This document shows positions 1 through 59,775 of a stretch of 59,775 bases of DNA, one piece after another (positions within the stretch are counted from its first letter, which is position 1; each line of letters begins with the position of its first letter). The stretch comes from Acidobacteriota bacterium (GTDB taxonomy: Bacteria > Acidobacteriota > Terriglobia > Terriglobales > Acidobacteriaceae). Made by a program: the position numbers and the translations under genes. The notes beneath the pieces were generated by a model that ran no database searches, was not told where the DNA came from, and saw nothing but the letters and a program-made list of their open reading frames with translations. Where the stretch lies: the NCBI GenBank assembly GCA_003225175.1, contig QIBA01000052.1:1-59775 (forward strand), in the 5' to 3' direction.

Positions 1-417
1 GGAGATATTGCGCAACTCCGTTCCCATTTGGGGAGTCGTACGGCTGCCGAAGGTCCCCATATCGAAAGGACATAGTTCTGTATCCGCCATAACCATCGTG
101 ATTGTGTTCACTGGGACATGAAGTTCTTCCGCCACCTGCTGGGCCAGGGAAGTGCGGATGTTTTGTCCCATTTCGGTCTTACCCGTGAAGATGGTAACAC
201 TGTTCTGAGAATTAATGTGAATCCAGGAAGCGATGTCGTGGGTAGTGCGGTCGGCTCCGTTGCCAGAAGCGCGAGCGCCGGACTCTTGGCCGCGCGAATC
301 AACGGCACAGACCAACAGTCCGGCGCCCACCAGTCTTAGCAGTTCGCGGCGGTTCAGCAGAAAGCTACGTTGCACAGATTCAGGTGATTGTTGCAGGAGT
401 TCGCTGTCAAAGCTCAT
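1..417 (-). CDS. Molybdenum hydroxylase large subunit, N-terminal part (runs off left edge)
   Basis: Only the first 139 codons are present; the gene continues past position 1. The N-terminus has a twin-arginine-like signal (NRRELLR followed by a hydrophobic run at about residues 22-37), suggesting Tat export. After that comes the start of a molybdopterin-binding domain, with FTGKTEMGQNIRTSL, close to large subunits of the IorB / membrane-linked aldehyde dehydrogenase type. These proteins oxidise aldehydes or N-heterocycles and use a separate 2Fe-2S subunit. The ATG overlaps the stop of the upstream 2Fe-2S gene in an ATGA junction, so the two are translationally coupled. The substrate cannot be told. 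The family call is firm; the subtype is an inference from the signal peptide and the gene order. Confidence 0.85.
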   Translation of the reverse strand, partial: MSFDSELLQQSPESVQRSFLLNRRELLRLVGAGLLVCAVDSRGQESGARASGNGADRTTHDIASWIHINSQNSVTIFTGKTEMGQNIRTSLAQQVAEELHVPVNTITMVMADTELCPFDMGTFGSRTTPQMGTELRNIS

Positions 418-926
418 CGAGAACCTCCTGAACGTTCGGACACGCCTGGAATAGCAGCTTTGGCCCCGGACTCGCCCGCGGCACGTTGGATCGCCGCGAG
501 AATGCGCGAATAAGTTCCGCAGCGGCAAATGTTCCCATTCATTCCGCGAACAATTTCCTCGCGGGTGGGCTTAGCATTCCCGGCGAGCAGTCCCACGGCG
601 GAGATAATCATCCCCGGCGTGCAATAGGCGCATTGAAAGGCTTCCTCATCAAGAAAAGCTTGCTGCACTCTGTGCAGCTGCCCGTTGTCACTAAGTCCCT
701 CGATGGTTGTGATCTTTTTGGCGGCAACCGAAGCAGCAGGGGTATGACAGGATCGCATCGGTCGCCCATCAACTAGAACCGTGCATGCTCCACACCGTCC
801 TTCACCGCAGCCATACTTTGTGCCGGTTAAGTTCAGCCTCTCGCGCAAGATATAAAGCAGCATCTCGTCTTCCGATGCGTGAAGATGGTGATCAACACCA
901 TTGATGTGCAGGAGGATCTCAGCCAT
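414..926 (-). CDS. 2Fe-2S small subunit of molybdenum hydroxylase (IorA/CoxS type)
   Basis: 170-residue iron-sulfur subunit that passes electrons from the molybdenum subunit. The plant-type ferredoxin domain has four cysteines in GCGEGRCGACTVLVDG plus RSC. The C-terminal helical domain carries the second cluster, CAYCTPGM and CRCGTY. ATG at 926 was chosen over an in-frame GTG at 935 because a GGAG sits about 6 bases upstream of the ATG. It is the first gene of the visible operon and overlaps the large subunit by four bases. No FAD subunit is visible on this side, which fits the two-subunit IorAB arrangement that feeds a cytochrome. Confidence 0.9.
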   Translation of the reverse strand: MAEILLHINGVDHHLHASEDEMLLYILRERLNLTGTKYGCGEGRCGACTVLVDGRPMRSCHTPAASVAAKKITTIEGLSDNGQLHRVQQAFLDEEAFQCAYCTPGMIISAVGLLAGNAKPTREEIVRGMNGNICRCGTYSRILAAIQRAAGESGAKAAIPGVSERSGGSR

Positions 927-1085
927 TCTCTCCACCCCCGGCAGATATTTTCGCGCAATCAGCGATTCTCTGCAGGAAGTCGGGATGCGCCTTCCACATA
1001 GATGCTGGCAACAGCGGGGACTCCGGTAAAGGGGTTCTGCGGCTTTACGAACTCCTTATGACCTTCTGCCTACAATTGAGAGGTC

Positions 1086-1235
1086 GTGAGCGCTCTGTTC
1101 CTATTTGCGGTCAAAAGCCTGGTTGCCCTTTTTCTTTTGGGGATGGTAGGTTCGCTGGTTGTAATCGTGATCACTTTTGTTGAAGATTTAGAGCTGGTCA
1201 TCCGCGACGAGGAGTCGAAGGACCAGATCGGCTGA
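1086..1235 (+). CDS. Small single-span membrane protein (49 aa)
   Basis: Starts at GTG 1086, with GAGAGG just upstream at short spacing, and is too short for most gene callers. The product is one strongly hydrophobic helix (about residues 3-32, including FAVKSLVALFLLGMVGS) followed by an acidic tail, EDLELVIRDEESKDQIG. This hydrophobic-then-charged layout and the ribosome-binding site make it more credible than the antisense reading frame over the same bases. It lies 24 bases upstream of another small membrane protein on the same strand, so the two may form an operon. Function unknown; small transmembrane regulators or respiratory accessory peptides look like this, but nothing here proves either. 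Confidence 0.5.
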   Translation: MSALFLFAVKSLVALFLLGMVGSLVVIVITFVEDLELVIRDEESKDQIG

Positions 1236-1259
1236 GACCTACCAGTGGTCAGTCTACTC

Positions 1260-1610
1260 ATGCCTCAGAGATTCAAAGCGCTGCTCGGGACCATCTTGTG
1301 TGGCACGCTTGCTCTCGTAGTCTCAGTGATGGGACAAGCCAAGCCGGGAAAATCCGCATTGCCTATATGGTTCCTGGCAGCTGTGATGGTCATTGTTTTT
1401 CGCTTTGGCTCCCTGGCAGGAGTATTGGGAACCGTAGTCTCCGGAATTATCTTCGCGCTAAATCTTTTCGAGCCGCTCGGCCGCCTTGCGGTTCACGATC
1501 AGGTTCAGAAGAACAATCTGATGTGGATGGTCCTTGTCGGTCTGGCCTTATCGATATTTGGGCGCCCGCCAGAGAAGAAAACTGGCTCTTCGAACGAAAA
1601 TCCTCATTAA
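1260..1610 (+). CDS. Small membrane protein, three predicted helices (116 aa)
   Basis: ATG at 1260 is preferred to the in-frame GTG at 1245. Hydrophobic segments lie at about residues 5-25, 34-60 and 82-100, and the C-terminus is polar (RPPEKKTGSSNENPH). The middle section, ALPIWFLAAVMVIVFRFGSL, recalls the DUF4118/KdpD-type membrane module found in sensor kinases, but no kinase part is attached, so the likeness may only be compositional. It follows the 49-residue membrane protein closely on the same strand. No function can be assigned. Confidence 0.6.
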   Translation: MPQRFKALLGTILCGTLALVVSVMGQAKPGKSALPIWFLAAVMVIVFRFGSLAGVLGTVVSGIIFALNLFEPLGRLAVHDQVQKNNLMWMVLVGLALSIFGRPPEKKTGSSNENPH

Positions 1611-1638
1611 TGGTTCTTGCTCGAATGGTTCTTGCTCG
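1610..1638 (+). repeat. Tandem 15-bp duplication
   Basis: The 14-mer ATGGTTCTTGCTCG occurs at 1610-1623 and again at 1625-1638, immediately after the stop codon of the 116-residue membrane protein. It looks like a recent slippage or duplication event in non-coding sequence. Confidence 0.7.
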
Positions 1639-2063
1639 GCTTGGCCAGGGATGGCGCAGACTGACAGAGTTCTACTCGAGGGAGCAGGCAAAGGATGCAG
1701 GTGTCTGGCGCATAACGGCTGCCCATGGCACAGCTTGTCATGGCCGATGGTTGTCCGATCGTCAGATAATTCCGAATCAGCCTGTGAACCGCAGAAAGTT
1801 GCGAGCTTACAGACGGGTCCTCCACGCCGCGTGACCTGATGAACAGGACGAGCGCCGCTGGAGGACCTTCTATTTCCTGCCTGCGTCGTGCGCAAATGGG
1901 CTTAAAGCCTGCGTGGCGTAAATTGTTGGAGAGAGTAGTTGGCGTAAGTTGGCCTTTGCTACGGCAACATCAATGTTATGATTTCCAGCCACCGGGGTGT
2001 TACCCGGGGCTATTTTCGAGCGTGCCGCAAACGGCGGGGCACTCCCTTCTTGAAGCTTGCAGT
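1611..2063. other. Non-coding gap, 453 bp, with two hairpin-like segments
   Basis: No convincing gene: the open frames here have no start signals or recognisable domains. Two structured pieces stand out. GGTCCTCCA (1816-1824) pairs perfectly with TGGAGGACC (1859-1867), with a smaller CCTG/CAGG hairpin inside. Around 1990-2045 a GC-rich stretch with CCGGGGTGTTACCCGG and GTGCC/GGCAC arms precedes the 3' end of the aminotransferase gene and could act as its terminator or be a decayed repeat. Confidence 0.5.
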
Positions 2064-3248
2064 TCAGGTGATCCCATCCTTCTTAAACATCCTCTTCACC
2101 CCGCGAAGCGCCTGGCGAGTTCGCTCTTCATTTTCGATAAGGGCAAAGCGCACTGAGTCGTCGCCGAATTCGCCGAAACCTATGCCTGGGCTCACTGCGA
2201 TTTGCGCTTCGGTAAGCAGCTTCTTCGAGAACTCGAGCGATCCTATCTTGCGATAGCTCTCTGGAATCGGAGCCCATACGAACATCGTTGCCTTCGGGCT
2301 CTCAACCTGCCATTTCAACTTGGCCAAGCCATCGACCAGGCAATCGCGTCGTTTTCTGTATGTCTCGCAGATTTCTTTCACGCATTCCTGCGGACCGTCG
2401 AGTGCGGCGATGGCTGCGACTTGGATTGGCGTGAACGTTCCATAATCGAAATAACTTTTCAGGCGAGCAAGCGCTGCGACGAGCTTTGCATTGCCGACCA
2501 TGAATCCTACGCGCCAGCCCGGCATGTTGTAGCTCTTGGACAGAGTGAAGAACTCCACCGCGATCTCGCGGGCGCCTGGGACCTGCAGAATCGACGGCGC
2601 ACAGTATCCGTCGAAGACGAGATCTGCATAGGCGAGGTCGTGCACTACGAAGACTCCATACTCTTTGCACAGCGCAATGATGCGCTCGAAAAAGGTCAGG
2701 TCGACGCAATGCGTGGTGGGATTCGAGGGGAAGTTCAGGATCAGAAGCCTGGGACGGGGATACATCAGGCGTATCGCCTGTTCGAGCTCCGCGATGAAAT
2801 CCACGCCGCTTCGCATGGGAATGGAACGAATGTCGGCTCCGGCGATCACTGGTCCGTAGATGTGAATCGGATAGCTGGGATTCGGCACGAGCACGGCATC
2901 GCCGCGGTCTAACACAGCGAGGCACAGATGCGCGATTCCCTCTTTGGAACCGATCGTGACGATCGCTTCCGTTTCGGGATCGAGTTCTACCTGGTACCGC
3001 CGGCGGTACCATCCGCAGATCGCGCGCCGCAATCGGGGAATCCCTTTTGAAACTGAATATCGCTGTGTGCCCGGTCGCTTCGCCGCTTCCACCAGCTTAG
3101 CAACTATATGCGCGGGCGTGGATCCATCAGGATTACCCATGCTGAAGTCAATCACATCCTCGCTACGTTTGCGCGCAGCGGCCTTCAGTTCGCCGATTAC
3201 GTTGAAGACATAGGGCGGGAGCCGGTTAATTCGGGCGAATTCGGTCAT
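2064..3248 (-). CDS. alaC: PLP-dependent class I/II aminotransferase, AlaC-like
   Basis: 394-residue fold-type I aminotransferase that would interconvert alanine and pyruvate using glutamate/2-oxoglutarate. The N-terminus (INRLPPYVF) and the [10 protein letters not shown] and [11 protein letters not shown] motifs match the AlaC / LL-diaminopimelate aminotransferase group. The PLP lysine is Lys238 in [10 protein letters not shown]. The start at 3248 is the first ATG of the family-length protein, though no good ribosome-binding site precedes it. The gene stands alone: a 362-bp gap with a large inverted repeat lies upstream. LL-DAP aminotransferase is a possible alternative activity, so the symbol is a best guess. 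Confidence 0.8.
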
Positions 3249-3610
3249 GGGATGCCATTACTCTATCCCAGGCAATTGAGAAGTCTTCCGGGTGAATCAA
3301 GGAGCTTAATTCGCGATCCGCTGCCAATCTCTCTAAGACATTTGCATGTTGAGCGGAGGAGGGTTCCCGCGCGTTTCCGGGGCGCTATCGAGCGCTGGTG
3401 CTGCGCTCGATGGGGCGGGCGCGGGAGACCGGAGTCGAATTTTGCTTTTCGCCGGCGGGGCCGGGGGTCGCGATTTTTAGACATGGAGAAAAAGCAAAGC
3501 GCGCGGGAACCCGCTCAACATGCCAACGTCTTAGAGAGACTGGTTTTGCTCAGGACCGTAGCTTCTGAAATATGGATACGGATGCACAAGGAATTGCAAT
3601 CGACTAATGG
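3249..3610. other. Non-coding gap, 362 bp, mostly occupied by an inverted-repeat element
   Basis: No gene is supported here. Most of the gap (3328-3539) is the inverted repeat listed separately. The remaining sequence next to the aminotransferase start (3249-3327) would have to hold its promoter; I see no clear -35/-10 pair. Confidence 0.6.
3328..3539. repeat. 212-bp inverted-repeat element (MITE-like or structured RNA)
   Basis: Left arm 3328-3376 and right arm 3496-3539 are near-perfect reverse complements. TCTCTCTAAGAC (3328-3339) matches 3528-3539, GCATGTTGAGCG (3344-3355) matches 3512-3523, and GGTTCCCGCGCG (3362-3373) has its partner at about 3500-3511. The left arm has a 6-bp insertion. 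Inside lies a second perfect hairpin, ATCGAGCGC (3387-3395) with GCGCTCGAT (3403-3411). It sits between two genes on the same strand, downstream of the SulP transporter and upstream of the aminotransferase. There is no transposase gene. Confidence 0.75.
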
Positions 3611-5347
3611 CTAACTCTGCGTAGCCGCAGGTTGCGCCGCCAGGTCGGCGCGCCGGCGACGCAGGCCTCGCATTCGCGTCTCTTCAGGAAGTTCCGAGAA
3701 CAGCTGCGCGGCTCGAGCCAGTGCGGCTTGAACGTTGGGGCAGACGTTTCCTGCACCCACATGTTCCTCAAACTCGGCGCGTTTCATCAGCTTTGCTGGC
3801 TGGGAAGGAGCGCCGCAGAAGATCAGTCCTCGACCGGTTGCATGGACTGCATCGGCGAATTCCTGCAGGGCTTGCAGACCGGTTGCGTCGAGAGCAGTCA
3901 TGTTTCGCAGCCGCACCACGATGATCGCCGGCATCTCCGGAATGCTCTCTATGATGTCGTTGATTTTATCGCTTGAGCCAAATAGAAATGGTCCATGAAT
4001 ACGCAAGATCGTTACATAGGGTGGAATCTGCTTGTCTTGAAGGATGTGCAGGCGTCCCGCTTCGAGATATTCGCCTGTGACCTCGGAGACTGTGGTTGTC
4101 GCGGTGACATTCCGGATATAAATCAACACCGCCAGAATCATTCCCATTTCGACTGCCACCGTGAGATCGGCAAAGACGGTCAACAGCAGTGTGATCAGCC
4201 ACACTGCAATTTCCAGCTTGCTGAGGCGCAGCAATTCGGGAATCTGCTTCCACTCGCCCATGTTGTAAGAGACGACGAACAAGATTGCCGCGAGCACGGC
4301 CAGCGGAACGAACTTGGCTAGAGGAGCCGCGAAGAGCAGGATGGCGAGCAGAGTGAGAGCATGAATCATTCCCGAGACGGGAGTTTTAGCGCCGGAACGA
4401 ATGTTGGTTGCGGTGCGCGCAATCGCTCCTGTTGCCGGTAAGCCACCCACCAGTGGGGAGGCTACGTTAGCGATGCCTTGCGCAATCAGCTCGACGTTGG
4501 GATTGTGGCGATCGCCGCTCATGCGATCCGAGACCACCGCCGACATCAGCGATTCGATCGCGCCCAGCATGGCAACTGTGATCGCCGGTGAGATCAGCGG
4601 TCGAATGAGGTGGAACTGCAAGGGAGGAATCGCTAAGTTGGGCAGGCCAGAGGGGATTCCGCCGAAGCGTGTGCCGATCGTCTCGATCGGCAACTTGAGC
4701 AACGCAGATACTACTGTGCCGGTTAAGAGGGCAACGATATATCCGGGCACGCGCTTCAGGTAGAGGGCGGCCAGCAGGATGATGGCCAACGAAATTACCG
4801 CCAGCGAAGTTGCGACCGGCGAGAGCGTGCGAAAGTTGTGGGCGATCGCTGTAATGCGTCCCCAGAAGTCGCCCGGGACTTGATCGATCTTCAAGCCGAA
4901 GAAGTCTTTGACTTGCGTGCTGGCGATAAGGATCGCGATCCCGTTCGTGAAGCCGACCACGACCGGACGCGGAATGAACCGCACCGCAGTGCCGAGTCCT
5001 GTAACGCCCATGAAGATGAGAATCACTCCGGCAAGAAGCGTGCAGATGTAGAGCCCTTCAATCCCGTAACGGGCAATGATGCCGGCCACGACAACCACGA
5101 ATGCGCCAGTAGGTCCGCCGATCTGCGTGCTCGAGCCGCCGAGAGCAGAAATTAACCCGCCGGCAAAGACCGCGGTGTACAAGCCTGCGTGCGGCGGCAT
5201 TCCCGAAGCGATTGCGAACGCCATCGCCAGAGGCAGCGCGACGAGTCCGACGGTGATACCGGCAAGCAGATCTGCAAAGAACTTCTGCGGTGTGTAGCTC
5301 CGCAGGCAGAGAACAGACTTCGGTAGCCAGTCGGATAGATTCGCCAT
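3611..5347 (-). CDS. SulP/SLC26-family anion transporter with C-terminal STAS domain
   Basis: 578-residue inner-membrane carrier. The SulP core (about residues 20-420) opens with PQKFFADLLAGITVGLVALPLAMAFAIASG, the family signature region, and continues with the QIGGPTGAFVV loop. It has roughly a dozen hydrophobic segments. A cytoplasmic STAS domain (about 435-550) includes RLRNMTALDATGLQAL. Members carry sulfate, bicarbonate or dicarboxylates, usually coupled to sodium or protons; nothing nearby fixes the substrate. No carbonic anhydrase or sulfur-assimilation genes adjoin it. It is transcribed away from the heparinase-like gene, and a small palindrome lies in the shared 145-bp upstream gap. 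Confidence 0.92.
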   Translation of the reverse strand: MANLSDWLPKSVLCLRSYTPQKFFADLLAGITVGLVALPLAMAFAIASGMPPHAGLYTAVFAGGLISALGGSSTQIGGPTGAFVVVVAGIIARYGIEGLYICTLLAGVILIFMGVTGLGTAVRFIPRPVVVGFTNGIAILIASTQVKDFFGLKIDQVPGDFWGRITAIAHNFRTLSPVATSLAVISLAIILLAALYLKRVPGYIVALLTGTVVSALLKLPIETIGTRFGGIPSGLPNLAIPPLQFHLIRPLISPAITVAMLGAIESLMSAVVSDRMSGDRHNPNVELIAQGIANVASPLVGGLPATGAIARTATNIRSGAKTPVSGMIHALTLLAILLFAAPLAKFVPLAVLAAILFVVSYNMGEWKQIPELLRLSKLEIAVWLITLLLTVFADLTVAVEMGMILAVLIYIRNVTATTTVSEVTGEYLEAGRLHILQDKQIPPYVTILRIHGPFLFGSSDKINDIIESIPEMPAIIVVRLRNMTALDATGLQALQEFADAVHATGRGLIFCGAPSQPAKLMKRAEFEEHVGAGNVCPNVQAALARAAQLFSELPEETRMRGLRRRRADLAAQPAATQS

Positions 5348-5383
5348 AGGCTGAGAAATGAGTTGGGAATTCTATGCTAGGGA

Positions 5384-5401
5384 TGTAAGTCGATACTTAC
5401 A
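5384..5401. promoter_or_regulatory. Inverted repeat in the divergent sulP / heparinase upstream gap
   Basis: TGTAAGT (5384-5390) and ACTTACA (5395-5401) form perfect 7-bp arms around CGAT. It lies 36 bp from the SulP start and about 90 bp from the heparinase start, where a repressor could affect the SulP promoter. No regulator is encoded next to it. Confidence 0.35.
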
Positions 5402-5492
5402 ATAGGCAAATTCCTTAGAGCCTGACTCTGCCAATCAACCGGGAAAATCTTCCATGTAGAATGCCGAGCGACTCCACGACCACCATTCCAGA

Positions 5493-7628
5493 ATGTCCTC
5501 TTTATTCACTGCTTTAAAAATCGTTCGCGATCTCGGTCCAGGCTGGGCTCTGAAGCGCTTGAAACTTGCTGCGGAGGTGCGCCTTGGCATCGTCGGCAGA
5601 GAACTGCCGTTTCGAGACTGGGAATTCCGGAGAGCGGATTGGGCCGTGTTGGACGGAACGAGGAATTGCAATAGCACAGCGCAAGCACTCACGAAGTTTT
5701 TTTTCTTTTCCGAAGAAACGTCTTTTGCACGATCAATTGGGAATGCTGTTTCTCATCAAGCTGATCGACTCCTGTCCGGGGAATGGCCGTTCTTCTCCAG
5801 GCAGTGGTTGCAGCTCGGATTCCCGCCAGACTGGCACTTCAATGCCTTAGCGGGTACACGCCTCGATGACAATTGTCATTGGTCGGAGTTCGCACTCAAT
5901 GCGATTGATGACGTGAAATTCGTCTGGGAACCGAATCGCTTTTCCGTGGCATATCTATTGGCCAGGGCTTATGCCGGCTTGGGTGACGAGCGGTTTCCCG
6001 AGGCGTTCTGGAGCTTGACTGAAGACTGGGCAGAGAAGAATCCTCCAAACCGAGGTGTGAATTGGGCAAGCGGGCAGGAAGTTGCGCTTCGAATGATGGC
6101 GTGGTGCTTCGCTCTGCATGCTTTTGTGAAATCTCCATCGTCAACTGACGACCGGGTTGCGAAACTTCTTTGCATGATCGAGACACACGGGAATCGGATT
6201 GCCGGATTTATCAATTACGGACTCTCGCAACGAAATAATCACGGAATTGGTGAAGCCGTCGGGCTGTTCACGATTGGAATCCTGTTTCCCGAGTTTCAGC
6301 GTTCCACCGAATGGTTGAGGTTAGGCCGGCACCTGATCCAATCCCAGATTCACGAACAGGTTTACGCAGACGGCAGTTACATTCAACATTCTTTGAACTA
6401 TCAGCGCGTCTTTATCGATTACCTTGTCTGGGCTTTGCGCTTGGGAGAACTAAACAACGCTCCTTTTTCGAAAGAGAGCTATCAGATTCTGGGCAGAGCA
6501 GTGCATTTCATGCTTCCCATGTGTGATCCAACTACGGGCAGAATGCCGAATTATGGTTCCAACGACGGCAGTCTTGTCCTGCCACTAAGTTCGTGCGACT
6601 TCGTTGACTATCGACCCTCGCTGCAGGCGGCATACTTCCTGGTGCACCACGAGTTCTACTTTGGGAAGGGTGAGTGGGATGAGCAATGGGAATGGCTTTT
6701 CGCTCGGCGATCGGCGCAAGAGGCGAGGACCCGGAATGGACTTCCGGATGTGGAGACTCAAAAGACTCAGTCAGACTCCGGATATCTGAAACTTGTAGCG
6801 GCAGAAGGTTATGCGATGCTTCGGGCCGCGCGATACGCAGATCGTCCCTCGCAAGCCGACCAGCTTCACCTCGATCTTTGGTGGCGTGGAGAGAACATCG
6901 TCTGCGATGCCGGCACGTATCTCTACAACGGACCTTCACCATGGACGAACGCATTGGCGACTACATCCGTGCACAATACGATCACCGTGGGCAATCAGGA
7001 TCAAATGACGCGGGCCGGTCGCTTTCTCTGGGTGGATTGGGCACAAGCAGACTGGCGGGAATACGAGATCGGGAATTCATGCGGGGCAATTGAGGCCTGG
7101 CATGATGGCTATTCGAGAATAGGCGCGATGCACCGCCGTTCCATTGCTTACCTGCAAGAGAAGGACATCTGGATTGTCGTTGACGATGTTTGTGGATCCC
7201 GAGCTCGAGATGTCCGGCTGCATTGGCTATTCGCAAATTATCCATATCAATGGGAATCAAACGAACTCCGCCTGGCGCTGCGGACGCCTGTCGGTGAATT
7301 TCAAGGGTCTGTCTATTGTTCCACACCGAACATAACGAGATTAATAACCGGCGGAGAAGTTTGTTTCTCGAATGCTTCGAATGTTTCGGAATTCAATGAG
7401 CGGATTTATGGCTGGCGATCGCAGTACTACGGTTGTAAGGAGCCGGCCATTTCGCTGGCTGTAGAGACGCAGGGCACGCTGCCGGTTCGATTCGTCACTG
7501 TTCTGGCTCCATCCACATCAAAGCTCATCAACATCGATGACAAGTTCGTGGAGGTCGAGGCGAGTAATGAGAGATTCGCCTTATCTTTACTTCCGGTCGG
7601 CTCTGAAAGAATTTGTTCCCGAGGCTGA
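5493..7628 (+). CDS. Heparinase II/III-family polysaccharide lyase-like protein
   Basis: 711-residue protein with an alpha/alpha-toroid N-terminal half (about residues 60-390, including the substrate-cleft stretch QRNNHGIGEAVG and a later YGSNDG). The C-terminal heparinase II/III-like beta-sandwich runs from about 430 to 700 (LHLDLWWRGENIVCDAGTYLYNG and SVHNTITV). Family members cleave uronic-acid polysaccharides by beta-elimination or act in capsule/exopolysaccharide gene clusters. No signal peptide is evident, so it may be cytoplasmic or exported by another route. The N-terminal section, MSSLFTALKIVRDLGPGWALKRL, resembles proteins found in polysaccharide loci. It converges with the GH57 gene, leaving only 22 bp between stops. 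Confidence 0.85.
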   Translation: MSSLFTALKIVRDLGPGWALKRLKLAAEVRLGIVGRELPFRDWEFRRADWAVLDGTRNCNSTAQALTKFFFFSEETSFARSIGNAVSHQADRLLSGEWPFFSRQWLQLGFPPDWHFNALAGTRLDDNCHWSEFALNAIDDVKFVWEPNRFSVAYLLARAYAGLGDERFPEAFWSLTEDWAEKNPPNRGVNWASGQEVALRMMAWCFALHAFVKSPSSTDDRVAKLLCMIETHGNRIAGFINYGLSQRNNHGIGEAVGLFTIGILFPEFQRSTEWLRLGRHLIQSQIHEQVYADGSYIQHSLNYQRVFIDYLVWALRLGELNNAPFSKESYQILGRAVHFMLPMCDPTTGRMPNYGSNDGSLVLPLSSCDFVDYRPSLQAAYFLVHHEFYFGKGEWDEQWEWLFARRSAQEARTRNGLPDVETQKTQSDSGYLKLVAAEGYAMLRAARYADRPSQADQLHLDLWWRGENIVCDAGTYLYNGPSPWTNALATTSVHNTITVGNQDQMTRAGRFLWVDWAQADWREYEIGNSCGAIEAWHDGYSRIGAMHRRSIAYLQEKDIWIVVDDVCGSRARDVRLHWLFANYPYQWESNELRLALRTPVGEFQGSVYCSTPNITRLITGGEVCFSNASNVSEFNERIYGWRSQYYGCKEPAISLAVETQGTLPVRFVTVLAPSTSKLINIDDKFVEVEASNERFALSLLPVGSERICSRG

Positions 7629-7650
7629 CTCGAATCGGGATTCTGCTTTC

Positions 7651-9876
7651 TCACCATACCTGATCGCCGGTTTCAAGCATTTGCTCTTCAGCGATGATAG
7701 GAAGCTCAATCCATCCCTGGGCCGGCAATGAATCGATTGGAAGCTGTTCGCTTAAAATGGCGAAGCGAAGCAGAAGAGTGTCGCCTAACTGGGCTCCCAA
7801 AATGGAAAGCGGAACCTTCGCCCGAAGTACCTTTTCAAGGCTGCTTTCGACTCGTTCCGTCTTGAGGCTGGAAGCGCTCCCGTTGCTCTCGCTTGTGCTA
7901 CTGCGAGATAAATCGGCCCTCTGCATTTTGCCGCCAGAGAGATGGAACCTGACGATAAAAGTCTTTCTCGCCTGTTCCGTGCTGGGTGGTTGTACCTCTA
8001 TGCGCGTTTCTATCTGATGACTGCCGTGCAGTTGATTTGCAAAATCAACCCGGAATGAGAAATCCTGCGCGTTGATGCCTGCGTATGCTCTTTCCAGCAG
8101 GAACTTCTTCCCGTGCATTGAGGAGCCGCGACGATCGGCGGTGAAACTGGCTGCTCCCAGCCAATCAAAATATCCGATATTGGGAGAGCTGATTTGCGGG
8201 GAAATGAATGCCGTTTGCGGGATGGTGCGCGTCTTTCCGATGGTTTCAGCCGAGATTGGGTAATGCAGATGGTCGGGCGGATTCGCTCCAAGCAGCCGAT
8301 AGACGTTTGACAAGTGATTGCGATATAGCTCGTCAAAATCGCGATCGTTGGCAGAGTGATGCTCCGGACCGTACCACCAATTCCAATCGCTTCCTTCTGC
8401 AATCAGTAATTCCTCATATGCCAGGCGACGGGACTCCTCAGTCGCATTTTGAGAGTGGCGCTCATAAAACTCTCGCGCTTCCGCCAGGTAATCCCACGCG
8501 AGATTGTCTTCTGGAGCTCCGATCCACACATTGAAGTTCGCATTGATCCATGATCCTGGGACGAGAGAGGAAAGCGGCCTCGCGTCCTTCGTTCGCTCGA
8601 TGACCTCCGAGATCGTGAGCGGCTCGATTTGCGGATCAGAATCAATCGCGTGGTACAGCCGTCGCAGAAACTCCCGGCCTGATTCGGGAAAATGCTCCCA
8701 GGCATTTTCCCCATCGAGGATAATGGGCACAATAGCATTATCTCCTGCAGCCAGCACGGATTGCGCCGATGCCTTAATGCTCTTTACGAAGTGAGTCGCT
8801 GCTTCTTTCGGCGGGACACCGGAATAAACGAATCCAATAAGGTCGGACAGGTTGTGATCACGGAAGAGAAGCAGGACCCCGGCTCCATCTTCACCGTGGC
8901 GATAGAGTCTATAAAGGCGGTCGGCTGAATCAGGCATGAGATGGCCGGCGGAATTCCGCTCAAAGAAGCTGCGCGTTGATCGCCCCAGGACGCCTTCGTC
9001 TGTTGCCATCCACTTTAGTCCGACCTGGCGCGCGAGCTTGAGCACCTCATCCGAAACGCTTCCCTCGGAGGGCCACATGCCCGCGGGAGTTTTTCCGAAT
9101 GTCTGCTTATGGAAGTCCACTGCGCGTCTCATTTGCTCGAGAGCGTCGTTCGCCTGCAGAAAGCGCCGGCGGGGAAGAGGCAGTCCAGGATTGCTGACGC
9201 GGCCGTTGTTGGTATCGCAGAGCAGTGGAAGGATCGGGTGATAAAAAGGTGTCGTCGATAATTCGACGCCTCCACGGTCAGCCGCCCCACGATACGCTGG
9301 AATAACGCTGCTCAACAGACGCTTTTCAAGCTGAATCAGCGTCTCCTGATCGGCGCGATCAAAGTTCCGTCCTTTTTTTGTGAGCTCGGCAACTTCGGGT
9401 TCATCGAGGAAAAACTCATCAAACCACGCGAGTTGAGAGAGTACTTGTAGATCAGCAAAATCGTGCGCGTTCAAGTGCCGGAGGGCCTGCTCGATCGATG
9501 CGTAGGCGGCGTGCTTCTGCAGCAGCTCTGAATACCTTGGATACCTGGCGATTTGGTGGGTCTGGTTCGCCTGGAACAGGTATCTGAGTGCGAACTCCTT
9601 TTCCTCAGGTGTGAGATCAGTGGCGGGCTTCCCGATTACGCTTCTCCATGCGTCTTTCGCCTCGCCGGCTACGTAGTCATTGATCTGTACGATGAGCGAA
9701 GGAACCAGGTTGAAGTTCTGGTGGACGCGCGGGAACTCATCCAGCAGCTTCACCATGCCGTAGTAATCCTTAAGCGCATGCATCCTGACCCAAGGAAGAC
9801 GATATTCGCCTGTGACCAGATCCTTGTAGAACGGCTGGTGCATGTGCCAGAGGAAGACCAGACGAATGGAAGGCAT
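7651..9876 (-). CDS. Glycoside hydrolase family 57 protein (amylopullulanase-like)
   Basis: 741-residue alpha-glucan-active enzyme. The N-terminal motif FLWHMHQPFYKD is the GH57 hallmark. The probable nucleophile is the Glu in MWPSEGSVSDEVL, and the acid/base is probably the Asp of FRDHNLSDLIGF. DGENAWEHFPESG is another family block. The catalytic barrel fills about residues 1-430, followed by helices and a beta-rich C-terminal part. There is no signal peptide, so glycogen or a cytoplasmic maltodextrin is the likely substrate. It stands alone, divergent from the LptFG gene across an 82-bp gap. Exact specificity (amylase, branching or pullulanase) cannot be read from sequence. Confidence 0.88.
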   Translation of the reverse strand: MPSIRLVFLWHMHQPFYKDLVTGEYRLPWVRMHALKDYYGMVKLLDEFPRVHQNFNLVPSLIVQINDYVAGEAKDAWRSVIGKPATDLTPEEKEFALRYLFQANQTHQIARYPRYSELLQKHAAYASIEQALRHLNAHDFADLQVLSQLAWFDEFFLDEPEVAELTKKGRNFDRADQETLIQLEKRLLSSVIPAYRGAADRGGVELSTTPFYHPILPLLCDTNNGRVSNPGLPLPRRRFLQANDALEQMRRAVDFHKQTFGKTPAGMWPSEGSVSDEVLKLARQVGLKWMATDEGVLGRSTRSFFERNSAGHLMPDSADRLYRLYRHGEDGAGVLLLFRDHNLSDLIGFVYSGVPPKEAATHFVKSIKASAQSVLAAGDNAIVPIILDGENAWEHFPESGREFLRRLYHAIDSDPQIEPLTISEVIERTKDARPLSSLVPGSWINANFNVWIGAPEDNLAWDYLAEAREFYERHSQNATEESRRLAYEELLIAEGSDWNWWYGPEHHSANDRDFDELYRNHLSNVYRLLGANPPDHLHYPISAETIGKTRTIPQTAFISPQISSPNIGYFDWLGAASFTADRRGSSMHGKKFLLERAYAGINAQDFSFRVDFANQLHGSHQIETRIEVQPPSTEQARKTFIVRFHLSGGKMQRADLSRSSTSESNGSASSLKTERVESSLEKVLRAKVPLSILGAQLGDTLLLRFAILSEQLPIDSLPAQGWIELPIIAEEQMLETGDQVW

Positions 9877-9958
9877 CGTTTTCTAGTGTAATCAAGCTGC
9901 AGAGTCACTCTCAGATAGTTGTGGAAAGCGATGCTAGACTGGGCTATAGATCGGCAAC

Positions 9959-12265
9959 ATGAGGATCCTTACTCGCTACATTCTGTGGGAGGTTTTCTCC
10001 CATGGCGTAATCGGCGCCGCGCTGTTTACGTTCGTGATCTTCATGCGCGACGTGGGCCGGATACTGGAACTGGTTGTACGTAACAGCGCTCCGATTCCCA
10101 GCGTTGCTGAAATCTTCTTTCTCACCATTCCAACCGCCCTCACCTTTACCTTGCCCATGGGCGTTCTGGTCGGCATCCTGATTGGGCTGTCACGCATGGC
10201 CGCGGATAGCGAGGTTACGGCATTGCGGGCAAGCGGCGTTGGTGCGTGGAGGTTTGTCGCGATCATCGGCATCTTTGCTGTCACTGCGTTTGGCGTCGCA
10301 TTGCTGAACAATCTCGTGATTGCTCCCAGATCAGCGGCTGCACTGGCAAGCCTGCAAAACTCTCTAAAGACCTCGCAGATTTCCTTCGAAGTGCAGCCCC
10401 GCGTTTTTTATGAGGATTTGAAGGGCTACGTACTGTACGTGCAGGATGTGGAGCCTGTAACTGGGGCTGCGTTGTGGAAGAACGTCTTTCTTGCTGATAT
10501 CAGCAACCCTGCCGCTCCGAAAGTAACCCTAGCCCAGCGCGCAGTCGTCGTCACCGAGGACGACACTTTGCGCATGCATCTCGAGAATGGAAGCCAGCAG
10601 GAAACCGAGCCCTCGCATCCAGATCAGTACACGATTTCTACATTTGATCAGACCGATATTCCGATAGCCCTGCCGCCTGTGGGTCCTGCACCATCGCGCG
10701 ATCTGGTTCCTGCTGCGGAACTCAAAACAAGTGAGCTGTTGTATCGTGCGCGAACCGAGCACCCGGCAAAGGCTCGGTGGTACTGGATTGAATTTCACCG
10801 GCGATTGGCGTTGGCTGCGTCCTGCCTTGTGCTGATGCTGGTAGGAATCCCGCTTGGGCTGTCTTCCAAAAAGGGAGGCAAATCAACCGGCTTTGTGCTC
10901 ACGATCCTGCTCGTGTTTCTTTACTACTTCTCGCTGAGCGCCGGGATTGCCTTCGCGAGGCAAGGAAAAGTGCAACCTGCGTTGGGAGTATGGAGCGCGG
11001 ACATTTTGTTTGCACTTGCCGGGCTGGTGCTTCTGCGACGAGTGCAGCAGTCGAGCATCGACGTAGTCTCGTTTCGAATTGCCTGGAGCGATATTGCGAA
11101 GAGATTTTCGCGAGAGAAATCAACGGCGGAAGCTTCAACGATTTCCGCCCCGCTGCGCAAGGGAAGCTCCCGCTTCCCCCAGATCCTCGACGATTACGTG
11201 CTTCGCCAGTTCCTCGAGTATCTGGGACTGATTCTTTGCACATTCGTTGTGCTTACGCTGGTATTCACGTTTTTCGAGTTGCTGGGCGACATCATCAGGA
11301 ATCGTATTGCCCTCATCACTGTCGGAGAGTACCTGGTCAATGTAATTCCCTCGATGATTTATCTCATGACGCCTCTGAGCGTTCTCATCGCCGTCCTGGT
11401 CACATTTGGACTCTTGCAAAAGTCCAATGAGCTGACAGCGATGAAGGCTACCGGGATTAGTTTGTATCGCCTGATCGTGCCGGTAGTGGCCCTCGCTGCC
11501 GGTTTGTCGTTCGCTCTGTTCTTGTTCGATCAGTTTTATTTGCCGCACGCCAATAAGCGGCAAGACGCCTTGCGCAATGAAATCAAAGGCAAACCGGCGC
11601 AGACATATCTGAATCCACAACGCAAATGGATCTTCGGCGCGCATCGCGAGATTTACTACTACGAATTTTTCGATGGCGAGCGCAATCAGTTTGCCAACTT
11701 GTCTGTCTTCAGTATTGATCCCAAGGCGTTCGCACTAATAGCGCGCACCTTCGCTTCCCGCGTGTTCTGGAATGAGTCATTACATAAATGGGTCTTCCAG
11801 CAAGGGTGGGTTCGCACGCTCACGCCCACCGAGGTCCAGGATTACAAGACCTTCGACGTAAGGACTTTCGCCGACGTCGACGAGCCGCCTAATTACTTCA
11901 AGAAAGAAGTAAAGCAGTATTCCGAAATGAATTTCGACGAGCTGAAGGCCTACATTCGCGAACTGGAGCAGGGCGGCTTCGATGTAGTGCGATTGAGAGT
12001 GCAGCTGTACCGGAAGCTTTCATTCCCATTGATCACACTGGTGATGTCGATCCTGGCGATCCCATTTGCGGTTTCTGCGGGACGGCAGGGAGCTCTGCGC
12101 GGCGTGGCCACGGCGATCGGCATTGCCGTCGTCTACTGGGTGACGAGCGGCTTGTTCGAGGCCATGGGAAATGTGAATCAACTGCCTGCCGCATTGGCCG
12201 CTTGGTCCCCAGATTTGATCTTTGGTCTGGCAGGCGGATATTTCATATTGAAGGTGCCGACATAA
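9959..12265 (+). CDS. lptFG: Fused LptF-LptG lipopolysaccharide export permease
   Basis: 768 residues, about twice the usual 360-390 of LptF or LptG. The first half (about 1-375) begins with MRILTRYILWEVFSHG, has three N-terminal helices, a periplasmic beta-jellyroll and three more helices. After a short linker (about 376-395) the plan repeats, starting with ILDDYVLRQFLEYLG, again with helices, a jellyroll (FGAHREIYYYEFFDG) and final helices (VMSILAIPFAVSAGRQG). The two halves correspond to LptF and LptG, the membrane pair that with LptB ATPase extracts LPS for transport to the outer membrane. No lptA, lptB or lptC is adjacent. An ABC half-exporter follows after 50 bp on the same strand. Confidence 0.88.
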   Translation: MRILTRYILWEVFSHGVIGAALFTFVIFMRDVGRILELVVRNSAPIPSVAEIFFLTIPTALTFTLPMGVLVGILIGLSRMAADSEVTALRASGVGAWRFVAIIGIFAVTAFGVALLNNLVIAPRSAAALASLQNSLKTSQISFEVQPRVFYEDLKGYVLYVQDVEPVTGAALWKNVFLADISNPAAPKVTLAQRAVVVTEDDTLRMHLENGSQQETEPSHPDQYTISTFDQTDIPIALPPVGPAPSRDLVPAAELKTSELLYRARTEHPAKARWYWIEFHRRLALAASCLVLMLVGIPLGLSSKKGGKSTGFVLTILLVFLYYFSLSAGIAFARQGKVQPALGVWSADILFALAGLVLLRRVQQSSIDVVSFRIAWSDIAKRFSREKSTAEASTISAPLRKGSSRFPQILDDYVLRQFLEYLGLILCTFVVLTLVFTFFELLGDIIRNRIALITVGEYLVNVIPSMIYLMTPLSVLIAVLVTFGLLQKSNELTAMKATGISLYRLIVPVVALAAGLSFALFLFDQFYLPHANKRQDALRNEIKGKPAQTYLNPQRKWIFGAHREIYYYEFFDGERNQFANLSVFSIDPKAFALIARTFASRVFWNESLHKWVFQQGWVRTLTPTEVQDYKTFDVRTFADVDEPPNYFKKEVKQYSEMNFDELKAYIRELEQGGFDVVRLRVQLYRKLSFPLITLVMSILAIPFAVSAGRQGALRGVATAIGIAVVYWVTSGLFEAMGNVNQLPAALAAWSPDLIFGLAGGYFILKVPT

Positions 12266-12315
12266 TTTTGGTTGAAGCGCGCTAGCGGCTCATCACGTCT
12301 AACAGTTCTGGACCA

Positions 12316-14067
12316 ATGTTCAAGAAGCTCGACCCACTGAAGCCGTATGTGTACAAGTACCGCGTCCAATTCTTCTGGGGCGGGTTGGTACTTCTCCTCA
12401 ATAACCTGATTTGGATTTTCTTTCCCCAAGTCATTGGCCGCGCCATTAATGACCTCAATCAGGGAATAACGCAGCACAAGATCGTGACGTATTCGCTCGC
12501 GTTAATAGCCATTGCTCTCGGCAAGGGCGTCTTTCAATTCCTGATGCGCTGGATCCTGATTGGCATCTCGCGCGAGATCGAGTTTGATCTGCGCAACGAT
12601 CTATTCCGGCATCTCGAGTCCCTGTCCTACTCCTACTACCAGCGCACGCGCGTTGGGGACATCATGGCGCGTGCGACCAACGATCTGAATGCTGTCCGTA
12701 TGTTGCTGGGTCCGGCGATCATGTATACGGCCAACACCATCGTCTTCACAGCCGGCGCTCTGGCTTTCATGCTGAAGATCAGCCCGCGGCTGACGATGTT
12801 TGCTTTCCTGCCGCTGCCGGCCGCCAGCATCCTGGTGCAGTACTTCGGTCGGCGGATTCATGAGCGCTTCGAGCGCATTCAGGCAACGTTCTCCGACATT
12901 TCTGCGCGGGCGCAGGAGAACTTCTCTGGTGCGCGATTGGTTCGCGCATACGTTCAGGAAGAACCCGAGATCGAGCTTTTTGAGAACGCCAATCGTGAAT
13001 ACATTGCTCGCAGTCTGAAACTCGTCCGCCTGATCGGAATGCTCTGGCCCACTTTGGAAATGCTTCTTGGCCTCGCGATCATCCTTGTGCTGTGGCTGGG
13101 CGGAAGGGAAGTGCTGCTGCACCGGATGAATGTCGGAGACTTTGTCGCGTACAACACCTACATGGTCCAGCTCACGTGGCCGGTGATTGCGCTGGGATGG
13201 GTGATCAACATCTTCCAGCGCGGGACGGCATCGCTGGCACGAATCAATCAAATCTTTTCTGAGCGACCGGAAGTGACTGACGACGGCGTGGCTCCCGACC
13301 TGAAAGAGACTTCCGCGATTCATGGCGACATCGAGTTCCGCGGATTAACTTTCAGCTACGCGAATGGTGCCGAGGTTCTCCGTGGGATCGATCTGCGAAT
13401 TCCTGGCGGCACGAGCCTCGCAATCGTTGGTCCCACCGGTTCAGGCAAGAGCACGCTTGTGAGCTTGATTGCGCGCATTTACGATGCGCCTGCGGGTTCG
13501 CTGCTAGTCGATGGCCGCAAGATCACCGATTTTCCCCTCGAGACTCTGCGTAAAAATATCGGATTTGTTCCGCAAGAAACTTTCCTCTTCAGTTCGAGCA
13601 TTCGCGAGAACATCGCCTTCGGCACTGAAAGCAGCAGTGATGAAGAAGTCGAGGCCGCAGCGGACGCAGCGAGCCTTTCACAGGAGATCCACGGTTTCCC
13701 CCAAGGCTACGCGACGGTGGTTGGTGAACGTGGCCTAACGCTCTCGGGTGGACAGAAGCAGCGGACCGCGATCGCGCGCGCCATCATTCGCAATCCTCGG
13801 ATTCTCATTCTCGATGACGCTCTTTCCAGCGTCGATACGTACACTGAGGAACGCATCCTAAATCATCTGCGGGAGATGATGCAGGGACGCACCACGATCT
13901 TCATCTCGCATCGTGTCTCGACTGTGCGCGCGGCGGATCAGATTGCCGTTTTGCATGGTGGCGAGATCGTCGAATTGGGCACCCACGAGGATCTGTTGGC
14001 GCTCAACGGCTACTACGCCGATCTGTACAACAAGCAGTTGCTCGAAGAAGAACTCGCGAAAGTCTAG
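12316..14067 (+). CDS. ABC half-exporter with fused permease and ATPase (MdlA/BmrC-like)
   Basis: 583 residues: six-helix type-1 exporter domain (about 10-310) and nucleotide-binding domain (about 335-575). Walker A GPTGSGKST is at 372-380, signature LSGGQ at 476-480, Walker B ILILD at 496-500, and the H-loop His is at about 532. The residue after Walker B is Asp501 instead of the usual catalytic Glu. That is typical of the degenerate-site subunit in heterodimeric exporters (the TM287/MdlA kind), so a partner subunit is expected, but none is encoded here. Its position after lptFG suggests lipid or lipid-linked cargo; that is inference. Confidence 0.88.
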   Translation: MFKKLDPLKPYVYKYRVQFFWGGLVLLLNNLIWIFFPQVIGRAINDLNQGITQHKIVTYSLALIAIALGKGVFQFLMRWILIGISREIEFDLRNDLFRHLESLSYSYYQRTRVGDIMARATNDLNAVRMLLGPAIMYTANTIVFTAGALAFMLKISPRLTMFAFLPLPAASILVQYFGRRIHERFERIQATFSDISARAQENFSGARLVRAYVQEEPEIELFENANREYIARSLKLVRLIGMLWPTLEMLLGLAIILVLWLGGREVLLHRMNVGDFVAYNTYMVQLTWPVIALGWVINIFQRGTASLARINQIFSERPEVTDDGVAPDLKETSAIHGDIEFRGLTFSYANGAEVLRGIDLRIPGGTSLAIVGPTGSGKSTLVSLIARIYDAPAGSLLVDGRKITDFPLETLRKNIGFVPQETFLFSSSIRENIAFGTESSSDEEVEAAADAASLSQEIHGFPQGYATVVGERGLTLSGGQKQRTAIARAIIRNPRILILDDALSSVDTYTEERILNHLREMMQGRTTIFISHRVSTVRAADQIAVLHGGEIVELGTHEDLLALNGYYADLYNKQLLEEELAKV

Positions 14068-14074
14068 AGTGCCC

Positions 14075-14746
14075 ATGAAGCGCGTGGTTACGCCCGAACT
14101 GCTCGACGAGGATTTGGGCACGCCCGAAGAGATTCGGCAGACGCTTCTCGACCTTCGCGGCTTCAATCAAAACTTCGGAGGATTTCGCAGCGTCGCCGCC
14201 CTGATGAGAAATGCGGTGAATAAGCATCGGCTGCGATCGCTATCTTTTCTTGACGTTGCGGGCGGAACGGGCGATGTCGCGGAATATGTACAGCGCACCT
14301 TGAGCAGTGAAGGCGTACCTGTGAAAGCTACGCTCCTCGATCGCGCGGTATCGCACATGGTCGGCAGTGCTGCGCTCGAGCGAGTGGCGGCCGATGCTCT
14401 GCGATTGCCGTTTGCTCCTGCGAGCTTCGACATCGTGGGTTGTAATCTGTTCCTGCATCACTTGGAACCGGGTGATGTGGTTAAGTTTCTTAATGAGGCG
14501 TTGAGAGTCGCCAGATGGGCGGTGATCGTCAGCGATTTGCGTCGCAATCTGTTCCACTGGGCTGTTGCCTACGCGGGACGGATTATTTACCGCAGCCGGC
14601 TTACTCGCAATGACGCTCCAGCGTCGGTTCGTCGAGCTTACACATCAGACGAAATCTCTGCTCTCGCGGCGAAAACCGCAGCCGTTTCTTTCGACATCAG
14701 CACTCAGTACTTTCAGCGTTTTGGATTGACTCTGTGGAAAGCGTGA
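14075..14746 (+). CDS. Class I SAM-dependent methyltransferase
   Basis: 223 residues. The SAM-binding motif I is DVAGGTGDVAEYV (about residues 61-73), followed by an acidic residue in TLLDRAV and a motif IV-like stretch FDIVGCNLFLHHL. ATG 14075 lies seven bases after the ABC gene stop; a longer frame opening inside the ABC gene is an overlap artefact. The stop overlaps the GTG of the FAD-dependent oxidoreductase (GTGA), so the two are coupled. This methyltransferase/geranylgeranyl-reductase-like pair is also known next to type III polyketide synthases, where it tailors alkylpyrones or quinol lipids; no such synthase is visible here. Confidence 0.8.
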   Translation: MKRVVTPELLDEDLGTPEEIRQTLLDLRGFNQNFGGFRSVAALMRNAVNKHRLRSLSFLDVAGGTGDVAEYVQRTLSSEGVPVKATLLDRAVSHMVGSAALERVAADALRLPFAPASFDIVGCNLFLHHLEPGDVVKFLNEALRVARWAVIVSDLRRNLFHWAVAYAGRIIYRSRLTRNDAPASVRRAYTSDEISALAAKTAAVSFDISTQYFQRFGLTLWKA

Positions 14747-15834
14747 TATCAGAAAGAGTCTTCGATCTCGCCGTGATCGGCGCAGGACCTGCGGGCACCT
14801 CCGCCGCTATAACGGCGGCGCGGGCTGGCTTCCATGTCGTCCTGTTTGAGGCCGGCAGTTTCCCGCGGCACAAGGTGTGCGGCGAATTCATCTCCGGCGA
14901 GGCGGTGCCGATTCTGCACTCACTGCTGGCTGACGCTGGATTGCTGGCCGGCGCGCCTCGCATCCACAACGCGCGAATATTTCTCGACGGCAGAAGAGCA
15001 GACTTTGCTGTCACGCCTGCTGCGATAAGCCTTTCACGCCATGATCTCGATCTCAATCTGTGGAACTCCGCCCTCGGAGCAGGCGTTCACGGACGCGCTC
15101 GCACGCGAGTGATCGCGATTAAAACAATCGAGTCGCTATTCTCGATCAGCACTGAAGGAGAAACCATACATGCGCGAGCGGTGATTAATGCGACTGGGAG
15201 ATGGTCGAACCTCGCCAGCCCAAAGGGAGTAAATGCCGAACACTGGATCGGGCTGAAGCAGCACTTCTTTGAAGACGATCCCTCTCCGCGATGCGACCTT
15301 TACTTCTTCTCCGGCGGTTATTGCGGGGTGCAAAGCGTGGGAACTGGCACGATCAATGCTGCCGCAATGGTGCGATCCGATGTAGGACGAAATCTCGCCG
15401 CTGTCTTCCAACAGAATCCCGATTTAGCAAAGCGTTCTCGAATATGGCGAGCCGCGATTGAACCTGTCGCTACCTCTCCGTTATTGTTCAGTACGCCGAG
15501 AACTTCCAATTCGGGAACATTCCTGGTCGGCGACGCAGCGGCTTTCCTCGATCCGTTTGCTGGGGACGGCATCTCGATCGCCCTACACAGCGGACAGTTA
15601 GCGGCAATCACCATCGCGCCATACCTTCGAGGCGAGTGCTCGCTTCAGGAAGCTACAGATCGCTATGACCGCGCTTATCGGGATCTTCTGCAACCCGCTC
15701 TGAAGGCGGCTGCTCGACTGCGCTATTTGTTGCACCTTCCCAAGGCGCTGAGGCTCGCGGCGCTTTCGTTGATTCAGTTCCCGCCATTGTCACGTCTGGC
15801 GGTAGAGACGACGCGCGTGCGAAAGGTTGCGTGA
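14743..15834 (+). CDS. FAD-dependent oxidoreductase, geranylgeranyl reductase-like
   Basis: 363 residues with an N-terminal dinucleotide-binding fold, LAVIGAGPAGTSAAITAARAG, then FPRHKVCGEFISGEA, a motif typical of the geranylgeranyl reductase / flavin-dependent halogenase-like group. The C-terminal FAD-contact motif is GTFLVGDAAAFLDPFAGDGI. The GTG at 14743 was chosen because it forms a GTGA overlap with the upstream stop and has GGAAAG just before it; GTG 14734 is possible. Members reduce isoprenoid or polyketide double bonds. Coupling to the methyltransferase suggests both act on one lipid-like substrate, possibly a quinone or membrane polyketide. Confidence 0.82.
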   Translation: MISERVFDLAVIGAGPAGTSAAITAARAGFHVVLFEAGSFPRHKVCGEFISGEAVPILHSLLADAGLLAGAPRIHNARIFLDGRRADFAVTPAAISLSRHDLDLNLWNSALGAGVHGRARTRVIAIKTIESLFSISTEGETIHARAVINATGRWSNLASPKGVNAEHWIGLKQHFFEDDPSPRCDLYFFSGGYCGVQSVGTGTINAAAMVRSDVGRNLAAVFQQNPDLAKRSRIWRAAIEPVATSPLLFSTPRTSNSGTFLVGDAAAFLDPFAGDGISIALHSGQLAAITIAPYLRGECSLQEATDRYDRAYRDLLQPALKAAARLRYLLHLPKALRLAALSLIQFPPLSRLAVETTRVRKVA

Positions 15835-15840
15835 GCCGCA

Positions 15841-16605
15841 CTACGGTTGCGGATTCCCATTCTCAACCGATCCCATGAACTCAGGCATTGTGGCGTAGCC
15901 CGGTCGGTTGATTCCTTCGCCTCGCAGTACTCGCAGCAGAGTCAAACAGAGAATGTTGAAGTCGAGCCATAGACTCTGATGATCGACATACCAAAGATCG
16001 AGCGCGAATCGTTCTTCCCAGCCGATTGCATTGCGACCATTCACTTGCGCCCACCCGGTGATGCCGGGCAAGACTTCATGGCGCCGGCTTTGTTCTGGCG
16101 AATAGCGATGGATGTAACACATCAGCAGAGGCCTCGGACCGACAAGGCTCATGTCGCCTCTAAGGACGTTCCAGAGTTCCGGGAGCTCGTCGAAGCTGGT
16201 GCAGCGCAGGAAGGCACCAAGTCTGGAGATCCGATGTTCGTCAACCATGGTTCCGGAATCGCCTGCGGGGAACATGGTCCGAAATTTGTAGAGTACAAAG
16301 GGCCGGCCTCCGAGCCCTGGTCGCTGCTGGCGAAAAAGAATAGGACTTCCCATGGTGACTCGCACGCACACAGCAACAACGAGCATCAGTGGCAGTGCCA
16401 ATATCAGGCACAACGAAGCGATCACGAGGTCCAGGCTGCGCTTCCAGATTGGGATTTGTGAAGAGTTTCGACCCAAGTTCAGTCCTGGAACAGATTCAGG
16501 GGATTCACGACCGCATAGAGCTTCGCATACAATCTCACCCCGTACCAGAGTCTCTGACGGAGTCGAGTGGGTCACGCCAACCATGACGGTTCCTTCACGC
16601 TCCAT
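15841..16605 (-). CDS. Undecaprenyl-phosphate sugar phosphotransferase (exopolysaccharide initiating enzyme)
   Basis: 254 residues: one hydrophobic helix (about 57-83, in [23 protein letters not shown]) followed by the bacterial sugar-transferase domain with [38 protein letters not shown] and [13 protein letters not shown]. Such enzymes attach the first sugar-1-phosphate to undecaprenyl phosphate to start polysaccharide or O-antigen repeat assembly. The short form lacks the extra N-terminal membrane domain of WbaP, so it is PglC/WecP-size plus an N-terminal tail. That tail overlaps, antisense, the start of a decayed gene; an in-frame ATG at 16584 may be the true start. No other polysaccharide genes follow on this strand. 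Confidence 0.88.
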
Positions 16606-17078
16606 GCAGCGCCTGACGAGCGATACAAAATCTCTGGCTACGGTGCGCCCCCGGGTATGTATCTGAAATCCGCGACCGCCGGCCGAGAAGACGTACTGGA
16701 AAGGGGCTTAGTCCTGCTACCAACCGAAACCTTGATCTCGTGTTTGCACCGGGAGGCAATAGCGGCGTCATCTCAGGTGCGAACGACAAACCCGATCCCG
16801 GCATGACAGTAGTCCTCGCCCCAGAACAACGCCTTAATGGGCTGTCGAATCGATTCCTGGCAGTAACTACAGATCAGAATGGACGTTACCAAGCTCAGGG
16901 GCTGCGGCCTGGCAGCTATCGCATTTACGCATTCGAGCATATTGAGCCCGGGAATTACGATAACGAGGAATGGTTAAAGGGATTTGCTGAACAGGCCCGT
17001 ACGGTCAAGATTTCCGAATCTTCCCAGGAGACGCTAGATTTGAAGTCCATCCCTGGCGGCGCCGAAACGCCGCAGTAA
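16561..17078 (+). pseudogene. Frameshifted, 5'-truncated carboxypeptidase-regulatory-like domain protein
   Basis: Two adjacent frames read as one ancestral protein. Frame one, from about 16567, gives [20 protein letters not shown] then PPGMYLKSATAGREDVLERG. Frame two, from about 16720, gives NLDLVFAPGGNSGVISG, then TTDQNGRYQAQGLRPGSYRI and YAFEHIEPG, to a stop at 17078. This is the pattern of Acidobacteria surface proteins with repeated carboxypeptidase-regulatory (beta-sandwich) domains. The switch near 16705-16722 fits a single-base deletion, and the large N-terminal part is missing. The 5' boundary overlaps the sugar transferase start on the other strand. It is probably a dead remnant. A sequencing error could explain the shift but not the missing front. 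Confidence 0.7.
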
Positions 17079-17103
17079 ATTGAGTGGTTCTATCGGCCAT
17101 TCG

Positions 17104-17134
17104 GGTGTAAAGTTACACCTTCCCTCGCTATAAT
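17104..17134 (+). promoter_or_regulatory. Promoter with palindromic operator for the GT2 gene; probably leaderless
   Basis: A perfect -10 box TATAAT lies at 17129-17134, only nine bases before the ATG at 17144, so transcription would begin at or next to the start codon. GGTGTAA (17104-17110) and TTACACC (17113-17119) form a perfect palindrome where the -35 box should be, suggesting regulator binding. No Shine-Dalgarno sequence is present. Confidence 0.55.
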
Positions 17135-17143
17135 TTGACCAGC

Positions 17144-18118
17144 ATGCCGAAGTATTCAATCGTCGTCCCTTTTCACAACGAACAGGAGAACGTTACTGTT
17201 CTCTACGATCGTCTGAAAGGGGTCATGGAAGCGTATTCCGAGAGCTTCGAATTGGTGTTTGTAGATGACGGAAGCACGGATCTGACTTTTCACCTGCTCA
17301 GCGAAATTGCCGCGATCGACAGCCGAGTGACTGTCGTAAAGCTGCGAAGAAACTTCGGTCAAACATCCGCACTAGCAGCCGGTTTCGATCACGCCTCCGG
17401 GGAGTACATCATTGCGATGGACGGAGATCTGCAGCACGATCCGAACGATATTCCCGGCTTTGTCGAAAAGATCGGCGAGGGATACGACATCGTAAGCGGG
17501 TGGCGCAAAGAACGAATCGATAACTTCGTTCTTCGGCGGGTACCTTCGCGTTGTGCAAATTGGCTCATGGCTAAACTCAGCGGCGTGGATATCCACGATT
17601 TCGGCACTACCTTTAAAGCCTACCGTCGCGAGATCATCAATCAGGTGCCGCTTTACGGCGAACTGCACCGGTTCATTCCCGCACTGGCATCCTGGTACGG
17701 CGCCTCAATCTGCGAGATCCCAATTCGTAATGTGAATCGCGAACGTGGCGCGTCGCACTACGGAATCTCGCGGACATTCCGGGTTTTCTTCGACCTGATC
17801 ACGATCCGGTTCCTGCTCAGATATCTCTCGCGCCCACTGCATTTCTTCGGAACATTCGGGTCAACGGGCATTCTCTCTGGTTCGACCATCGCGTTGTGGC
17901 TGGCAATGGAGAAGTTCCTTCACCACAGAAATGTGATGGACGATCACGGTCCGCTGCTTGTGTTTGCTGCGGTATTGATCGTCGCTGGTGTGCAGCTTCT
18001 CGCGCTGGGTTTGCTGGGAGAGATGCAGGTGCGGCACTACCACGAGCCTGCGCGGCGAGCGCCTTACTCAGTAGATCGCGTTCTTCGTTCGCATACCGGC
18101 GAGACAGTCAACGACTGA
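17144..18118 (+). CDS. Family 2 glycosyltransferase, GtrB/DPM1-like
   Basis: 324 residues. The GT-A domain (about 1-230) begins YSIVVPFHNEQENV and contains FVDDGSTD and the DGDLQHDP metal-binding motif. Two hydrophobic segments at about 235-260 and 272-295 anchor the C-terminus. This layout is that of GtrB / dolichyl-phosphate mannose synthase-like enzymes, which load a sugar onto undecaprenyl phosphate at the cytoplasmic face. ATG 17144 is preferred to TTG 17135 because of the homology start and the position of the -10 box. It is a single gene between the remnant and sdhB. Confidence 0.88.
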   Translation: MPKYSIVVPFHNEQENVTVLYDRLKGVMEAYSESFELVFVDDGSTDLTFHLLSEIAAIDSRVTVVKLRRNFGQTSALAAGFDHASGEYIIAMDGDLQHDPNDIPGFVEKIGEGYDIVSGWRKERIDNFVLRRVPSRCANWLMAKLSGVDIHDFGTTFKAYRREIINQVPLYGELHRFIPALASWYGASICEIPIRNVNRERGASHYGISRTFRVFFDLITIRFLLRYLSRPLHFFGTFGSTGILSGSTIALWLAMEKFLHHRNVMDDHGPLLVFAAVLIVAGVQLLALGLLGEMQVRHYHEPARRAPYSVDRVLRSHTGETVND

Positions 18119-18226
18119 CCGTTTCTTATCCGAATTCCTACGCCAACATTCTCATCCTTCGGCCAAGAGGGCCACAGGATGACAGTGGTTTAGAGGTTTG
18201 TAGATCGATATCAAAGAAGATATCGT

Positions 18227-18982
18227 CTATCGCGTGAAGATGTCCTTGATCGCCTGCTTCATTACCTGCCCACTCACTTCTGAAATCGCATCGGTGAGAG
18301 GAATGTCTTTTGGGCAAGCTTCGACGCAGTTTTGTGCATAGCCACACTCCTGGATTCCGCCGTCGCCCATAAGGGCGTGCAGGCGATCTTCCTTCAAGGC
18401 TCCGCCGGTGGGATGAGTATTGAAGAGGCGTACCTGGGCGATGGTTGCTGCACCGACAAAGTTAGTCTTGTCGTTAAACTGCGGGCACACTTCCATGCAG
18501 CAGCAACAAGAGATGCATCGTGAGAGCGGATAGGCCTGCTCCTGCTGGCGAGTAGTTTGTCTTGGGCCCGATCCCAGATCGTAAGTTCCATCGATCGGGA
18601 CCCATGCCTTGACTCGTTTCAGGTTCTCAAAGAGAACCGAACGATCGACAGCGAGGTCGCGTATTACAGGAAATTTCGAAAGAGGCTCGAGCGTGACTGG
18701 TTGATCCAATTTGTCGATCAGGGCAGAGCATGCCATGCGGGCGCGGCCGTTGATGCGCATCGCGCAAGAGCCGCAAACTTCTTCGAGACAGTTCGAATCG
18801 TAGGTGATCGGGCGCGAGGGTTTGCCGTCGCGAGTTACGGGGTTTGCGGCTATGTCCATCATCGCCGAAATCACGTTCATGCCCGGCTTCCAGCGCAGAG
18901 AGAATTCTTCCCAATAAGGATTGGAATCAGGAGACGCCTGACGCTTGATCTTGAGGACGACGCTCTTACCGTTCTGGGCCAT
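18227..18982 (-). CDS. sdhB: Succinate dehydrogenase / fumarate reductase iron-sulfur subunit
   Basis: 251 residues carrying the three clusters of complex II. The 2Fe-2S cysteines are in SNCLEEVCGSCAMRING plus MAC. The 4Fe-4S and 3Fe-4S ligands come from CISCCCCMEVCPQ and CGYAQNCVEACPKDIPL. It passes electrons from SdhA flavin to the quinone site. It is the last gene of a C-A-B operon, 41 bp after sdhA, the order seen in Bacillus-type complex II with a single membrane subunit. Confidence 0.96.
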   Translation of the reverse strand: MAQNGKSVVLKIKRQASPDSNPYWEEFSLRWKPGMNVISAMMDIAANPVTRDGKPSRPITYDSNCLEEVCGSCAMRINGRARMACSALIDKLDQPVTLEPLSKFPVIRDLAVDRSVLFENLKRVKAWVPIDGTYDLGSGPRQTTRQQEQAYPLSRCISCCCCMEVCPQFNDKTNFVGAATIAQVRLFNTHPTGGALKEDRLHALMGDGGIQECGYAQNCVEACPKDIPLTDAISEVSGQVMKQAIKDIFTR

Positions 18983-19023
18983 TTCTCTCCGGATGCATAT
19001 GAGTGCTGTTCGTCGACGTTACC

Positions 19024-20796
19024 TCAGTATTTGCGCGGGCGGGGCTTAATCAAGGATGTATCCACAGGTTCGAATTCGAAGCGCGGCTCATCGGCGTCAG
19101 GCGCGAAATATGCTTTCGTCGTTTTGAGGAAATTCACGTCATCGCGTTCGGGAAATTCAGGCTTATAGTGCGCGCCTCGTGATTCATTGCGCCGCGCCGC
19201 GCCTTGAGCGATTACACGCGCGAGCTGCAGCATGTTGTAAAGCTGGCGCGTAAAGACGAAGGATGTATTGGCCCACAGCTCTTTGTCGCTGAGGTTGATG
19301 CGCTGATAACGCTCAAGTAATTCGACAATCTTTTCGTCGGTCTGCGCCAGAGCCGCGTTGTAGCGAATGACGGTGACGTCTTTGGTCATGATCTCGCCCA
19401 GCTCACGCCAAATACGGAATGGATTCTCGCTGCCCTCCGAACTCATGAGCCGCGCGTTGATCTCCTGCTGACGCTTGCGTTCCGAATCGAAGGCTCCGTT
19501 TGCCGCGGTACTGGACTTAGCTTGATTCTTCGCATACGCAACCGCTTGCGGGCCCGCCACAAAGCCGCCATAGATGCATGAGACCAGGGAATTGGCTCCA
19601 AGTCGGTTGGCGCCGTGATAGCTGTACTCGCACTCTCCGCAGGCATAGATCCCGGGAATACTCGTCGCCTGCCTGAAATCCACCCAAAGACCGCCCATGG
19701 TGTAGTGCATACCGGGGAAGATCTTCATGGGAGTGTCGCGAGGATCGTCGCCGACGAACTTCTCGTAAATCTCAAGTATTCCTTCAAGTTTGCGATCAAG
19801 CGTCGCGCGATCGATGTGGGTCAGATCGAGGTAGACCATCGGCTGTCCATCGATGCCGAGGCCATGCTCATAGACAACTTTGTGGATCGCGCGCGTGGCT
19901 ACGTCGCGCGGCACTAGATTGCCGTACTTCGGATACCACTCCTCAAGAAAGTACCAGCGCTCCGATTCGGGAATGCTCTTGGGATCGCGCTTATCGCCAG
20001 CCGTCTTCGGAACCCACACACGTCCGCCTTCCCCGCGGGCTGATTCGGACATGAGCCGCAGCTTGTCATCCCCGGGGATCGAGGTGGGATGCACCTGGAT
20101 GAATTCGCCGTTCGCGTAATGCGCACCCTGCTGATACAACGCAGACTGGGCCGATCCGGTGCAGACGACCGAGTTTGTGGATTTTCCGAAGATCGCTCCG
20201 ATGCCGCCCGTGGCCATAATCACAGCGTCGGCAGGGAAGGTGCGGACCTCCATCGAGCGCAGATCCAGGGCGCAGATTCCGCGACAGACGCCTTGGGAAT
20301 CGAGAACGGCGGAAAGGAACTCCCAGGTTTCAAACTTGCTGACGCGGCCTTCCGATTCGTATCGGCGTACCTGCTCGTCGAGCGCGTACAGCAACTGCTG
20401 ACCCGTAGTTGCCCCGGCAAACGCGGTGCGGTGATAAAGCGTTCCGCCAAAGCGGCGGAAATCGAGAAGTCCTTCAGGAGTGCGATTGAATGGAACTCCC
20501 ATGCGGTCGAGTAGATCGATGATCCCCGGCGCTGCTTCGCACATGTCTTTCACCGGAGGCTGGTTGGCCAGGAAGTCGCCGCCATAAATCGTGTCATCGA
20601 AGTGCTGCCAGGTAGTGTCGCCTTCGCCTTTAAGGTTCTTGGCAGCGTTAATACCGCCTTGAGCGCAAACTGAGTGCGAGCGCTTCACCGGGACGACGGA
20701 GAACAAATCAACATTGCCGCCGGCTTCTGCGATCTTGATGCTGGCCGAGAGTCCTGCCAGCCCACCACCTACGACGATAATTTTTGGATTTGCCAT
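19024..20796 (-). CDS. sdhA: Succinate dehydrogenase / fumarate reductase flavoprotein subunit
   Basis: 590 residues with an N-terminal FAD fold (IIVVGGGLAGLSASIKIAEAG), the flavin-linking His region (SHSVCAQGGINAAKN), the active-site stretch HPTSIPG and SARGEGGRVW, and the FAD motif CGECEYSYHGANRLGANSL near 375-395. It oxidises succinate to fumarate (or the reverse). It sits between sdhC and sdhB on the minus strand. The close match to the B. subtilis/Wolinella type agrees with a menaquinone-linked enzyme, an inference from type. Confidence 0.96.
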   Translation of the reverse strand: MANPKIIVVGGGLAGLSASIKIAEAGGNVDLFSVVPVKRSHSVCAQGGINAAKNLKGEGDTTWQHFDDTIYGGDFLANQPPVKDMCEAAPGIIDLLDRMGVPFNRTPEGLLDFRRFGGTLYHRTAFAGATTGQQLLYALDEQVRRYESEGRVSKFETWEFLSAVLDSQGVCRGICALDLRSMEVRTFPADAVIMATGGIGAIFGKSTNSVVCTGSAQSALYQQGAHYANGEFIQVHPTSIPGDDKLRLMSESARGEGGRVWVPKTAGDKRDPKSIPESERWYFLEEWYPKYGNLVPRDVATRAIHKVVYEHGLGIDGQPMVYLDLTHIDRATLDRKLEGILEIYEKFVGDDPRDTPMKIFPGMHYTMGGLWVDFRQATSIPGIYACGECEYSYHGANRLGANSLVSCIYGGFVAGPQAVAYAKNQAKSSTAANGAFDSERKRQQEINARLMSSEGSENPFRIWRELGEIMTKDVTVIRYNAALAQTDEKIVELLERYQRINLSDKELWANTSFVFTRQLYNMLQLARVIAQGAARRNESRGAHYKPEFPERDDVNFLKTTKAYFAPDADEPRFEFEPVDTSLIKPRPRKY

Positions 20797-20857
20797 GATC
20801 TGAAATCGAGAGATCTTGTGAGTTGTTATCAGTCAGTGCGGCGTATTCCGTTGGTTG

Positions 20858-21622
20858 TTATTCCACAGGCTGAGCTTCCACCTGCTTCGACGTAGCCGGA
20901 TCGGTTCCCATATTGCGCCAGTCCGGATTACGAGGAGCCACAAATGCCTTCACGGTAATCAGACCGATCACTACAAACAAAACGCCAATCGCAAAGCAGA
21001 CTACGCCGGCCCTTCGCCTGGCCCGTTCTCCCTGAGTGATTCCCCATTTGGCACAGAACAGCCAGATTCCATAGGCAAAGTGCCACGACGCACACACAAT
21101 GGCCGCTACATAAAAAGCCAGCATCCATGGATTCGCCAGCTCATGCTGTACTTTGCCGAATCCTGCACCGGGATATTCAACGAGGTGAACTCCGGTAAAT
21201 CGCAAGCTGTAAACGTGCTGGAGTATATAGGCGAAGGCGATGATGCCTGTCCAGCGCTGCGCGGTGTAAAGCCAGTTGCCTTCCCAAGGGTAAGAGATGA
21301 CGTTCGATTCCCCACGGTACCAAATGAAGATTCCGTAGAGCGCGTGGTACAGAATTGGGATGTAGATGAGTCCCCACTCGAGGAATGGCACGAAGGGAAG
21401 GGAGTTCAGGAACTTGATCTGAGTCGCGTACGCGTGAGGTCCGTTCGTGGCGTACGCGTTGGAGACAAAATGTTCGATTAAGAAAGCGCCGATCGGAACG
21501 ATTCCGCTCAGCGAATGCAGCCGGCGAAGGAGAAATGAGTGACCCTCGCCCGCGCGCAGCGGTTTCACGCCTTTCCATTGGTCCTGCTCGTAACCGGCGC
21601 TCGGAGGCGCTGCCGTTGCCAT
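20858..21622 (-). CDS. sdhC: Succinate dehydrogenase cytochrome b subunit (B. subtilis type)
   Basis: 254-residue membrane anchor with about five hydrophobic helices and several candidate haem-ligand histidines (SFLLRRLHSLSG, FLIEHFVSNA, LYHALYGIF, ILQHVYSLRF, CASWHFAYGIW). A single large subunit replaces the SdhC+SdhD pair, as in B. subtilis and epsilonproteobacteria. It is the first gene of sdhCAB. The 177-bp upstream gap shared with the GAF-domain gene is AT-rich and should hold both promoters. Confidence 0.92.
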   Translation of the reverse strand: MATAAPPSAGYEQDQWKGVKPLRAGEGHSFLLRRLHSLSGIVPIGAFLIEHFVSNAYATNGPHAYATQIKFLNSLPFVPFLEWGLIYIPILYHALYGIFIWYRGESNVISYPWEGNWLYTAQRWTGIIAFAYILQHVYSLRFTGVHLVEYPGAGFGKVQHELANPWMLAFYVAAIVCASWHFAYGIWLFCAKWGITQGERARRRAGVVCFAIGVLFVVIGLITVKAFVAPRNPDWRNMGTDPATSKQVEAQPVE

Positions 21623-21786
21623 CTTGTCCTGAGGCTCCTCAGTTACTTTTAGATGTTGACACTAAACCTTTTATTATCCTGGTTCGCTTGAAAGGCAGTC
21701 AAATAAGTGTGTTGATATTTGCATTAGAACAATGCCGAATGTCTGTCGATTTTTATTGGGCAAGTCGATACAGTTTAAATTTCGTG

Positions 21787-21800
21787 AGGAGAGCTCTCCT
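21787..21800 (+). promoter_or_regulatory. Palindrome masking the ribosome-binding site of the GAF-like gene
   Basis: AGGAGAGCTCTCCT is a perfect 14-bp palindrome. Its left half is the Shine-Dalgarno sequence (GAGGAG) and its last base is the first base of the TTG start codon. As RNA it can fold into a five-pair hairpin with an AGCT loop, hiding the ribosome site; as DNA it could also be an operator. Confidence 0.4.
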
Positions 21801-22327
21801 TGGCATCGTCCACACTTCCTTTTACCCAGCTCGGCGATCAGTGTCAGGCAGCCGGACTAACACCGGAAAATACGGCACGAATTGCAGGCGAGTTGTCTCG
21901 CCGCTTCGGCGTTCACGATGATGAAGTGGCGATGCTCAAGCTGGAGCAGAACCAGCTCAGGTTCATCTATCCACCGCAGCTGTCGAATGTCGGCATGATT
22001 CCCCTGACGCACTCGCATTCTCTGGCTGCGCGAACCGCGAATACAAAGCGTCCTGAGATTGTTAACAACTTCGCACAAATGCGGCACGCCAGCGTGTTCG
22101 AGTCTGTGCCGGTGGAGTCAAAGACATGCACGGGAAAAGCAGAACGAAATGCGATGCCGGTGCAGAAGGTGATGAGTGTTCCTGTGAGCGGATCAGCAGG
22201 AGTCCTCGGGGTGATTCAAGTCAGTCGCAAAGGTTCTACCTCGAAGGCTACGGGAGCAGACTTCTTTCCTTCAGAGCTTTCGCGCTTATCAGCTGCAGCC
22301 TCGGCGCTTGCCAAGTGCTTCAAGTAG
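21800..22327 (+). CDS. Small GAF-domain-like protein
   Basis: 175 residues that read like one GAF domain: an N-terminal helix, then strands, and KVMSVPVSGSAGVLGVIQVSRKG, the usual GAF core with a GV(I/L)xV strand. Nothing else (kinase, cyclase or DNA-binding domain) is attached, so it would be a stand-alone sensor or adaptor. The start is a TTG with GAGGAG at -9. The gene is divergent from sdhCAB and converges on rdgB with an 8-bp overlap of stops. No ligand can be guessed. Confidence 0.65.
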   Translation: MASSTLPFTQLGDQCQAAGLTPENTARIAGELSRRFGVHDDEVAMLKLEQNQLRFIYPPQLSNVGMIPLTHSHSLAARTANTKRPEIVNNFAQMRHASVFESVPVESKTCTGKAERNAMPVQKVMSVPVSGSAGVLGVIQVSRKGSTSKATGADFFPSELSRLSAAASALAKCFK

Positions 22328-22952
22328 CTTGCCAACCGCTTCGAGTTGTTTCGTCTATCCAGTCCAAGAACAGCCGGAAAGCCTTTCCTCGATGACTCAC
22401 TCTCAGCTTCTCTTCGCGCGAGATTTCCGCGAACGACTTATTTAGGCCAGGAAAATAGAACAGCGGATCGTAACCGAAGCCGCTGCTTCCTTTAGGTGCG
22501 TGAAGCAAGATTCCGCGAGCATCTGCATTGAAGGTGTTCAGTGTTCTGCCGTCACGCCCGGCCGCGATGGAACAAACGAAGGCACATTGTCTGTGGGAAT
22601 CCGGAAGGTTTGCTGTTCTCTCCAGCAGGAGCTGGTTATTCGCCGCGTCCGGTTGATTGGTGAGGATACCTGCGTCTTGGGCGTACCTCGCCGATCGCAC
22701 GCCCGGCTCTCCGCCGAGCGCATCGACCGTGAGCCCGGAATCGTCGGCGATGAGAATCTCTCCTGAAGAATGCCGGCTGTAGTACTCGGCTTTTAGGCGG
22801 GCGTTCTCTGCAAAAGTCGCGCCTGTTTCTTCGGGAGCAACCATTTTCTCGATCCCAGGCAGCGAACGAATATCGACACCATGCTCTTTAGCGGCAGTAG
22901 CAAAGTCTGCGAGCTTGCCTTTGTTTGAACTGGCGACATAGATGATGGTCAT
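22320..22952 (-). CDS. rdgB: Non-canonical purine NTP pyrophosphatase (RdgB/HAM1)
   Basis: 210 residues. YVASSNKGKLADF at the N-terminus is the substrate-binding signature, followed by EETGATFAENARLKAEYY and ADDSGLTVDALGGEPGVRSARYA; the later GSSGFGYDPLFYFP motif completes the family set. It hydrolyses ITP, dITP and XTP to monophosphates, cleaning the nucleotide pool. ATG 22952 is used rather than the TTG three bases upstream. It is divergent from thiS and overlaps the GAF-like gene at the 3' end. Confidence 0.94.
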   Translation of the reverse strand: MTIIYVASSNKGKLADFATAAKEHGVDIRSLPGIEKMVAPEETGATFAENARLKAEYYSRHSSGEILIADDSGLTVDALGGEPGVRSARYAQDAGILTNQPDAANNQLLLERTANLPDSHRQCAFVCSIAAGRDGRTLNTFNADARGILLHAPKGSSGFGYDPLFYFPGLNKSFAEISREEKLRVSHRGKAFRLFLDWIDETTRSGWQAT

Positions 22953-23023
22953 CAATCTCGATCATAACTTGCAGGCGCCGTTGTTCCTCAACCATCTACC
23001 ATTTCCTGCTTTACACTTTTGAT

Positions 23024-23269
23024 ATGACAGTCGTCGTGAATGGGGAGCGCAAAGAATTTTCCAGCGGCCGATCTCTGGCTGAGTTTATCGAGCATCTTGG
23101 GTTGAAAGATGACCGGATCGCTGTGGAACTCAACCGTAAGATCGCTCCTCGAAATCGTTGGACCGAGATCTCACTTGCCGAAGGCGACCATTTGGAGATT
23201 GTCCATTTCGTCGGGGGTGGACTCGATTATGAGAGTCCGCAGTCTGCTCACGCATTTCCCGCACGTTGA
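23024..23269 (+). CDS. thiS: ThiS-like sulfur carrier protein with a C-terminal tail
   Basis: 81 residues. The beta-grasp fold starts MTVVVNGERKEF and ends IVHFVGGG, where a normal ThiS stops on Gly-Gly so that the C-terminus can be adenylated and thiocarboxylated. Here about 14 extra residues (LDYESPQSAHAFPA...) follow before the stop at 23269. A +1 shift just after the glycines would meet TGA almost at once, so a frameshift or sequencing error is possible; proteolytic trimming is another option. No thiG, thiF or thiE adjoins it. There is no Shine-Dalgarno site before the ATG. Confidence 0.8.
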   Translation: MTVVVNGERKEFSSGRSLAEFIEHLGLKDDRIAVELNRKIAPRNRWTEISLAEGDHLEIVHFVGGGLDYESPQSAHAFPAR

Positions 23270-23315
23270 GGCTTTTCGCACACGGCTCTGCACCCTCCAA
23301 ATCACCTGATATCAC

Positions 23316-23343
23316 TTGACATAAAACACCCAGGGTGTATTTT
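23316..23343 (+). promoter_or_regulatory. merR-type promoter with palindrome between -35 and -10
   Basis: TTGACA (23316-23321) and TATTTT (23338-23343) are spaced 16 bp. Between them ACACCC (23326-23331) and GGGTGT (23333-23338) form a perfect palindrome around 23332. An operator lying inside the spacer is the classic arrangement for MerR-family control, here just upstream of a MerR-type gene. Confidence 0.6.
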
Positions 23344-23348
23344 GTTTG

Positions 23349-23372
23349 AAACATTTCTATTATGAAATGTTT
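23349..23372 (+). promoter_or_regulatory. Second palindrome downstream of the merR promoter
   Basis: AAACATTTC (23349-23357) and GAAATGTTT (23364-23372) are perfect 9-bp arms around TATTAT, ending 11 bp before the ATG. It could be a second operator or a leader hairpin in the mRNA; its sequence differs from the first palindrome, so a different protein may bind. Confidence 0.5.
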
Positions 23373-23383
23373 AAAGCTGATCG

Positions 23384-23923
23384 ATGCGGACCCCATCACA
23401 AAGCGGCAACGGCCAAGAGGTCCGAAGCCTTGAGGGCCAGGAGTTCACATCGGCGGATGTAATCGAATTAACGGGCATTACGGCGAGACAGCTTCAGTGG
23501 TGGGACGAGCGCAAGATCGTCGTTCCGCAGCGGCGGGGAAGAAATCGCGTTTACAGCGTCGATGACCTCGCCGAAGTCGCAGTGATCTGCGAATTGCGAA
23601 ACAAGGGTTTTTCACTTCAGCGAGTACGTCAGGTAATGCGCTATCTGCAGCGCGAATTGGGCAAGCGGCTGGTCGAGACGGTGACCTCGGGCAGCGAATA
23701 TCACCTGCTTACCGATGGCAAGCGAATTTATCTGGAGAACTCTGAACGGCAAATTGTCGATCTGCTAAAGAACTCGCGCCAACCACTGCTGTCAGTCTGC
23801 CTGACCGACGCAGTACAGGAGGTCCGTGCCCAGGTGCGTAAGCGCAATGGGATGCGGCGTCAGCGGGGCGGGGAAGAGCGATCGACTCAAAGCAATCGGC
23901 GGCGTCTTCGGCGTACGGCCTGA
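23384..23923 (+). CDS. MerR-family transcriptional regulator
   Basis: 179 residues. The winged-helix DNA-binding domain (about 20-90) reads FTSADVIELTGITARQLQWWDERKIV, RNRVYSVDDLAEVAVI and ELRNKGFSLQRVRQVMRYL, typical of MerR proteins. The effector part is short and lacks metal-binding cysteine pairs; the tail is strongly basic (KRNGMRRQRGG...NRRRLRRTA). The family bends over-long promoter spacers to activate, or represses. Two palindromes at its own promoter suggest autoregulation. A Zn-ribbon protein gene follows after 32 bp. Confidence 0.88.
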   Translation: MRTPSQSGNGQEVRSLEGQEFTSADVIELTGITARQLQWWDERKIVVPQRRGRNRVYSVDDLAEVAVICELRNKGFSLQRVRQVMRYLQRELGKRLVETVTSGSEYHLLTDGKRIYLENSERQIVDLLKNSRQPLLSVCLTDAVQEVRAQVRKRNGMRRQRGGEERSTQSNRRRLRRTA

Positions 23924-23955
23924 GCGCAACCTGCCCTAACTGGTCGGAGGTGACC

Positions 23956-24219
23956 ATGGTGGCTGAGCTGAACATCCTGACGGAGTGGATCCCTGAACAG
24001 ATGCAACCAGGCACGGTCTTCGTGCTCGAGAATGCCGGCGAAGTCGGCAAGAACGAGGATCCTTACTGGGCGGTGCTGGCCTGCCCGGCATGCGGCACGC
24101 TGGGCCTTATCACTCGAAGGCAGATGGCCGGGATCACGCCTGTCATTTGCGGCTCGGACAAATGCTCAGCTCACTTCTTCATTCGCGATGAGGATGTGCG
24201 GGCTTGTAAGCCCAATTAA
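23956..24219 (+). CDS. Small zinc-ribbon-like protein (87 aa)
   Basis: ATG 23956 is preceded by GGAGG at 23946-23950. The product has two cysteine pairs, CPACG and CGSDKC, spaced like a zinc ribbon, followed by a C-terminal HFFIRDEDVRACKPN. The N-terminal third (ILTEWIPEQMQPGTVFVLENAG) has no family I recognise. It sits 32 bp after the MerR gene on the same strand and may be co-transcribed. It could be a DNA- or protein-binding accessory; the function is unknown. Confidence 0.7.
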   Translation: MVAELNILTEWIPEQMQPGTVFVLENAGEVGKNEDPYWAVLACPACGTLGLITRRQMAGITPVICGSDKCSAHFFIRDEDVRACKPN

Positions 24220-24225
24220 CACTAG

Positions 24226-25392
24226 CTATTTGTGGGGCTGAGCGGCGGCTGCGATGGTAGAGATGGGAACCTGTTCGACGATTTCGATACCGAACCCTTC
24301 GAGTGCCGGAACTCGCCGCGGATGATTGGTTAGCAGCCGAATCCGGCGGAGATTCAGATCAGACAGAATCTGAGCTCCCAATCCAATCTGCCTCTGCGTT
24401 CGGCGCTGATGTTCTGGGTTTCGAGCCTCGCGGCTCTCATGTTCAAACGTTAGCGCACTGCCCCCAACCATCTCCCGCACGTTGAAGCCTTTTGCCGTCT
24501 GATGCAGGTAGATGATGGCTCCTCGACCAGCGTCGGCAATCATCTTCATGGAGCGATCCAGTACAGCACTGCATTCACAGAGAGTGGTTCCAAACACGTC
24601 TCCAACCAGGCAATGTGAGTGAACTCGGACCAGAACGGGACTATCTCCTTCGCCGGCATCGCCATAAAGCAGCGCAACGTGGGACTCGCCTCCATCCACT
24701 TCCGACTCGTAAGCGACAAGACGAAACTCTCCATAACGTGTGGGTAGAATACCCTCACCAATGCGCTGGATGTAGCGCTCATGCTGCATGCGGTAACGGA
24801 TGAGTTCAGCCACTGTCAGCATCTTCAATCCGTGTTCCTGGCAGAACTCGGTCAGATCCGGCACCCGCGCCATAGTGCCGTCTTCTTTCATGATTTCGCA
24901 AATGACGCCGGCGGGAATGAGGCCGGCCATACGGGCAAGATCTACGGCTGCCTCGGTCTGTCCCGCTCGCACCAGCACACCGCCTTTGCACGCGCGTAAT
25001 GGGAAGGTGTGTCCCGGTTTTACCAGGTCTGACGGTCGGCTCGCAGGATCGATCGCAACCTTGATCGTGCGCGAGCGATCGTACGCGGAGATGCCGGTGG
25101 TTATGCCATCGCGTGCATCAATACTTTCGGTAAAGGCAGTTCCATACTGGGAGGTATTGTGGGCGGTCATCATTCCCAGCCGCAGATAGTCGAGACGATC
25201 TTCGGTGAGCGCCAGGCAGATGAGCCCTCGCCCATGTTTGGCCATGAAGTTGATTGCCTCGGGTGTTGCAAACTCCGCCGCGATGGTGAGATCGCCTTCG
25301 TTCTCCCTGTCTTCATCGTCCACGACGACGATCATCCGTCCCTGACGAATTGCGGCGAGGGCGGTCTGGACGTCGGTAAAGGGGCTATTCAT
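24226..25392 (-). CDS. ribBA: RibBA: DHBP synthase with a divergent GTP cyclohydrolase II domain
   Basis: 388 residues. The DHBP synthase half (about 1-205) has [11 protein letters not shown], the [14 protein letters not shown] stretch and [16 protein letters not shown], and should make 3,4-dihydroxy-2-butanone 4-phosphate from ribulose 5-phosphate. The cyclohydrolase half keeps zinc cysteines ([18 protein letters not shown]) and LLTNHPRR. It lacks the DTVEAN-type GTP motif, has YLHQTAKGF where RQEGR is usual, and TQRQ where the active-site DxR is expected. ATG 25392 replaces a longer TTG start. It lies 29 bp after the DUF4126 gene on the same strand. Confidence 0.9.
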
Positions 25393-25421
25393 GACCTTGA
25401 TATGGAACTCGTGACACAATT

Positions 25422-26066
25422 CTAGTGCATCAGGCAGCCGGGAGGCTGAGCCGCCTGGGGAGTTTCAGGACGGCGCCAGAATGTCATTCCACGGGTGAAT
25501 AACGCGCGCACCGCGCGGGCAAACACTCGGATCAGAATTACCGTGAGAACCAGAAGAACGAGGACGATGGCTGCCGTCCAGTAGGGGTGCACCGTGGCGA
25601 ACCACGTGAGGCCCACCGCAGCTGTGTCTTCACCGACGCTCAGCGCTATGTTGGAAAATGGTTCCGGAGACGGGGTAACCGCCGCTCGAGCGGCAAACTT
25701 GCCCGTGTGTGCTACGGCAGCGATCACGCCGGCCAATGCGGTACTGGCTACTTGAGTGCCAGGACTCAGCTGTGATGTCGCTCCATATGCGACTAACGCT
25801 GCGAGTGGGATTCGTATAAAGGTGTGCATTGAATTCCACAGGAGATCAAAGGCCGGGATCTTATCCGCAAAGAAATGCAACACGAACATCGCCAGCGATG
25901 CCGCGACAACCCATGGATTCTCGATTACGTGCAGGGTCTGCGGAAGCTGTACGACCTGAAAGTGACCCAAAAGTCCGAGCGTTCCGCACATCGCATAGAC
26001 GTTCAGCCCAGCGGCAAAGCTGGCTGCAATCACCAGTGAAATAATTTGCGCTTCGTTAAGACCCAT
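25422..26066 (-). CDS. DUF4126-type membrane protein
   Basis: 214 residues with about five hydrophobic segments, starting MGLNEAQIISLVIAASFAAGLN and including HFFADKIPAFDLLWNSMHTFIRIP, the conserved block of this family. ATG 26066 fits the family start; the longer open frame upstream lies in a region holding a terminator hairpin. It is followed closely by ribBA, so they may share a transcript. Function unknown. Confidence 0.8.
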   Translation of the reverse strand: MGLNEAQIISLVIAASFAAGLNVYAMCGTLGLLGHFQVVQLPQTLHVIENPWVVAASLAMFVLHFFADKIPAFDLLWNSMHTFIRIPLAALVAYGATSQLSPGTQVASTALAGVIAAVAHTGKFAARAAVTPSPEPFSNIALSVGEDTAAVGLTWFATVHPYWTAAIVLVLLVLTVILIRVFARAVRALFTRGMTFWRRPETPQAAQPPGCLMH

Positions 26067-26128
26067 ACGAGCCGACTCTATTTTCGATGACTGGCCGACA
26101 GTAATGCCAACAGTTTCTATGCAAAGTG

Positions 26129-26156
26129 AAAAGGCCGCCTTGCGCGGCGGCCTTTT
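26129..26156 (-). terminator. Intrinsic terminator after the 75-aa protein gene
   Basis: AAAAGGCCGCC (26129-26139) and GGCGGCCTTTT (26146-26156) make a perfect 11-bp stem with a six-base loop, and the A/T ends provide a T-run on either strand. On the minus strand it follows the stop of the 75-residue gene by 15 bp. Confidence 0.85.
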
Positions 26157-26171
26157 GAGGAACAACTCTGG

Positions 26172-26399
26172 TTACAGAGTCGATTCAATTTCAAATCCCC
26201 AAGCTTCCAAGAGGGGCTCGGGAATGTATTTTGAATTCTTGTTTTTACGAGCCCACTCGCGCAGACGCGTGGAACGCAGATACTGGTCGGGCAGGAGTTT
26301 GAACTCCTTCACCGCCTGCTCAAACGATGTAACCACGGGAACTACCGGGCCAATGGGCTCCGGCTTTCCCCAGTTCGGATTTCCGCGACGCTTAGCCAT
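26172..26399 (-). CDS. Small conserved-looking hypothetical protein (75 aa)
   Basis: Starts at ATG 26399, with CAGGTAG about six bases upstream, and ends just before a strong terminator, so it looks like a real single-gene unit. The product is basic at the N-terminus (MAKRRGNPNWGKPEP), proline-rich, then helical (SFEQAVKEFKLLPDQYLRS, RLREWARKNKNSKYIP). It has no membrane segment and no cysteines. I recognise no family; a small nucleic-acid-binding protein is only a guess from its charge. Confidence 0.7.
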   Translation of the reverse strand: MAKRRGNPNWGKPEPIGPVVPVVTSFEQAVKEFKLLPDQYLRSTRLREWARKNKNSKYIPEPLLEAWGFEIESTL

Positions 26400-26726
26400 G
26401 ATTTCTACCTGCCTTTATTATGATCAATTATTTCGATTACTAGCTAACCCCTCTGGATTCAGATAAGCACGACCGAATTTGACCAAAGCCGTTGCTCTCT
26501 GAAGGCTCCAGAACGACCCGTAAAACCTCCGATATTATGAATAATCGGCCTGAAAAGCAATGAAAAATAGTAGATTGCTACACAAATTAGGATTAAGACC
26601 TTAATCAATGAGACATCCAATACTGCAATTTTGAAGGGCCGCACATGTGCCTGCTAGAGGAAGAACGCTATTTTTTCAGATTTATGCGGTGGATTTAAGA
26701 GCTCTGGAGGTTTTCGAAGAGAATTG
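26400..26726. other. AT-rich non-coding gap, 327 bp
   Basis: Clearly more AT-rich than its surroundings. It contains two inverted repeats: GATTAAG/CTTAATC at 26591-26606 and an imperfect CCGAT...ATCGG hairpin at 26529-26548. A 61-codon frame on the minus strand (26459-26644) encodes one hydrophobic stretch but starts at GTG without a ribosome site, so I do not call it. The part next to 26399 must hold the promoter of the 75-residue gene. Confidence 0.5.
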
Positions 26727-27476
26727 CTAGACGGACGCTTTTAGCAAGGCAAAAATTCCAAACCAGACCACCGTTATCGCATGCCAGTACCAGGCTGTGA
26801 TGTCGGTCATCACTCTCCGCGATTCGACGCGTTGCCCGGCAAAGCCCGCGATCATGCACAGGATTAGGACGCCAATGCCTCCAAGCAGATGCAGCCCATG
26901 GAGTCCGGTTAGAAAGTAATAGAACTGGCTACTGGGTCCGCTGCCGAGGAATACTCCCTGAGCTCGAAGCTTGCTCCATGCGTCGAGCTGCCCGGCGATG
27001 AAGCCGCCGGCAAACAGGATTCCCAGGACCTGCCATGGAAAAGCTCGGCGCAGAGCCGATCGTGTAAGACCGAGCCATTCCTCCAGCAGAGCTGTGTCGC
27101 GAAAGTATTCTCGGCGCGCCAATTCCAGCGCCACGCTACTGAGGACCAATAACAGGGTGTTCCACCAGAGAAGGGACGGGATGGAGATCGGTTTCCAGAC
27201 TGGAATGTATGTCTGACTCACTCGGTCAAAGACAGTTTCTCCGCGTCGCAGACATAGATAGCCGATGGCGAGCGTCGCAAAGAGCGTTACCGAAGTGGTC
27301 ATCAACACCGCAAGAGCAACCCGTGCGCTTTTCAACCGGTCTCCGGGACGCGGTGCAGGCTGGTGGCTCCATTCACCGTCACCGCCGCCGCCGGTGGGAA
27401 GTTTGCTATGCGGGCCGCGCCCGCCGGAATCCGGTGCACTGACCTTCGAAGGGACCTTGGTTTCTACTGCAGGCAT
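26727..27476 (-). CDS. Haem-copper oxidase subunit III (orphan)
   Basis: 249 residues. After a glycine/proline-rich soluble N-terminus (about 1-45) come five hydrophobic helices, including FYYFLTGLHGLHLLGGIGVLIL, the conserved helix of COX3/CyoC, and a final ITAWYWHAITVVWFGIFALL. It supports the catalytic subunit of cytochrome c or quinol oxidase. No subunit I, II or IV gene is adjacent, so it is either a dispersed subunit or a spare copy. The long Gly-rich leader is unusual for the family. Confidence 0.85.
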   Translation of the reverse strand: MPAVETKVPSKVSAPDSGGRGPHSKLPTGGGGDGEWSHQPAPRPGDRLKSARVALAVLMTTSVTLFATLAIGYLCLRRGETVFDRVSQTYIPVWKPISIPSLLWWNTLLLVLSSVALELARREYFRDTALLEEWLGLTRSALRRAFPWQVLGILFAGGFIAGQLDAWSKLRAQGVFLGSGPSSQFYYFLTGLHGLHLLGGIGVLILCMIAGFAGQRVESRRVMTDITAWYWHAITVVWFGIFALLKASV

Positions 27477-27534
27477 GGCGGTATGCCATCACAATTTGAG
27501 CACGGTTTGGGGTTGTGCGCCAACAGAATCAGGA

Positions 27535-27566
27535 GAATCGGGTGGTCGGGCCATCGGGTGATCGGG
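27535..27566 (+). repeat. Family B repeat copy 1 (ATCGGGTGATCGGG unit)
   Basis: The 25 bases from 27535 match 58072-58096 with one difference (GAATCGGGTG(G/A)TCGGGC). The unit is internally tandem (ATCGGGTG/ATCGGGA). It lies in the gap between the COX3 and pdxT genes, in non-coding sequence. Confidence 0.7.
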
Positions 27567-27625
27567 ATGAAGCGAGAACCGAATTTTCCAGGCTCCAGCT
27601 GGCACTTCAGCAGCCGCTTCCCTGA

Positions 27626-28246
27626 TCACACTTCTAATTTCACCGAATCTGTCCGATCACTCGAGTTCTTCTGCTCCCGGACCATGTTCAAGAACAGCTC
27701 ATGGACGCGGGTATCGGCAGAGAGCTCAGGGTGAAACGTTGCGGCGAGAGTCTTTCCTTGTTTAACCAGCACCGGATGCTGGTCACGTTCAGCGAGCACT
27801 TCGACTCCTGAACCAGTGCGATCTATGCGTGGAGCCCGGATGAAAACCATCTCCATCGGCTCCCCATCAAGGCTGGTTGGGCAAGTCATGATCAAGCTGT
27901 CGATCTGCCGGCCATACGCATTTCGTTGAATGCCAATATCCAGGACGCCCAAGCTTTCCTGCTTTGGATTGGTAACCTCCTTCGCCAGGAGTATTGCGCC
28001 AGCGCAGGTGCCAAAGGCAGGCTTCTGTGCGACGAAATCGCGCAGCTTGGTGAGAAAGCCCTCACGCTCGAGAAATTTGAGAAAGGTTGAAGACTCCCCA
28101 CCGGGGATGATGAGACCGTCAATATCGTCCAACTCCTCAGGCTTACGGACCAGAACGCTGTTGACAGCGAGGCGGCTCAGCGTCTCCCGGTGAGCGTCAT
28201 AGTCGCCCTGGAGGGCGAGAACTCCGATTGTGAGTTGATCGGACAC
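27626..28246 (-). CDS. pdxT: Pyridoxal 5'-phosphate synthase glutaminase subunit
   Basis: 206 residues, class I glutamine amidotransferase fold. IGVLALQGDYDAH starts the domain, with IPGGESSTFLKFLE, the nucleophile Cys in FGTCAGAILLA, and the His/Glu of ATFHPELS. It supplies ammonia to PdxS for PLP synthesis from ribose 5-phosphate, glyceraldehyde 3-phosphate and glutamine. GTG 28246 gives the usual family length; a TTG further up would add 24 residues. It lies 87 bp after pdxS and is transcribed with it. Confidence 0.92.
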   Translation of the reverse strand: MSDQLTIGVLALQGDYDAHRETLSRLAVNSVLVRKPEELDDIDGLIIPGGESSTFLKFLEREGFLTKLRDFVAQKPAFGTCAGAILLAKEVTNPKQESLGVLDIGIQRNAYGRQIDSLIMTCPTSLDGEPMEMVFIRAPRIDRTGSGVEVLAERDQHPVLVKQGKTLAATFHPELSADTRVHELFLNMVREQKNSSDRTDSVKLEV

Positions 28247-28333
28247 GTGTATTTCGATGACTAAGCGAGCGAAAGGCTTCAGGACAAGCAGGTGTTTCCC
28301 ATCCAAGATTTTCGCCAAGGATGGGGGCCCGAT

Positions 28334-29248
28334 TTACCAGCCGCGCTTCTGCAGCATATCCGCTTCCGACATCGCAGCGACGGCCAGTCCCTTCATTGCG
28401 CCGGTGCAGTCTTCGCTCGCCTCGAGCAAGACTTTGGAATCGTCGAAGTGCGTGGTCGCGCGCACGATAGCGCGAGCGCGGATCTCTGCTTCCTTTGCAG
28501 GAGCAAAGTTGATGGAGTCGCTCATGAAAATGCCCGAGCCGACGAATACTGCCTCAGCTCCGAGCTGGCGTACAAGGGCCGCGTCTGCCGGAGTAGCAAT
28601 TCCACCCGCAGAGAAGTTCGGAACAGGAAGCTTGCCGTTCTTCGCGACCATACGAACCAATTCGTAAGGAGCGCGCAGCTCTTTCGCAGCCGCATAAAGT
28701 TCTTCTTCGCCCAGCACCGTCAGCGAGCGCATATCTTTGACGATCTGGCGCATGTGCTTCACGGCGTGCACTACGTCGCCGGTTCCTGCTTCACCTTTAG
28801 TACGAATCATCGCCGCGCCTTCGGCGATGCGGCGCAGAGCCTCGCCCAGATCACGGGCTCCACAGACAAATGGAACCTTGAAGGCCTGCTTGTCGACATG
28901 ATGCGCCTCGTCTGCCGGCGTGAGAACTTCGGACTCATCGATGTAGTCCACCCCGAGTTCCTGCAGAACCTGTGCTTCAGTGAAATGTCCGATTCGACAC
29001 TTGGCCATGACTGGAATGTCGACAGTCTGCATGATCTCGCGGATCACGGCGATCTTCGCCATGCGGGCGACTCCGCCTTCGGCGCGGATCTGAGCGGGTA
29101 CACGCTCGAGCGCCATCACCGCTGCCGCACCCGCGCGTTGCGCAATCTCGGCTTGCGCGGCGGTGGTGACGTCCATAATCACGCCGCCCTTCAGCATTTC
29201 CGCAAGACCTGTCTTGAGTCTCAAACCATTTCCATTCATGTCAGACAT
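28334..29248 (-). CDS. pdxS: Pyridoxal 5'-phosphate synthase lyase subunit
   Basis: 304 residues, (beta/alpha)8 barrel. Family blocks are [57 protein letters not shown] and [18 protein letters not shown]. The lysines that hold the sugar intermediates are in these blocks. ATG 29248 has GGAGAG six bases upstream; the longer frame starts with a non-conserved segment. Together with pdxT it gives the deoxyxylulose-independent PLP route, which serves the many PLP enzymes here (aminotransferase, cysteine desulfurase). Confidence 0.96.
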
Positions 29249-29410
29249 AAAGCACTCTCCAGGCGCACCTCTCCCTCCGGTCATCGCGACTGGATGGAAG
29301 GGAACTCTAATTTTAGCAGCTTGGGCAAGAATGGGCTGGTTTCAAATGCGAGCGGAAGGAGTGGCATAATCTCTGCACGGCAGGACGTTCGGAACGCCCA
29401 GGGAGTGACC

Positions 29411-30562
29411 ATGGCCAGCACAGTCGTCGAATCTCGACCGGCCGCAGCGACATTCACGCACCTCCCGACTAGCACGCGCCTCACCTCGCTCGACGGCTTC
29501 CGCGGCCTAACGATCGCCGGGATGATTCTCGTGAACAACGCGGGCGATTGGGAGCACGTCTATTGGCCGCTGGAGCATGCAAAATGGAATGGCTGGACGC
29601 CTACCGACCTCGTCTTTCCTTTCTTTGTCTTCATCGTGGGTGTCTCCATGGTGTTCTCATTCGCTGCGCGTGTCGTTCGCGGCGATTCCAGGAAGACTCT
29701 GCTCCTGCATGCGCTGAAACGCAGCGCCATCATCTTCGCTGTGGGATTCTTGCTCCACGCATATCCCAGCTTCCATTGGCACACGGTTCGTTTTCCGGGA
29801 GTGCTGCAGCGAATTGCCATGGTTTATCTGATCACATCGTTGCTCGTCCTCTACACCGGACGCGTCACGCGAGCCATCGTGTCGGCTGCTTTACTGATCG
29901 GCTATTGGATCCTGATGGTGCGAGTACCTGTGCCCGGCTACGGCGCCGGAGTTCTCACCATGGATGGAAACCTAGCTGCCTATATCGATCGCGCCGTTAT
30001 GTACAACCATCTCTGGATCGCACATCGCTTCGATCCTGAGGGAATTCTCAGCACACTTCCGGCGATTGCGACGTGTTTGCTCGGCGTCTTCTGCGGCGAG
30101 TGGATGCGATCCGCGAGAAGTCCTTTGCAAAAATTAGCTGGAGTCTTCGCCGCAAGCGCGGTCGGACTCATCGCTGGGGAGATCTGGAACCTGTGGTTCC
30201 CGATCAACAAAATGATCTGGACCAGTTCTTATGTCCTGTTCACTGCGGGCTTTGCATTATTCGTACTAGGCGTTTGCTATTGGCTGGTAGATCTTCGCGG
30301 GTGGAAAGGCTGGAGCACTCCGTTTGTGATGTTCGGCGTCAATCCCTTATTCCTTTATTGCTTCGCGAGCTGGCTCGACTCTACGCTGCACGTTCTTCGT
30401 TTTCACGGGAGCGCAAGCAAACAGGTTTTGTACAAAAACCTCTTCGCACCTCTTTTCAGCAATCCGTATTTGGCCTCGCTCAGTTGGGCGGTGAGCTTTG
30501 TGTTGGTTTGCTTCTTTGTGGCGTGGGTTCTCTATCAAAAGCGGATTCTTGTGAAGGTGTAG
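29411..30562 (+). CDS. Heparan-alpha-glucosaminide acetyltransferase-like membrane protein (DUF5009/NagX type)
   Basis: 383 residues with about ten hydrophobic helices. RLTSLDGFRGLTIAGMILVNN is the family start motif, followed by WTPTDLVFPFFVFIVGVSMVFS, which matches bacterial HGSNAT/DUF5009 proteins that move acetyl groups across the membrane onto sugars. ATG 29411 has GGGAG at the right distance; the same frame stays open far upstream, but that part is antisense to pdxS. The gene is divergent from pdxS. The acceptor sugar is unknown. Confidence 0.88.
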   Translation: MASTVVESRPAAATFTHLPTSTRLTSLDGFRGLTIAGMILVNNAGDWEHVYWPLEHAKWNGWTPTDLVFPFFVFIVGVSMVFSFAARVVRGDSRKTLLLHALKRSAIIFAVGFLLHAYPSFHWHTVRFPGVLQRIAMVYLITSLLVLYTGRVTRAIVSAALLIGYWILMVRVPVPGYGAGVLTMDGNLAAYIDRAVMYNHLWIAHRFDPEGILSTLPAIATCLLGVFCGEWMRSARSPLQKLAGVFAASAVGLIAGEIWNLWFPINKMIWTSSYVLFTAGFALFVLGVCYWLVDLRGWKGWSTPFVMFGVNPLFLYCFASWLDSTLHVLRFHGSASKQVLYKNLFAPLFSNPYLASLSWAVSFVLVCFFVAWVLYQKRILVKV

Positions 30563-30582
30563 GCGGAGTCGGCATGTCCTGA

Positions 30583-31053
30583 CTAAATTCCACCCTGCGC
30601 GAACTTCTGCTTCAACTTCTCTGGGTCTACAGCAATGAACACACCCTGGCTCCGCGCCAAAACCTGACCTGCTTCATCGCGGATCTCAGCTGCGTTGAAA
30701 TGGCGGCGTCCCTGAACCTGCTGTTCAGTTCCTTCCACCAGCAACGTCTTGCCGAGCGGAACCGGCTTCACATATTCGATTGCCATCGATGAAGTGAGCG
30801 CGACTACTGAGCGGAGTTTGTTGACCTTGCCCATGGCCTCGTCGAGCAAGGTGGCAATGATGCCTCCATGCGCGTGACCGGGAGGGCCTTGATACTTCCT
30901 TTGCAGCCTGACCTTGCACCAGGCGCGATGGTGACCTTCGTCGAAGAAGAACTTCAGACGCATTCCTTGAGGATTGTCCTTACCGCAAGCGAAACAATGA
31001 TTTTTGGGAAGCGAGATGTGCTTGGTGTTATGACCAGAGAGACGTTTTGGCAT
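30583..31053 (-). CDS. PaaI-type hotdog thioesterase
   Basis: 156 residues. The N-terminal NHCFACGKDNPQGMRL block and the core PPGHAHGGIIATLLDEAMGK (catalytic HGG...DE region) identify a hotdog-fold acyl-CoA thioesterase; the tail from about 125 is VFIAVDPEKLKQKFAQGG. It would hydrolyse small or medium acyl-CoAs, possibly aromatic ones in the PaaI manner. It converges with the acetyltransferase-like gene (20-bp gap) and is divergent from the BNR gene. Confidence 0.85.
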   Translation of the reverse strand: MPKRLSGHNTKHISLPKNHCFACGKDNPQGMRLKFFFDEGHHRAWCKVRLQRKYQGPPGHAHGGIIATLLDEAMGKVNKLRSVVALTSSMAIEYVKPVPLGKTLLVEGTEQQVQGRRHFNAAEIRDEAGQVLARSQGVFIAVDPEKLKQKFAQGGI

Positions 31054-31232
31054 TTCACAAGATTATAGGTGTGTTCCTCCGCGACCTCGGGTTCGCTTCG
31101 CGACCGAAGCCTGCCTGAGCGCAAGTGAACGGTGTTCGCTCCTCCCTGGTTCCACTCGCATGGGACCCATAGCCCTGTAACTTTCCACGCACTTCCTGTA
31201 TACATTCCGTTTCACTTTTGTCAGGAGCGTGC

Positions 31233-34200
31233 GTGTTGCGAAAACTCGCGTCTACTTTGGTCTTCCTCGCAAGTCTCGGTTTTTCTCAAGACAACACTCC
31301 ACCAACACCACAATCCACTCCGTCCTCAGATCAGGCGACGCAGGAGAAGGCTTCGACGACGGCGAAGCCAGGACAGAAGAAGGAAGGCGATGAGGAAGTC
31401 CCTCCTGGACGCAAGCCGAAGCGCACGGAACCTGCTCCACCCCAGCCACTACCAGCGGCGGCAGCGAAGCCCAGCGAGAAGAAGCCGGCTGACCCACTCA
31501 CCTCGGCCGATACGTATAAGGGATTGCGTCTGCGCAGCATTGGTCCGGCATTTGTTTCTGGTCGCGTGACCTCGCTGGCAGTGAATCCGTTCAACCGCGC
31601 GCAGTATTACGTCGGAGTAGCCTCCGGTGGCGTGTGGAAGACCGATAACGATGGGGAGACCTGGACTCCTGTCTTTCAGAACGAGGGATCATTCTCGATC
31701 GGCGATGTAAAACTCGATCCCCGCGATCCTGCAATCGTGTGGGTTGGAACTGGAGAGAACAATTCACAACGCAGCGTGGACTATGGTGACGGAGTTTACA
31801 AATCCGAAGATGGAGGAAAGAGCTGGACGAATGTTGGTCTGAAGCATTCTGAGCACATCGGCCGAATTGCGATTAGCCCGAAAGACAGCAATATCGTCTT
31901 CGTCGCCTCGGAAGGGCCGCTCTGGTCACCCGGCGGCGATCGCGGACTTTACAAAACGAGCGACGGCGGCAAGACCTGGAAGAAAGTTCTGAACGTAAGC
32001 GAGAACACCGGCTTTGCCGAAGTTGTCATCGACTCCGACGATCCGGACACGATCTATGCCGCTGCATACCAGCGTCGCCGTCATGTGTGGACTCTGATTG
32101 ATGGTGGACCCGAAAGCGCGATCTATCGCTCCGTCGACGGCGGAAACACCTGGAACAAATTGAAGTCAGGTCTGCCGACGGTGGATATGGGCCGCATCGG
32201 CCTCGCGATCTCGCCCCTGGATCACAACATGGTGTACGCGACGATCGAGGCTGCCGAGGATAAAGGCGGGATTTTCCGCTCGTCTGATCGCGGAGCCACA
32301 TGGGAGCGGCGCAACCCCTACGACACCACGGCGATGTATTACGGCCAAATCTTTGCCGATCCGAAGAACGTCGACCGTATTTACCTAATGAACGTGCTGA
32401 TTCGTGTTTCCGACGACGGTGGCAAGACACTCCGTAACCTCGGCGAGAGATACAAGCATGTGGACAATCACGTGATCTGGATTGATCCGGCGGATACGAA
32501 CTATTACCTCGTGGGCTGCGATGGCGGCGTGTATGAAAGTTTCGATCGCGGTGTGAACTGGAGCTACAAGAACAATCTGCCGGTAGCCCAGTTTTACGAT
32601 GTCGCCGTCGATAACTCGAAGCCCTTCTACTACGTTTACGGCGGTACGCAGGACAACGAGAGTGTAGGCGGACCCTCCAGGACCCTGAAAGTCAGCGGCA
32701 TCGGCAATGAAGACTGGTTCATTACTCAGGGCGGCGATGGATTTCGTTCGGTAATCGATCCTGAGGACCCGAATACAGTCTACGCGGAGTACCAATATGG
32801 GAACCTGACGCGTTTCGACCGGCGCACGGGCCAACAGATCGGCATTCAACCACAGCCCGGTGCAGACAACGTTCCCTTGCGCTGGAATTGGGACTCGCCC
32901 ATCATCATCAGCCCGCATTCGCGCACACGCTTGTACTTTGCTGCGAACAAATTGTTCCGCAGTGACGATCGCGGCGACACCTGGAAGGCTGTCAGCCCGG
33001 ACCTAACCCGCCAGATCGATCGCGACAAGCTTCCAGTTATGGGACGCCTCTGGGGACCGGACGCCGTCGCCAAGAATGCTTCCACATCCTTTTACGGCAA
33101 CATCGTGGCGCTCGCCGAGTCGCCGCAGAAGGATGGACTGGTCTACGCTGGCACCGACGATGGCTTGATCCAGGTGACCAACGACGCAGGAGGGAATTGG
33201 ACGAAGTACGACAAGTTCCCCGGCGTGCCCAATATGACTTACGTGAGCCGACTACTCCCCTCGCAGCACAATGCCAACGTTGTTTACGCGAGTTTCGACA
33301 ACCATAAGATGGGGGACTTCAAACCCTATTTGCTGAAGAGCAGCGACAACGGCCGCACATGGAGTTCGATGTCGGGCAATTTACCTGAGAACGGAGTCGT
33401 CCTTGCCATCGCTGAGGATCCAGTCAATCCGCAGCTTCTCTTTGCAGGCACCGAGTTCGGCCTGTTCTTCACGCTGGATGGAGGCAGTCACTGGACGCAG
33501 CTCAAAGGCGGCATGCCGACGATTGCGGTTCGTGACATCGTCATCCAAAAGCGCGAAAACGACCTTGTGATCGCGACCTTCGGTCGCGGCTTCTATATCC
33601 TTGACGATCTCACGCCACTGAGAAACGTCAACGCGCAGCGGCTTCAGCAAAACGCTGCTCTCTTCCCGGTCCGCGACCCATTGATGTACATCGAGCAGCG
33701 TCCTATCGGCGGCAGACGCGGGCATCTGGGGGCCACGTACTTTGCAGCGGACAATCCCCCCTACGGCGCGACCTTCACCTATTACTTGAAGGACAAATTC
33801 AAGACCAAAAAGGAAACTCGGCAGGAACAGGAAAAGAAGCAGCCGGGCAAAGAAGGTGCTCAGACCACCGAGAACAATGGGAAGAACAAAAAAGCCGAGG
33901 ACCAAAAGGGAACTGCGCCAGTCAGCTATCCAACCATGGATCAGATTCGCGCGGAAGCCGAAGAGCAGCCGCCTACGGTGTACGTTGTCATCTCAGACGC
34001 AAGCGGCACGCCGATCCGTCGAGTCGCTGCTAGCAATGAAATCGGCATCAACCGTGTCTCGTGGGACCTGCGTTATCCACCATCAGAACTCCACACTCCG
34101 TCGCCCGATGAAGCAGATTTCGGCGAGTTCTTTCAGCCTCCGACCGGACCGCTGGTCATGCCGGGGCAGTACTCTGTGACATTGGAATCGCGAGTGGATG

Positions 34201-34751
34201 GCAAGACGCAGCGCCTCGCTGGTCCTGTGCAGTTCCAGGTAAACGCACTCGGTGCAGAGCAGATGAACGAACCCGACAGAGCTGCGCTCCATCAGTTCCA
34301 GCAGAAGGTCGCGCGACTTAATCGTGCGCTCACCGGAGCTGTGCAGATTGGAGGTGACGTTGATAAGCGGCTGACCGCGATCCGGCAATCGCTGCGGGAT
34401 ACTCCAGGCGACATGTCTTCGCTCGTTTCTCGCACAGACGACATCCAGAATCGTCTGCGCGACATCATGCGCGCGATGAGAGGGGACACAGTGCTGCGCC
34501 ACCGTCAGGAGAACACGCTGGTAGCAATCAACGATCGCATCAACCAAGTCGAAGACGAAGAGCGCTTCTCGACCGGCCGTCCAACACAGACGCACATCGA
34601 TTCTTACAACGTGGCTGCACAGCAGTTCGGCGAGCAGCTTTCGAAACTCCGTCAGTTACTCGAGGCCGATCTGAAGAAGCTCGAGGACGATATGGAAAAG
34701 GCGGGCGCGCCCTGGACTCCTGGCCATGTACCTGAGTGGAGCGATAGATAG
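31233..34751 (+). CDS. Large secreted Asp-box (sortilin/BNR) beta-propeller protein
   Basis: 1172 residues. A signal peptide (about 1-20, VLRKLASTLVFLASLGFSQ) is followed by a low-complexity Pro/Lys/Thr linker to about residue 90, then a propeller region with about eleven Asp-box motifs such as DNDGETW, EDGGKSW, SDGGKTW, VDGGNTW, DDRGDTW and SDNGRTW. A Lys/Glu-rich stretch follows near 860-900, and the end (about 1040-1165) is helical. These proteins resemble VPS10/sortilin domains, common in Acidobacteria and Bacteroidota; some are annotated as glycosyl hydrolases without proof. GTG 31233 was chosen for its GGAG site. Confidence 0.82.
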   Translation: MLRKLASTLVFLASLGFSQDNTPPTPQSTPSSDQATQEKASTTAKPGQKKEGDEEVPPGRKPKRTEPAPPQPLPAAAAKPSEKKPADPLTSADTYKGLRLRSIGPAFVSGRVTSLAVNPFNRAQYYVGVASGGVWKTDNDGETWTPVFQNEGSFSIGDVKLDPRDPAIVWVGTGENNSQRSVDYGDGVYKSEDGGKSWTNVGLKHSEHIGRIAISPKDSNIVFVASEGPLWSPGGDRGLYKTSDGGKTWKKVLNVSENTGFAEVVIDSDDPDTIYAAAYQRRRHVWTLIDGGPESAIYRSVDGGNTWNKLKSGLPTVDMGRIGLAISPLDHNMVYATIEAAEDKGGIFRSSDRGATWERRNPYDTTAMYYGQIFADPKNVDRIYLMNVLIRVSDDGGKTLRNLGERYKHVDNHVIWIDPADTNYYLVGCDGGVYESFDRGVNWSYKNNLPVAQFYDVAVDNSKPFYYVYGGTQDNESVGGPSRTLKVSGIGNEDWFITQGGDGFRSVIDPEDPNTVYAEYQYGNLTRFDRRTGQQIGIQPQPGADNVPLRWNWDSPIIISPHSRTRLYFAANKLFRSDDRGDTWKAVSPDLTRQIDRDKLPVMGRLWGPDAVAKNASTSFYGNIVALAESPQKDGLVYAGTDDGLIQVTNDAGGNWTKYDKFPGVPNMTYVSRLLPSQHNANVVYASFDNHKMGDFKPYLLKSSDNGRTWSSMSGNLPENGVVLAIAEDPVNPQLLFAGTEFGLFFTLDGGSHWTQLKGGMPTIAVRDIVIQKRENDLVIATFGRGFYILDDLTPLRNVNAQRLQQNAALFPVRDPLMYIEQRPIGGRRGHLGATYFAADNPPYGATFTYYLKDKFKTKKETRQEQEKKQPGKEGAQTTENNGKNKKAEDQKGTAPVSYPTMDQIRAEAEEQPPTVYVVISDASGTPIRRVAASNEIGINRVSWDLRYPPSELHTPSPDEADFGEFFQPPTGPLVMPGQYSVTLESRVDGKTQRLAGPVQFQVNALGAEQMNEPDRAALHQFQQKVARLNRALTGAVQIGGDVDKRLTAIRQSLRDTPGDMSSLVSRTDDIQNRLRDIMRAMRGDTVLRHRQENTLVAINDRINQVEDEERFSTGRPTQTHIDSYNVAAQQFGEQLSKLRQLLEADLKKLEDDMEKAGAPWTPGHVPEWSDR

Positions 34752-34873
34752 ATAGAGACTCAGCGTGCTTCGTCTCCAGCTGGAGGACGCTAAAATCCAA
34801 GACGCAGGTGTAACCCTGCGGAACGCGAAGGCACGAAATATAAAGAGGCGGCTCTCTCCAAGCAGCATCGTGA

Positions 34874-34893
34874 AGACGCAGCATTCTGCGTCT
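34874..34893 (+). terminator. Hairpin between convergent genes
   Basis: AGACGCAG (34874-34881) and CTGCGTCT (34886-34893) form a perfect 8-bp stem with a CATT loop, between the BNR gene and the lipoprotein gene, whose 3' ends face each other. No long T-run follows, so it may be a weak bidirectional terminator. Confidence 0.45.
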
Positions 34894-34910
34894 CTAGCAG
34901 GTATCGGTAT

Positions 34911-35582
34911 CTATGGGTGCAGCAGCCCTTCCGAGAGCTGCCGAGCTTTGGCGGCCAGATTGTGAGCGCGCTCCAGATCCTGATCCTTCAGCGCTGACTT
35001 GGCCTGATTGATGTAGCTGCGGATTGAAGACACGATATTCAACTCATCGGAGCTCAACGTGCGATTCAGATTCCGTAGATTCTGCTCGGTTGTATCAATC
35101 AGCTGATTGGTGCTCTGCTGCGTCTGCGAAGCGGCGCGCTGTGACATATCCGGCGAGATCTGTCCTACTCCCGACTCTGGCGCTGCAGGAGCCGTCGCTT
35201 TCGCTACGGCCGTGTTCGCAGGAGGAGCACTGGTTGCGGGAGGCGGTGTCTTCTTCGCGGTCGTCCCAGTTGCGGGCTGCTTCTGCCCATTTGCGGCAGT
35301 GGCCTTGTGCCGCTTAATCGGCGAGGGTTTTTGCGCTTTTACTTCAGGTGCTGGAGTTGGAGTCGTCGTAGCAGGTTCTTCCGTCGTCGGCGTCGGCTGC
35401 GGAGTCGTTGGCGCCGGAGCTGTCTGAGGTTCTTGCTGCTGCTGTGGTGTTGGCTGAGTAACTGTCGGTGCCTGAGCCTGGGCTGCGGGAACCTGCGGCT
35501 TCTTCTTGTTGCAGCCTGAGACGAGCAACAGAGTGACTGCGAGGCTGATTATGCAGGAACGCTGATAAAAATGAACGTGCAT
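34911..35582 (-). CDS. Proline/threonine/glutamine-rich lipoprotein
   Basis: 223 residues. A lipoprotein signal ends LLLVSGC at about residue 24, after which the chain should be lipidated. The middle (about 30-140) is low complexity with Pro, Thr, Gln and Ala, likely an extended wall-spanning linker. The C-terminal 80 residues are helical (STNQLIDTTEQNLRNLNR, SSIRSYINQAKSALKDQDLERAHNLAAKARQLSEG), resembling a TPR-like or coiled bundle. Its ATG is three bases after the histidine kinase stop, so it belongs to that operon and may serve the kinase as a periplasmic sensor or target; that role is inference. Confidence 0.75.
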   Translation of the reverse strand: MHVHFYQRSCIISLAVTLLLVSGCNKKKPQVPAAQAQAPTVTQPTPQQQQEPQTAPAPTTPQPTPTTEEPATTTPTPAPEVKAQKPSPIKRHKATAANGQKQPATGTTAKKTPPPATSAPPANTAVAKATAPAAPESGVGQISPDMSQRAASQTQQSTNQLIDTTEQNLRNLNRTLSSDELNIVSSIRSYINQAKSALKDQDLERAHNLAAKARQLSEGLLHP

Positions 35583-35584
35583 GA

Positions 35585-37465
35585 TTAAGACTGTGCCACG
35601 AGGTCGCGCTGCTGTCCTTGCTCTGTGCGAACTAGAGGAAGATTCAGGTAGAACGTAGTTCCTTCACCACTTCGGGTATCGAAATGTATTGATCCATTAT
35701 GCAGCTGCAGGATGCGGTATGTCATCGCCAGTCCGATGCCACTGCCACTTTTTTTCGTGGTGAAGTAAAGGTTGAAGACTTTGTCACGGATCGCGGGTGG
35801 TATTCCGGGGCCGGTATCCTGGATCTCAAGTTGTGCTTCATCATCACTGCGCAGCGCACGGAGGGTGAGCGTGCCTCCGTTTTCCATGGCCTGCGCAGCG
35901 TTGATAATGATATTGAGCAGACCCTGTTTCATTAAGTCGGTATCGACTTTGGCCATCAGCGGCTCGGATGTGATTTCTGTCACCAGGTGCACTCCCTGAC
36001 GCTCGCAGTCCGGCTTTGCCACAAACGCGACTTGCTCGACCAGTGTGCGAAGATCGGTCTCGCTAAGCCGCAATTCGACTGGACGAGTGAAGTCGACAAG
36101 CGTCTGCACGACGCGGTCGAGCCGCTGAATTTCGGTTTCGATCACGTCCATGTGCCGTTCAGTGTCGGCGTCGGGTTGATTCAGTTTGTTGCGCAGTATC
36201 TCCAGGTGCACCACGATGGAATTGATAGGATTCTTGACCTCGTGGGCTACGCCGGAGGTGAGTTTGCCGATATTGGCCATGCGCCGGGAAACTTCGATTT
36301 CGCCTTCGATCTTGCGCATCGATTCCATGTCGCGCATGGTGAGCAGCGCTCCCAGTTGCTGTCCGCCTTCCTCAATGAAGTCGAGCGAGACCTGAACCTC
36401 GGTCCCGTTATCGCCCGTCAACTCGACCATGTTCATAGGTTCGTGACCGGCAAAAGCATTCAGCACGCTGCGGCCTACCTGCGTGTGCCGGGAAAAGATC
36501 TGCTCGGCATAGCTGCCCAGCATCTCGGATCTTGGTTTGCCGAGGAAGGTCTCGATCGAGGCGCTCACAAGCACGGCGCGCTGATCCTGTGTAAACAGCA
36601 TCAGGCCATCCTGGAGATTGGCCATGATCTGATCGACATTCTCCTGCAGCGCCGCAAATACTTCGTTGACCGTGCGCATCTGCCTGCCGATGCGTTCGAT
36701 CTTCGAGCTGACGTTTCCATATTCGTCAGCGCGATTGAGTTCTGTGGGAGGAGGTGAAGTTATCTCGCCGGCGCTCATCTGGTCCAAGCGACGTGAGATT
36801 GCAGCCAGCGGACGAAGCGCAAAGCTAGAAAGCGTTGCTGCGAGAACCAGGGAAACGAGAATGGCGATGGCCGAAAACGTGAGCGCACGATTCAAAGGTT
36901 TTTGCAGCGTCGTCTGGATGAAAACTGACGAGATGCCAACCTGAGCCGAACCAAAGGGCTGGTTATTGCGCTCGAGCGGAATCTTGATTGCGTAGGTCTT
37001 AATTGGGCCGTAGACGACCTGTAGCTGCCGCCAAAACTTGGCATGTTCGAGTTCGCCCAAGCTCGGCCGGTCCGGCACGGGTTTACCCACCTGAAGAAAA
37101 TCGCTGTGCAGAATTGCGCGACCATCAGGTCCAACTACTGTGGCATCACTGATGATCTTGGAATACCCGATCTGCGACTCGAGCAGGTCGTTGAGTCCGC
37201 CATCCATCTGCAGGCTTTCTACGATGAAATCGTTGATCTGCTTTTGGTCGGCTGGATCGATCTTCGTGGTATTCAGATCCTTCAGGTCTCGATCGATGGC
37301 GTCGCGGGTGAAATGAACGATCTGGTTCGCGGCGTACTCGCCGTTGTCGACGCCGTCGCTGATGACGTGGTGGACAAGCTGGGCGACGTAGATAGTCGAG
37401 AGCGTCAGCACGATGGCAACCACCATCAGGCTGATCGCGATTACCAGCTTGATCTTCAATCGCAT
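35585..37465 (-). CDS. Membrane sensor histidine kinase (NtrB-like output)
   Basis: 626 residues. Two membrane helices (about 7-29 and 194-218) bracket a 165-residue extracytoplasmic sensor. Then come HAMP (LRPLAAISRRLDQM), a PAS-like domain (about 265-385), the dimerisation helix with the phosphorylated His in SGVAHEVKNPINSIVVHLE, and an ATPase domain ending LYFTTKKSGSGIGLAMTYRILQLHNG. It would autophosphorylate and pass phosphate to the sigma-54 response regulator encoded 36 bp upstream. The sensed signal is unknown. Confidence 0.92.
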   Translation of the reverse strand: MRLKIKLVIAISLMVVAIVLTLSTIYVAQLVHHVISDGVDNGEYAANQIVHFTRDAIDRDLKDLNTTKIDPADQKQINDFIVESLQMDGGLNDLLESQIGYSKIISDATVVGPDGRAILHSDFLQVGKPVPDRPSLGELEHAKFWRQLQVVYGPIKTYAIKIPLERNNQPFGSAQVGISSVFIQTTLQKPLNRALTFSAIAILVSLVLAATLSSFALRPLAAISRRLDQMSAGEITSPPPTELNRADEYGNVSSKIERIGRQMRTVNEVFAALQENVDQIMANLQDGLMLFTQDQRAVLVSASIETFLGKPRSEMLGSYAEQIFSRHTQVGRSVLNAFAGHEPMNMVELTGDNGTEVQVSLDFIEEGGQQLGALLTMRDMESMRKIEGEIEVSRRMANIGKLTSGVAHEVKNPINSIVVHLEILRNKLNQPDADTERHMDVIETEIQRLDRVVQTLVDFTRPVELRLSETDLRTLVEQVAFVAKPDCERQGVHLVTEITSEPLMAKVDTDLMKQGLLNIIINAAQAMENGGTLTLRALRSDDEAQLEIQDTGPGIPPAIRDKVFNLYFTTKKSGSGIGLAMTYRILQLHNGSIHFDTRSGEGTTFYLNLPLVRTEQGQQRDLVAQS

Positions 37466-37501
37466 GGAAGCTCACAAACCCGCCAGAGCGTTCGTGCGGA
37501 A

Positions 37502-38896
37502 TTAAGTATTGGCAGCTTCGGCCAAGTTGCTGCCGTTCGAACCGTACTCCTTCAATTTGTTGTGCAGAGTCTTCAGGCTGATGCCGAGAATCTCTGCGGC
37601 TCGCGTCTTGTTGTTGCTCGTGCTCGCCAGCGTGCGCAGAATGAGTTGCTTTTCTGCTTCTTCGACGGTCGTGCCTACGCCAAGATGGATCGCGTTCGGA
37701 TCCAACTCTGCGGTTCTCACCTGCGCGGTGCCGAAGCCCGGAGGCAAGTGTTTCGTCTCAATGACTCTGCCGCCGGCAAGGATAACTGCGCGCTCGATCG
37801 TGTTCCTCAGTTCGCGTACGTTTCCCGGCCAACTGTAGGTCTGAAACGTCTTCATCACCGAGTCGTCAACAGTCGAAACCCCAGTTCCATGCTTCTCGTT
37901 CAGATCGTCGATAAGCGCTTCCACCAGATCGGGCAAATCTTCCTTGTGCTCGCGCAGGGGAGGCATGTGAATGTTGAAAACGTTCAGGCGATAGTACAAG
38001 TCATTTCTCAATTGCCCTGCCGCTACCGCTTCTTCCGGAACCTTGTTGGTTGCCGCTAGCACGCGAACGTTGGCCTCGGTCTCAACCTTACTGCCCAGAC
38101 GCCGGAACTTTTTGTCTTCGAGAACGCGTAGCAGCTTGGCTTGCGTAGCGATGGGCATCTCGCCAATTTCGTCGAGAAGTAGCGTGCCCTCTTCAGCAAG
38201 CTCAAAGCATCCGGCACGGCGCTCAAGGGCTCCGGTGAAGGCGCCTTTCTCGTGTCCAAAAATTTCGCTCTCGATGAGTGTTTCGGGAATCGCAGAACAA
38301 TTGATGGCGACAAAGGGCTTCGCTTTGCGCGCACTGAGATCATGCAGCGTGCGCGCAACGACTTCTTTTCCCGTTCCACTCTCGCCGGTGATGAGGATGG
38401 ATGCCGTGGTTGGAGCGACTCGCTCGACCAGAGCGAAAATCTCCTGCATCTTCTTGGATTTTCCGACCATGCGACCTAGCGCTCCGGAATTGCGCAGGTT
38501 CCTGCGCGTGACTTCAAGTTCGCGCTCAGTGTCCTGCAACAGCGACGCGTTCTGTAGGATCGCCTTCAGACGTTTGAAGTCGAGAGGCTTCGTGATGTAG
38601 TCGTAAGCGCCCAGCTTCATGGCCTCTACGGCCGCTGCGATTTCAGTGTTGGCCGTCACCACAACCACCTTTAATTCCTGTGGCTGTTCGGCGAGCCTTT
38701 GGATGAGTTCCATGCCATCCATTCGAGGCATCGCGAGGTCGGTCACCACGATGGAAGGAGACCAGGCAATAACTTTGTCCAGCGCCTCAAGGCCATCCTT
38801 GGCCATTTCGGTGCGGTATCCCCAGGACCCCACCAATTCGGCGACGCCTGTACGTGCGGGCTCTTCGTCGTCAACTATTAAGACTTTCTCGGGCAT
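37502..38896 (-). CDS. Sigma-54-dependent response regulator (NtrC family)
   Basis: 464 residues: receiver (about 1-120; KVLIVDDEEPARTG, acceptor Asp in VVTDLAMPRMDG, conserved Lys in ITKPLD), AAA+ activator (about 145-375; Walker A GESGTGKEVVAR, GAFTGA sigma-54 loop in GHEKGAFTGALERR, Walker B LLLDEIGEM) and a Fis-type helix-turn-helix (NKTRAAEILGISLKTLHNKLKEY). It activates sigma-54 promoters when phosphorylated by its partner kinase. It is the first gene of the RR-HK-lipoprotein operon. I found no clear sigma-54 promoter in the window. Confidence 0.95.
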   Translation of the reverse strand: MPEKVLIVDDEEPARTGVAELVGSWGYRTEMAKDGLEALDKVIAWSPSIVVTDLAMPRMDGMELIQRLAEQPQELKVVVVTANTEIAAAVEAMKLGAYDYITKPLDFKRLKAILQNASLLQDTERELEVTRRNLRNSGALGRMVGKSKKMQEIFALVERVAPTTASILITGESGTGKEVVARTLHDLSARKAKPFVAINCSAIPETLIESEIFGHEKGAFTGALERRAGCFELAEEGTLLLDEIGEMPIATQAKLLRVLEDKKFRRLGSKVETEANVRVLAATNKVPEEAVAAGQLRNDLYYRLNVFNIHMPPLREHKEDLPDLVEALIDDLNEKHGTGVSTVDDSVMKTFQTYSWPGNVRELRNTIERAVILAGGRVIETKHLPPGFGTAQVRTAELDPNAIHLGVGTTVEEAEKQLILRTLASTSNNKTRAAEILGISLKTLHNKLKEYGSNGSNLAEAANT

Positions 38897-39173
38897 GCAA
38901 AGAGAGTGCCGGAAGGCAATCGTGATATTCAGTGTTCCGGCAGGCTTTCAGTTTACAGGCTATTCTGCAGCTCTGCTGCTACTTCTGGAACTCTAACAAG
39001 CACCAAACGTTAGCGGAAGTTGCCGTTTGACCGCTAGGTGAGATGCAGAACCGCCACTTGGAGGCTAATTTGGGGGAAGGTTCCCCGATCAGGGTCGGAT
39101 GCGGGCAGCAGATCAACTCTGAAATGCATCCCAAGCTGTTGGTGTAAATAGCTGCTTCTCTCCTGGACCGGTG

Positions 39174-40193
39174 ATGCGTTTTTCCAAAGCTGCCTTTTTC
39201 GTTCTCTTATTTCTCCCGCTTTCGCTGTTTGCGGCGAAGTTGCGCGAGATCGCGATGCTCGATATCTCTGGCCGCCCCGGATTTGAGACGCTCGCCTTCG
39301 CCAAAGGCTATCTGGTAATGGCGCACGATGGGGCGGCCAAGGTGGACATCTTTGATCCGGCGAAGCGGCGGTTTGTGGCTGAGATCTCCGGGATAGTGAG
39401 TCCCCGCGGTGTCGCCGTTGACGATGCGAACAATCGGGTTTACATCGCCGATGCTGGGACGAACTCTATTGAGGTGATCAACAGCACGAACTGGCAAGTT
39501 GAAGAGCGCATTGCACTCAGCCGCGCACCGGAGAACCTGCTGCTTCTTCCCGGCACAACGAATCTGGTTGCGACGAATCCGTACGCCCGATCGCTCACTC
39601 TTGTCAGCCACCAGATCAATCGCGAAATGCAGATCATCGACGTGAGCGGCGATCCCGATCTGATGGTCTACGATCCACTTCGCAATGCCATTTTTGTGAC
39701 GCTGGAAGACCAGAACATGGTAGTTGCGTATCCCGCCTCGCTAGAACGCGACGCCAAGCCAATTCACACGATGAAGCTGAAGGCATCGCAGCCGACTGGA
39801 ATCATCCTTGTTTCAACATCGCGAACTTTGTTCGTCGCAGTTCGCTTCGCAGTTCTCGCTCTCGACGCAGATTCCGGCGCCGAACTTAGCCGCATTCCTG
39901 TAGCCGCAGGCACAGACCGTTTGTGGCTCGACTCAGCGGGGAACGTGCTATACGCCGCCTCAAGCGATGGCACCGTAACCGTTATGCGCGTGAAAGGCCG
40001 GCAGCTCCAATACGACAGTGAGCTGAAGACCGACGTAAAAGGACACAGCCTGGCCTTCGATTCCGAGCGCAAACTCATTTACGTTCCCGGTGGGCGCGAA
40101 GGCAAATCAAAGATGGTGATCCTGAAACAGTTCGGCGCTCTGCCCATGGTGTCGGAAGAGGTGACTACGGCAGCAGTGGCGAGCAGTCACTAG
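39174..40193 (+). CDS. YVTN-type beta-propeller protein, exported
   Basis: 339 residues. A signal peptide (about 1-21, FSKAAFFVLLFLPLSLFAAK) precedes repeated strands such as PRGVAVDDANNRVYIADAGTNSIEVINS, PENLLLLPGTTNLVATNP and DRLWLDSAGNVLYAASSDGTVTVM, the 7-bladed propeller pattern. ATG 39174 is used rather than GTG 39171. It is a single gene, divergent from the response regulator across 277 bp and convergent with the ferritin-like gene. Such proteins scaffold or bind ligands in the periplasm; no specific role is visible. Confidence 0.78.
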   Translation: MRFSKAAFFVLLFLPLSLFAAKLREIAMLDISGRPGFETLAFAKGYLVMAHDGAAKVDIFDPAKRRFVAEISGIVSPRGVAVDDANNRVYIADAGTNSIEVINSTNWQVEERIALSRAPENLLLLPGTTNLVATNPYARSLTLVSHQINREMQIIDVSGDPDLMVYDPLRNAIFVTLEDQNMVVAYPASLERDAKPIHTMKLKASQPTGIILVSTSRTLFVAVRFAVLALDADSGAELSRIPVAAGTDRLWLDSAGNVLYAASSDGTVTVMRVKGRQLQYDSELKTDVKGHSLAFDSERKLIYVPGGREGKSKMVILKQFGALPMVSEEVTTAAVASSH

Positions 40194-40204
40194 CTACTAA
40201 GCTG

Positions 40205-40341
40205 CTGAGCTTCTAAGCCGAACTGATCAGGAGAAATGATTCCGGTTTCTTGCTGCAGTTTCTGCATGAGGCTTTTCCAAGAAACCGCTACACGATTGTT
40301 ATCTTGCAATGTGATCGGGAGACTTGCTCTTAGAAGCTCAG
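40205..40341. repeat. Nested inverted repeat between convergent genes
   Basis: Outer arms CTGAGCTTCTAAG (40205-40217) and CTTAGAAGCTCAG (40329-40341) match perfectly. Inner arms GGTTTCTTG (40244-40252) and CAAGAAACC (40278-40286) also match. It fills the gap between the YVTN and ferritin-like genes and may be a mobile repeat or a large bidirectional terminator. Confidence 0.6.
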
Positions 40342-40358
40342 GAGCTCAGCGGCTCGTT

Positions 40359-40976
40359 TCACGCTGCCGGCTTCTTTGTCCCAGTTTGGGACGCGAAGCG
40401 CATTGCGTGAGTCCCTGGATCCTGGCCTTCGGTCTGGCCAGTGTGCGGATCGATCACGAACAGCAGGTCACTTAGATCACTGGCGTGCTCTTCTTCGTCG
40501 CGCAGGATCGCTTCAATAAGAATGCGAGTCGTGGGGTCGTTGTCACCGAAATAGCGAATCATTTCCGTATAGACTTCGATGACGATCCGTTCCGCGATCA
40601 AGTCTTCCTTGACCATCTCTGCGAGATTGCTGCCTTCTACGTACTGCGAAGCTGAGCGTTCGAGCAGCGATTTGGGATTGAAGTCCGGTTTGCCGCCGAG
40701 CTGCTGAATGCGGTCCGCAATCTTGTCGGCGTGCTCGCGTTCGGCGTCGGCATGCTCCTTGAATTCGTCACGTACTGACATTGCATGAACACCGGTCGCC
40801 ATGAAGTAGTGGTGCATGTAGCGGAGAACGCACACAATCTCCGTAGCCAGAGCTTCGTTCAGGATCTGGATCGTCTTCGGGACATCACCCTTGTAGGCTT
40901 CGGTTATCGCGCCTTCCTCGATCTTCTTGCGCGCTCGATTGCGGATTTCTTCGACATCGGCCGTGAACGTCGGCAT
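40359..40976 (-). CDS. Bacterioferritin/Dps-like ferritin-fold protein
   Basis: 205 residues of four-helix ferritin fold. Metal-site residues can be seen in ALATEIVCVLRYMHHYF, HADAEREHADKIADR, EDLIAERIVIEVYTEMI and AILRDEEEHASDLSDLL, giving the Glu and Glu-x-x-His ligands of a di-iron centre. The C-terminal 25 residues are polar and likely disordered. It probably stores iron or protects against peroxide. No ferredoxin or Fur gene is adjacent, and no iron box was identified upstream. Confidence 0.88.
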   Translation of the reverse strand: MPTFTADVEEIRNRARKKIEEGAITEAYKGDVPKTIQILNEALATEIVCVLRYMHHYFMATGVHAMSVRDEFKEHADAEREHADKIADRIQQLGGKPDFNPKSLLERSASQYVEGSNLAEMVKEDLIAERIVIEVYTEMIRYFGDNDPTTRILIEAILRDEEEHASDLSDLLFVIDPHTGQTEGQDPGTHAMRFASQTGTKKPAA

Positions 40977-41137
40977 AAGTTCTTCCTCGCGGGAATAGGA
41001 CTCAAACGAAGTTGGAAGCGCAAACGCAGGAGCAGAGATGTCCGTCTGTTGGCGATGTCGCGATTCGTCGATTACGAAAATGCCAACAGCGACAGGCTAC
41101 AATGCAAGGTTCACATAGGTCTGAACGAGGAGTCTGT

Positions 41138-41947
41138 ATGTCCACGACTATCGAATCAGCACAGAAGACCTTGATCAACTTCCGGCGGGATGCCGGCGTT
41201 GCCATTCTAGAAATGAACGATCCTCCGGCCAACACGTATACGTATGAGATGAATCGCCAGCTTGATGAGGCGATTCTGCGGGCCCGCATGGATGAGGACG
41301 TGCATGTGATTGTGCTCACGGGCGCGGGCGATAAATTCTTCTCCGCCGGCGCGAACATCAATATGCTCAGCAGCGTCGATCCGACTTATAAGTACTATTT
41401 CTGTCTGCATGCGAACGAAACGTTGCTGCGCCTGGAGAACACGCCAAAACTGGTAATCGCGGGGATTAATGGACATTGCGTTGGCGGCGGCCTTGAGATC
41501 GCTATGGCGGCGGATATTCGCATCGCGCGCAAGGATTCAGGCAAGATTGGTCTTCCCGAAGTGAACCTCGGCGTCTTGCCCGGCACAGGCGGAACACAGC
41601 GATTGTCGCGACTCGTCGGGAAATCGAAGGCAATCGAGCTGATGGCACTGGGTAAGACGTTCACTTTCGCGGAAGCGAAGGAGCTCGGAATGGTCAACGA
41701 CACTTTCGAGCGGGACAACTTCATGTCGAATGTTCTGGAGTACGCCCGCCAGTTTTGTCCTCCGAACAAGGCCGCGCTGGCTGTTGGTCGCATTAAGCGG
41801 GCGGTGCAGAGTGGGTGGGAGGTTCCGATTGAATCGGGTCTTGCACTGGAGCGCGAGAATCAGCAGCTTCTCTTCCAGAGCGACGACGCCAAGGAAGGGC
41901 TTAACGCCTACATCGAAAAGCGCTCGGCGGTCTTCACCGCGAAATGA
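41138..41947 (+). CDS. Enoyl-CoA hydratase/isomerase (crotonase family)
   Basis: 269 residues. ATG 41138 has GAGGAG upstream; the longer frame is not conserved-looking. The oxyanion-hole region is FFSAGANINML and INGHCVGGGLEIAMAADIRIA. The two catalytic Glu positions are kept (GGGLE and GLPEVNLGVLPGTGGTQRL), so it should hydrate enoyl-CoA. It is the first gene of a run with the GctB-type transferase (ATGA overlap), a second hydratase and the GctA-type transferase, so a CoA-ester catabolic role is likely; the substrate is unknown. Confidence 0.9.
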   Translation: MSTTIESAQKTLINFRRDAGVAILEMNDPPANTYTYEMNRQLDEAILRARMDEDVHVIVLTGAGDKFFSAGANINMLSSVDPTYKYYFCLHANETLLRLENTPKLVIAGINGHCVGGGLEIAMAADIRIARKDSGKIGLPEVNLGVLPGTGGTQRLSRLVGKSKAIELMALGKTFTFAEAKELGMVNDTFERDNFMSNVLEYARQFCPPNKAALAVGRIKRAVQSGWEVPIESGLALERENQQLLFQSDDAKEGLNAYIEKRSAVFTAK

Positions 41948-42696
41948 GCTCCACGCTCGGCGAGCTCATGGTTGCGGTGGCTGCGCGCGAGATCCACGAC
42001 GGCGAAGTGGTCTTCGTCGGCATGCGCCTGCCTCTGATCGCCTTTGTTGTGGCGAAGCGAACTCACGCGCCCAACTGCGTGGGACTGTTCGAAAACGGTG
42101 TGATTCGGACCAAGCCGGTGCCAGAGTTGATCTACACGATGGCGGATCCTCCCAACCTTTTAAATGCGACTCAGTGCTTAGACATGATGGGCGTTATGAG
42201 CCTGCTTCAGGCTGGTCGAGTAGACCTGGGTTTTCTTGGCGCGGCCGAAATAGATCGTTTCGGAAATCTGAATTCCACGCAGATACAAGGTAAGAACGGT
42301 ATCGTGCGTTTGCCCGGTTCGGGGGGAGCGTGCGATATCGCTTCTCTGGCCCATCGCTTTGTAGCGATGATTGACCATGAAAAGCACCGTTTGCCGGAAC
42401 GCGTCTCGTACATCACCAGTCCCGGAAACGGAAATGGAGCCGGATACCGCAAACGCGTTGGCCTGCGACGTGGTGGTCCTTCAGCAGTGATCACCACAAA
42501 AGCGGTTTTACGTTTTGGTCTGGACGGGGAGGCGTACCTGCACTCACACCATCCGGGTGTGAGCGTCGATGAAGTGGTGGCTTCAACAGGATGGAAGCTG
42601 CGCGCGGCAGATGGCGCAAGCGAAACCATGCCGCCATCCGTTGATGAATTGAAGGCAATTCGCGAGTACGACAAGCAGGCATTTTGGACGTCTTGA
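41944..42696 (+). CDS. CoA-transferase beta subunit, GctB-like
   Basis: 250 residues of the family I CoA-transferase beta type (glutaconate/3-oxoacid/IpdB). The likely active Glu is Glu50 in GLFENG; GCGG-like loops appear as LPGSGGACDIASLA. The ATGA overlap with the upstream hydratase shows coupling. The matching alpha subunit is not next to it but two genes on, after a 235-bp gap holding a palindromic repeat and another hydratase, and alpha normally comes first. The pair would move CoA between a donor such as succinyl-CoA and an organic acid. Confidence 0.85.
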   Translation: MSSTLGELMVAVAAREIHDGEVVFVGMRLPLIAFVVAKRTHAPNCVGLFENGVIRTKPVPELIYTMADPPNLLNATQCLDMMGVMSLLQAGRVDLGFLGAAEIDRFGNLNSTQIQGKNGIVRLPGSGGACDIASLAHRFVAMIDHEKHRLPERVSYITSPGNGNGAGYRKRVGLRRGGPSAVITTKAVLRFGLDGEAYLHSHHPGVSVDEVVASTGWKLRAADGASETMPPSVDELKAIREYDKQAFWTS

Positions 42697-42730
42697 GAAT
42701 CGGTGCCAGAGCACAGTGAGTCGATGGTTA

Positions 42731-42897
42731 CGTGCTTCCAGCCGCCCTCGGCCGGTACAAGGAGGGTCCGAATCATGAAGTTTGCGATTCCGGCACCTCC
42801 CTGGGAAAAAATGTCTTAAGTTCCGTATACGGTTCTCAGGTATCGGGCAGTGTCGCTCGAACAATCCTTGTACCGGCCGAGGGCGGCCGGAAGCACG
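42731..42897. repeat. Family A paired REP-like palindromes, copy 1
   Basis: Arms at 42731-42763 and 42865-42897 (33 bp each) are reverse complements with one mismatch. Each begins CGTGCTTCC or ends GGAAGCACG and carries GGCCG...CGGCC. The right arm alone can form its own hairpin (CCGGCCG-agggCGGCCGG type, seven pairs). The 101-bp interior shows no gene. It sits between gctB-like and dienoyl-CoA hydratase-like genes in what would otherwise be one operon. Confidence 0.85.
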
Positions 42898-42931
42898 TTG
42901 TTCGGCTTTCAGATGCACGAGTTCTAAACGA

Positions 42932-43705
42932 ATGAAATCCGCAGACCCATCGCGAATTCAGCTCCTCAGTGAACCCCCGTTCGCACGCCTGATCCTCGTC
43001 CATGGCAAGCAGAACGTCATCGACATTCCCATGATGGAGGAGTTCGCTCGAGCGATGGAGCATATTGAATCCCAATCTGAAATCTCTACGATCGTGATCT
43101 CCGGCTCAGGCGAGCACTTTTCCTCTGGCGTGGACATTGAATCGCACGCGCCGGACAGAGTTCAAGAGATGCTGGAGAAATTTCACGGCATAATCCGAAA
43201 GCTTGTGCGAACGCGAAGAGTGACTCTGGCCGTCGTGCGCGGCTATTGCCTCGGCGGCGGGGCAGAACTGGCAATGGCTTGTGACATCGTTGTCACCGCC
43301 GAGAGTGCGCATTGGGGATTTCCCGAGATTAAACTCGGCTGCTTCCCACCTGTTGCTGCAGCCGCTCTTGCCGCAGTTGTCGGCCAGAAGCGAGCAGCGG
43401 AGTTGGTCCTGACCGGACGTATGTTTGATGGCAGAGAGGCTGTGCAAATGGGACTTGCAAGCCGCGCCGTTCGGATGAAGTTGGATGAAGCGGTTTCTGA
43501 ATACGAGCGGCGCTTGAAGGTCCTCAGCCCGGCAGCGCTGGCGCACGCTAAGCGCGCTCTCTATTCCTGGGACGCCGCACATTTTGAAAAAGGATTGGCG
43601 CGTGCCGAGGAGATTTATCTCAAAGAACTAATTCAGACCGAAGATGCTCGGGAAGGAATTCGCGCCTGGATGGAAAAGCGCGAGGCGCAGTGGAAGGGAA
43701 AATGA
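42932..43705 (+). CDS. Crotonase-family hydratase resembling cyclohexa-1,5-dienecarbonyl-CoA hydratase (Dch/BamR)
   Basis: 257 residues. The part GEHFSSGVDIESHAPDRVQ, MLEKFHGIIRKLV, VVRGYCLGGGAELAMACDIV and WGFPEIKLGCFPPVAA follows dienoyl-CoA hydratases of benzoyl-CoA degradation more closely than general enoyl-CoA hydratases, notably the (S/F)xHxPD segment and the FPP/FAPA after LG. The active Glu positions are present. In the pathway it adds water to cyclohexa-1,5-diene-1-carbonyl-CoA. Its stop overlaps the GctA-type start (ATGA). The specificity is by recalled likeness only; generic enoyl-CoA hydratase is the alternative. Confidence 0.72.
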   Translation: MKSADPSRIQLLSEPPFARLILVHGKQNVIDIPMMEEFARAMEHIESQSEISTIVISGSGEHFSSGVDIESHAPDRVQEMLEKFHGIIRKLVRTRRVTLAVVRGYCLGGGAELAMACDIVVTAESAHWGFPEIKLGCFPPVAAAALAAVVGQKRAAELVLTGRMFDGREAVQMGLASRAVRMKLDEAVSEYERRLKVLSPAALAHAKRALYSWDAAHFEKGLARAEEIYLKELIQTEDAREGIRAWMEKREAQWKGK

Positions 43706-44619
43706 CGCCCGTGACGAAGCTCCGTTCCATGCGTGACGCCATTGCAGAATTCGTGCCCGACGGCTCATCAGTTGCCCTTGGATTGCAGCTTGAACAGATG
43801 ATCCCTTTTGCTGCCGGACATGAAATGATCCGGCAAAAGAAGCGCGACCTGCGCCTGATTGGTCCTATCTCTGACTGCCTATTCGATCAACTCATCGGCG
43901 CCGGATGCGTGAAGGACATCGTCGCCGCATGGGTAGGCAATGTCATGATGGGACAGGCCTACAACTTCCGCCACGCGGTTGAAGCAGGCGAGGTTCGCGT
44001 CTTCAACATGACGAATTTCACGATTGCGCTGGGGCTGCAAGCCGCGGCCATGGGCGTGCCTTTTCTTCCGACACGGACAGCGATGGGCAGCGATGTACCT
44101 AAAGGCAATCACTTCTTCTATCAGATTATTTCCCCTTTTGAACCTAAGGAGACACTCCTGGCAGTTCGCGCAATCGTACCGGATGTAACCATCGTCAATG
44201 TGCAACGAGCAGATGCCGAGGGCAATGCACACTGCTGGGGAAACTTCGGAGTCATGCTTGAGGCAGTGCGCGCAGCGAAGAAGGTGATTGTTGTTGCGGA
44301 AGAGATTGTCGATCCTGAAGTGATTGCAAGCGATCCGAATCGCACGGTGATTCCTGGATTTCTCGTTTCGGCCGTTGTCCACGAGCCATTCGCGGCGCAT
44401 CCCTCGCCGGTGCAGGGATATTACAGCCGCGATAATGACTTCTTTCGCGCATACCACGTCGAAACTAAGACGTCGGACGAGTTTGAACGTTGGCGTTCCA
44501 GGTGGGTTGATGGAGTGCGTGACCGCAGTGAATACTTAAGAGTGTTAGAAAGCGAGCGCGTGGATGGGTTGAAGGTCAAAAAGCATTCTTATTCGGCGCC
44601 TGCAGATTACGGATATTAA
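43702..44619 (+). CDS. CoA-transferase alpha subunit, GctA-like
   Basis: 305 residues, family I CoA-transferase alpha fold: MRDAIAEFVPDGSSVALG at the N-terminus, then GPISDCLFDQLIGAG, ALGLQAAAMGVPFLP, and NVQRADAEGNAHCWG. It pairs with the beta subunit encoded upstream at 41944. Its ATG overlaps the hydratase stop by four bases, with GGAAGGGAA just before it. The C-terminus from about 240 (YYSRDNDFFRAYHVETKT) fits the glutaconate CoA-transferase/IpdA subgroup. Confidence 0.85.
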   Translation: MTPVTKLRSMRDAIAEFVPDGSSVALGLQLEQMIPFAAGHEMIRQKKRDLRLIGPISDCLFDQLIGAGCVKDIVAAWVGNVMMGQAYNFRHAVEAGEVRVFNMTNFTIALGLQAAAMGVPFLPTRTAMGSDVPKGNHFFYQIISPFEPKETLLAVRAIVPDVTIVNVQRADAEGNAHCWGNFGVMLEAVRAAKKVIVVAEEIVDPEVIASDPNRTVIPGFLVSAVVHEPFAAHPSPVQGYYSRDNDFFRAYHVETKTSDEFERWRSRWVDGVRDRSEYLRVLESERVDGLKVKKHSYSAPADYGY

Positions 44620-44642
44620 CCAAGGAAGGGGCGAATACGAAT

Positions 44643-44713
44643 GTCACGAAGAAAGGAAAAATCGAAGGCCACGAAAAGCCCTTGTGACCTCTTGTCTCGA
44701 CTTTGTGGCCTCG
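44643..44713. repeat. Family C repeat copy 1 (GTCACGAAG / GGCCACGAA hairpin)
   Basis: Inverted, imperfect arms: GTCACGAAGaaagg with cccttGTGAC, and CGAAGGCCACGAAAAG with CTTTGTGGCCTCG. It lies in the gap between the GctA-like gene and the rhodanese. It resembles the larger element at 52989-53189. Confidence 0.6.
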
Positions 44714-44735
44714 TGCTCGCTCCCCCTTCTTACTG

Positions 44736-45056
44736 ATGGACTACGAAATCCAGCCTGAAGAAGTGAAACGCCTGCGCGATGCAGGCGAGGAGTTCACGTT
44801 TCTCGATTGCCGCGAGCCTTGGGAGTATCAGGCCGCGCACATCGACGGGACTAGACTCATTCCCATGCAGGACATTCCCATGCGTGTTCAGGAACTTGAT
44901 CCTGATGATCACATCGTCGTCATCTGCCATCGCGGGGTGCGATCGATGAACGTTACCGCGTGGCTGCGCCAGCAGGGCTTTGAAAAGGCGCAGTCGGTTG
45001 CCGGAGGCATCGATCGCTGGTCGCGAGTCGTGGATTCGAGCGTTCCGATTTATTGA
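44736..45056 (+). CDS. Single-domain rhodanese (sulfurtransferase)
   Basis: 106 residues. FLDCREPWEYQAAHIDG and the active-site loop VICHRGVRS (Cys as persulfide carrier) identify a GlpE-like rhodanese. ATG 44736 starts the conserved part; the longer frame runs into the upstream repeat. It ends 70 bp before a molybdenum hydroxylase operon. Enzymes of that family often need a sulfido ligand inserted in the cofactor, so a link is conceivable, but rhodaneses are widespread. Confidence 0.88.
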   Translation: MDYEIQPEEVKRLRDAGEEFTFLDCREPWEYQAAHIDGTRLIPMQDIPMRVQELDPDDHIVVICHRGVRSMNVTAWLRQQGFEKAQSVAGGIDRWSRVVDSSVPIY

Positions 45057-45126
45057 GAACAAATCCCGACATGTGTAGGCACGCAGAGATCCCGCAGGAA
45101 GCGAGTATGCTTAGGTAGTTTACGTA

Positions 45127-45639
45127 ATGAAAAAAGAGCTGATCGAGTTGCGGGTAAACGGCAGGTCGCGTGAGGTGGCTATTGAGCCCTCGAAGCTACT
45201 GCTGGATGCGCTGCGCGAGGACCTGCAGCTTACCGGCTCGAAGCGCGGCTGCGACGACTCGTCCTGCGGAGCGTGCACCGTCTTGATCGATGGCACTCCC
45301 ATGCTCTCCTGCACGATGATCGCCGCTTCACTATCGGCTGACGATGAAGGACGCGGGCCCGAAATCACAACCGTAGAAGGTGTCGCTGAGCATGGCGCGA
45401 TGGCCGCGATCCAAAAGGCATATGGAGACTGGGGAGGGGCGCAGTGCGGATACTGCACGCCCGGTTTCATCATGACCGTGAAGGCACTGCTCGAGCGCAA
45501 TCCCGAACCTAGCGACGAAGATATCCGCCACGCGCTGAGCGGGAACCTATGCCGTTGTACCGGCTACACGCAGATGTATCAGGCGATCAAAGCTGCGATT
45601 CGGGCTGAGCAGGAAGGAATCGCCAGCGCGGGACGGTAA
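45127..45639 (+). CDS. 2Fe-2S subunit of molybdenum hydroxylase (HcrC-like)
   Basis: 170 residues. The ferredoxin-like domain has GCDDSSCGACTVLIDG and LSC; the helical domain has CGYCTPGF and CRCTGYTQ. It carries two 2Fe-2S clusters between molybdenum and FAD subunits. It is the first of three genes in the order small, large, FAD subunit, with 8- and 43-base gaps. The small-subunit sequence alone does not separate HcrC from CO dehydrogenase or xanthine dehydrogenase types; the FAD subunit decides. Confidence 0.9.
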   Translation: MKKELIELRVNGRSREVAIEPSKLLLDALREDLQLTGSKRGCDDSSCGACTVLIDGTPMLSCTMIAASLSADDEGRGPEITTVEGVAEHGAMAAIQKAYGDWGGAQCGYCTPGFIMTVKALLERNPEPSDEDIRHALSGNLCRCTGYTQMYQAIKAAIRAEQEGIASAGR

Positions 45640-45647
45640 ATTAAGAA

Positions 45648-48203
45648 ATGTCAGAGTTCTCAGTCATCGGAAAGCCGGTAGCGCTTATCGACTCGGCCGG
45701 TAAGACCACGGGAGCAGGGAAGTACGCTGACGATCTCACCCTTCCCGGAATGCTCATCGCCAAGATTCTACACTCGCCGTATCCGCATGCAGTCATCAAG
45801 CGCATTGACGCGACTCGCGCGCTGGCTGTCGACGGCGTAGTCACAATCGTGACGGGCCATGACGCTCCCAACAAGTACGGAATTCTTCCTGTCGGGCACG
45901 ATGAAACCGCGCTTGCCGTGGACAAAGTCCGTTACGTCGGCGACAACGTGGCTTGTATCGTCGCCGAGTCGGAGTCGGTTGCCGAGCGCGCTCTCGAGCT
46001 CATCGACGCCGAATATGAGCCACTGCCGGCGTATTTCGATCCGGAAGAGTCGATGAAGGCCACTTCCGACTTCATTCATGCGGAGAAGCCGAACAACGTT
46101 GAGAAGGATTATCACCACGTCTTTGGCGACCCGGATCAAGGATTTCGCGAAGCGGCGTACATACTCGAAGATCGATATCTTGCCAATGAAGTGACACATG
46201 CGGCGATGGAGCCGCATTCCACTCTCGCAAGCTTCGAGTTCGATTCCCAAACTGGGCAACCGGGACGGCTGACCGTATGGTCGTCGACTCAGGTTCCGTA
46301 CTACCTTCAGCACAAACTTTCCATCGTCCTCGAGATGCCGATGGCGCAGATTCGCGTCATTAAGCCCCTTGTGGGCGGCGGTTTCGGCGGTAAGAGCGAG
46401 ATTATTCCGCTGGAAATTATCACCGCCGTTGCGGCTCGTAAGGCCAAAGCTCCGGTAAAGATCACCTATACGCGCGAAGAGGTTTTCTGGGCACATCGCG
46501 GAAGACCGCGAACGATCGTCGATCTCAAAACGGGAGTTAGGAAGGACGGCCGAATCACCGCCGTTGCGGCGCGAGTCATTCAGGATGGCGGCGCTTATTG
46601 CTCTTATGGAGTCGTTACAATCCTCTACTCCGGGGCGCTTCTGGGCGCTTTATACGACATTCCCAATATCCGTTACGACGGATATCGCGTGCTTACCAAC
46701 AAGCCTGCGTGCGGAGCCATGCGCGGACACGGCACAGTAAATGTTCGTTTCGCCTTCGAATCGCAACTGGATGAATTGGCCGTTGCGATCCATATGGATC
46801 CTGCAGAAATTCGTCGCGTGAACCTGCTCAAGCCGCCTTGCATCACGATCAACGGCCTTCGCGTACAGAGTTATGGGCTTCCAGAGTGCATAGATAAGGT
46901 TCTCCAAGGCTCAGAATGGGCGTCCCGAAAGGGGAAGCTTGGGCGCGGACGCGGTCTGGGAATGGGTTGCAGTCACTATGTAAGCGGTGCTGCGAACTCG
47001 ATTATTCGTTCGGATATGCCGCATTCGACGGTGAATATCAAGATTGATCGCGATGGCGGCGTGGTTGTGTACACCGGAGCATCGGATATCGGCCAGGGAT
47101 CGGACACCATGATTGCGCAAATTGTGGCCGAAGTGCTCGGATGCACCCTGGCAAGAGTGAAAGTTGTGGCGGCTGACACGGACCTCACTCCGGTCGATAT
47201 CGGCTCTTATTCGAGCCGTGTGACGTTCATGAACGGCAATGCTGCGAAGCGTGCTGCGGAAGAAGTGAAGCAAAAAATCGTCACTGCGGCCGCGCGCAAG
47301 ATGGCTTGTGCGCCGGAAAAAATCGCGATGCGCGATGATTTGGTAACCAAGAGCGGCGCGGCTTTGGTGCTTCCGGACACCGCAGCCAGCGTCTCCGGAC
47401 GTGTCGAAGGGCAGATTCTGCGGCATTCTGTGCAGCAAAAGCGCAAGGATGAAGGTCCAAAAGACCAGATGTCGTTCGAAGAAGCGGTCGTTGCGGCTAT
47501 CGATTTCAGCGCTGCGCTGACCGGAACCGGATCTTACGCGCCCCCTGCAGAGGCTCGTGGAGGCAAACATAAAGGCGCTGGAGTCGGTCCTTCGCCTGCT
47601 TATTCGTACTCTGCGCAGGTTGCCGAGATCAGTGTGGACGAGGAAACGGGTGTCGTTACCGTCCATAAGATCTGGGCTGCGCACGATTGTGGGCGCGCTT
47701 TAAACCCTGTAAGCGTCGAAGGACAGGTTATTGGCTCCGTTTGGATGGGTTTAGGGCAGGCATTACAGGAGGAAATGGTCTGGAAGGATGGCCTATTAAT
47801 GAACCCTGGACTGCTCGAATACAAGTCTCCGTCGGCGGTTGAATCGCCTGAAATCATCACTTATATCGTCGAAAGCATTGATCCCGAAGGCCCTTTCGGC
47901 GCCAAAGAAGCGTCGGAAGGATCGCTCGCGGCGTGCATTCCCGCCATTTCCAACGCTATTTTCGACGCGATCGGAGTGCGTTTAAGGGAAGCTCCGTTCA
48001 CTCCAGACCGCGTTTTAGCGGCAATTAAGGCGCGTAATGAGGCACAAAAAGCAGCTTTCCGCGGCTCGAATGAGGCCTCAAAACCCACACAATTCCGCGA
48101 ACACGGTGGCAGTTTATGGTTTAAGGGGCGCGGTCCGATGCGCCATCCGGCGGATCCGGCACGGGCGGGAGCTACCAACGAACCGGATGCGGGAGACGAT
48201 TGA
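45648..48203 (+). CDS. Molybdopterin subunit of molybdenum hydroxylase (HcrA-like)
   Basis: 851 residues. Family blocks: GAGKYADDLTLPGMLIAKIL near the N-terminus, VTHAAMEPHST, KPLVGGGFGGKSE, AYCSYG, CGAMRGHGTVNVRFAFE (cofactor contact) and GAKEASEG, with Glu757 the likely base at molybdenum. It is longer than typical relatives because of an insertion near 600-640 and a polar tail after about 805 (PTQFREHGGSLWFKGRGPM...). With its FAD partner it is best read as a 4-hydroxybenzoyl-CoA reductase-type enzyme, but other CoA-ester or heterocycle substrates remain possible. Confidence 0.85.
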   Translation: MSEFSVIGKPVALIDSAGKTTGAGKYADDLTLPGMLIAKILHSPYPHAVIKRIDATRALAVDGVVTIVTGHDAPNKYGILPVGHDETALAVDKVRYVGDNVACIVAESESVAERALELIDAEYEPLPAYFDPEESMKATSDFIHAEKPNNVEKDYHHVFGDPDQGFREAAYILEDRYLANEVTHAAMEPHSTLASFEFDSQTGQPGRLTVWSSTQVPYYLQHKLSIVLEMPMAQIRVIKPLVGGGFGGKSEIIPLEIITAVAARKAKAPVKITYTREEVFWAHRGRPRTIVDLKTGVRKDGRITAVAARVIQDGGAYCSYGVVTILYSGALLGALYDIPNIRYDGYRVLTNKPACGAMRGHGTVNVRFAFESQLDELAVAIHMDPAEIRRVNLLKPPCITINGLRVQSYGLPECIDKVLQGSEWASRKGKLGRGRGLGMGCSHYVSGAANSIIRSDMPHSTVNIKIDRDGGVVVYTGASDIGQGSDTMIAQIVAEVLGCTLARVKVVAADTDLTPVDIGSYSSRVTFMNGNAAKRAAEEVKQKIVTAAARKMACAPEKIAMRDDLVTKSGAALVLPDTAASVSGRVEGQILRHSVQQKRKDEGPKDQMSFEEAVVAAIDFSAALTGTGSYAPPAEARGGKHKGAGVGPSPAYSYSAQVAEISVDEETGVVTVHKIWAAHDCGRALNPVSVEGQVIGSVWMGLGQALQEEMVWKDGLLMNPGLLEYKSPSAVESPEIITYIVESIDPEGPFGAKEASEGSLAACIPAISNAIFDAIGVRLREAPFTPDRVLAAIKARNEAQKAAFRGSNEASKPTQFREHGGSLWFKGRGPMRHPADPARAGATNEPDAGDD

Positions 48204-48246
48204 TGTCATTCCTACTCCAGATAATGGTATCTGACGAGATGCATCC

Positions 48247-49257
48247 TTGAGCCTTCCGCCATTCAAACTCCTACGCCCACGCTCGATTGAAGACGCCGTC
48301 GGCTACCTTGCTCAACACACGCCCGACATCCAGATTATCGCCGGCGGGACCGACCTGCTGCCATCGATGAAGCAGCGGTTGTTTACGCCGAAGTATCTCC
48401 TCGACATCCGTGGCATTGAAGAACTGAGGAGTATCCGTTCCATTTCGGGATACGGCACCGAGATCGGTGCGCTGGTGACGCTCAGCACGATCGAGGATTC
48501 GGAGTTCATTCGACGCAGTTATCCCGTATTGCGCGAGGCGGTGGCGACGGTGGCATCGCCGATCCTGCGCAATATGGGTACGATCGGCGGCAATATCTGT
48601 CTGGACACGCGCTGCCTTTGGTATAACCAGTCGCTCACCTGGCGAAAGTCCTGCGGCTTCTGCATAAAGAAGGATGGCGATCTCTGCCATGTGGCGCCCG
48701 GGGGGAAGAAATGCTGGGCAGCCTTTTCCGCGGATTCTCCCGCCGCGCTGCTCTGTCTTGAAGCAGAGTTAGAGATCGCTGGAGCAACGGGCAATCGCCG
48801 CCTTCCTCTGGCCGAGTTCTACACCAACATCGGCGATGCGCGCGTTAAGCTCGCAAAGAACGAGATGGTAACGCGCGTCTTTTTGCCGGAACGGATGGCT
48901 GGATACGAAGGTGTCTATCAAAAGCTGCGCCTGCGAGGATCGATCGATTATCCGCTCGCCGGAGTCGCAGCGGCACTGAAGAAAAACGCTCAAGGCATCA
49001 TTGCCGATGCGCGCATGGCGATTACAGGAGTGAACCCAGCGCCACTGCTGGTGAAGGAAGCGAGCCACGCGCTGGCTGGCAAGGCACTCAACGAACACGC
49101 GGCAGCCGTGGTCGGCGAGTTGGCGGCAAAAATGGCCAAGCCTCTCACCACATCGCTGCTTACTCCGGAATATCGTCGCGAGATGATTCGAGTATTCGCT
49201 AAGCGTGCCGTGCTGGCGGCGGCAGGCATGGGCAACGGTGCGACCCGGCAGATGTAG
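48247..49257 (+). CDS. FAD subunit with extra [4Fe-4S] insertion (HcrB-like)
   Basis: 336 residues. The FAD motifs IIAGGTDLLP and MGTIGGNICLDTRC are present. Between the second FAD motif and the rest lies an insertion with cysteines at 123, 139, 147 and 156 (LDTRC, GFC, DLC, KKC) in a WYNQS...WRKS...CHVAPGG context. That is the hallmark of the HcrB subunit, which holds a fourth iron-sulfur cluster so that electrons can run from ferredoxin to molybdenum in reverse. The start is TTG 48247; no other start fits before the conserved PFKLLRP. It completes the small-large-FAD operon. Confidence 0.87.
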   Translation: MSLPPFKLLRPRSIEDAVGYLAQHTPDIQIIAGGTDLLPSMKQRLFTPKYLLDIRGIEELRSIRSISGYGTEIGALVTLSTIEDSEFIRRSYPVLREAVATVASPILRNMGTIGGNICLDTRCLWYNQSLTWRKSCGFCIKKDGDLCHVAPGGKKCWAAFSADSPAALLCLEAELEIAGATGNRRLPLAEFYTNIGDARVKLAKNEMVTRVFLPERMAGYEGVYQKLRLRGSIDYPLAGVAAALKKNAQGIIADARMAITGVNPAPLLVKEASHALAGKALNEHAAAVVGELAAKMAKPLTTSLLTPEYRREMIRVFAKRAVLAAAGMGNGATRQM

Positions 49258-49352
49258 TCGACGGAGCGTCCTTACTCCAGAAACTCAGGTTATAATCTGC
49301 TCCCAATAATTCGAGCCACGGCTCCATATCTGATTCAACGAAGCGAGTTCCT

Positions 49353-51944
49353 ATGAAATCTTTCATCCTCACCCTCCAGACTGTCTTAGTGTGTGCGCTC
49401 CTCGGCCTTTCGGCACTTGCGAGTCCCGCGCCGGATGCTTCTCCCGAAAAGATCCAGACTCCCTCGCAGTTCCTGGGCTTCGAAGTCGGGGCAGATCGCA
49501 AGCTTGCCGACTATCACCAGATCGTTTCTTATTTCAAATACCTGGCGTCAAAGTCTCCGCGGATTCAGGTCGAGAACATGGGCCAGACAACGTTAAGCAA
49601 CGAGTTCATCCTGGCGGCGATCTCGACGAAGGAGAATCTGCAGAACAAGGCCAAGTATCAGGAGATCGCGCGCAAGCTTGCTGATCCTCGCGGACGCTCC
49701 GAGCAGGAAATTGATGGCCTTGTTCGCGAGGCCAAAGTAATTCTGCTGGTGACCTGCAATATCCATTCCACCGAGATCGGCTCTTCACAGATGGCCATGG
49801 AGTGGGCACACGCGCTTATTACGGCGGAAGATCCTGAGACGCTGCGCCGATTGAGTAATGTGATCCTGCTGCTGGTGCCGTCGCTTAATCCCGATGGAGA
49901 GATCATGGTCACGGATTGGTATCGCAAGTACGTCGGCACCAAATACGAAGGCGGACGCATGCCGTGGCTCTATCACTCCTACGTTGGTCACGACGACAAC
50001 CGCGACTGGTACATGCTCACGCAAAAGGAAACGCGAGCCATGACCCACGCCGCATATCACGAGTGGTATCCGCAAATATGGCTGGACGAGCACCAGATGG
50101 GATCCATTGGACCGCGGCTCTTTGTGCCGCCTTATACTGACCCGATCGCGACCTCAGTGAGTCCGCTCATGTGGCGTGGCATCAACGTGATTGGATCAAC
50201 CATGGCGTGGCGCCTCGAGCAGCAGCATAAGCCGGGTGTCGTCTATGGATATGTCTACGACCAGTACTGGCCGGGGGCTACCGAAGGCACGCCGCAGTTC
50301 AAGAACATCTTCGGACTGCTCACCGAAGCAGCTTCCGCGCGGATTGCGACGCCCATCACTCTGTCTCCGACTGAACTCTCCGGAGGCGGCAAGGGCCTCA
50401 TTGATTACATGAAGACCGCCAATTTTCCCAATCCATGGGCCGGCGGCACCTGGCGGTTGCGCGACATCATGGATTACGAGCGCATCGCCTCAGACGCGAT
50501 TCTTGAGACGGCCACGTATCACCGCGAAGATTTTGTGCGCGGAACAGAAGAGATGGCAATGGAGCAGATCAAGGACGGCAAGCCGGATGAATTTTGGCGA
50601 ATCCATCGCGACCAGCGCGATCCGGTCACCGCGGCCAGGCTGGCGCATCTTCTGGAAGAACACGGCGCAGAGGTACTCGTTTCCGCAAATGGGAATGACT
50701 TCCTCATCCCCACCGCACAGCCTTATGGACGGTTCGTAGGCGAGCTGCTGGGCCGCCAGCGCTATCCCAAGGTCCGTGTGGCCGTTGGGCAGCCGCCTTT
50801 GCGTCCCTACGATGTGACTGCATGGACATTGCCGCTGTTGATGGGTGTGGATGTCACCAAAGAGCTGTTGCCGCCGGAAGTATCCAAGGGAGCGCGAAAG
50901 ATCAACGACTCCGACTGGCCGCAAGGACGAGTCGAGGGCGGCAGCCCGATTTACGCTCTCTCACCACAGACCAACAACAGCACTCGGTTGCTGAACACGG
51001 CCTTGAGGACGAAGCATTCGGTTTCGATCGCCAAAGAAGGATTTGCCGCCAATGGCGTTCACTATGCCCCGGGCACGCTGCTGCTTCAGCCATCGAGCGA
51101 CTTGCAGCAACTTGCGGCGAAGTATCACGTCGTAGTGCGAGGCCTGGATCCAAAACCGAATGTTGCAACCGCCACGCTCAAGGAAGTGCGCGTCGGACTC
51201 TACAAGCCCTGGAATGCCTCCATGGACGAGGGCTGGACGCGGTGGCTGCTCGAGCAATATGAGTTCAACCTGAAAAACATCGATAACAAGACCATGAAGG
51301 CGGGGAATCTGAACGCCTCATTCGATGCCATCGTCCTTCCCGATATGGAAAAGAATATGATCGTCGACGGCAAGCCGAAGCCCCAGGACGGGAGCTCGGC
51401 GGACTACTTCGAGGAGCTGCCGCCGGAGTACGCCGGCGGCATTGGCAAAGAGGGTGTAAAGGCGCTTAAGGATTTCGTTGAGGCCGGAGGCACCCTGATC
51501 ACGCTTGCGTCTTCCGGGGAGCTGCCCATCGAGGAGTTCAATGTTCCGGTTCGGAACATCCTGGCAAAGGTACGTCCAGAAGAGTTTTCTTCTCCTGGTT
51601 CACTGCTCCGCATCGATGTCGATCCGAAAAATCCGCTGGCCTACGGAATGCCGGAAGAGGCTGCGGCGTTTGTAAGCGATCCGATTGCGTATCAGACGAC
51701 AATTCCAGGAGCAGATATCGAGCGTTCTGTCGTTGCCTGGTACCCGACAGATTCGGAGGACATCCTGCTGTCGGGCTGGATCAACGGAGCGGATCGTTTG
51801 GCGCGGCACGCTGCAGCGGTCACGCTTACTTATGGTAAGGGGAGGATCGCTCTGCTCGGATTCCGAGTCCAGAATCGGGCTCAGACCGAAGGAACGTTCA
51901 AACTGCTTTTTAATGCCATTCAGTGGGCGGGAACCGAGCACTAA
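49353..51944 (+). CDS. Secreted M14-family zinc carboxypeptidase-like protein
   Basis: 863 residues. A signal peptide (about 1-23) is followed by the peptidase domain (about 45-400). Zinc ligands are suggested by NIHSTEIGSSQM (H-x-x-E), and the later His by the WLDEHQMGSIGPRLF area; VPSLNPDGEIM is the family substrate loop. The C-terminal half (about 430-860) looks like a glutamine-amidotransferase-like / beta-sandwich module (FDAIVLPDM, LKDFVEAGGTLITLASSGE, GKGRIALLGFRVQNRAQ). The type is frequent in Acidobacteria and probably degrades extracellular peptides. It is a single gene. Confidence 0.85.
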   Translation: MKSFILTLQTVLVCALLGLSALASPAPDASPEKIQTPSQFLGFEVGADRKLADYHQIVSYFKYLASKSPRIQVENMGQTTLSNEFILAAISTKENLQNKAKYQEIARKLADPRGRSEQEIDGLVREAKVILLVTCNIHSTEIGSSQMAMEWAHALITAEDPETLRRLSNVILLLVPSLNPDGEIMVTDWYRKYVGTKYEGGRMPWLYHSYVGHDDNRDWYMLTQKETRAMTHAAYHEWYPQIWLDEHQMGSIGPRLFVPPYTDPIATSVSPLMWRGINVIGSTMAWRLEQQHKPGVVYGYVYDQYWPGATEGTPQFKNIFGLLTEAASARIATPITLSPTELSGGGKGLIDYMKTANFPNPWAGGTWRLRDIMDYERIASDAILETATYHREDFVRGTEEMAMEQIKDGKPDEFWRIHRDQRDPVTAARLAHLLEEHGAEVLVSANGNDFLIPTAQPYGRFVGELLGRQRYPKVRVAVGQPPLRPYDVTAWTLPLLMGVDVTKELLPPEVSKGARKINDSDWPQGRVEGGSPIYALSPQTNNSTRLLNTALRTKHSVSIAKEGFAANGVHYAPGTLLLQPSSDLQQLAAKYHVVVRGLDPKPNVATATLKEVRVGLYKPWNASMDEGWTRWLLEQYEFNLKNIDNKTMKAGNLNASFDAIVLPDMEKNMIVDGKPKPQDGSSADYFEELPPEYAGGIGKEGVKALKDFVEAGGTLITLASSGELPIEEFNVPVRNILAKVRPEEFSSPGSLLRIDVDPKNPLAYGMPEEAAAFVSDPIAYQTTIPGADIERSVVAWYPTDSEDILLSGWINGADRLARHAAAVTLTYGKGRIALLGFRVQNRAQTEGTFKLLFNAIQWAGTEH

Positions 51945-51974
51945 CCCTTAACGCGAGATGGGAGACAAGCGCCG

Positions 51975-52112
51975 GGCTGCAAGCGCCACTCTGCCGCAGA
52001 TTTCGTGTGCGGCGACTGGCTTTGTTCGGCTCATCGCTTAGCTCCGAATTCGATCCCGGGCGTAGCGATCTGGACTTTGTCGTCGAGTTCCAGCCGCTGG
52101 CTTCGGGGGGCA
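51975..52112 (+). pseudogene. Truncated MNT-type nucleotidyltransferase fragment
   Basis: The frame beginning about 51975 reads APLCRRFRVRRLALFGSSLSSEFDPGRSDLDFVVEFQPL, which is the core of a minimal nucleotidyltransferase (GS...SDLD metal motif) usually paired with a HEPN toxin. After about 45 residues homology stops and the frame drifts into the start of the amidohydrolase gene. No HEPN partner and no credible start codon are seen. It looks like a broken toxin-antitoxin remnant. Confidence 0.7.
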
Positions 52113-52145
52113 GTCGTTGCTCGATGAATGGATTCCTTAACTTTC

Positions 52146-52988
52146 ATGATCACCGACTGCCACGTTCACATTCAGCCTATTGATATGTTCAAGCCGGCGG
52201 CACTGGCTGTGATGAAGAAGAAGCGGGCTAATTTTGACGAGATCGTTGAGTTCTGTCGCTCTCCTAAGAAATTCCTTCATCACCTTGACCAGATCGGCGT
52301 CGATCGTGCAGTGCTCATCAACTATGTGGCTCCCGACCTGATGGGCTTCACATCTGGGGTCAATGAGTTCGTCGCCAATTACGTGAAAGAGAATCCGAAG
52401 CGCTTGATTCCTTGCGGCAGCGTTCATCCACGACACACGGCAAATGTCGAAGGCGACATGGAGCAGATCGTGCGCTTGGGGATACGCATGATCAAAGTGC
52501 ATCCGCCGCATCAGTTGCTTTATCCGAACGACTATCTAAATGGCATGAAAGAGTTGGAGACCGTCTATCGCGTCGCTGAGCAGAGCGGTATTCCTGTAAT
52601 GGTCCATACGGGAACCTCAATTTTCCCCGGTGCCCGAAACAAGTATGGCGATCCTATCTATGTGGACGATGTGGCGGTTGATTTTCCTAAATTGAAAATT
52701 ATTTTGGCGCATGGCGGGCGGCCTTTGTGGATGGAAACGGCGTTCTTTCTGGTCAGACGGCATCCGAATGTCTACCTGGACATCAGCGGAATTCCTCCAA
52801 AGACGTTGCTGAAGTATTTTCCCCGGCTGCAGGAGATTGCGGACAAAACGCTGTTCGGTACGGATTGGCCGGGTCCTGGGGTGCCCGAGATCAAGCAGAA
52901 CCTGGAGGATTTTCGCAGTCTGCCTATAACCGATGCAGCGAAGCAGCAGATTCTGGGTAAGACGGCATTGTCGATCTGGCCCAGTTAG
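52146..52988 (+). CDS. Amidohydrolase family 2 metal-dependent hydrolase/decarboxylase
   Basis: 280 residues, TIM barrel. The metal-binding TDCHVHI is at the N-terminus, then IKVHPPHQ, MVHTGTS, ILAHGGRPLWMETAFFLVRRHPNVYLDISG and a final FGTDWPG with the catalytic Asp. This is the ACMSD/2,3-dihydroxybenzoate decarboxylase-like group, which handles aromatic or dicarboxylic acids. ATG 52146 begins the conserved part; ATG 52128 is also possible. It follows a nucleotidyltransferase remnant. A link with the aromatic CoA genes nearby is possible but not shown. Confidence 0.85.
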   Translation: MITDCHVHIQPIDMFKPAALAVMKKKRANFDEIVEFCRSPKKFLHHLDQIGVDRAVLINYVAPDLMGFTSGVNEFVANYVKENPKRLIPCGSVHPRHTANVEGDMEQIVRLGIRMIKVHPPHQLLYPNDYLNGMKELETVYRVAEQSGIPVMVHTGTSIFPGARNKYGDPIYVDDVAVDFPKLKIILAHGGRPLWMETAFFLVRRHPNVYLDISGIPPKTLLKYFPRLQEIADKTLFGTDWPGPGVPEIKQNLEDFRSLPITDAAKQQILGKTALSIWPS

Positions 52989-53189
52989 AAAACCCACAAG
53001 CCGAACACGAAGGCCACAAAGGCAACTGAAGAGGTCACGAAGAACGGCAGGGCTTAGGCTCTCGGCTGATCATCTCTTTTCCGCGTTTAGCACGGCAGCA
53101 AGCGACTCGCGACTCCAGACACCCTCGACCAAGCTTCGTGACCTCCGGTGTGTGCTTCGTGACCTTCGTGTTCGCCTTTCCGGGTTTGC
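52989..53189. repeat. Family C repeat copy 2, 200-bp inverted element
   Basis: Arms of about 55 bp (52989-53042 and 53131-53189) are imperfect reverse complements. Shared words are GAACACGAAGG(C/T)CAC and GAGGTCACGAAG on the left, with CTTCGTGACCTC and CCTTCGTGTTC on the right. It fills the gap between the amidohydrolase and citrate synthase genes. The interior holds no gene. Confidence 0.75.
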
Positions 53190-53295
53190 CGCCCTAAAAG
53201 GTTTTCGGATATAACAGAGGGTTGCTCTCTGCGCGATGCGGCTCACTGTGGTCGCGTGCTTGCTTTGGGTCAAATCGAGAGCGTTCGAGGTCTCA
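53190..53295 (+). other. Leader before citrate synthase; with the repeat, a gene-free gap of 307 bp
   Basis: The gap between the amidohydrolase and citrate synthase genes is filled by the family C element and this short leader. The citrate synthase frame is open through part of it (from 53236) but that stretch has no conserved sequence. I see no clear promoter. Confidence 0.45.
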
Positions 53296-54429
53296 ATGTC
53301 GACAACGCCCGCCACAAAAGGTCTTGAAGGAATCGTCGCCGCTAATTCTGGAATCTGCTATATCGATGGTGACGAAGGCGTTCTTGCTTATCGTGGCATC
53401 GACATCCACGAACTCGCCCAGAACTCCAACTTTGAAGAAGTCTGCTACTTGTTGTGGTTCGGAACACTTCCTAAACGAGAGGAACTGGAGCACTTCCGGC
53501 AACGGCTGGCGGAGTCGCGCAAGGTCGATCCTGGCATCATCGAGATGATGCGGAGCTTCCCGAAGAGCGCCACGCCGATGGAGGTTCTGCGCACCACGGT
53601 TTCCGCGTTGTCTTTCTACGATCCCGATGAGAAAGCGGTCGATCACGATTCGAACGTGCGCAAGGCATACGCACTCACATCGCAGATCGCGATGATCGTT
53701 GCCATTTACGATCGAATCCGAAAAGGGAAGAAGGTGGTGGATGCCGATCCGAAGCTTTCGCATGCCGCTAATTTTCTGCTGCAGCTCACCGGCGAGAAGC
53801 CTTCTGCGACCGCAGAAAAAGCCCTCGACATCGCCCTCATCCTTCATGCCGACCACGAACTGAATGCATCCACATTCGCTGCTCGCGTGACTGCTGCGAC
53901 TTTGTCAGACATGCATTCGGCGATCACCAGCGCCATCGGCGCGTTGAAGGGGCCCTTGCACGGTGGAGCCAACGAGGCGGTCATGCGCATGCTGTTCGCG
54001 CTGGACAAAGCCGGGAGGGACCCAGTGGAACATGTGACGGGCATGCTGGCGGACAAGAAGAAAGTCCCTGGCTTCGGGCATCGCGTCTACACCACGGAAG
54101 ACCCCCGTGCCACGCACCTGCGCAAGATGTCTGAGGATCTGGGACGCTCCAGCGGCAATCCCAAGTGGTTCGACATGTCGCGTAAGATCGAGAAGTACAT
54201 CAACGCCGAGAAGAAGCTGAACGCCAACGTGGACTTCTACTCGGCGTCGACTTATACGACTTTGGGACTCGACGTCGATCTCTTCACTCCTGTCTTCGCT
54301 GTCTCCCGTATTGCAGGCTGGGCGGCGCACGTCATCGAGCAACTCGACGACAACCGATTGATTCGGCCTCGCGCGGAGTACATTGGGCCGCGGTACCCGA
54401 ATAAATACGTGCCGATGGATAGACGATAG
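53296..54429 (+). CDS. gltA: Citrate synthase
   Basis: 377 residues, the shorter citrate synthase / 2-methylcitrate synthase form without the extra N-terminal beta domain of E. coli GltA. Active-site blocks: LILHADHELNASTFAAR (His), GALKGPLHGGANEAVMRML (His) and VPGFGHRVYTTEDPRATHL. The catalytic Asp lies in VDFYSAS. ATG 53296 has GAGG six bases upstream. It condenses acetyl-CoA with oxaloacetate; 2-methylcitrate activity cannot be ruled out, but no prpB or prpD is near. A hairpin follows the stop. Confidence 0.92.
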   Translation: MSTTPATKGLEGIVAANSGICYIDGDEGVLAYRGIDIHELAQNSNFEEVCYLLWFGTLPKREELEHFRQRLAESRKVDPGIIEMMRSFPKSATPMEVLRTTVSALSFYDPDEKAVDHDSNVRKAYALTSQIAMIVAIYDRIRKGKKVVDADPKLSHAANFLLQLTGEKPSATAEKALDIALILHADHELNASTFAARVTAATLSDMHSAITSAIGALKGPLHGGANEAVMRMLFALDKAGRDPVEHVTGMLADKKKVPGFGHRVYTTEDPRATHLRKMSEDLGRSSGNPKWFDMSRKIEKYINAEKKLNANVDFYSASTYTTLGLDVDLFTPVFAVSRIAGWAAHVIEQLDDNRLIRPRAEYIGPRYPNKYVPMDRR

Positions 54430-54453
54430 ACACGAACGTTTGAAGCTGGTTCA

Positions 54454-54473
54454 AGCCGCGCTTCGTCGCGGCT
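54454..54473 (+). terminator. Hairpin after citrate synthase
   Basis: AGCCGCG (54454-54460) and CGCGGCT (54467-54473) form a perfect 7-bp stem with a six-base loop 25 bp after the stop. No T-run follows, so termination would be weak. Confidence 0.4.
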
Positions 54474-54503
54474 AGTTGCTGGAACTGCAAATGGTATTAT
54501 GTG

Positions 54504-54530
54504 ATGGCATTTGCCATTCTAAAATGGCAT
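54504..54530 (+). promoter_or_regulatory. Palindromic operator candidate for vapBC
   Basis: ATGGCA (54504-54509) and TGCCAT (54512-54517) form a palindrome. TGCCATT (54512-54518) pairs again with AATGGCA (54523-54529), giving three half-sites in 27 bp just upstream of the antitoxin ATG. AbrB-type antitoxins bind such repeats to repress their own operon. Confidence 0.55.
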
Positions 54531-54541
54531 AATTCCTGTTT

Positions 54542-54802
54542 ATGAATGTTCGTGTCGACAAGGCTGGGCGTATCGTTCTTCCTAAACCTCTTCGAGACAG
54601 GTTAGGTCTAAAGGCAGGGTCCAGCCTGGAGCTCTCAGAGAATTCCGATGGTCTCTTGCTTCGACTCGCTGTTTCCCGAAGCAGTCTAGTCAAGCGAAAT
54701 GGACGCTGGGTGTACACAGGAAAGGCACCGCGGGATATCAACTGGGAACGGCTCGTGGAAGAAGACCGTGAGCTTCGCGACAGGGAACTTTACGAACGGT
54801 GA
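54542..54802 (+). CDS. vapB: AbrB/MazE-type antitoxin (VapB)
   Basis: 86 residues. The N-terminal swapped-hairpin DNA-binding domain is MNVRVDKAGRIVLPKPLRDRLGL, then LKAGSSLELSENSDGLLLR; the C-terminal helix (INWERLVEEDRELRDRELYER) should bind the toxin. The gene overlaps the toxin start in a GTGA junction (54799-54802), so the pair is translated together. Repeated ATGGCA half-sites upstream fit autorepression. The family name VapB is used because the partner is a PIN nuclease. Confidence 0.87.
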   Translation: MNVRVDKAGRIVLPKPLRDRLGLKAGSSLELSENSDGLLLRLAVSRSSLVKRNGRWVYTGKAPRDINWERLVEEDRELRDRELYER

Positions 54803-55236
54803 AGGTCTATGTAGATACCAATATCGTAGTCGCGAGTATTGTAGACACTCACGTCCACTACGGGCGGTGCAAGCCGCTCATGGACGATATCGGCGCGGGA
54901 AAGTATCAAGGTTTCATCAGCGCGCACGGGCTTACCGAAATTTATTCGGTGATGACACGAACACCCTTCGTTCCGCGTTTCCGACCAATAGACGTCTGGC
55001 AAATCTTGTCGGACGATATCCTGCCCGCGTTGCAGTTGGTCTCATTGAGTAATAGCGACTATCGAAGCATCGTTGAAGATTGCGCAAGTATGGGATTCGT
55101 GAGCGGTCGCGTTCACGATCTCGTTCATTTGAGGGCCGCCGAAAAGGCGGGCTGTCAACGAATCTACACTTTCGATGTACGCGGTTTTCAGGCACTCGCC
55201 CCGAGCCTTAGCAATCGCATTGTCATGCCACACTAG
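54799..55236 (+). CDS. vapC: PIN-domain ribonuclease toxin (VapC)
   Basis: 145 residues, GTG start overlapping the antitoxin stop. VYVDTNIVVASI carries the first catalytic Asp, and HGLTEIYSVMTR the conserved Glu. Near the C-terminus, GRVHDLVHLRAAEKAG and IYTFDVRGF supply further acidic residues of the PIN active site. It should cut RNA when unopposed by the antitoxin. It lies 26 bp before the cysteine desulfurase on the same strand. Confidence 0.87.
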   Translation: MKVYVDTNIVVASIVDTHVHYGRCKPLMDDIGAGKYQGFISAHGLTEIYSVMTRTPFVPRFRPIDVWQILSDDILPALQLVSLSNSDYRSIVEDCASMGFVSGRVHDLVHLRAAEKAGCQRIYTFDVRGFQALAPSLSNRIVMPH

Positions 55237-55262
55237 CTGGATCATTCGCCTACAATAGACTC

Positions 55263-56435
55263 ATGCACCGGGTATACCTCGACAGTAATGCGACCACTCC
55301 GCTTCTTCCCGAAGTGTTTGAGGCGATGCGTCCGTATTATTTCGAGGAGTTTGGCAATGCTTCGTCGATTCATCATCACGGACAGCACGCGCGGGCGGCG
55401 GTTGAGCGGGCGCGGGAGTCCGTCGCCAAACTGCTCGGATGCCGCGCTGCTGAGGTTGTATTCACCAGCGGCGGCACGGAGGCCGACAATCTCGCCATCT
55501 TCGGCATAGCTCGGGCACGCGATCACATCATTACTTCCCAGATTGAACATCATGCCGTGCTCAATGCCTGCAAGCGGCTGGAGCAGCGGGGCTTTGAGGT
55601 CACATATCTGCCGGTGAGTGAGCAAGGGCTTATTGATCCAGATGAGCTGAGGGGGGCGTTGCGGCCGAACACCAAGCTTATTTCCATCATGATGGCGAAC
55701 AATGAAACCGGCGTTTTGCAGCCGGTGGAGGAGATTGGGCGGATTGCCGCTGAGGCTGATGTTTATTTTCATAGTGACGCTGTGCAGGCGGCCGGCAAAG
55801 TTCCGATCGATGTAAAGAGGATTGGTTGTGACCTGCTTTCCATTTCGGGACACAAGTTTCACGGTCCTCAGGGAACTGGCGCCATGTACATACGGCGCGG
55901 AACGTTGATTGAACCTTTGTTTTTTGGGGGAAATCACGAACGCCAGCGGCGTGCAGGCACAGAGAACTTGCCGGGAATCATTGGGCTCGGTTGTGCTGCC
56001 GAGATTGCTCTGCGCGGATTTGCGGACGGCAGCGTAGGGCGAATTCGTGGAATGCGCGATCGGCTGGAATCGAAGCTGTTAAACGATACTGATGCGGCAG
56101 GAGTGAACAGCGGCCGCGCTCCGCGTGTTCCAAATACAAGCAACGTCTTTTTCGACCACATTGAAGGAGAGGCGATGGTGATCGCCTTGGATCTGAAAGG
56201 GCTGGCGGTTTCCACAGGTGCGGCTTGCTCTTCGGGCGCAATTGAACCATCGCATGTGCTGACGGCGATAGGTCTCGCGCCGGAACGGGCGCGGGCGAGT
56301 ATTCGGTTCAGTTTGGGTAAGCAGAATACGGAGGAGGATGTTGATTTTGCCTTGTCGGTGATTCCGGCGACGATTGCGCGTTTGCGGGAATTGTCGCCCA
56401 CCTATAAGGCGAATCCGGCGCCGGCAGCCAGATAG
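55263..56435 (+). CDS. Cysteine desulfurase (NifS/IscS family)
   Basis: 390 residues, class V PLP enzyme. Landmarks: MHRVYLDSNATTPLLPEV, TSGGTEADNLAIFG, the SDAVQAAGK active-site loop, PLP-Lys in SISGHKFHGPQG and the persulfide Cys in STGAACSSGAIEPSHV. It takes sulfur from cysteine for Fe-S clusters, tRNA thiolation or cofactor sulfuration. No iscU, sufE or mnmA adjoins it, so the destination is not known. The upstream toxin-antitoxin genes are unrelated. Confidence 0.92.
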   Translation: MHRVYLDSNATTPLLPEVFEAMRPYYFEEFGNASSIHHHGQHARAAVERARESVAKLLGCRAAEVVFTSGGTEADNLAIFGIARARDHIITSQIEHHAVLNACKRLEQRGFEVTYLPVSEQGLIDPDELRGALRPNTKLISIMMANNETGVLQPVEEIGRIAAEADVYFHSDAVQAAGKVPIDVKRIGCDLLSISGHKFHGPQGTGAMYIRRGTLIEPLFFGGNHERQRRAGTENLPGIIGLGCAAEIALRGFADGSVGRIRGMRDRLESKLLNDTDAAGVNSGRAPRVPNTSNVFFDHIEGEAMVIALDLKGLAVSTGAACSSGAIEPSHVLTAIGLAPERARASIRFSLGKQNTEEDVDFALSVIPATIARLRELSPTYKANPAPAAR

Positions 56436-56755
56436 CGTTCGTAATTTTGCCAGCATGGTTCCGGCCGCCCCGGCCGGACACGGCTTAAATTACAAAAATC
56501 CCTTCCTGAGCGAATATTCCCTCACCGTCAGATTGAAGATTGGCGAACTCCTCGTCGAATTCGACCACCTGGGATATCTTCAGCTCTGTACCGGCCAGGG
56601 CGGCCGGAACCACGTAATCAAAACCACGTAAACTAAACCAAGTAAGCTCAACCACGAAAACGAACATTATTGTGCCGGCCCACGTTGCAAGTGGCGCGTG
56701 TGCTCACCCTCTATTTACAATCGTTCCAGTGGACCAAATACATTCGGGAGTTGGG
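56436..56755. other. Gene-free gap of 320 bp containing a family A repeat
   Basis: It holds the repeat at 56454-56614 and then a short leader. GGGAG near 56746 is the ribosome-binding site of the following lipoprotein gene. No other signal was found. Confidence 0.5.
56454..56614. repeat. Family A paired REP-like palindromes, copy 2
   Basis: Left arm 56454-56481 and right arm 56587-56614 are reverse complements with a few mismatches. Both contain GGTTCCGGCCGCCC or its complement, the core also found in the arms at 42731-42897. The interiors of the two copies do not look alike, so the palindromes are the conserved unit. It lies between the cysteine desulfurase and YVTN lipoprotein genes. Confidence 0.8.
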
Positions 56756-58069
56756 ATGAAGTTTTCTCGCTTGACCACCCTGGCTTGGGCGGCCGTTTTT
56801 TCCCTTCTAATATGCGGTTGTGGTGACACATTCAGGCCGGTGGCGACTCCGCTGCCGCAACCCTTTCCCGATCCTCAAAGCTTTCGTTTCGCGGTGATGA
56901 CGGCTTGCCAACTTGGAGGTCAGGGATTGACTTCCTGCAATCCTGCCGGAGTCACGAGCCAGGCCAGCGACATCAATGTTTCCGGCGACACCGTGGATGG
57001 AGTTGTTCCGGTAGGTCTGAGTCCGGTATTTGCGCTGGTGCAGAATAACGGAATCACCGCCCAGGTGACCACGGCAGACTTCGACAATGACACGATCTCA
57101 CAGCATGTCGACCAGCACAGCATTACAGCGGGCCAGCCTGTCAGCGTGTCGGCGCCAACCACCATCGGTTTGCCGCCTGGAGCGCATCCGATTTCGCTGG
57201 CAAACGCCGCCGGTTTCGTCTACGTAGCCGAATTCGGACGGCGCGTCGTGGGTGTGCTGGGCGGATTTCCACTCGCCCTTCAAAGCGAGATTCAAGTTGG
57301 AGCCAATCCCGTGAATCTCGCTGCTTTGCCAAGTGGCAGTAAGATCTATGTTGTGAACCGTGGCGATAATTCGGTAACCGTGGTCTCTACGGCTGACAAC
57401 AACGCGGTAGCAACGATTCCTGTGGGATCGAGCCCGGTCTGGGCGGTTCCTTCAGCTGACGGCAGCCGCGTGTTTGTAGTGAATCAAGGTTCTGGAACGG
57501 TAAGTCTCATTGACGCTACGAGCGACAGCGTGATTGCTACCCTGACGGTTGGAGCTTCGCCGAATTATGCTGTGTTCGACGCGAGAAACCAGCGGGTTGT
57601 AGTCACCAATCCGGGATCGAACACGGTGAGCGTAATCAACGCCGATCCCACCTCTCCGGCGTTTAAGAATGTAACCAACGTGGCTGTAGGATCGAATCCC
57701 GTTTCGGTAACGGCGTTAGCCGATGGCACCCGGCTGTATGTTGCGAATAGGGATTCGAATTCGGTCAGCGTAATCAACAGCTTGAGCCTTGCTGTCTCGA
57801 AGACGATCTCACTGTCTTCCACGATCAGTGCGGCCGATCAGACGCCAAGTCCGGTTTGGATTGCGTCCGATTCAGAGAGCCTGAAGGTCTTTACCGCGAA
57901 TCGCGATTCCCGAAATGCATCTGTGATTCTTACTTCAACCGATTCGGAACTCCCCGATGCGAACGGCAAGCCGATTCGCATACCGGCTCCGAATATCGAT
58001 CCCACAGATTCGACATGTACAACAACCTCGTGCAGGCTTAGTCCGGTGTTTATTGCCGTGGGAGGATGA
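56756..58069 (+). CDS. YVTN beta-propeller lipoprotein
   Basis: 437 residues. A lipoprotein signal (LICGC at about residue 21) is followed by a propeller with repeats such as PVNLAALPSGSKIYVVNRGDNSVTVVS, PVWAVPSADGSRVFVVNQGSGTVSLID and PVSVTALADGTRLYVANRDSNSVSVIN. It carries cysteine pairs near both ends (TACQL/TSCNP and STCTTTSC), perhaps disulfides. ATG 56756 has GGGAG upstream. It is anchored to a membrane from the outside; its ligand is unknown. It is a single gene followed by a repeat. Confidence 0.82.
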   Translation: MKFSRLTTLAWAAVFSLLICGCGDTFRPVATPLPQPFPDPQSFRFAVMTACQLGGQGLTSCNPAGVTSQASDINVSGDTVDGVVPVGLSPVFALVQNNGITAQVTTADFDNDTISQHVDQHSITAGQPVSVSAPTTIGLPPGAHPISLANAAGFVYVAEFGRRVVGVLGGFPLALQSEIQVGANPVNLAALPSGSKIYVVNRGDNSVTVVSTADNNAVATIPVGSSPVWAVPSADGSRVFVVNQGSGTVSLIDATSDSVIATLTVGASPNYAVFDARNQRVVVTNPGSNTVSVINADPTSPAFKNVTNVAVGSNPVSVTALADGTRLYVANRDSNSVSVINSLSLAVSKTISLSSTISAADQTPSPVWIASDSESLKVFTANRDSRNASVILTSTDSELPDANGKPIRIPAPNIDPTDSTCTTTSCRLSPVFIAVGG

Positions 58070-58070
58070 G

Positions 58071-58245
58071 GGAATCGGGTGATCGGGCCATCGGGTCAAG
58101 TAGCAAGCAGGGCTGTCAGCAATCGGCCATCAGCTTTCGGCCAATGAACGGTTTCTGGAGTAACAACGAAACGGCTTGCAGGCCGACTGCCGAGAGCCGA
58201 ACGCCGAAAGCCTAGGGTTGCTACTTCGCCCGATCACCCGATTCC
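58071..58245. repeat. Family B repeat copy 2, inverted element of about 175 bp
   Basis: GGAATCGGGTGATCGGGC (58071-58088) and its exact complement (58228-58245) bound the element; AAGTAGCAA and TTGCTACTT are also paired inside. The interior is rich in TCGGC(T/C) words. It fills the gap between the YVTN lipoprotein and cheX, whose 3' ends face each other. The left end matches the copy at 27535. Confidence 0.8.
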
Positions 58246-58246
58246 T

Positions 58247-58747
58247 TTATCCCACGACTGCTGCCGCGCGCTCTTCTTTTCGTCTTCGCTTGTAATGCAT
58301 CGCGATATTCATGAAGACGCTGCCTTTTGCTGTCTCGAAGCACATCACCAGGGCCTCGGTTTCTTCGTTGCCGCTTAGGCCGTGCTCGGCGGCATGAACT
58401 TGCGGTGGCGAGATCTTGAAACGGAATCCCTGATCGTTGAGGCTGGTGATGGCATTTCCGATGACCATATTGGCGAGTTCGCAAATGGTTTCCCGCACCA
58501 GATCGTCTGAAGAGTCCACTTCGCCTCCGGCAAGATGAGCGGCGATGTGCATGGCAGTGCCTGGGTCGGTATCGAGGATGATGCGTCCTTCGATGTCACC
58601 GTTAATCTCGATAATTGCGGCGACGCCTTTACGGCGATAGATCTCGTCTTCCATGCTCACGTCGCCGACACGAGTCTCGCATTGCAGGCTCTGGGCGAGC
58701 ACAGCGTCGGCGGAGTTGATGAAAGGCTGGATCAGCTCCATCTTCAT
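58247..58747 (-). CDS. cheX: Chemotaxis phosphatase CheX
   Basis: 166 residues. The family helix with the catalytic Glu/Asn is RETICELANMVIGNAITSL (E-x-x-N within ELAN); GIIEINGD-like strands flank it. CheX removes phosphate from CheY-P to stop the signal. It starts two bases after the cheY stop, with GGAGG in front, so cheY-cheX are one unit. The C-terminal RRRKEERAAAVVG tail is extra. Confidence 0.85.
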   Translation of the reverse strand: MKMELIQPFINSADAVLAQSLQCETRVGDVSMEDEIYRRKGVAAIIEINGDIEGRIILDTDPGTAMHIAAHLAGGEVDSSDDLVRETICELANMVIGNAITSLNDQGFRFKISPPQVHAAEHGLSGNEETEALVMCFETAKGSVFMNIAMHYKRRRKEERAAAVVG

Positions 58748-58749
58748 GA

Positions 58750-59193
58750 CTATTTTCCTCCAGCGCTCACGGTTTGCGCGGTGAGCACATCGTCTCCCAT
58801 GACGTAGCGGACGACTTCATACAGAACGTCGGCCTTGACCGGCTTCTGCACGAAATGGCGAGCGCCCTTCTGCAGCGCCGCCACGATGTTCTCCTGGTAT
58901 CCCACCGACGATACCATCACTACGCGCGCATTTGGATATTGGCGCACGATGCGCTCCGCGGCCTCGATGCCTTCCATCTGGGGCATGGTGATGTCCATGA
59001 GTACCAAATCGGGATGTACGCGCTCGTACTCGGTGATGGCCGTGCAGCCGTCGCCGGCTTCACCCGCAACCTCGCCGCCAAAGGACTCCAGCATCTTGGC
59101 GAGGTTTTTGCGCGCGAAGATCGAGTCATCGACTATCAGGTAGCGCAATGGTTTGTTGTCCTTCGCCTTAACCAATGCAGCAAATTGCTCCAT
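58750..59193 (-). CDS. cheY: CheY-type response regulator
   Basis: 147 residues, a single receiver domain: YLIVDDSIFARKNL (acidic pocket), phosphorylated Asp in LVLMDITMPQMEG, the Thr/Ser VMVSSVG and Lys in FVQKPVKADV. A 17-residue N-terminal extension precedes the usual start. AAGGAG lies upstream of the ATG. Between cheB and cheX, it is likely the motor-directed regulator, or the regulator of another chemosensory system. No output domain is attached. Confidence 0.9.
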   Translation of the reverse strand: MEQFAALVKAKDNKPLRYLIVDDSIFARKNLAKMLESFGGEVAGEAGDGCTAITEYERVHPDLVLMDITMPQMEGIEAAERIVRQYPNARVVMVSSVGYQENIVAALQKGARHFVQKPVKADVLYEVVRYVMGDDVLTAQTVSAGGK

Positions 59194-59218
59194 GATCGTT
59201 TCTCCTTACAGCTTTGCC

Positions 59219-59775
59219 TTATGCTTCCAATCCAACTTCTGACTGTTCGGGCTGCTTCGACGGATTGCAGTGACGAATCAACAGATTCGCCAGCGCATCC
59301 AGCGAGACCACCCGCATAGCATGTCCGCGTTCAATTGCAGCTTTGGGCATGCCGAACACCACGCAGGAGTACTCGTCCTGGGCTACTGTGAGCCCACCTG
59401 CGCTCTTAACTTCTCCCAGGGCATCGGCGCCATCCTCTCCCATTCCTGTCATCAGAAGAGCAATTCCGTTCGCTCCGAAATCGTGTGCGAGCGAGCGGAA
59501 GAGAACGTTCGCGGATGGGCGATGTCCATTGACCTTGTCATCGTCGCCGAGCACCACCATGTCGCCGAGCGGCATGCGCTTCACGCGCATGTGCCGGTTG
59601 CCGGGGCAAATCAGTGCGCGCCCGGCGAGCAGCAGATCGCCTGAGCGAGCTTCCTTCACGTCGATGGCGCAGGACTCGTGCAGACGCTGCGCAAATAACT
59701 CGGTGAATCCTTCCGGCATGTGCTGAACCACTACGATCGCTCCGCCGAAGTTGCCTGGTAACTGCGAGAGCAGAT
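59219..59775 (-). CDS. cheB: Chemotaxis methylesterase CheB, C-terminal part (runs off right edge)
   Basis: The C-terminal methylesterase domain reads on from the right edge: GNFGGAIVVVQHMPEGFT (active His), SGDLLLAGRALICPGNRHM, and LLMTGMGEDGADAL (active Asp). The Ser of the triad lies beyond the window, as would any receiver domain. CheB removes methyl groups from chemoreceptors. It is upstream of cheY and cheX on the same strand with a 25-bp gap, so cheB-cheY-cheX form one cluster. Confidence 0.9.
   Translation of the reverse strand, partial: LLSQLPGNFGGAIVVVQHMPEGFTELFAQRLHESCAIDVKEARSGDLLLAGRALICPGNRHMRVKRMPLGDMVVLGDDDKVNGHRPSANVLFRSLAHDFGANGIALLMTGMGEDGADALGEVKSAGGLTVAQDEYSCVVFGMPKAAIERGHAMRVVSLDALANLLIRHCNPSKQPEQSEVGLEA

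Follow-up and report, generated by a model that had tools for sequence, protein, structure and literature searches.

A gene block in the 59,775-nucleotide stretch analysed here (the window) encodes a molybdenum hydroxylase that, judged from its subunit sequences, is probably of the 4-hydroxybenzoyl-CoA reductase type (HcrABC), removing the hydroxyl group of 4-hydroxybenzoyl-CoA. We consider it likely (probability roughly 0.7) that in this genome the benzoyl-CoA so formed undergoes O2-dependent epoxidation by BoxB, and is not passed to a benzoyl-CoA reductase (BCR). HcrABC would dehydroxylate 4-hydroxybenzoyl-CoA to benzoyl-CoA, which canonical BoxB would epoxidise with O2 and BoxC, encoded on another contig, would open; in most relatives, where no BoxC was found, the epoxidase would be a short BoxB-like diiron protein from the same module. 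The CoA-transferase GctAB probably forms or exchanges a CoA ester of the aromatic compound or ring product, and the two crotonases (ECH1 and ECH2) and an amidohydrolase may process side chains or the opened ring. Acidobacteria are common inhabitants of soils and peat; to our knowledge little is known of their handling of plant phenolics, and the gene block suggests how soil acidobacteria degrade these compounds.

Table 1. Genes of the conserved module and its downstream flank (positions in the window)
Feature	Position	Strand	Supporting match
ECH1, crotonase (enoyl-CoA hydratase type), opens the conserved module	41138..41947	+	PF00378, 185 bits
GctB-like class I CoA-transferase subunit, Glu50 in motif FENG	41944..42696	+	1poi_B, E 5.3e-33
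ECH2, crotonase, Dch the nearest model but below cut-off	42932..43705	+	TIGR03189, 155 bits vs 292.5
GctA-like class I CoA-transferase subunit	43702..44619	+	best PDB match 1poi_A, E 4.6e-45
Rhodanese, single-domain	44736..45056	+	PF00581, 68 bits
HcrC-like [2Fe-2S] subunit	45127..45639	+	TIGR03193, 178.6 bits, cut-off 257.8
HcrA-like molybdopterin subunit	45648..48203	+	TIGR03194, 991 bits, cut-off 994.55; 1rm6_A, E 6.8e-228
HcrB-like FAD subunit, four-cysteine loop	48247..49257	+	TIGR03195, 322.6 bits, cut-off 404.55; 1rm6_B, E 2.9e-64
Amidohydro_2 (amidohydrolase superfamily) protein	52128..52988	+	PF04909, 124 bits; synteny in relatives
Citrate/2-methylcitrate synthase	53236..54429	+	TIGR01800, 497 bits, cut-off 421; syntenic in some loci

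The module genes (41138-49257) are close-packed on one strand, with 4-bp overlaps between ECH1 and GctB and between ECH2 and GctA; the TTG start of HcrB is uncertain. The two crotonases, the GctA/GctB-type subunits and the three-gene molybdenum hydroxylase are all intact, as a sequence-only reading of this DNA had described them. Its proposal to look for the same gene order in other Acidobacteriota was borne out: dozens of acidobacterial genomes show it again, with some variation, so the arrangement is not due to chance.

For HcrA, HcrB and HcrC alike, the top NCBIfam model is a 4-hydroxybenzoyl-CoA reductase subunit, and PDB searches with HcrA and HcrB returned the Thauera aromatica enzyme (1rm6) as the best match. 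All three proteins lie below the curated equivalog cut-offs, which are NCBI naming thresholds rather than biochemical criteria, HcrA by 3.6 bits. The HcrA orthologues tested (4/4) exceed the TIGR03194 cut-off with 1005 to 1042 bits, while neither of two HcrB orthologues exceeds its own; as the window subunits score below cut-off, we therefore term the enzyme HcrABC-type rather than a proven member. It shares with the Thauera enzyme three subunits of the xanthine oxidase family and a four-cysteine loop in the FAD subunit, in which Cys123, 139, 147 and 156 align with the four cysteines of 1rm6_B and are kept in 91, 91, 89 and 91 of 92 alignment rows, distant paralogues included. The differences are that HcrB is ~38% identical, that HcrA has ~30 extra residues between two aligned stretches and ~50 more C-terminally, and that the genes of the acidobacterial relatives accompany BoxB-type enzymes. 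The loop had been read as the mark of the enzyme; the cysteines and their alignment stand, but a similar loop at locus L050 and a differently spaced cysteine-rich loop at the distant L053 mean that it is not clade-specific, and it was rejected as the sole diagnosis of a reductase. Escherichia coli PaoB has a similar cysteine cluster; the available part of PMC3958847 does not show this cluster. Taken with the CoA-transferase assignment below, the module fits the earlier proposal of an acidobacterial aromatic-acid module built on a 4-hydroxybenzoyl-CoA reductase-type enzyme. Such reductases are known mainly from oxygen-free metabolism and are O2-sensitive; this makes them awkward partners for an oxygenase, a point against the BoxB reading.

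The genome from which the window comes (98.92% complete, not closed) carries, on a contig other than that of the module, BoxB (858 bits, cut-off 499), BoxC (894 bits, cut-off 712) and a BoxR-like regulator (384 bits, cut-off 204), all identified by profile search. At E 1e-5 no protein in it matched HGD-D (PF06050; BcrB/C) or AFOR_N (PF02730; BamB), and no Oah scored over its cut-off. The sequence-only reading had linked the module to BCR and proposed a genome search for BCR and Oah; the search yielded BoxB and BoxC instead, and the accompanying caveat that the route might be different was right. BoxA (TIGR03224, E 1e-20) was found in none of 21 genomes, a search of unproven sensitivity given that 14 control genomes also gave no hit over the cut-off, and PobA was likewise absent at E 1e-20 among the 21.

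Across relatives, HcrCAB is accompanied by one of three systems for attack on benzoyl-CoA, namely canonical BoxC-BoxB, BCR or a short BoxB-like diiron protein; HcrABC stays the same while the ring-attack system has been exchanged. Short BoxB is the commonest partner, lying in the same locus in 46 of the best 80 HcrA loci. HcrCAB stands in tandem behind BoxR-like-BoxC-BoxB at L106 and L136 (32 bases between the match ends of BoxB and HcrC), adjoins BoxB at L082 and is divergent from BoxB/BoxC at L125; at L118, L121 and L129, BcrC-BcrB lies on the same strand as HcrCAB, ~5.6 kb away. The members tested, L106 BoxB and L118 BcrB/BcrC, pass their curated cut-offs. No ring-attack gene was present in 9 of the 47 long-flanked loci (8 kb or more of sequence ahead of HcrA). 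In an HcrA tree, where Thauera is the only tested member and sits on a long branch of unsure position, the BCR loci branch from within the short-BoxB group, and the four loci with canonical BoxB fall into the 17-member clade that contains the window.

At the level of whole genomes, uncorrected for kinship, BoxB occurs in the genomes of 76 of the 79 HcrA loci examined (the other three gave no match) vs 123/399 genomes in the class as a whole; among the 21 relatives, also uncorrected, it occurs in 13/13 whose HcrB match reaches E 1e-90 vs 2/8 without such a match. Box genes also occur without HcrABC: of the genomes that have no HcrB orthologue, G016 carries the order TetR-ECH1-ALDH-short BoxB-ECH2 and G002 carries BoxCB. 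Strict mutual exclusion of short and long BoxB holds in all 15 BoxB-bearing relatives and was rejected as a rule on finding both in G039, the genome of L097.

The short BoxB-like protein (~391 residues) is found in 10 of the 21 relatives, all without BoxC, and its gene often adjoins an aldehyde dehydrogenase gene in the module. The one protein tested scores 243 bits on TIGR03225 (cut-off 499). All six diiron ligands are kept in every covering row (54 or 56 of 56, some of them duplicates), as are Gln116, Thr119, Ser123 and Phe193; in the pocket, Phe206 is replaced by Tyr in 55/56 rows and Thr210 by Val or Ile in 56/56, and the substrate may therefore differ. All 11 fold matches of the predicted structure at E<=0.001 are BoxB, a result that we use only as support, since the mean pLDDT of the model, 64, indicates modest confidence. 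A tentative extension, to which we give somewhat less than even odds, is that the short-BoxB modules of soil Acidobacteriota constitute a distinct benzoyl-CoA route: HcrABC would dehydroxylate; a new short BoxB subfamily would draw on a reductant other than BoxA, perhaps the ferredoxin that also serves HcrABC; Dch-like ECH2 and ECH1 would act one after the other on the epoxide of the cyclic dienoyl-CoA, giving ring opening without BoxC; ALDH would replace BoxD; and the window's lineage would have retained the module while swapping short BoxB for canonical BoxCB.

Both subunits of GctAB have glutaconate CoA-transferase of Acidaminococcus (1poi) as their best PDB match. Glu50 of GctB, which we take to be the catalytic Glu of a class I CoA-transferase B subunit, is aligned with the ESG-motif Glu of 1poi_B and is kept in 29/29 rows (FENG in 28, YENG in 1); unlike the Acidaminococcus genes, those of the window are interleaved with a crotonase gene (GctB-ECH2-GctA). 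A Gct-fold protein is also paired with a crotonase in IpdAB and EchA20 of steroid degradation. An IpdAB-like C-C hydrolase was rejected for GctAB, since 1poi matched far better than 6co6/6con, presumably IpdAB chains, and GctB retains the 1poi_B Glu. No benzoate-CoA ligase over the cut-off was found in the window's own genome; the best match (341 of 375 bits, contig G000:C30) lies near a match to the bifunctional salicylyl-CoA 5-hydroxylase/oxidoreductase (1239 bits, over cut-off), presumably of the anthraniloyl-CoA monooxygenase type, so this ligase probably serves another substrate, and it was rejected as the module's activating enzyme. Nor do ligase and GctAB replace each other among the relatives, both being present in G008, G009 and G012, and that GctAB is the activating enzyme is only a guess.

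A different role for these genes is conceivable, if rather unlikely: GctAB would make the CoA ester of a phenylpropanoid (4-coumarate or 4-hydroxyphenylpropanoate), and ECH1 and ECH2 would help in beta-oxidation to 4-hydroxybenzoyl-CoA, which HcrABC and BoxB would then take over. Such a start is compatible with the BoxB route and differs from it in what GctAB and the crotonases would do. It agrees with the retention of both crotonase Glu in ECH1 (E120 and E141, which we take to be the catalytic positions; 49/49 rows) and ECH2 (75/75 rows), and with the persistence of ECH1, ECH2 and GctAB in the window genome, G001 and G004 despite BoxC there; against it, the block contains no thiolase or hydroxyacyl-CoA dehydrogenase, and GctAB is missing from 16 of the 33 long-flanked short-BoxB loci.

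Less probable still is that the molybdenum enzyme is no dehydroxylase and instead hydroxylates some other CoA ester or an N-heterocycle. Enzymes of the xanthine oxidase family mostly hydroxylate, O2-dependent partners would suit an oxidative enzyme, and BoxA went undetected; yet HcrA scores 991 bits on the 4-hydroxybenzoyl-CoA reductase model vs 557 on the next, a hydroxylase, the four-cysteine loop is retained, and linkage of HcrCAB to BCR also occurs, a setting in which a supply of benzoyl-CoA makes sense. An anaerobic pathway, with HcrABC feeding BCR and ECH2 acting as Dch on the dienoyl-CoA product, is very improbable: BCR does lie near HcrCAB with a Dch-like crotonase at L118, L121 and L129, TIGR03189 (Dch) is the best model for ECH2 and the genome is not closed, but this nearly complete genome lacks the BCR and Oah matches sought above, ECH2 reaches little more than half of the Dch cut-off (so that the earlier assignment as Dch is not supported) vs 240 bits for its homologue at the BCR-linked L118, and ECH2 is present in 33/33 long-flanked short-BoxB loci and is thus not tied to BCR.

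The BoxB route resembles the box pathway (BoxA, BoxB, BoxC, BoxD) of Azoarcus/Aromatoleum evansii in the BoxB, BoxC and BoxR-like proteins over curated cut-offs and in the tandem of HcrCAB with box genes at L106 and L136, and departs from it in the undetected BoxA and in the relatives with short BoxB and no BoxC. Reductive dehydroxylation feeding the box pathway has already been proposed for Aromatoleum: the accessible portion of PMC9765128 gives, for Aromatoleum aromaticum EbN1, presumptive reductive dehydroxylation to benzoyl-CoA under aerobic and anaerobic conditions, and places the box pathway on the aerobic side. Aromatoleum, by that account, also has BCR, whereas here the module is a dedicated acidobacterial one and BCR was undetected. 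As far as these sources extend, what is new is the module in Acidobacteriota without BCR, the exchangeable ring-attack systems, short BoxB without BoxC and the lack of a detectable BoxA. The titles and abstract openings listed from the open-licence literature, which do not establish absence from print, contain no announcement of the HcrABC and box combination in Acidobacteriota; PMC9053811 and PMC8204438 contain the words Acidobacteria, benzoyl-CoA and 4-hydroxybenzoyl-CoA, and PMC8084988 concerns peat polyphenols. If the BoxB route is correct, a low-potential reductive enzyme readies 4-hydroxybenzoate for O2-dependent attack in a genome in which BCR was not found, and gene surveys in which hcrA stands for anaerobic degradation of aromatics would misjudge such genomes. 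A testable question also arises, namely how such a reductase can coexist with an epoxidase in one cell and draw on a common electron donor when there is no BoxA.

In a plasmid collection, HcrA gave matches at 34-36% only, ECH2 none at E 1e-25, and BoxB a Mycetohabitans match at 37-38% that was not used. The rhodanese (44736-45056), absent from the gene list of the sequence-only reading, is encoded in 29 of the 47 long-flanked loci and perhaps supplies sulfur for the molybdenum cofactor. The conserved neighbourhood extends past 49257, with Amidohydro_2 and citrate synthase genes recurring downstream in relatives. The connection of the citrate synthase to the module is uncertain; the Amidohydro_2 gene often lies directly 3' of HcrB in relatives, and the nearest folds of its product include 3irs (uncharacterised), LigJ, pyrone-dicarboxylate hydrolase and ACMSD.

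The gene block reported in the window is real, comprising eight intact genes (table) in which ECH1/GctB and ECH2/GctA each overlap by 4 bp; ECH1 and ECH2 are crotonases, and GctA and GctB are class I CoA-transferase subunits. Pfam and NCBIfam agree with the families assigned in the sequence-only reading, and the four FAD-subunit cysteines that it listed (Cys123, 139, 147, and 156) are present and align with four of Thauera 4-hydroxybenzoyl-CoA reductase. Its reading of the molybdenum hydroxylase HcrABC is supported by the top NCBIfam model, a 4-hydroxybenzoyl-CoA reductase subunit in each case, and by 1rm6 as the best solved (PDB) match for HcrA and HcrB; however, all three subunits score under the curated cut-offs (HcrA, 991 versus 994.55 bits; HcrB, 322.6 versus 404.55; HcrC, 178.6 versus 257.8). 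The second-best model for HcrA reaches 557 bits. Four HcrA orthologs scored 1005 to 1042 bits, all above the cut-off, and neither of two HcrB orthologs scored exceeded theirs. We take the enzyme, as judged from sequence, to be of the 4-hydroxybenzoyl-CoA reductase type. The enzyme's genes are split in one relative, with HcrB and an amidohydrolase sharing one contig (L036, G005) and rhodanese-HcrC-HcrA on a different contig (L080, apparently also G005); in G003 (L037), HcrB has no HcrA or HcrC match inside about 9 kb.

Coordinates of features in the window and in other loci of its own genome (G000) and of relatives
Location	Coordinates	Strand	Feature
Window	41138-49257	+	ECH1-GctB-ECH2-GctA-rhodanese-HcrC-HcrA-HcrB
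Window	40359-40976	-	Ferritin-like gene immediately upstream of the block
L034 (G004)	3517-4110	-	197-aa ORF on the opposite strand, separating ECH2 from GctA
L113	6421-6924		Gene for a DUF3291 protein, flanked by HcrB and the amidohydrolase gene; 6 loci have related ORFs
L118, L121, L129	about 0.1-13.6 kb		Benzoyl-CoA reductase genes upstream of HcrCAB, separated from it by activase-, SDR-, TPR-, and HMGL-like genes
L176 (G000:C30)	3684-9988		Match above cut-off to bifunctional salicylyl-CoA 5-hydroxylase/oxidoreductase; CoA ligase nearby

The pair separated in G004 is one that overlaps in the window. G005 (L073) and G006 (L072) also have homologs of the ferritin-like gene, close to TetR and the genes of the BoxB module.

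An anaerobic route, with ECH2 as a dienoyl-CoA hydratase (Dch) following benzoyl-CoA reductase (BCR), is unsupported in the genome itself (98.92% complete, 268 contigs). ECH2 scores 155 bits against a Dch cut-off of 292.5; neither PF06050 (BcrB/BcrC) nor PF02730 (BamB) has a match there at E 1e-5; and no Oah exceeds the cut-off of 464, the five weaker matches (35 to 91 bits, ECH1 among them) being of a sort present in 11 of 14 control genomes. The anaerobic route is present in some relatives, since HGD-D matches occur in 5 of 21 genomes searched and, in three HcrA loci (L118, L121, and L129), BcrC-BcrB precede HcrC by about 5.6 kb in the same orientation. In L118, both BcrC (528 bits) and BcrB (698 bits) are above their cut-offs, and the Dch-like crotonase (240 bits) is under its own. 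Aerobic and anaerobic ring attack adjoin on a 12.9-kb contig of another relative (L049, G019:C27), which carries a BCR-like B/C pair, an activase, a Dch-like crotonase, a BadH-like SDR, an amidohydrolase, a thiolase, and a short BoxB-like gene.

The window's own genome encodes aerobic (Box) functions on another contig (L069, G000:C56): BoxC (894 bits; cut-off 712), BoxB (858 bits; cut-off 499), plus a regulator containing a shikimate-kinase domain (NF006015, 384 bits; cut-off 204), here named BoxR-like. Several relatives belonging to the window's family have, between ECH1 and GctB or ECH2, an aldehyde dehydrogenase (ALDH) gene and a gene for a 391-residue BoxB-like protein ("short BoxB"). The one short BoxB scored falls under the BoxB cut-off (243 versus 499 bits), yet its best solved match is BoxB (3per, E 3.6e-53), as are all 11 matches at E ≤ 0.001 of its predicted fold (model pLDDT 64). 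With residue roles taken from PMC5489048, all six iron ligands and the substrate-surrounding Gln116, Thr119, Ser123, and Phe193 are kept in every row covering them (56-row set, a few rows being duplicates); in the same set Phe206 is replaced by Tyr in 55 of 56 rows and Thr210 always (56 of 56) by Val or Ile, whereas long BoxB keeps both in 9 of 9. Across the 21 genomes, canonical BoxC occurs in all five with long BoxB and in 0 of the 16 others, and BoxA was found in none.

Patterns built from the module's own HcrA found 146 relatives. The best 80 of these were kept; their record titles place all of them in Acidobacteriota, which makes this a sample of near kin. Their loci contain short BoxB in 46 cases, canonical BoxB in 4 (L082, L106, L125, and L136), BCR in 3, and no ring-attack gene in 27, many of them short contigs; restricting the set to the 47 long-flanked loci (8 kb or more upstream of HcrA) leaves 33, 2, 3, and 9. 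L106 and L136 carry the tandem BoxR-like-BoxC-BoxB-HcrC-HcrA-HcrB, the BoxB and HcrC match ends lying 32 bases apart. Genome searches for 29 of the 30 loci that lack BoxB (L141 excluded), and for L082, revealed BoxB in 27 of 30 genomes and no match for L093, L101, and L116. Thus, 76 of 79 HcrA loci examined lie in BoxB-bearing genomes; for comparison, BoxB occurs in 123 of 399 genomes sampled from the class. Among the 21 relatives, BoxB is present in 13 of 13 with an HcrB match of E 1e-90 or better and in 2 of the 8 others (Fisher p 0.0005, uncorrected for kinship); loosening the limit to E 1e-20, which admits paralogs at 31 to 37%, gives 14 of 16 versus 1 of 5. Counting against a link, box genes do not require HcrABC, because G016 (TetR-ECH1-ALDH-short BoxB-ECH2) and G002 (BoxCB) have them without an HcrB ortholog; the G016 locus (L074, G016:C7) illustrates that the box part can stand alone.

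A quick 92-row HcrA tree nests the three BCR loci within the short-BoxB group and unites the four canonical-BoxB loci and the window in one clade of 17 (SH-aLRT branch support 98); long branches make the placement of Thauera and L050 unsure. Three changes among the three ring-attack systems suffice if loci with none are uncounted, and 20 if these form a fourth state. The principle is already known. A survey of benzoate-CoA ligase neighborhoods (PMC10803450) describes hybrid Box-plus-BCR gene contexts; its main text has no words starting with "acidobacteri" or "hydroxybenzoyl". Among the papers listed by our literature searches, none announces this module in Acidobacteriota, a tandem of HcrCAB and box genes, or the short BoxB form.

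Family membership and the association with benzoyl-CoA-consuming enzymes suggest that HcrABC dehydroxylates 4-hydroxybenzoyl-CoA; benzoyl-CoA would then be epoxidized by BoxB and, in the window's own genome, the ring opened by BoxC. Reduced ferredoxin, shared by HcrABC and BoxB, is a possible donor to both. PobA was not found in the 21 genomes, so the usual oxidative 4-hydroxybenzoate route is not seen. Because the own genome has no benzoate-CoA ligase above cut-off, GctAB may be the activating enzyme, acting on 4-hydroxybenzoate or a phenylpropanoid; the GctB Glu, a catalytic residue in Gct, is kept in 29 of 29 rows, and long-flanked HcrA loci contain the pair (20 of 47) and never a single subunit (0 of 47). 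Both hydratase Glu residues are kept in ECH1 (49 of 49 rows) and ECH2 (75 of 75). All 33 long-flanked short-BoxB loci have ECH2 (21 have ALDH); in modules lacking BoxC, ECH2 may thus be the enzyme that hydrates the cyclic dienoyl-CoA epoxide. The nearest fold to the amidohydrolase is an uncharacterized protein (3irs), followed by enzymes acting on aromatic ring-cleavage products (LigJ, pyrone-dicarboxylate hydrolase, and ACMSD). With the L176 genes, the window's own genome probably has a second CoA-dependent route for aromatics.
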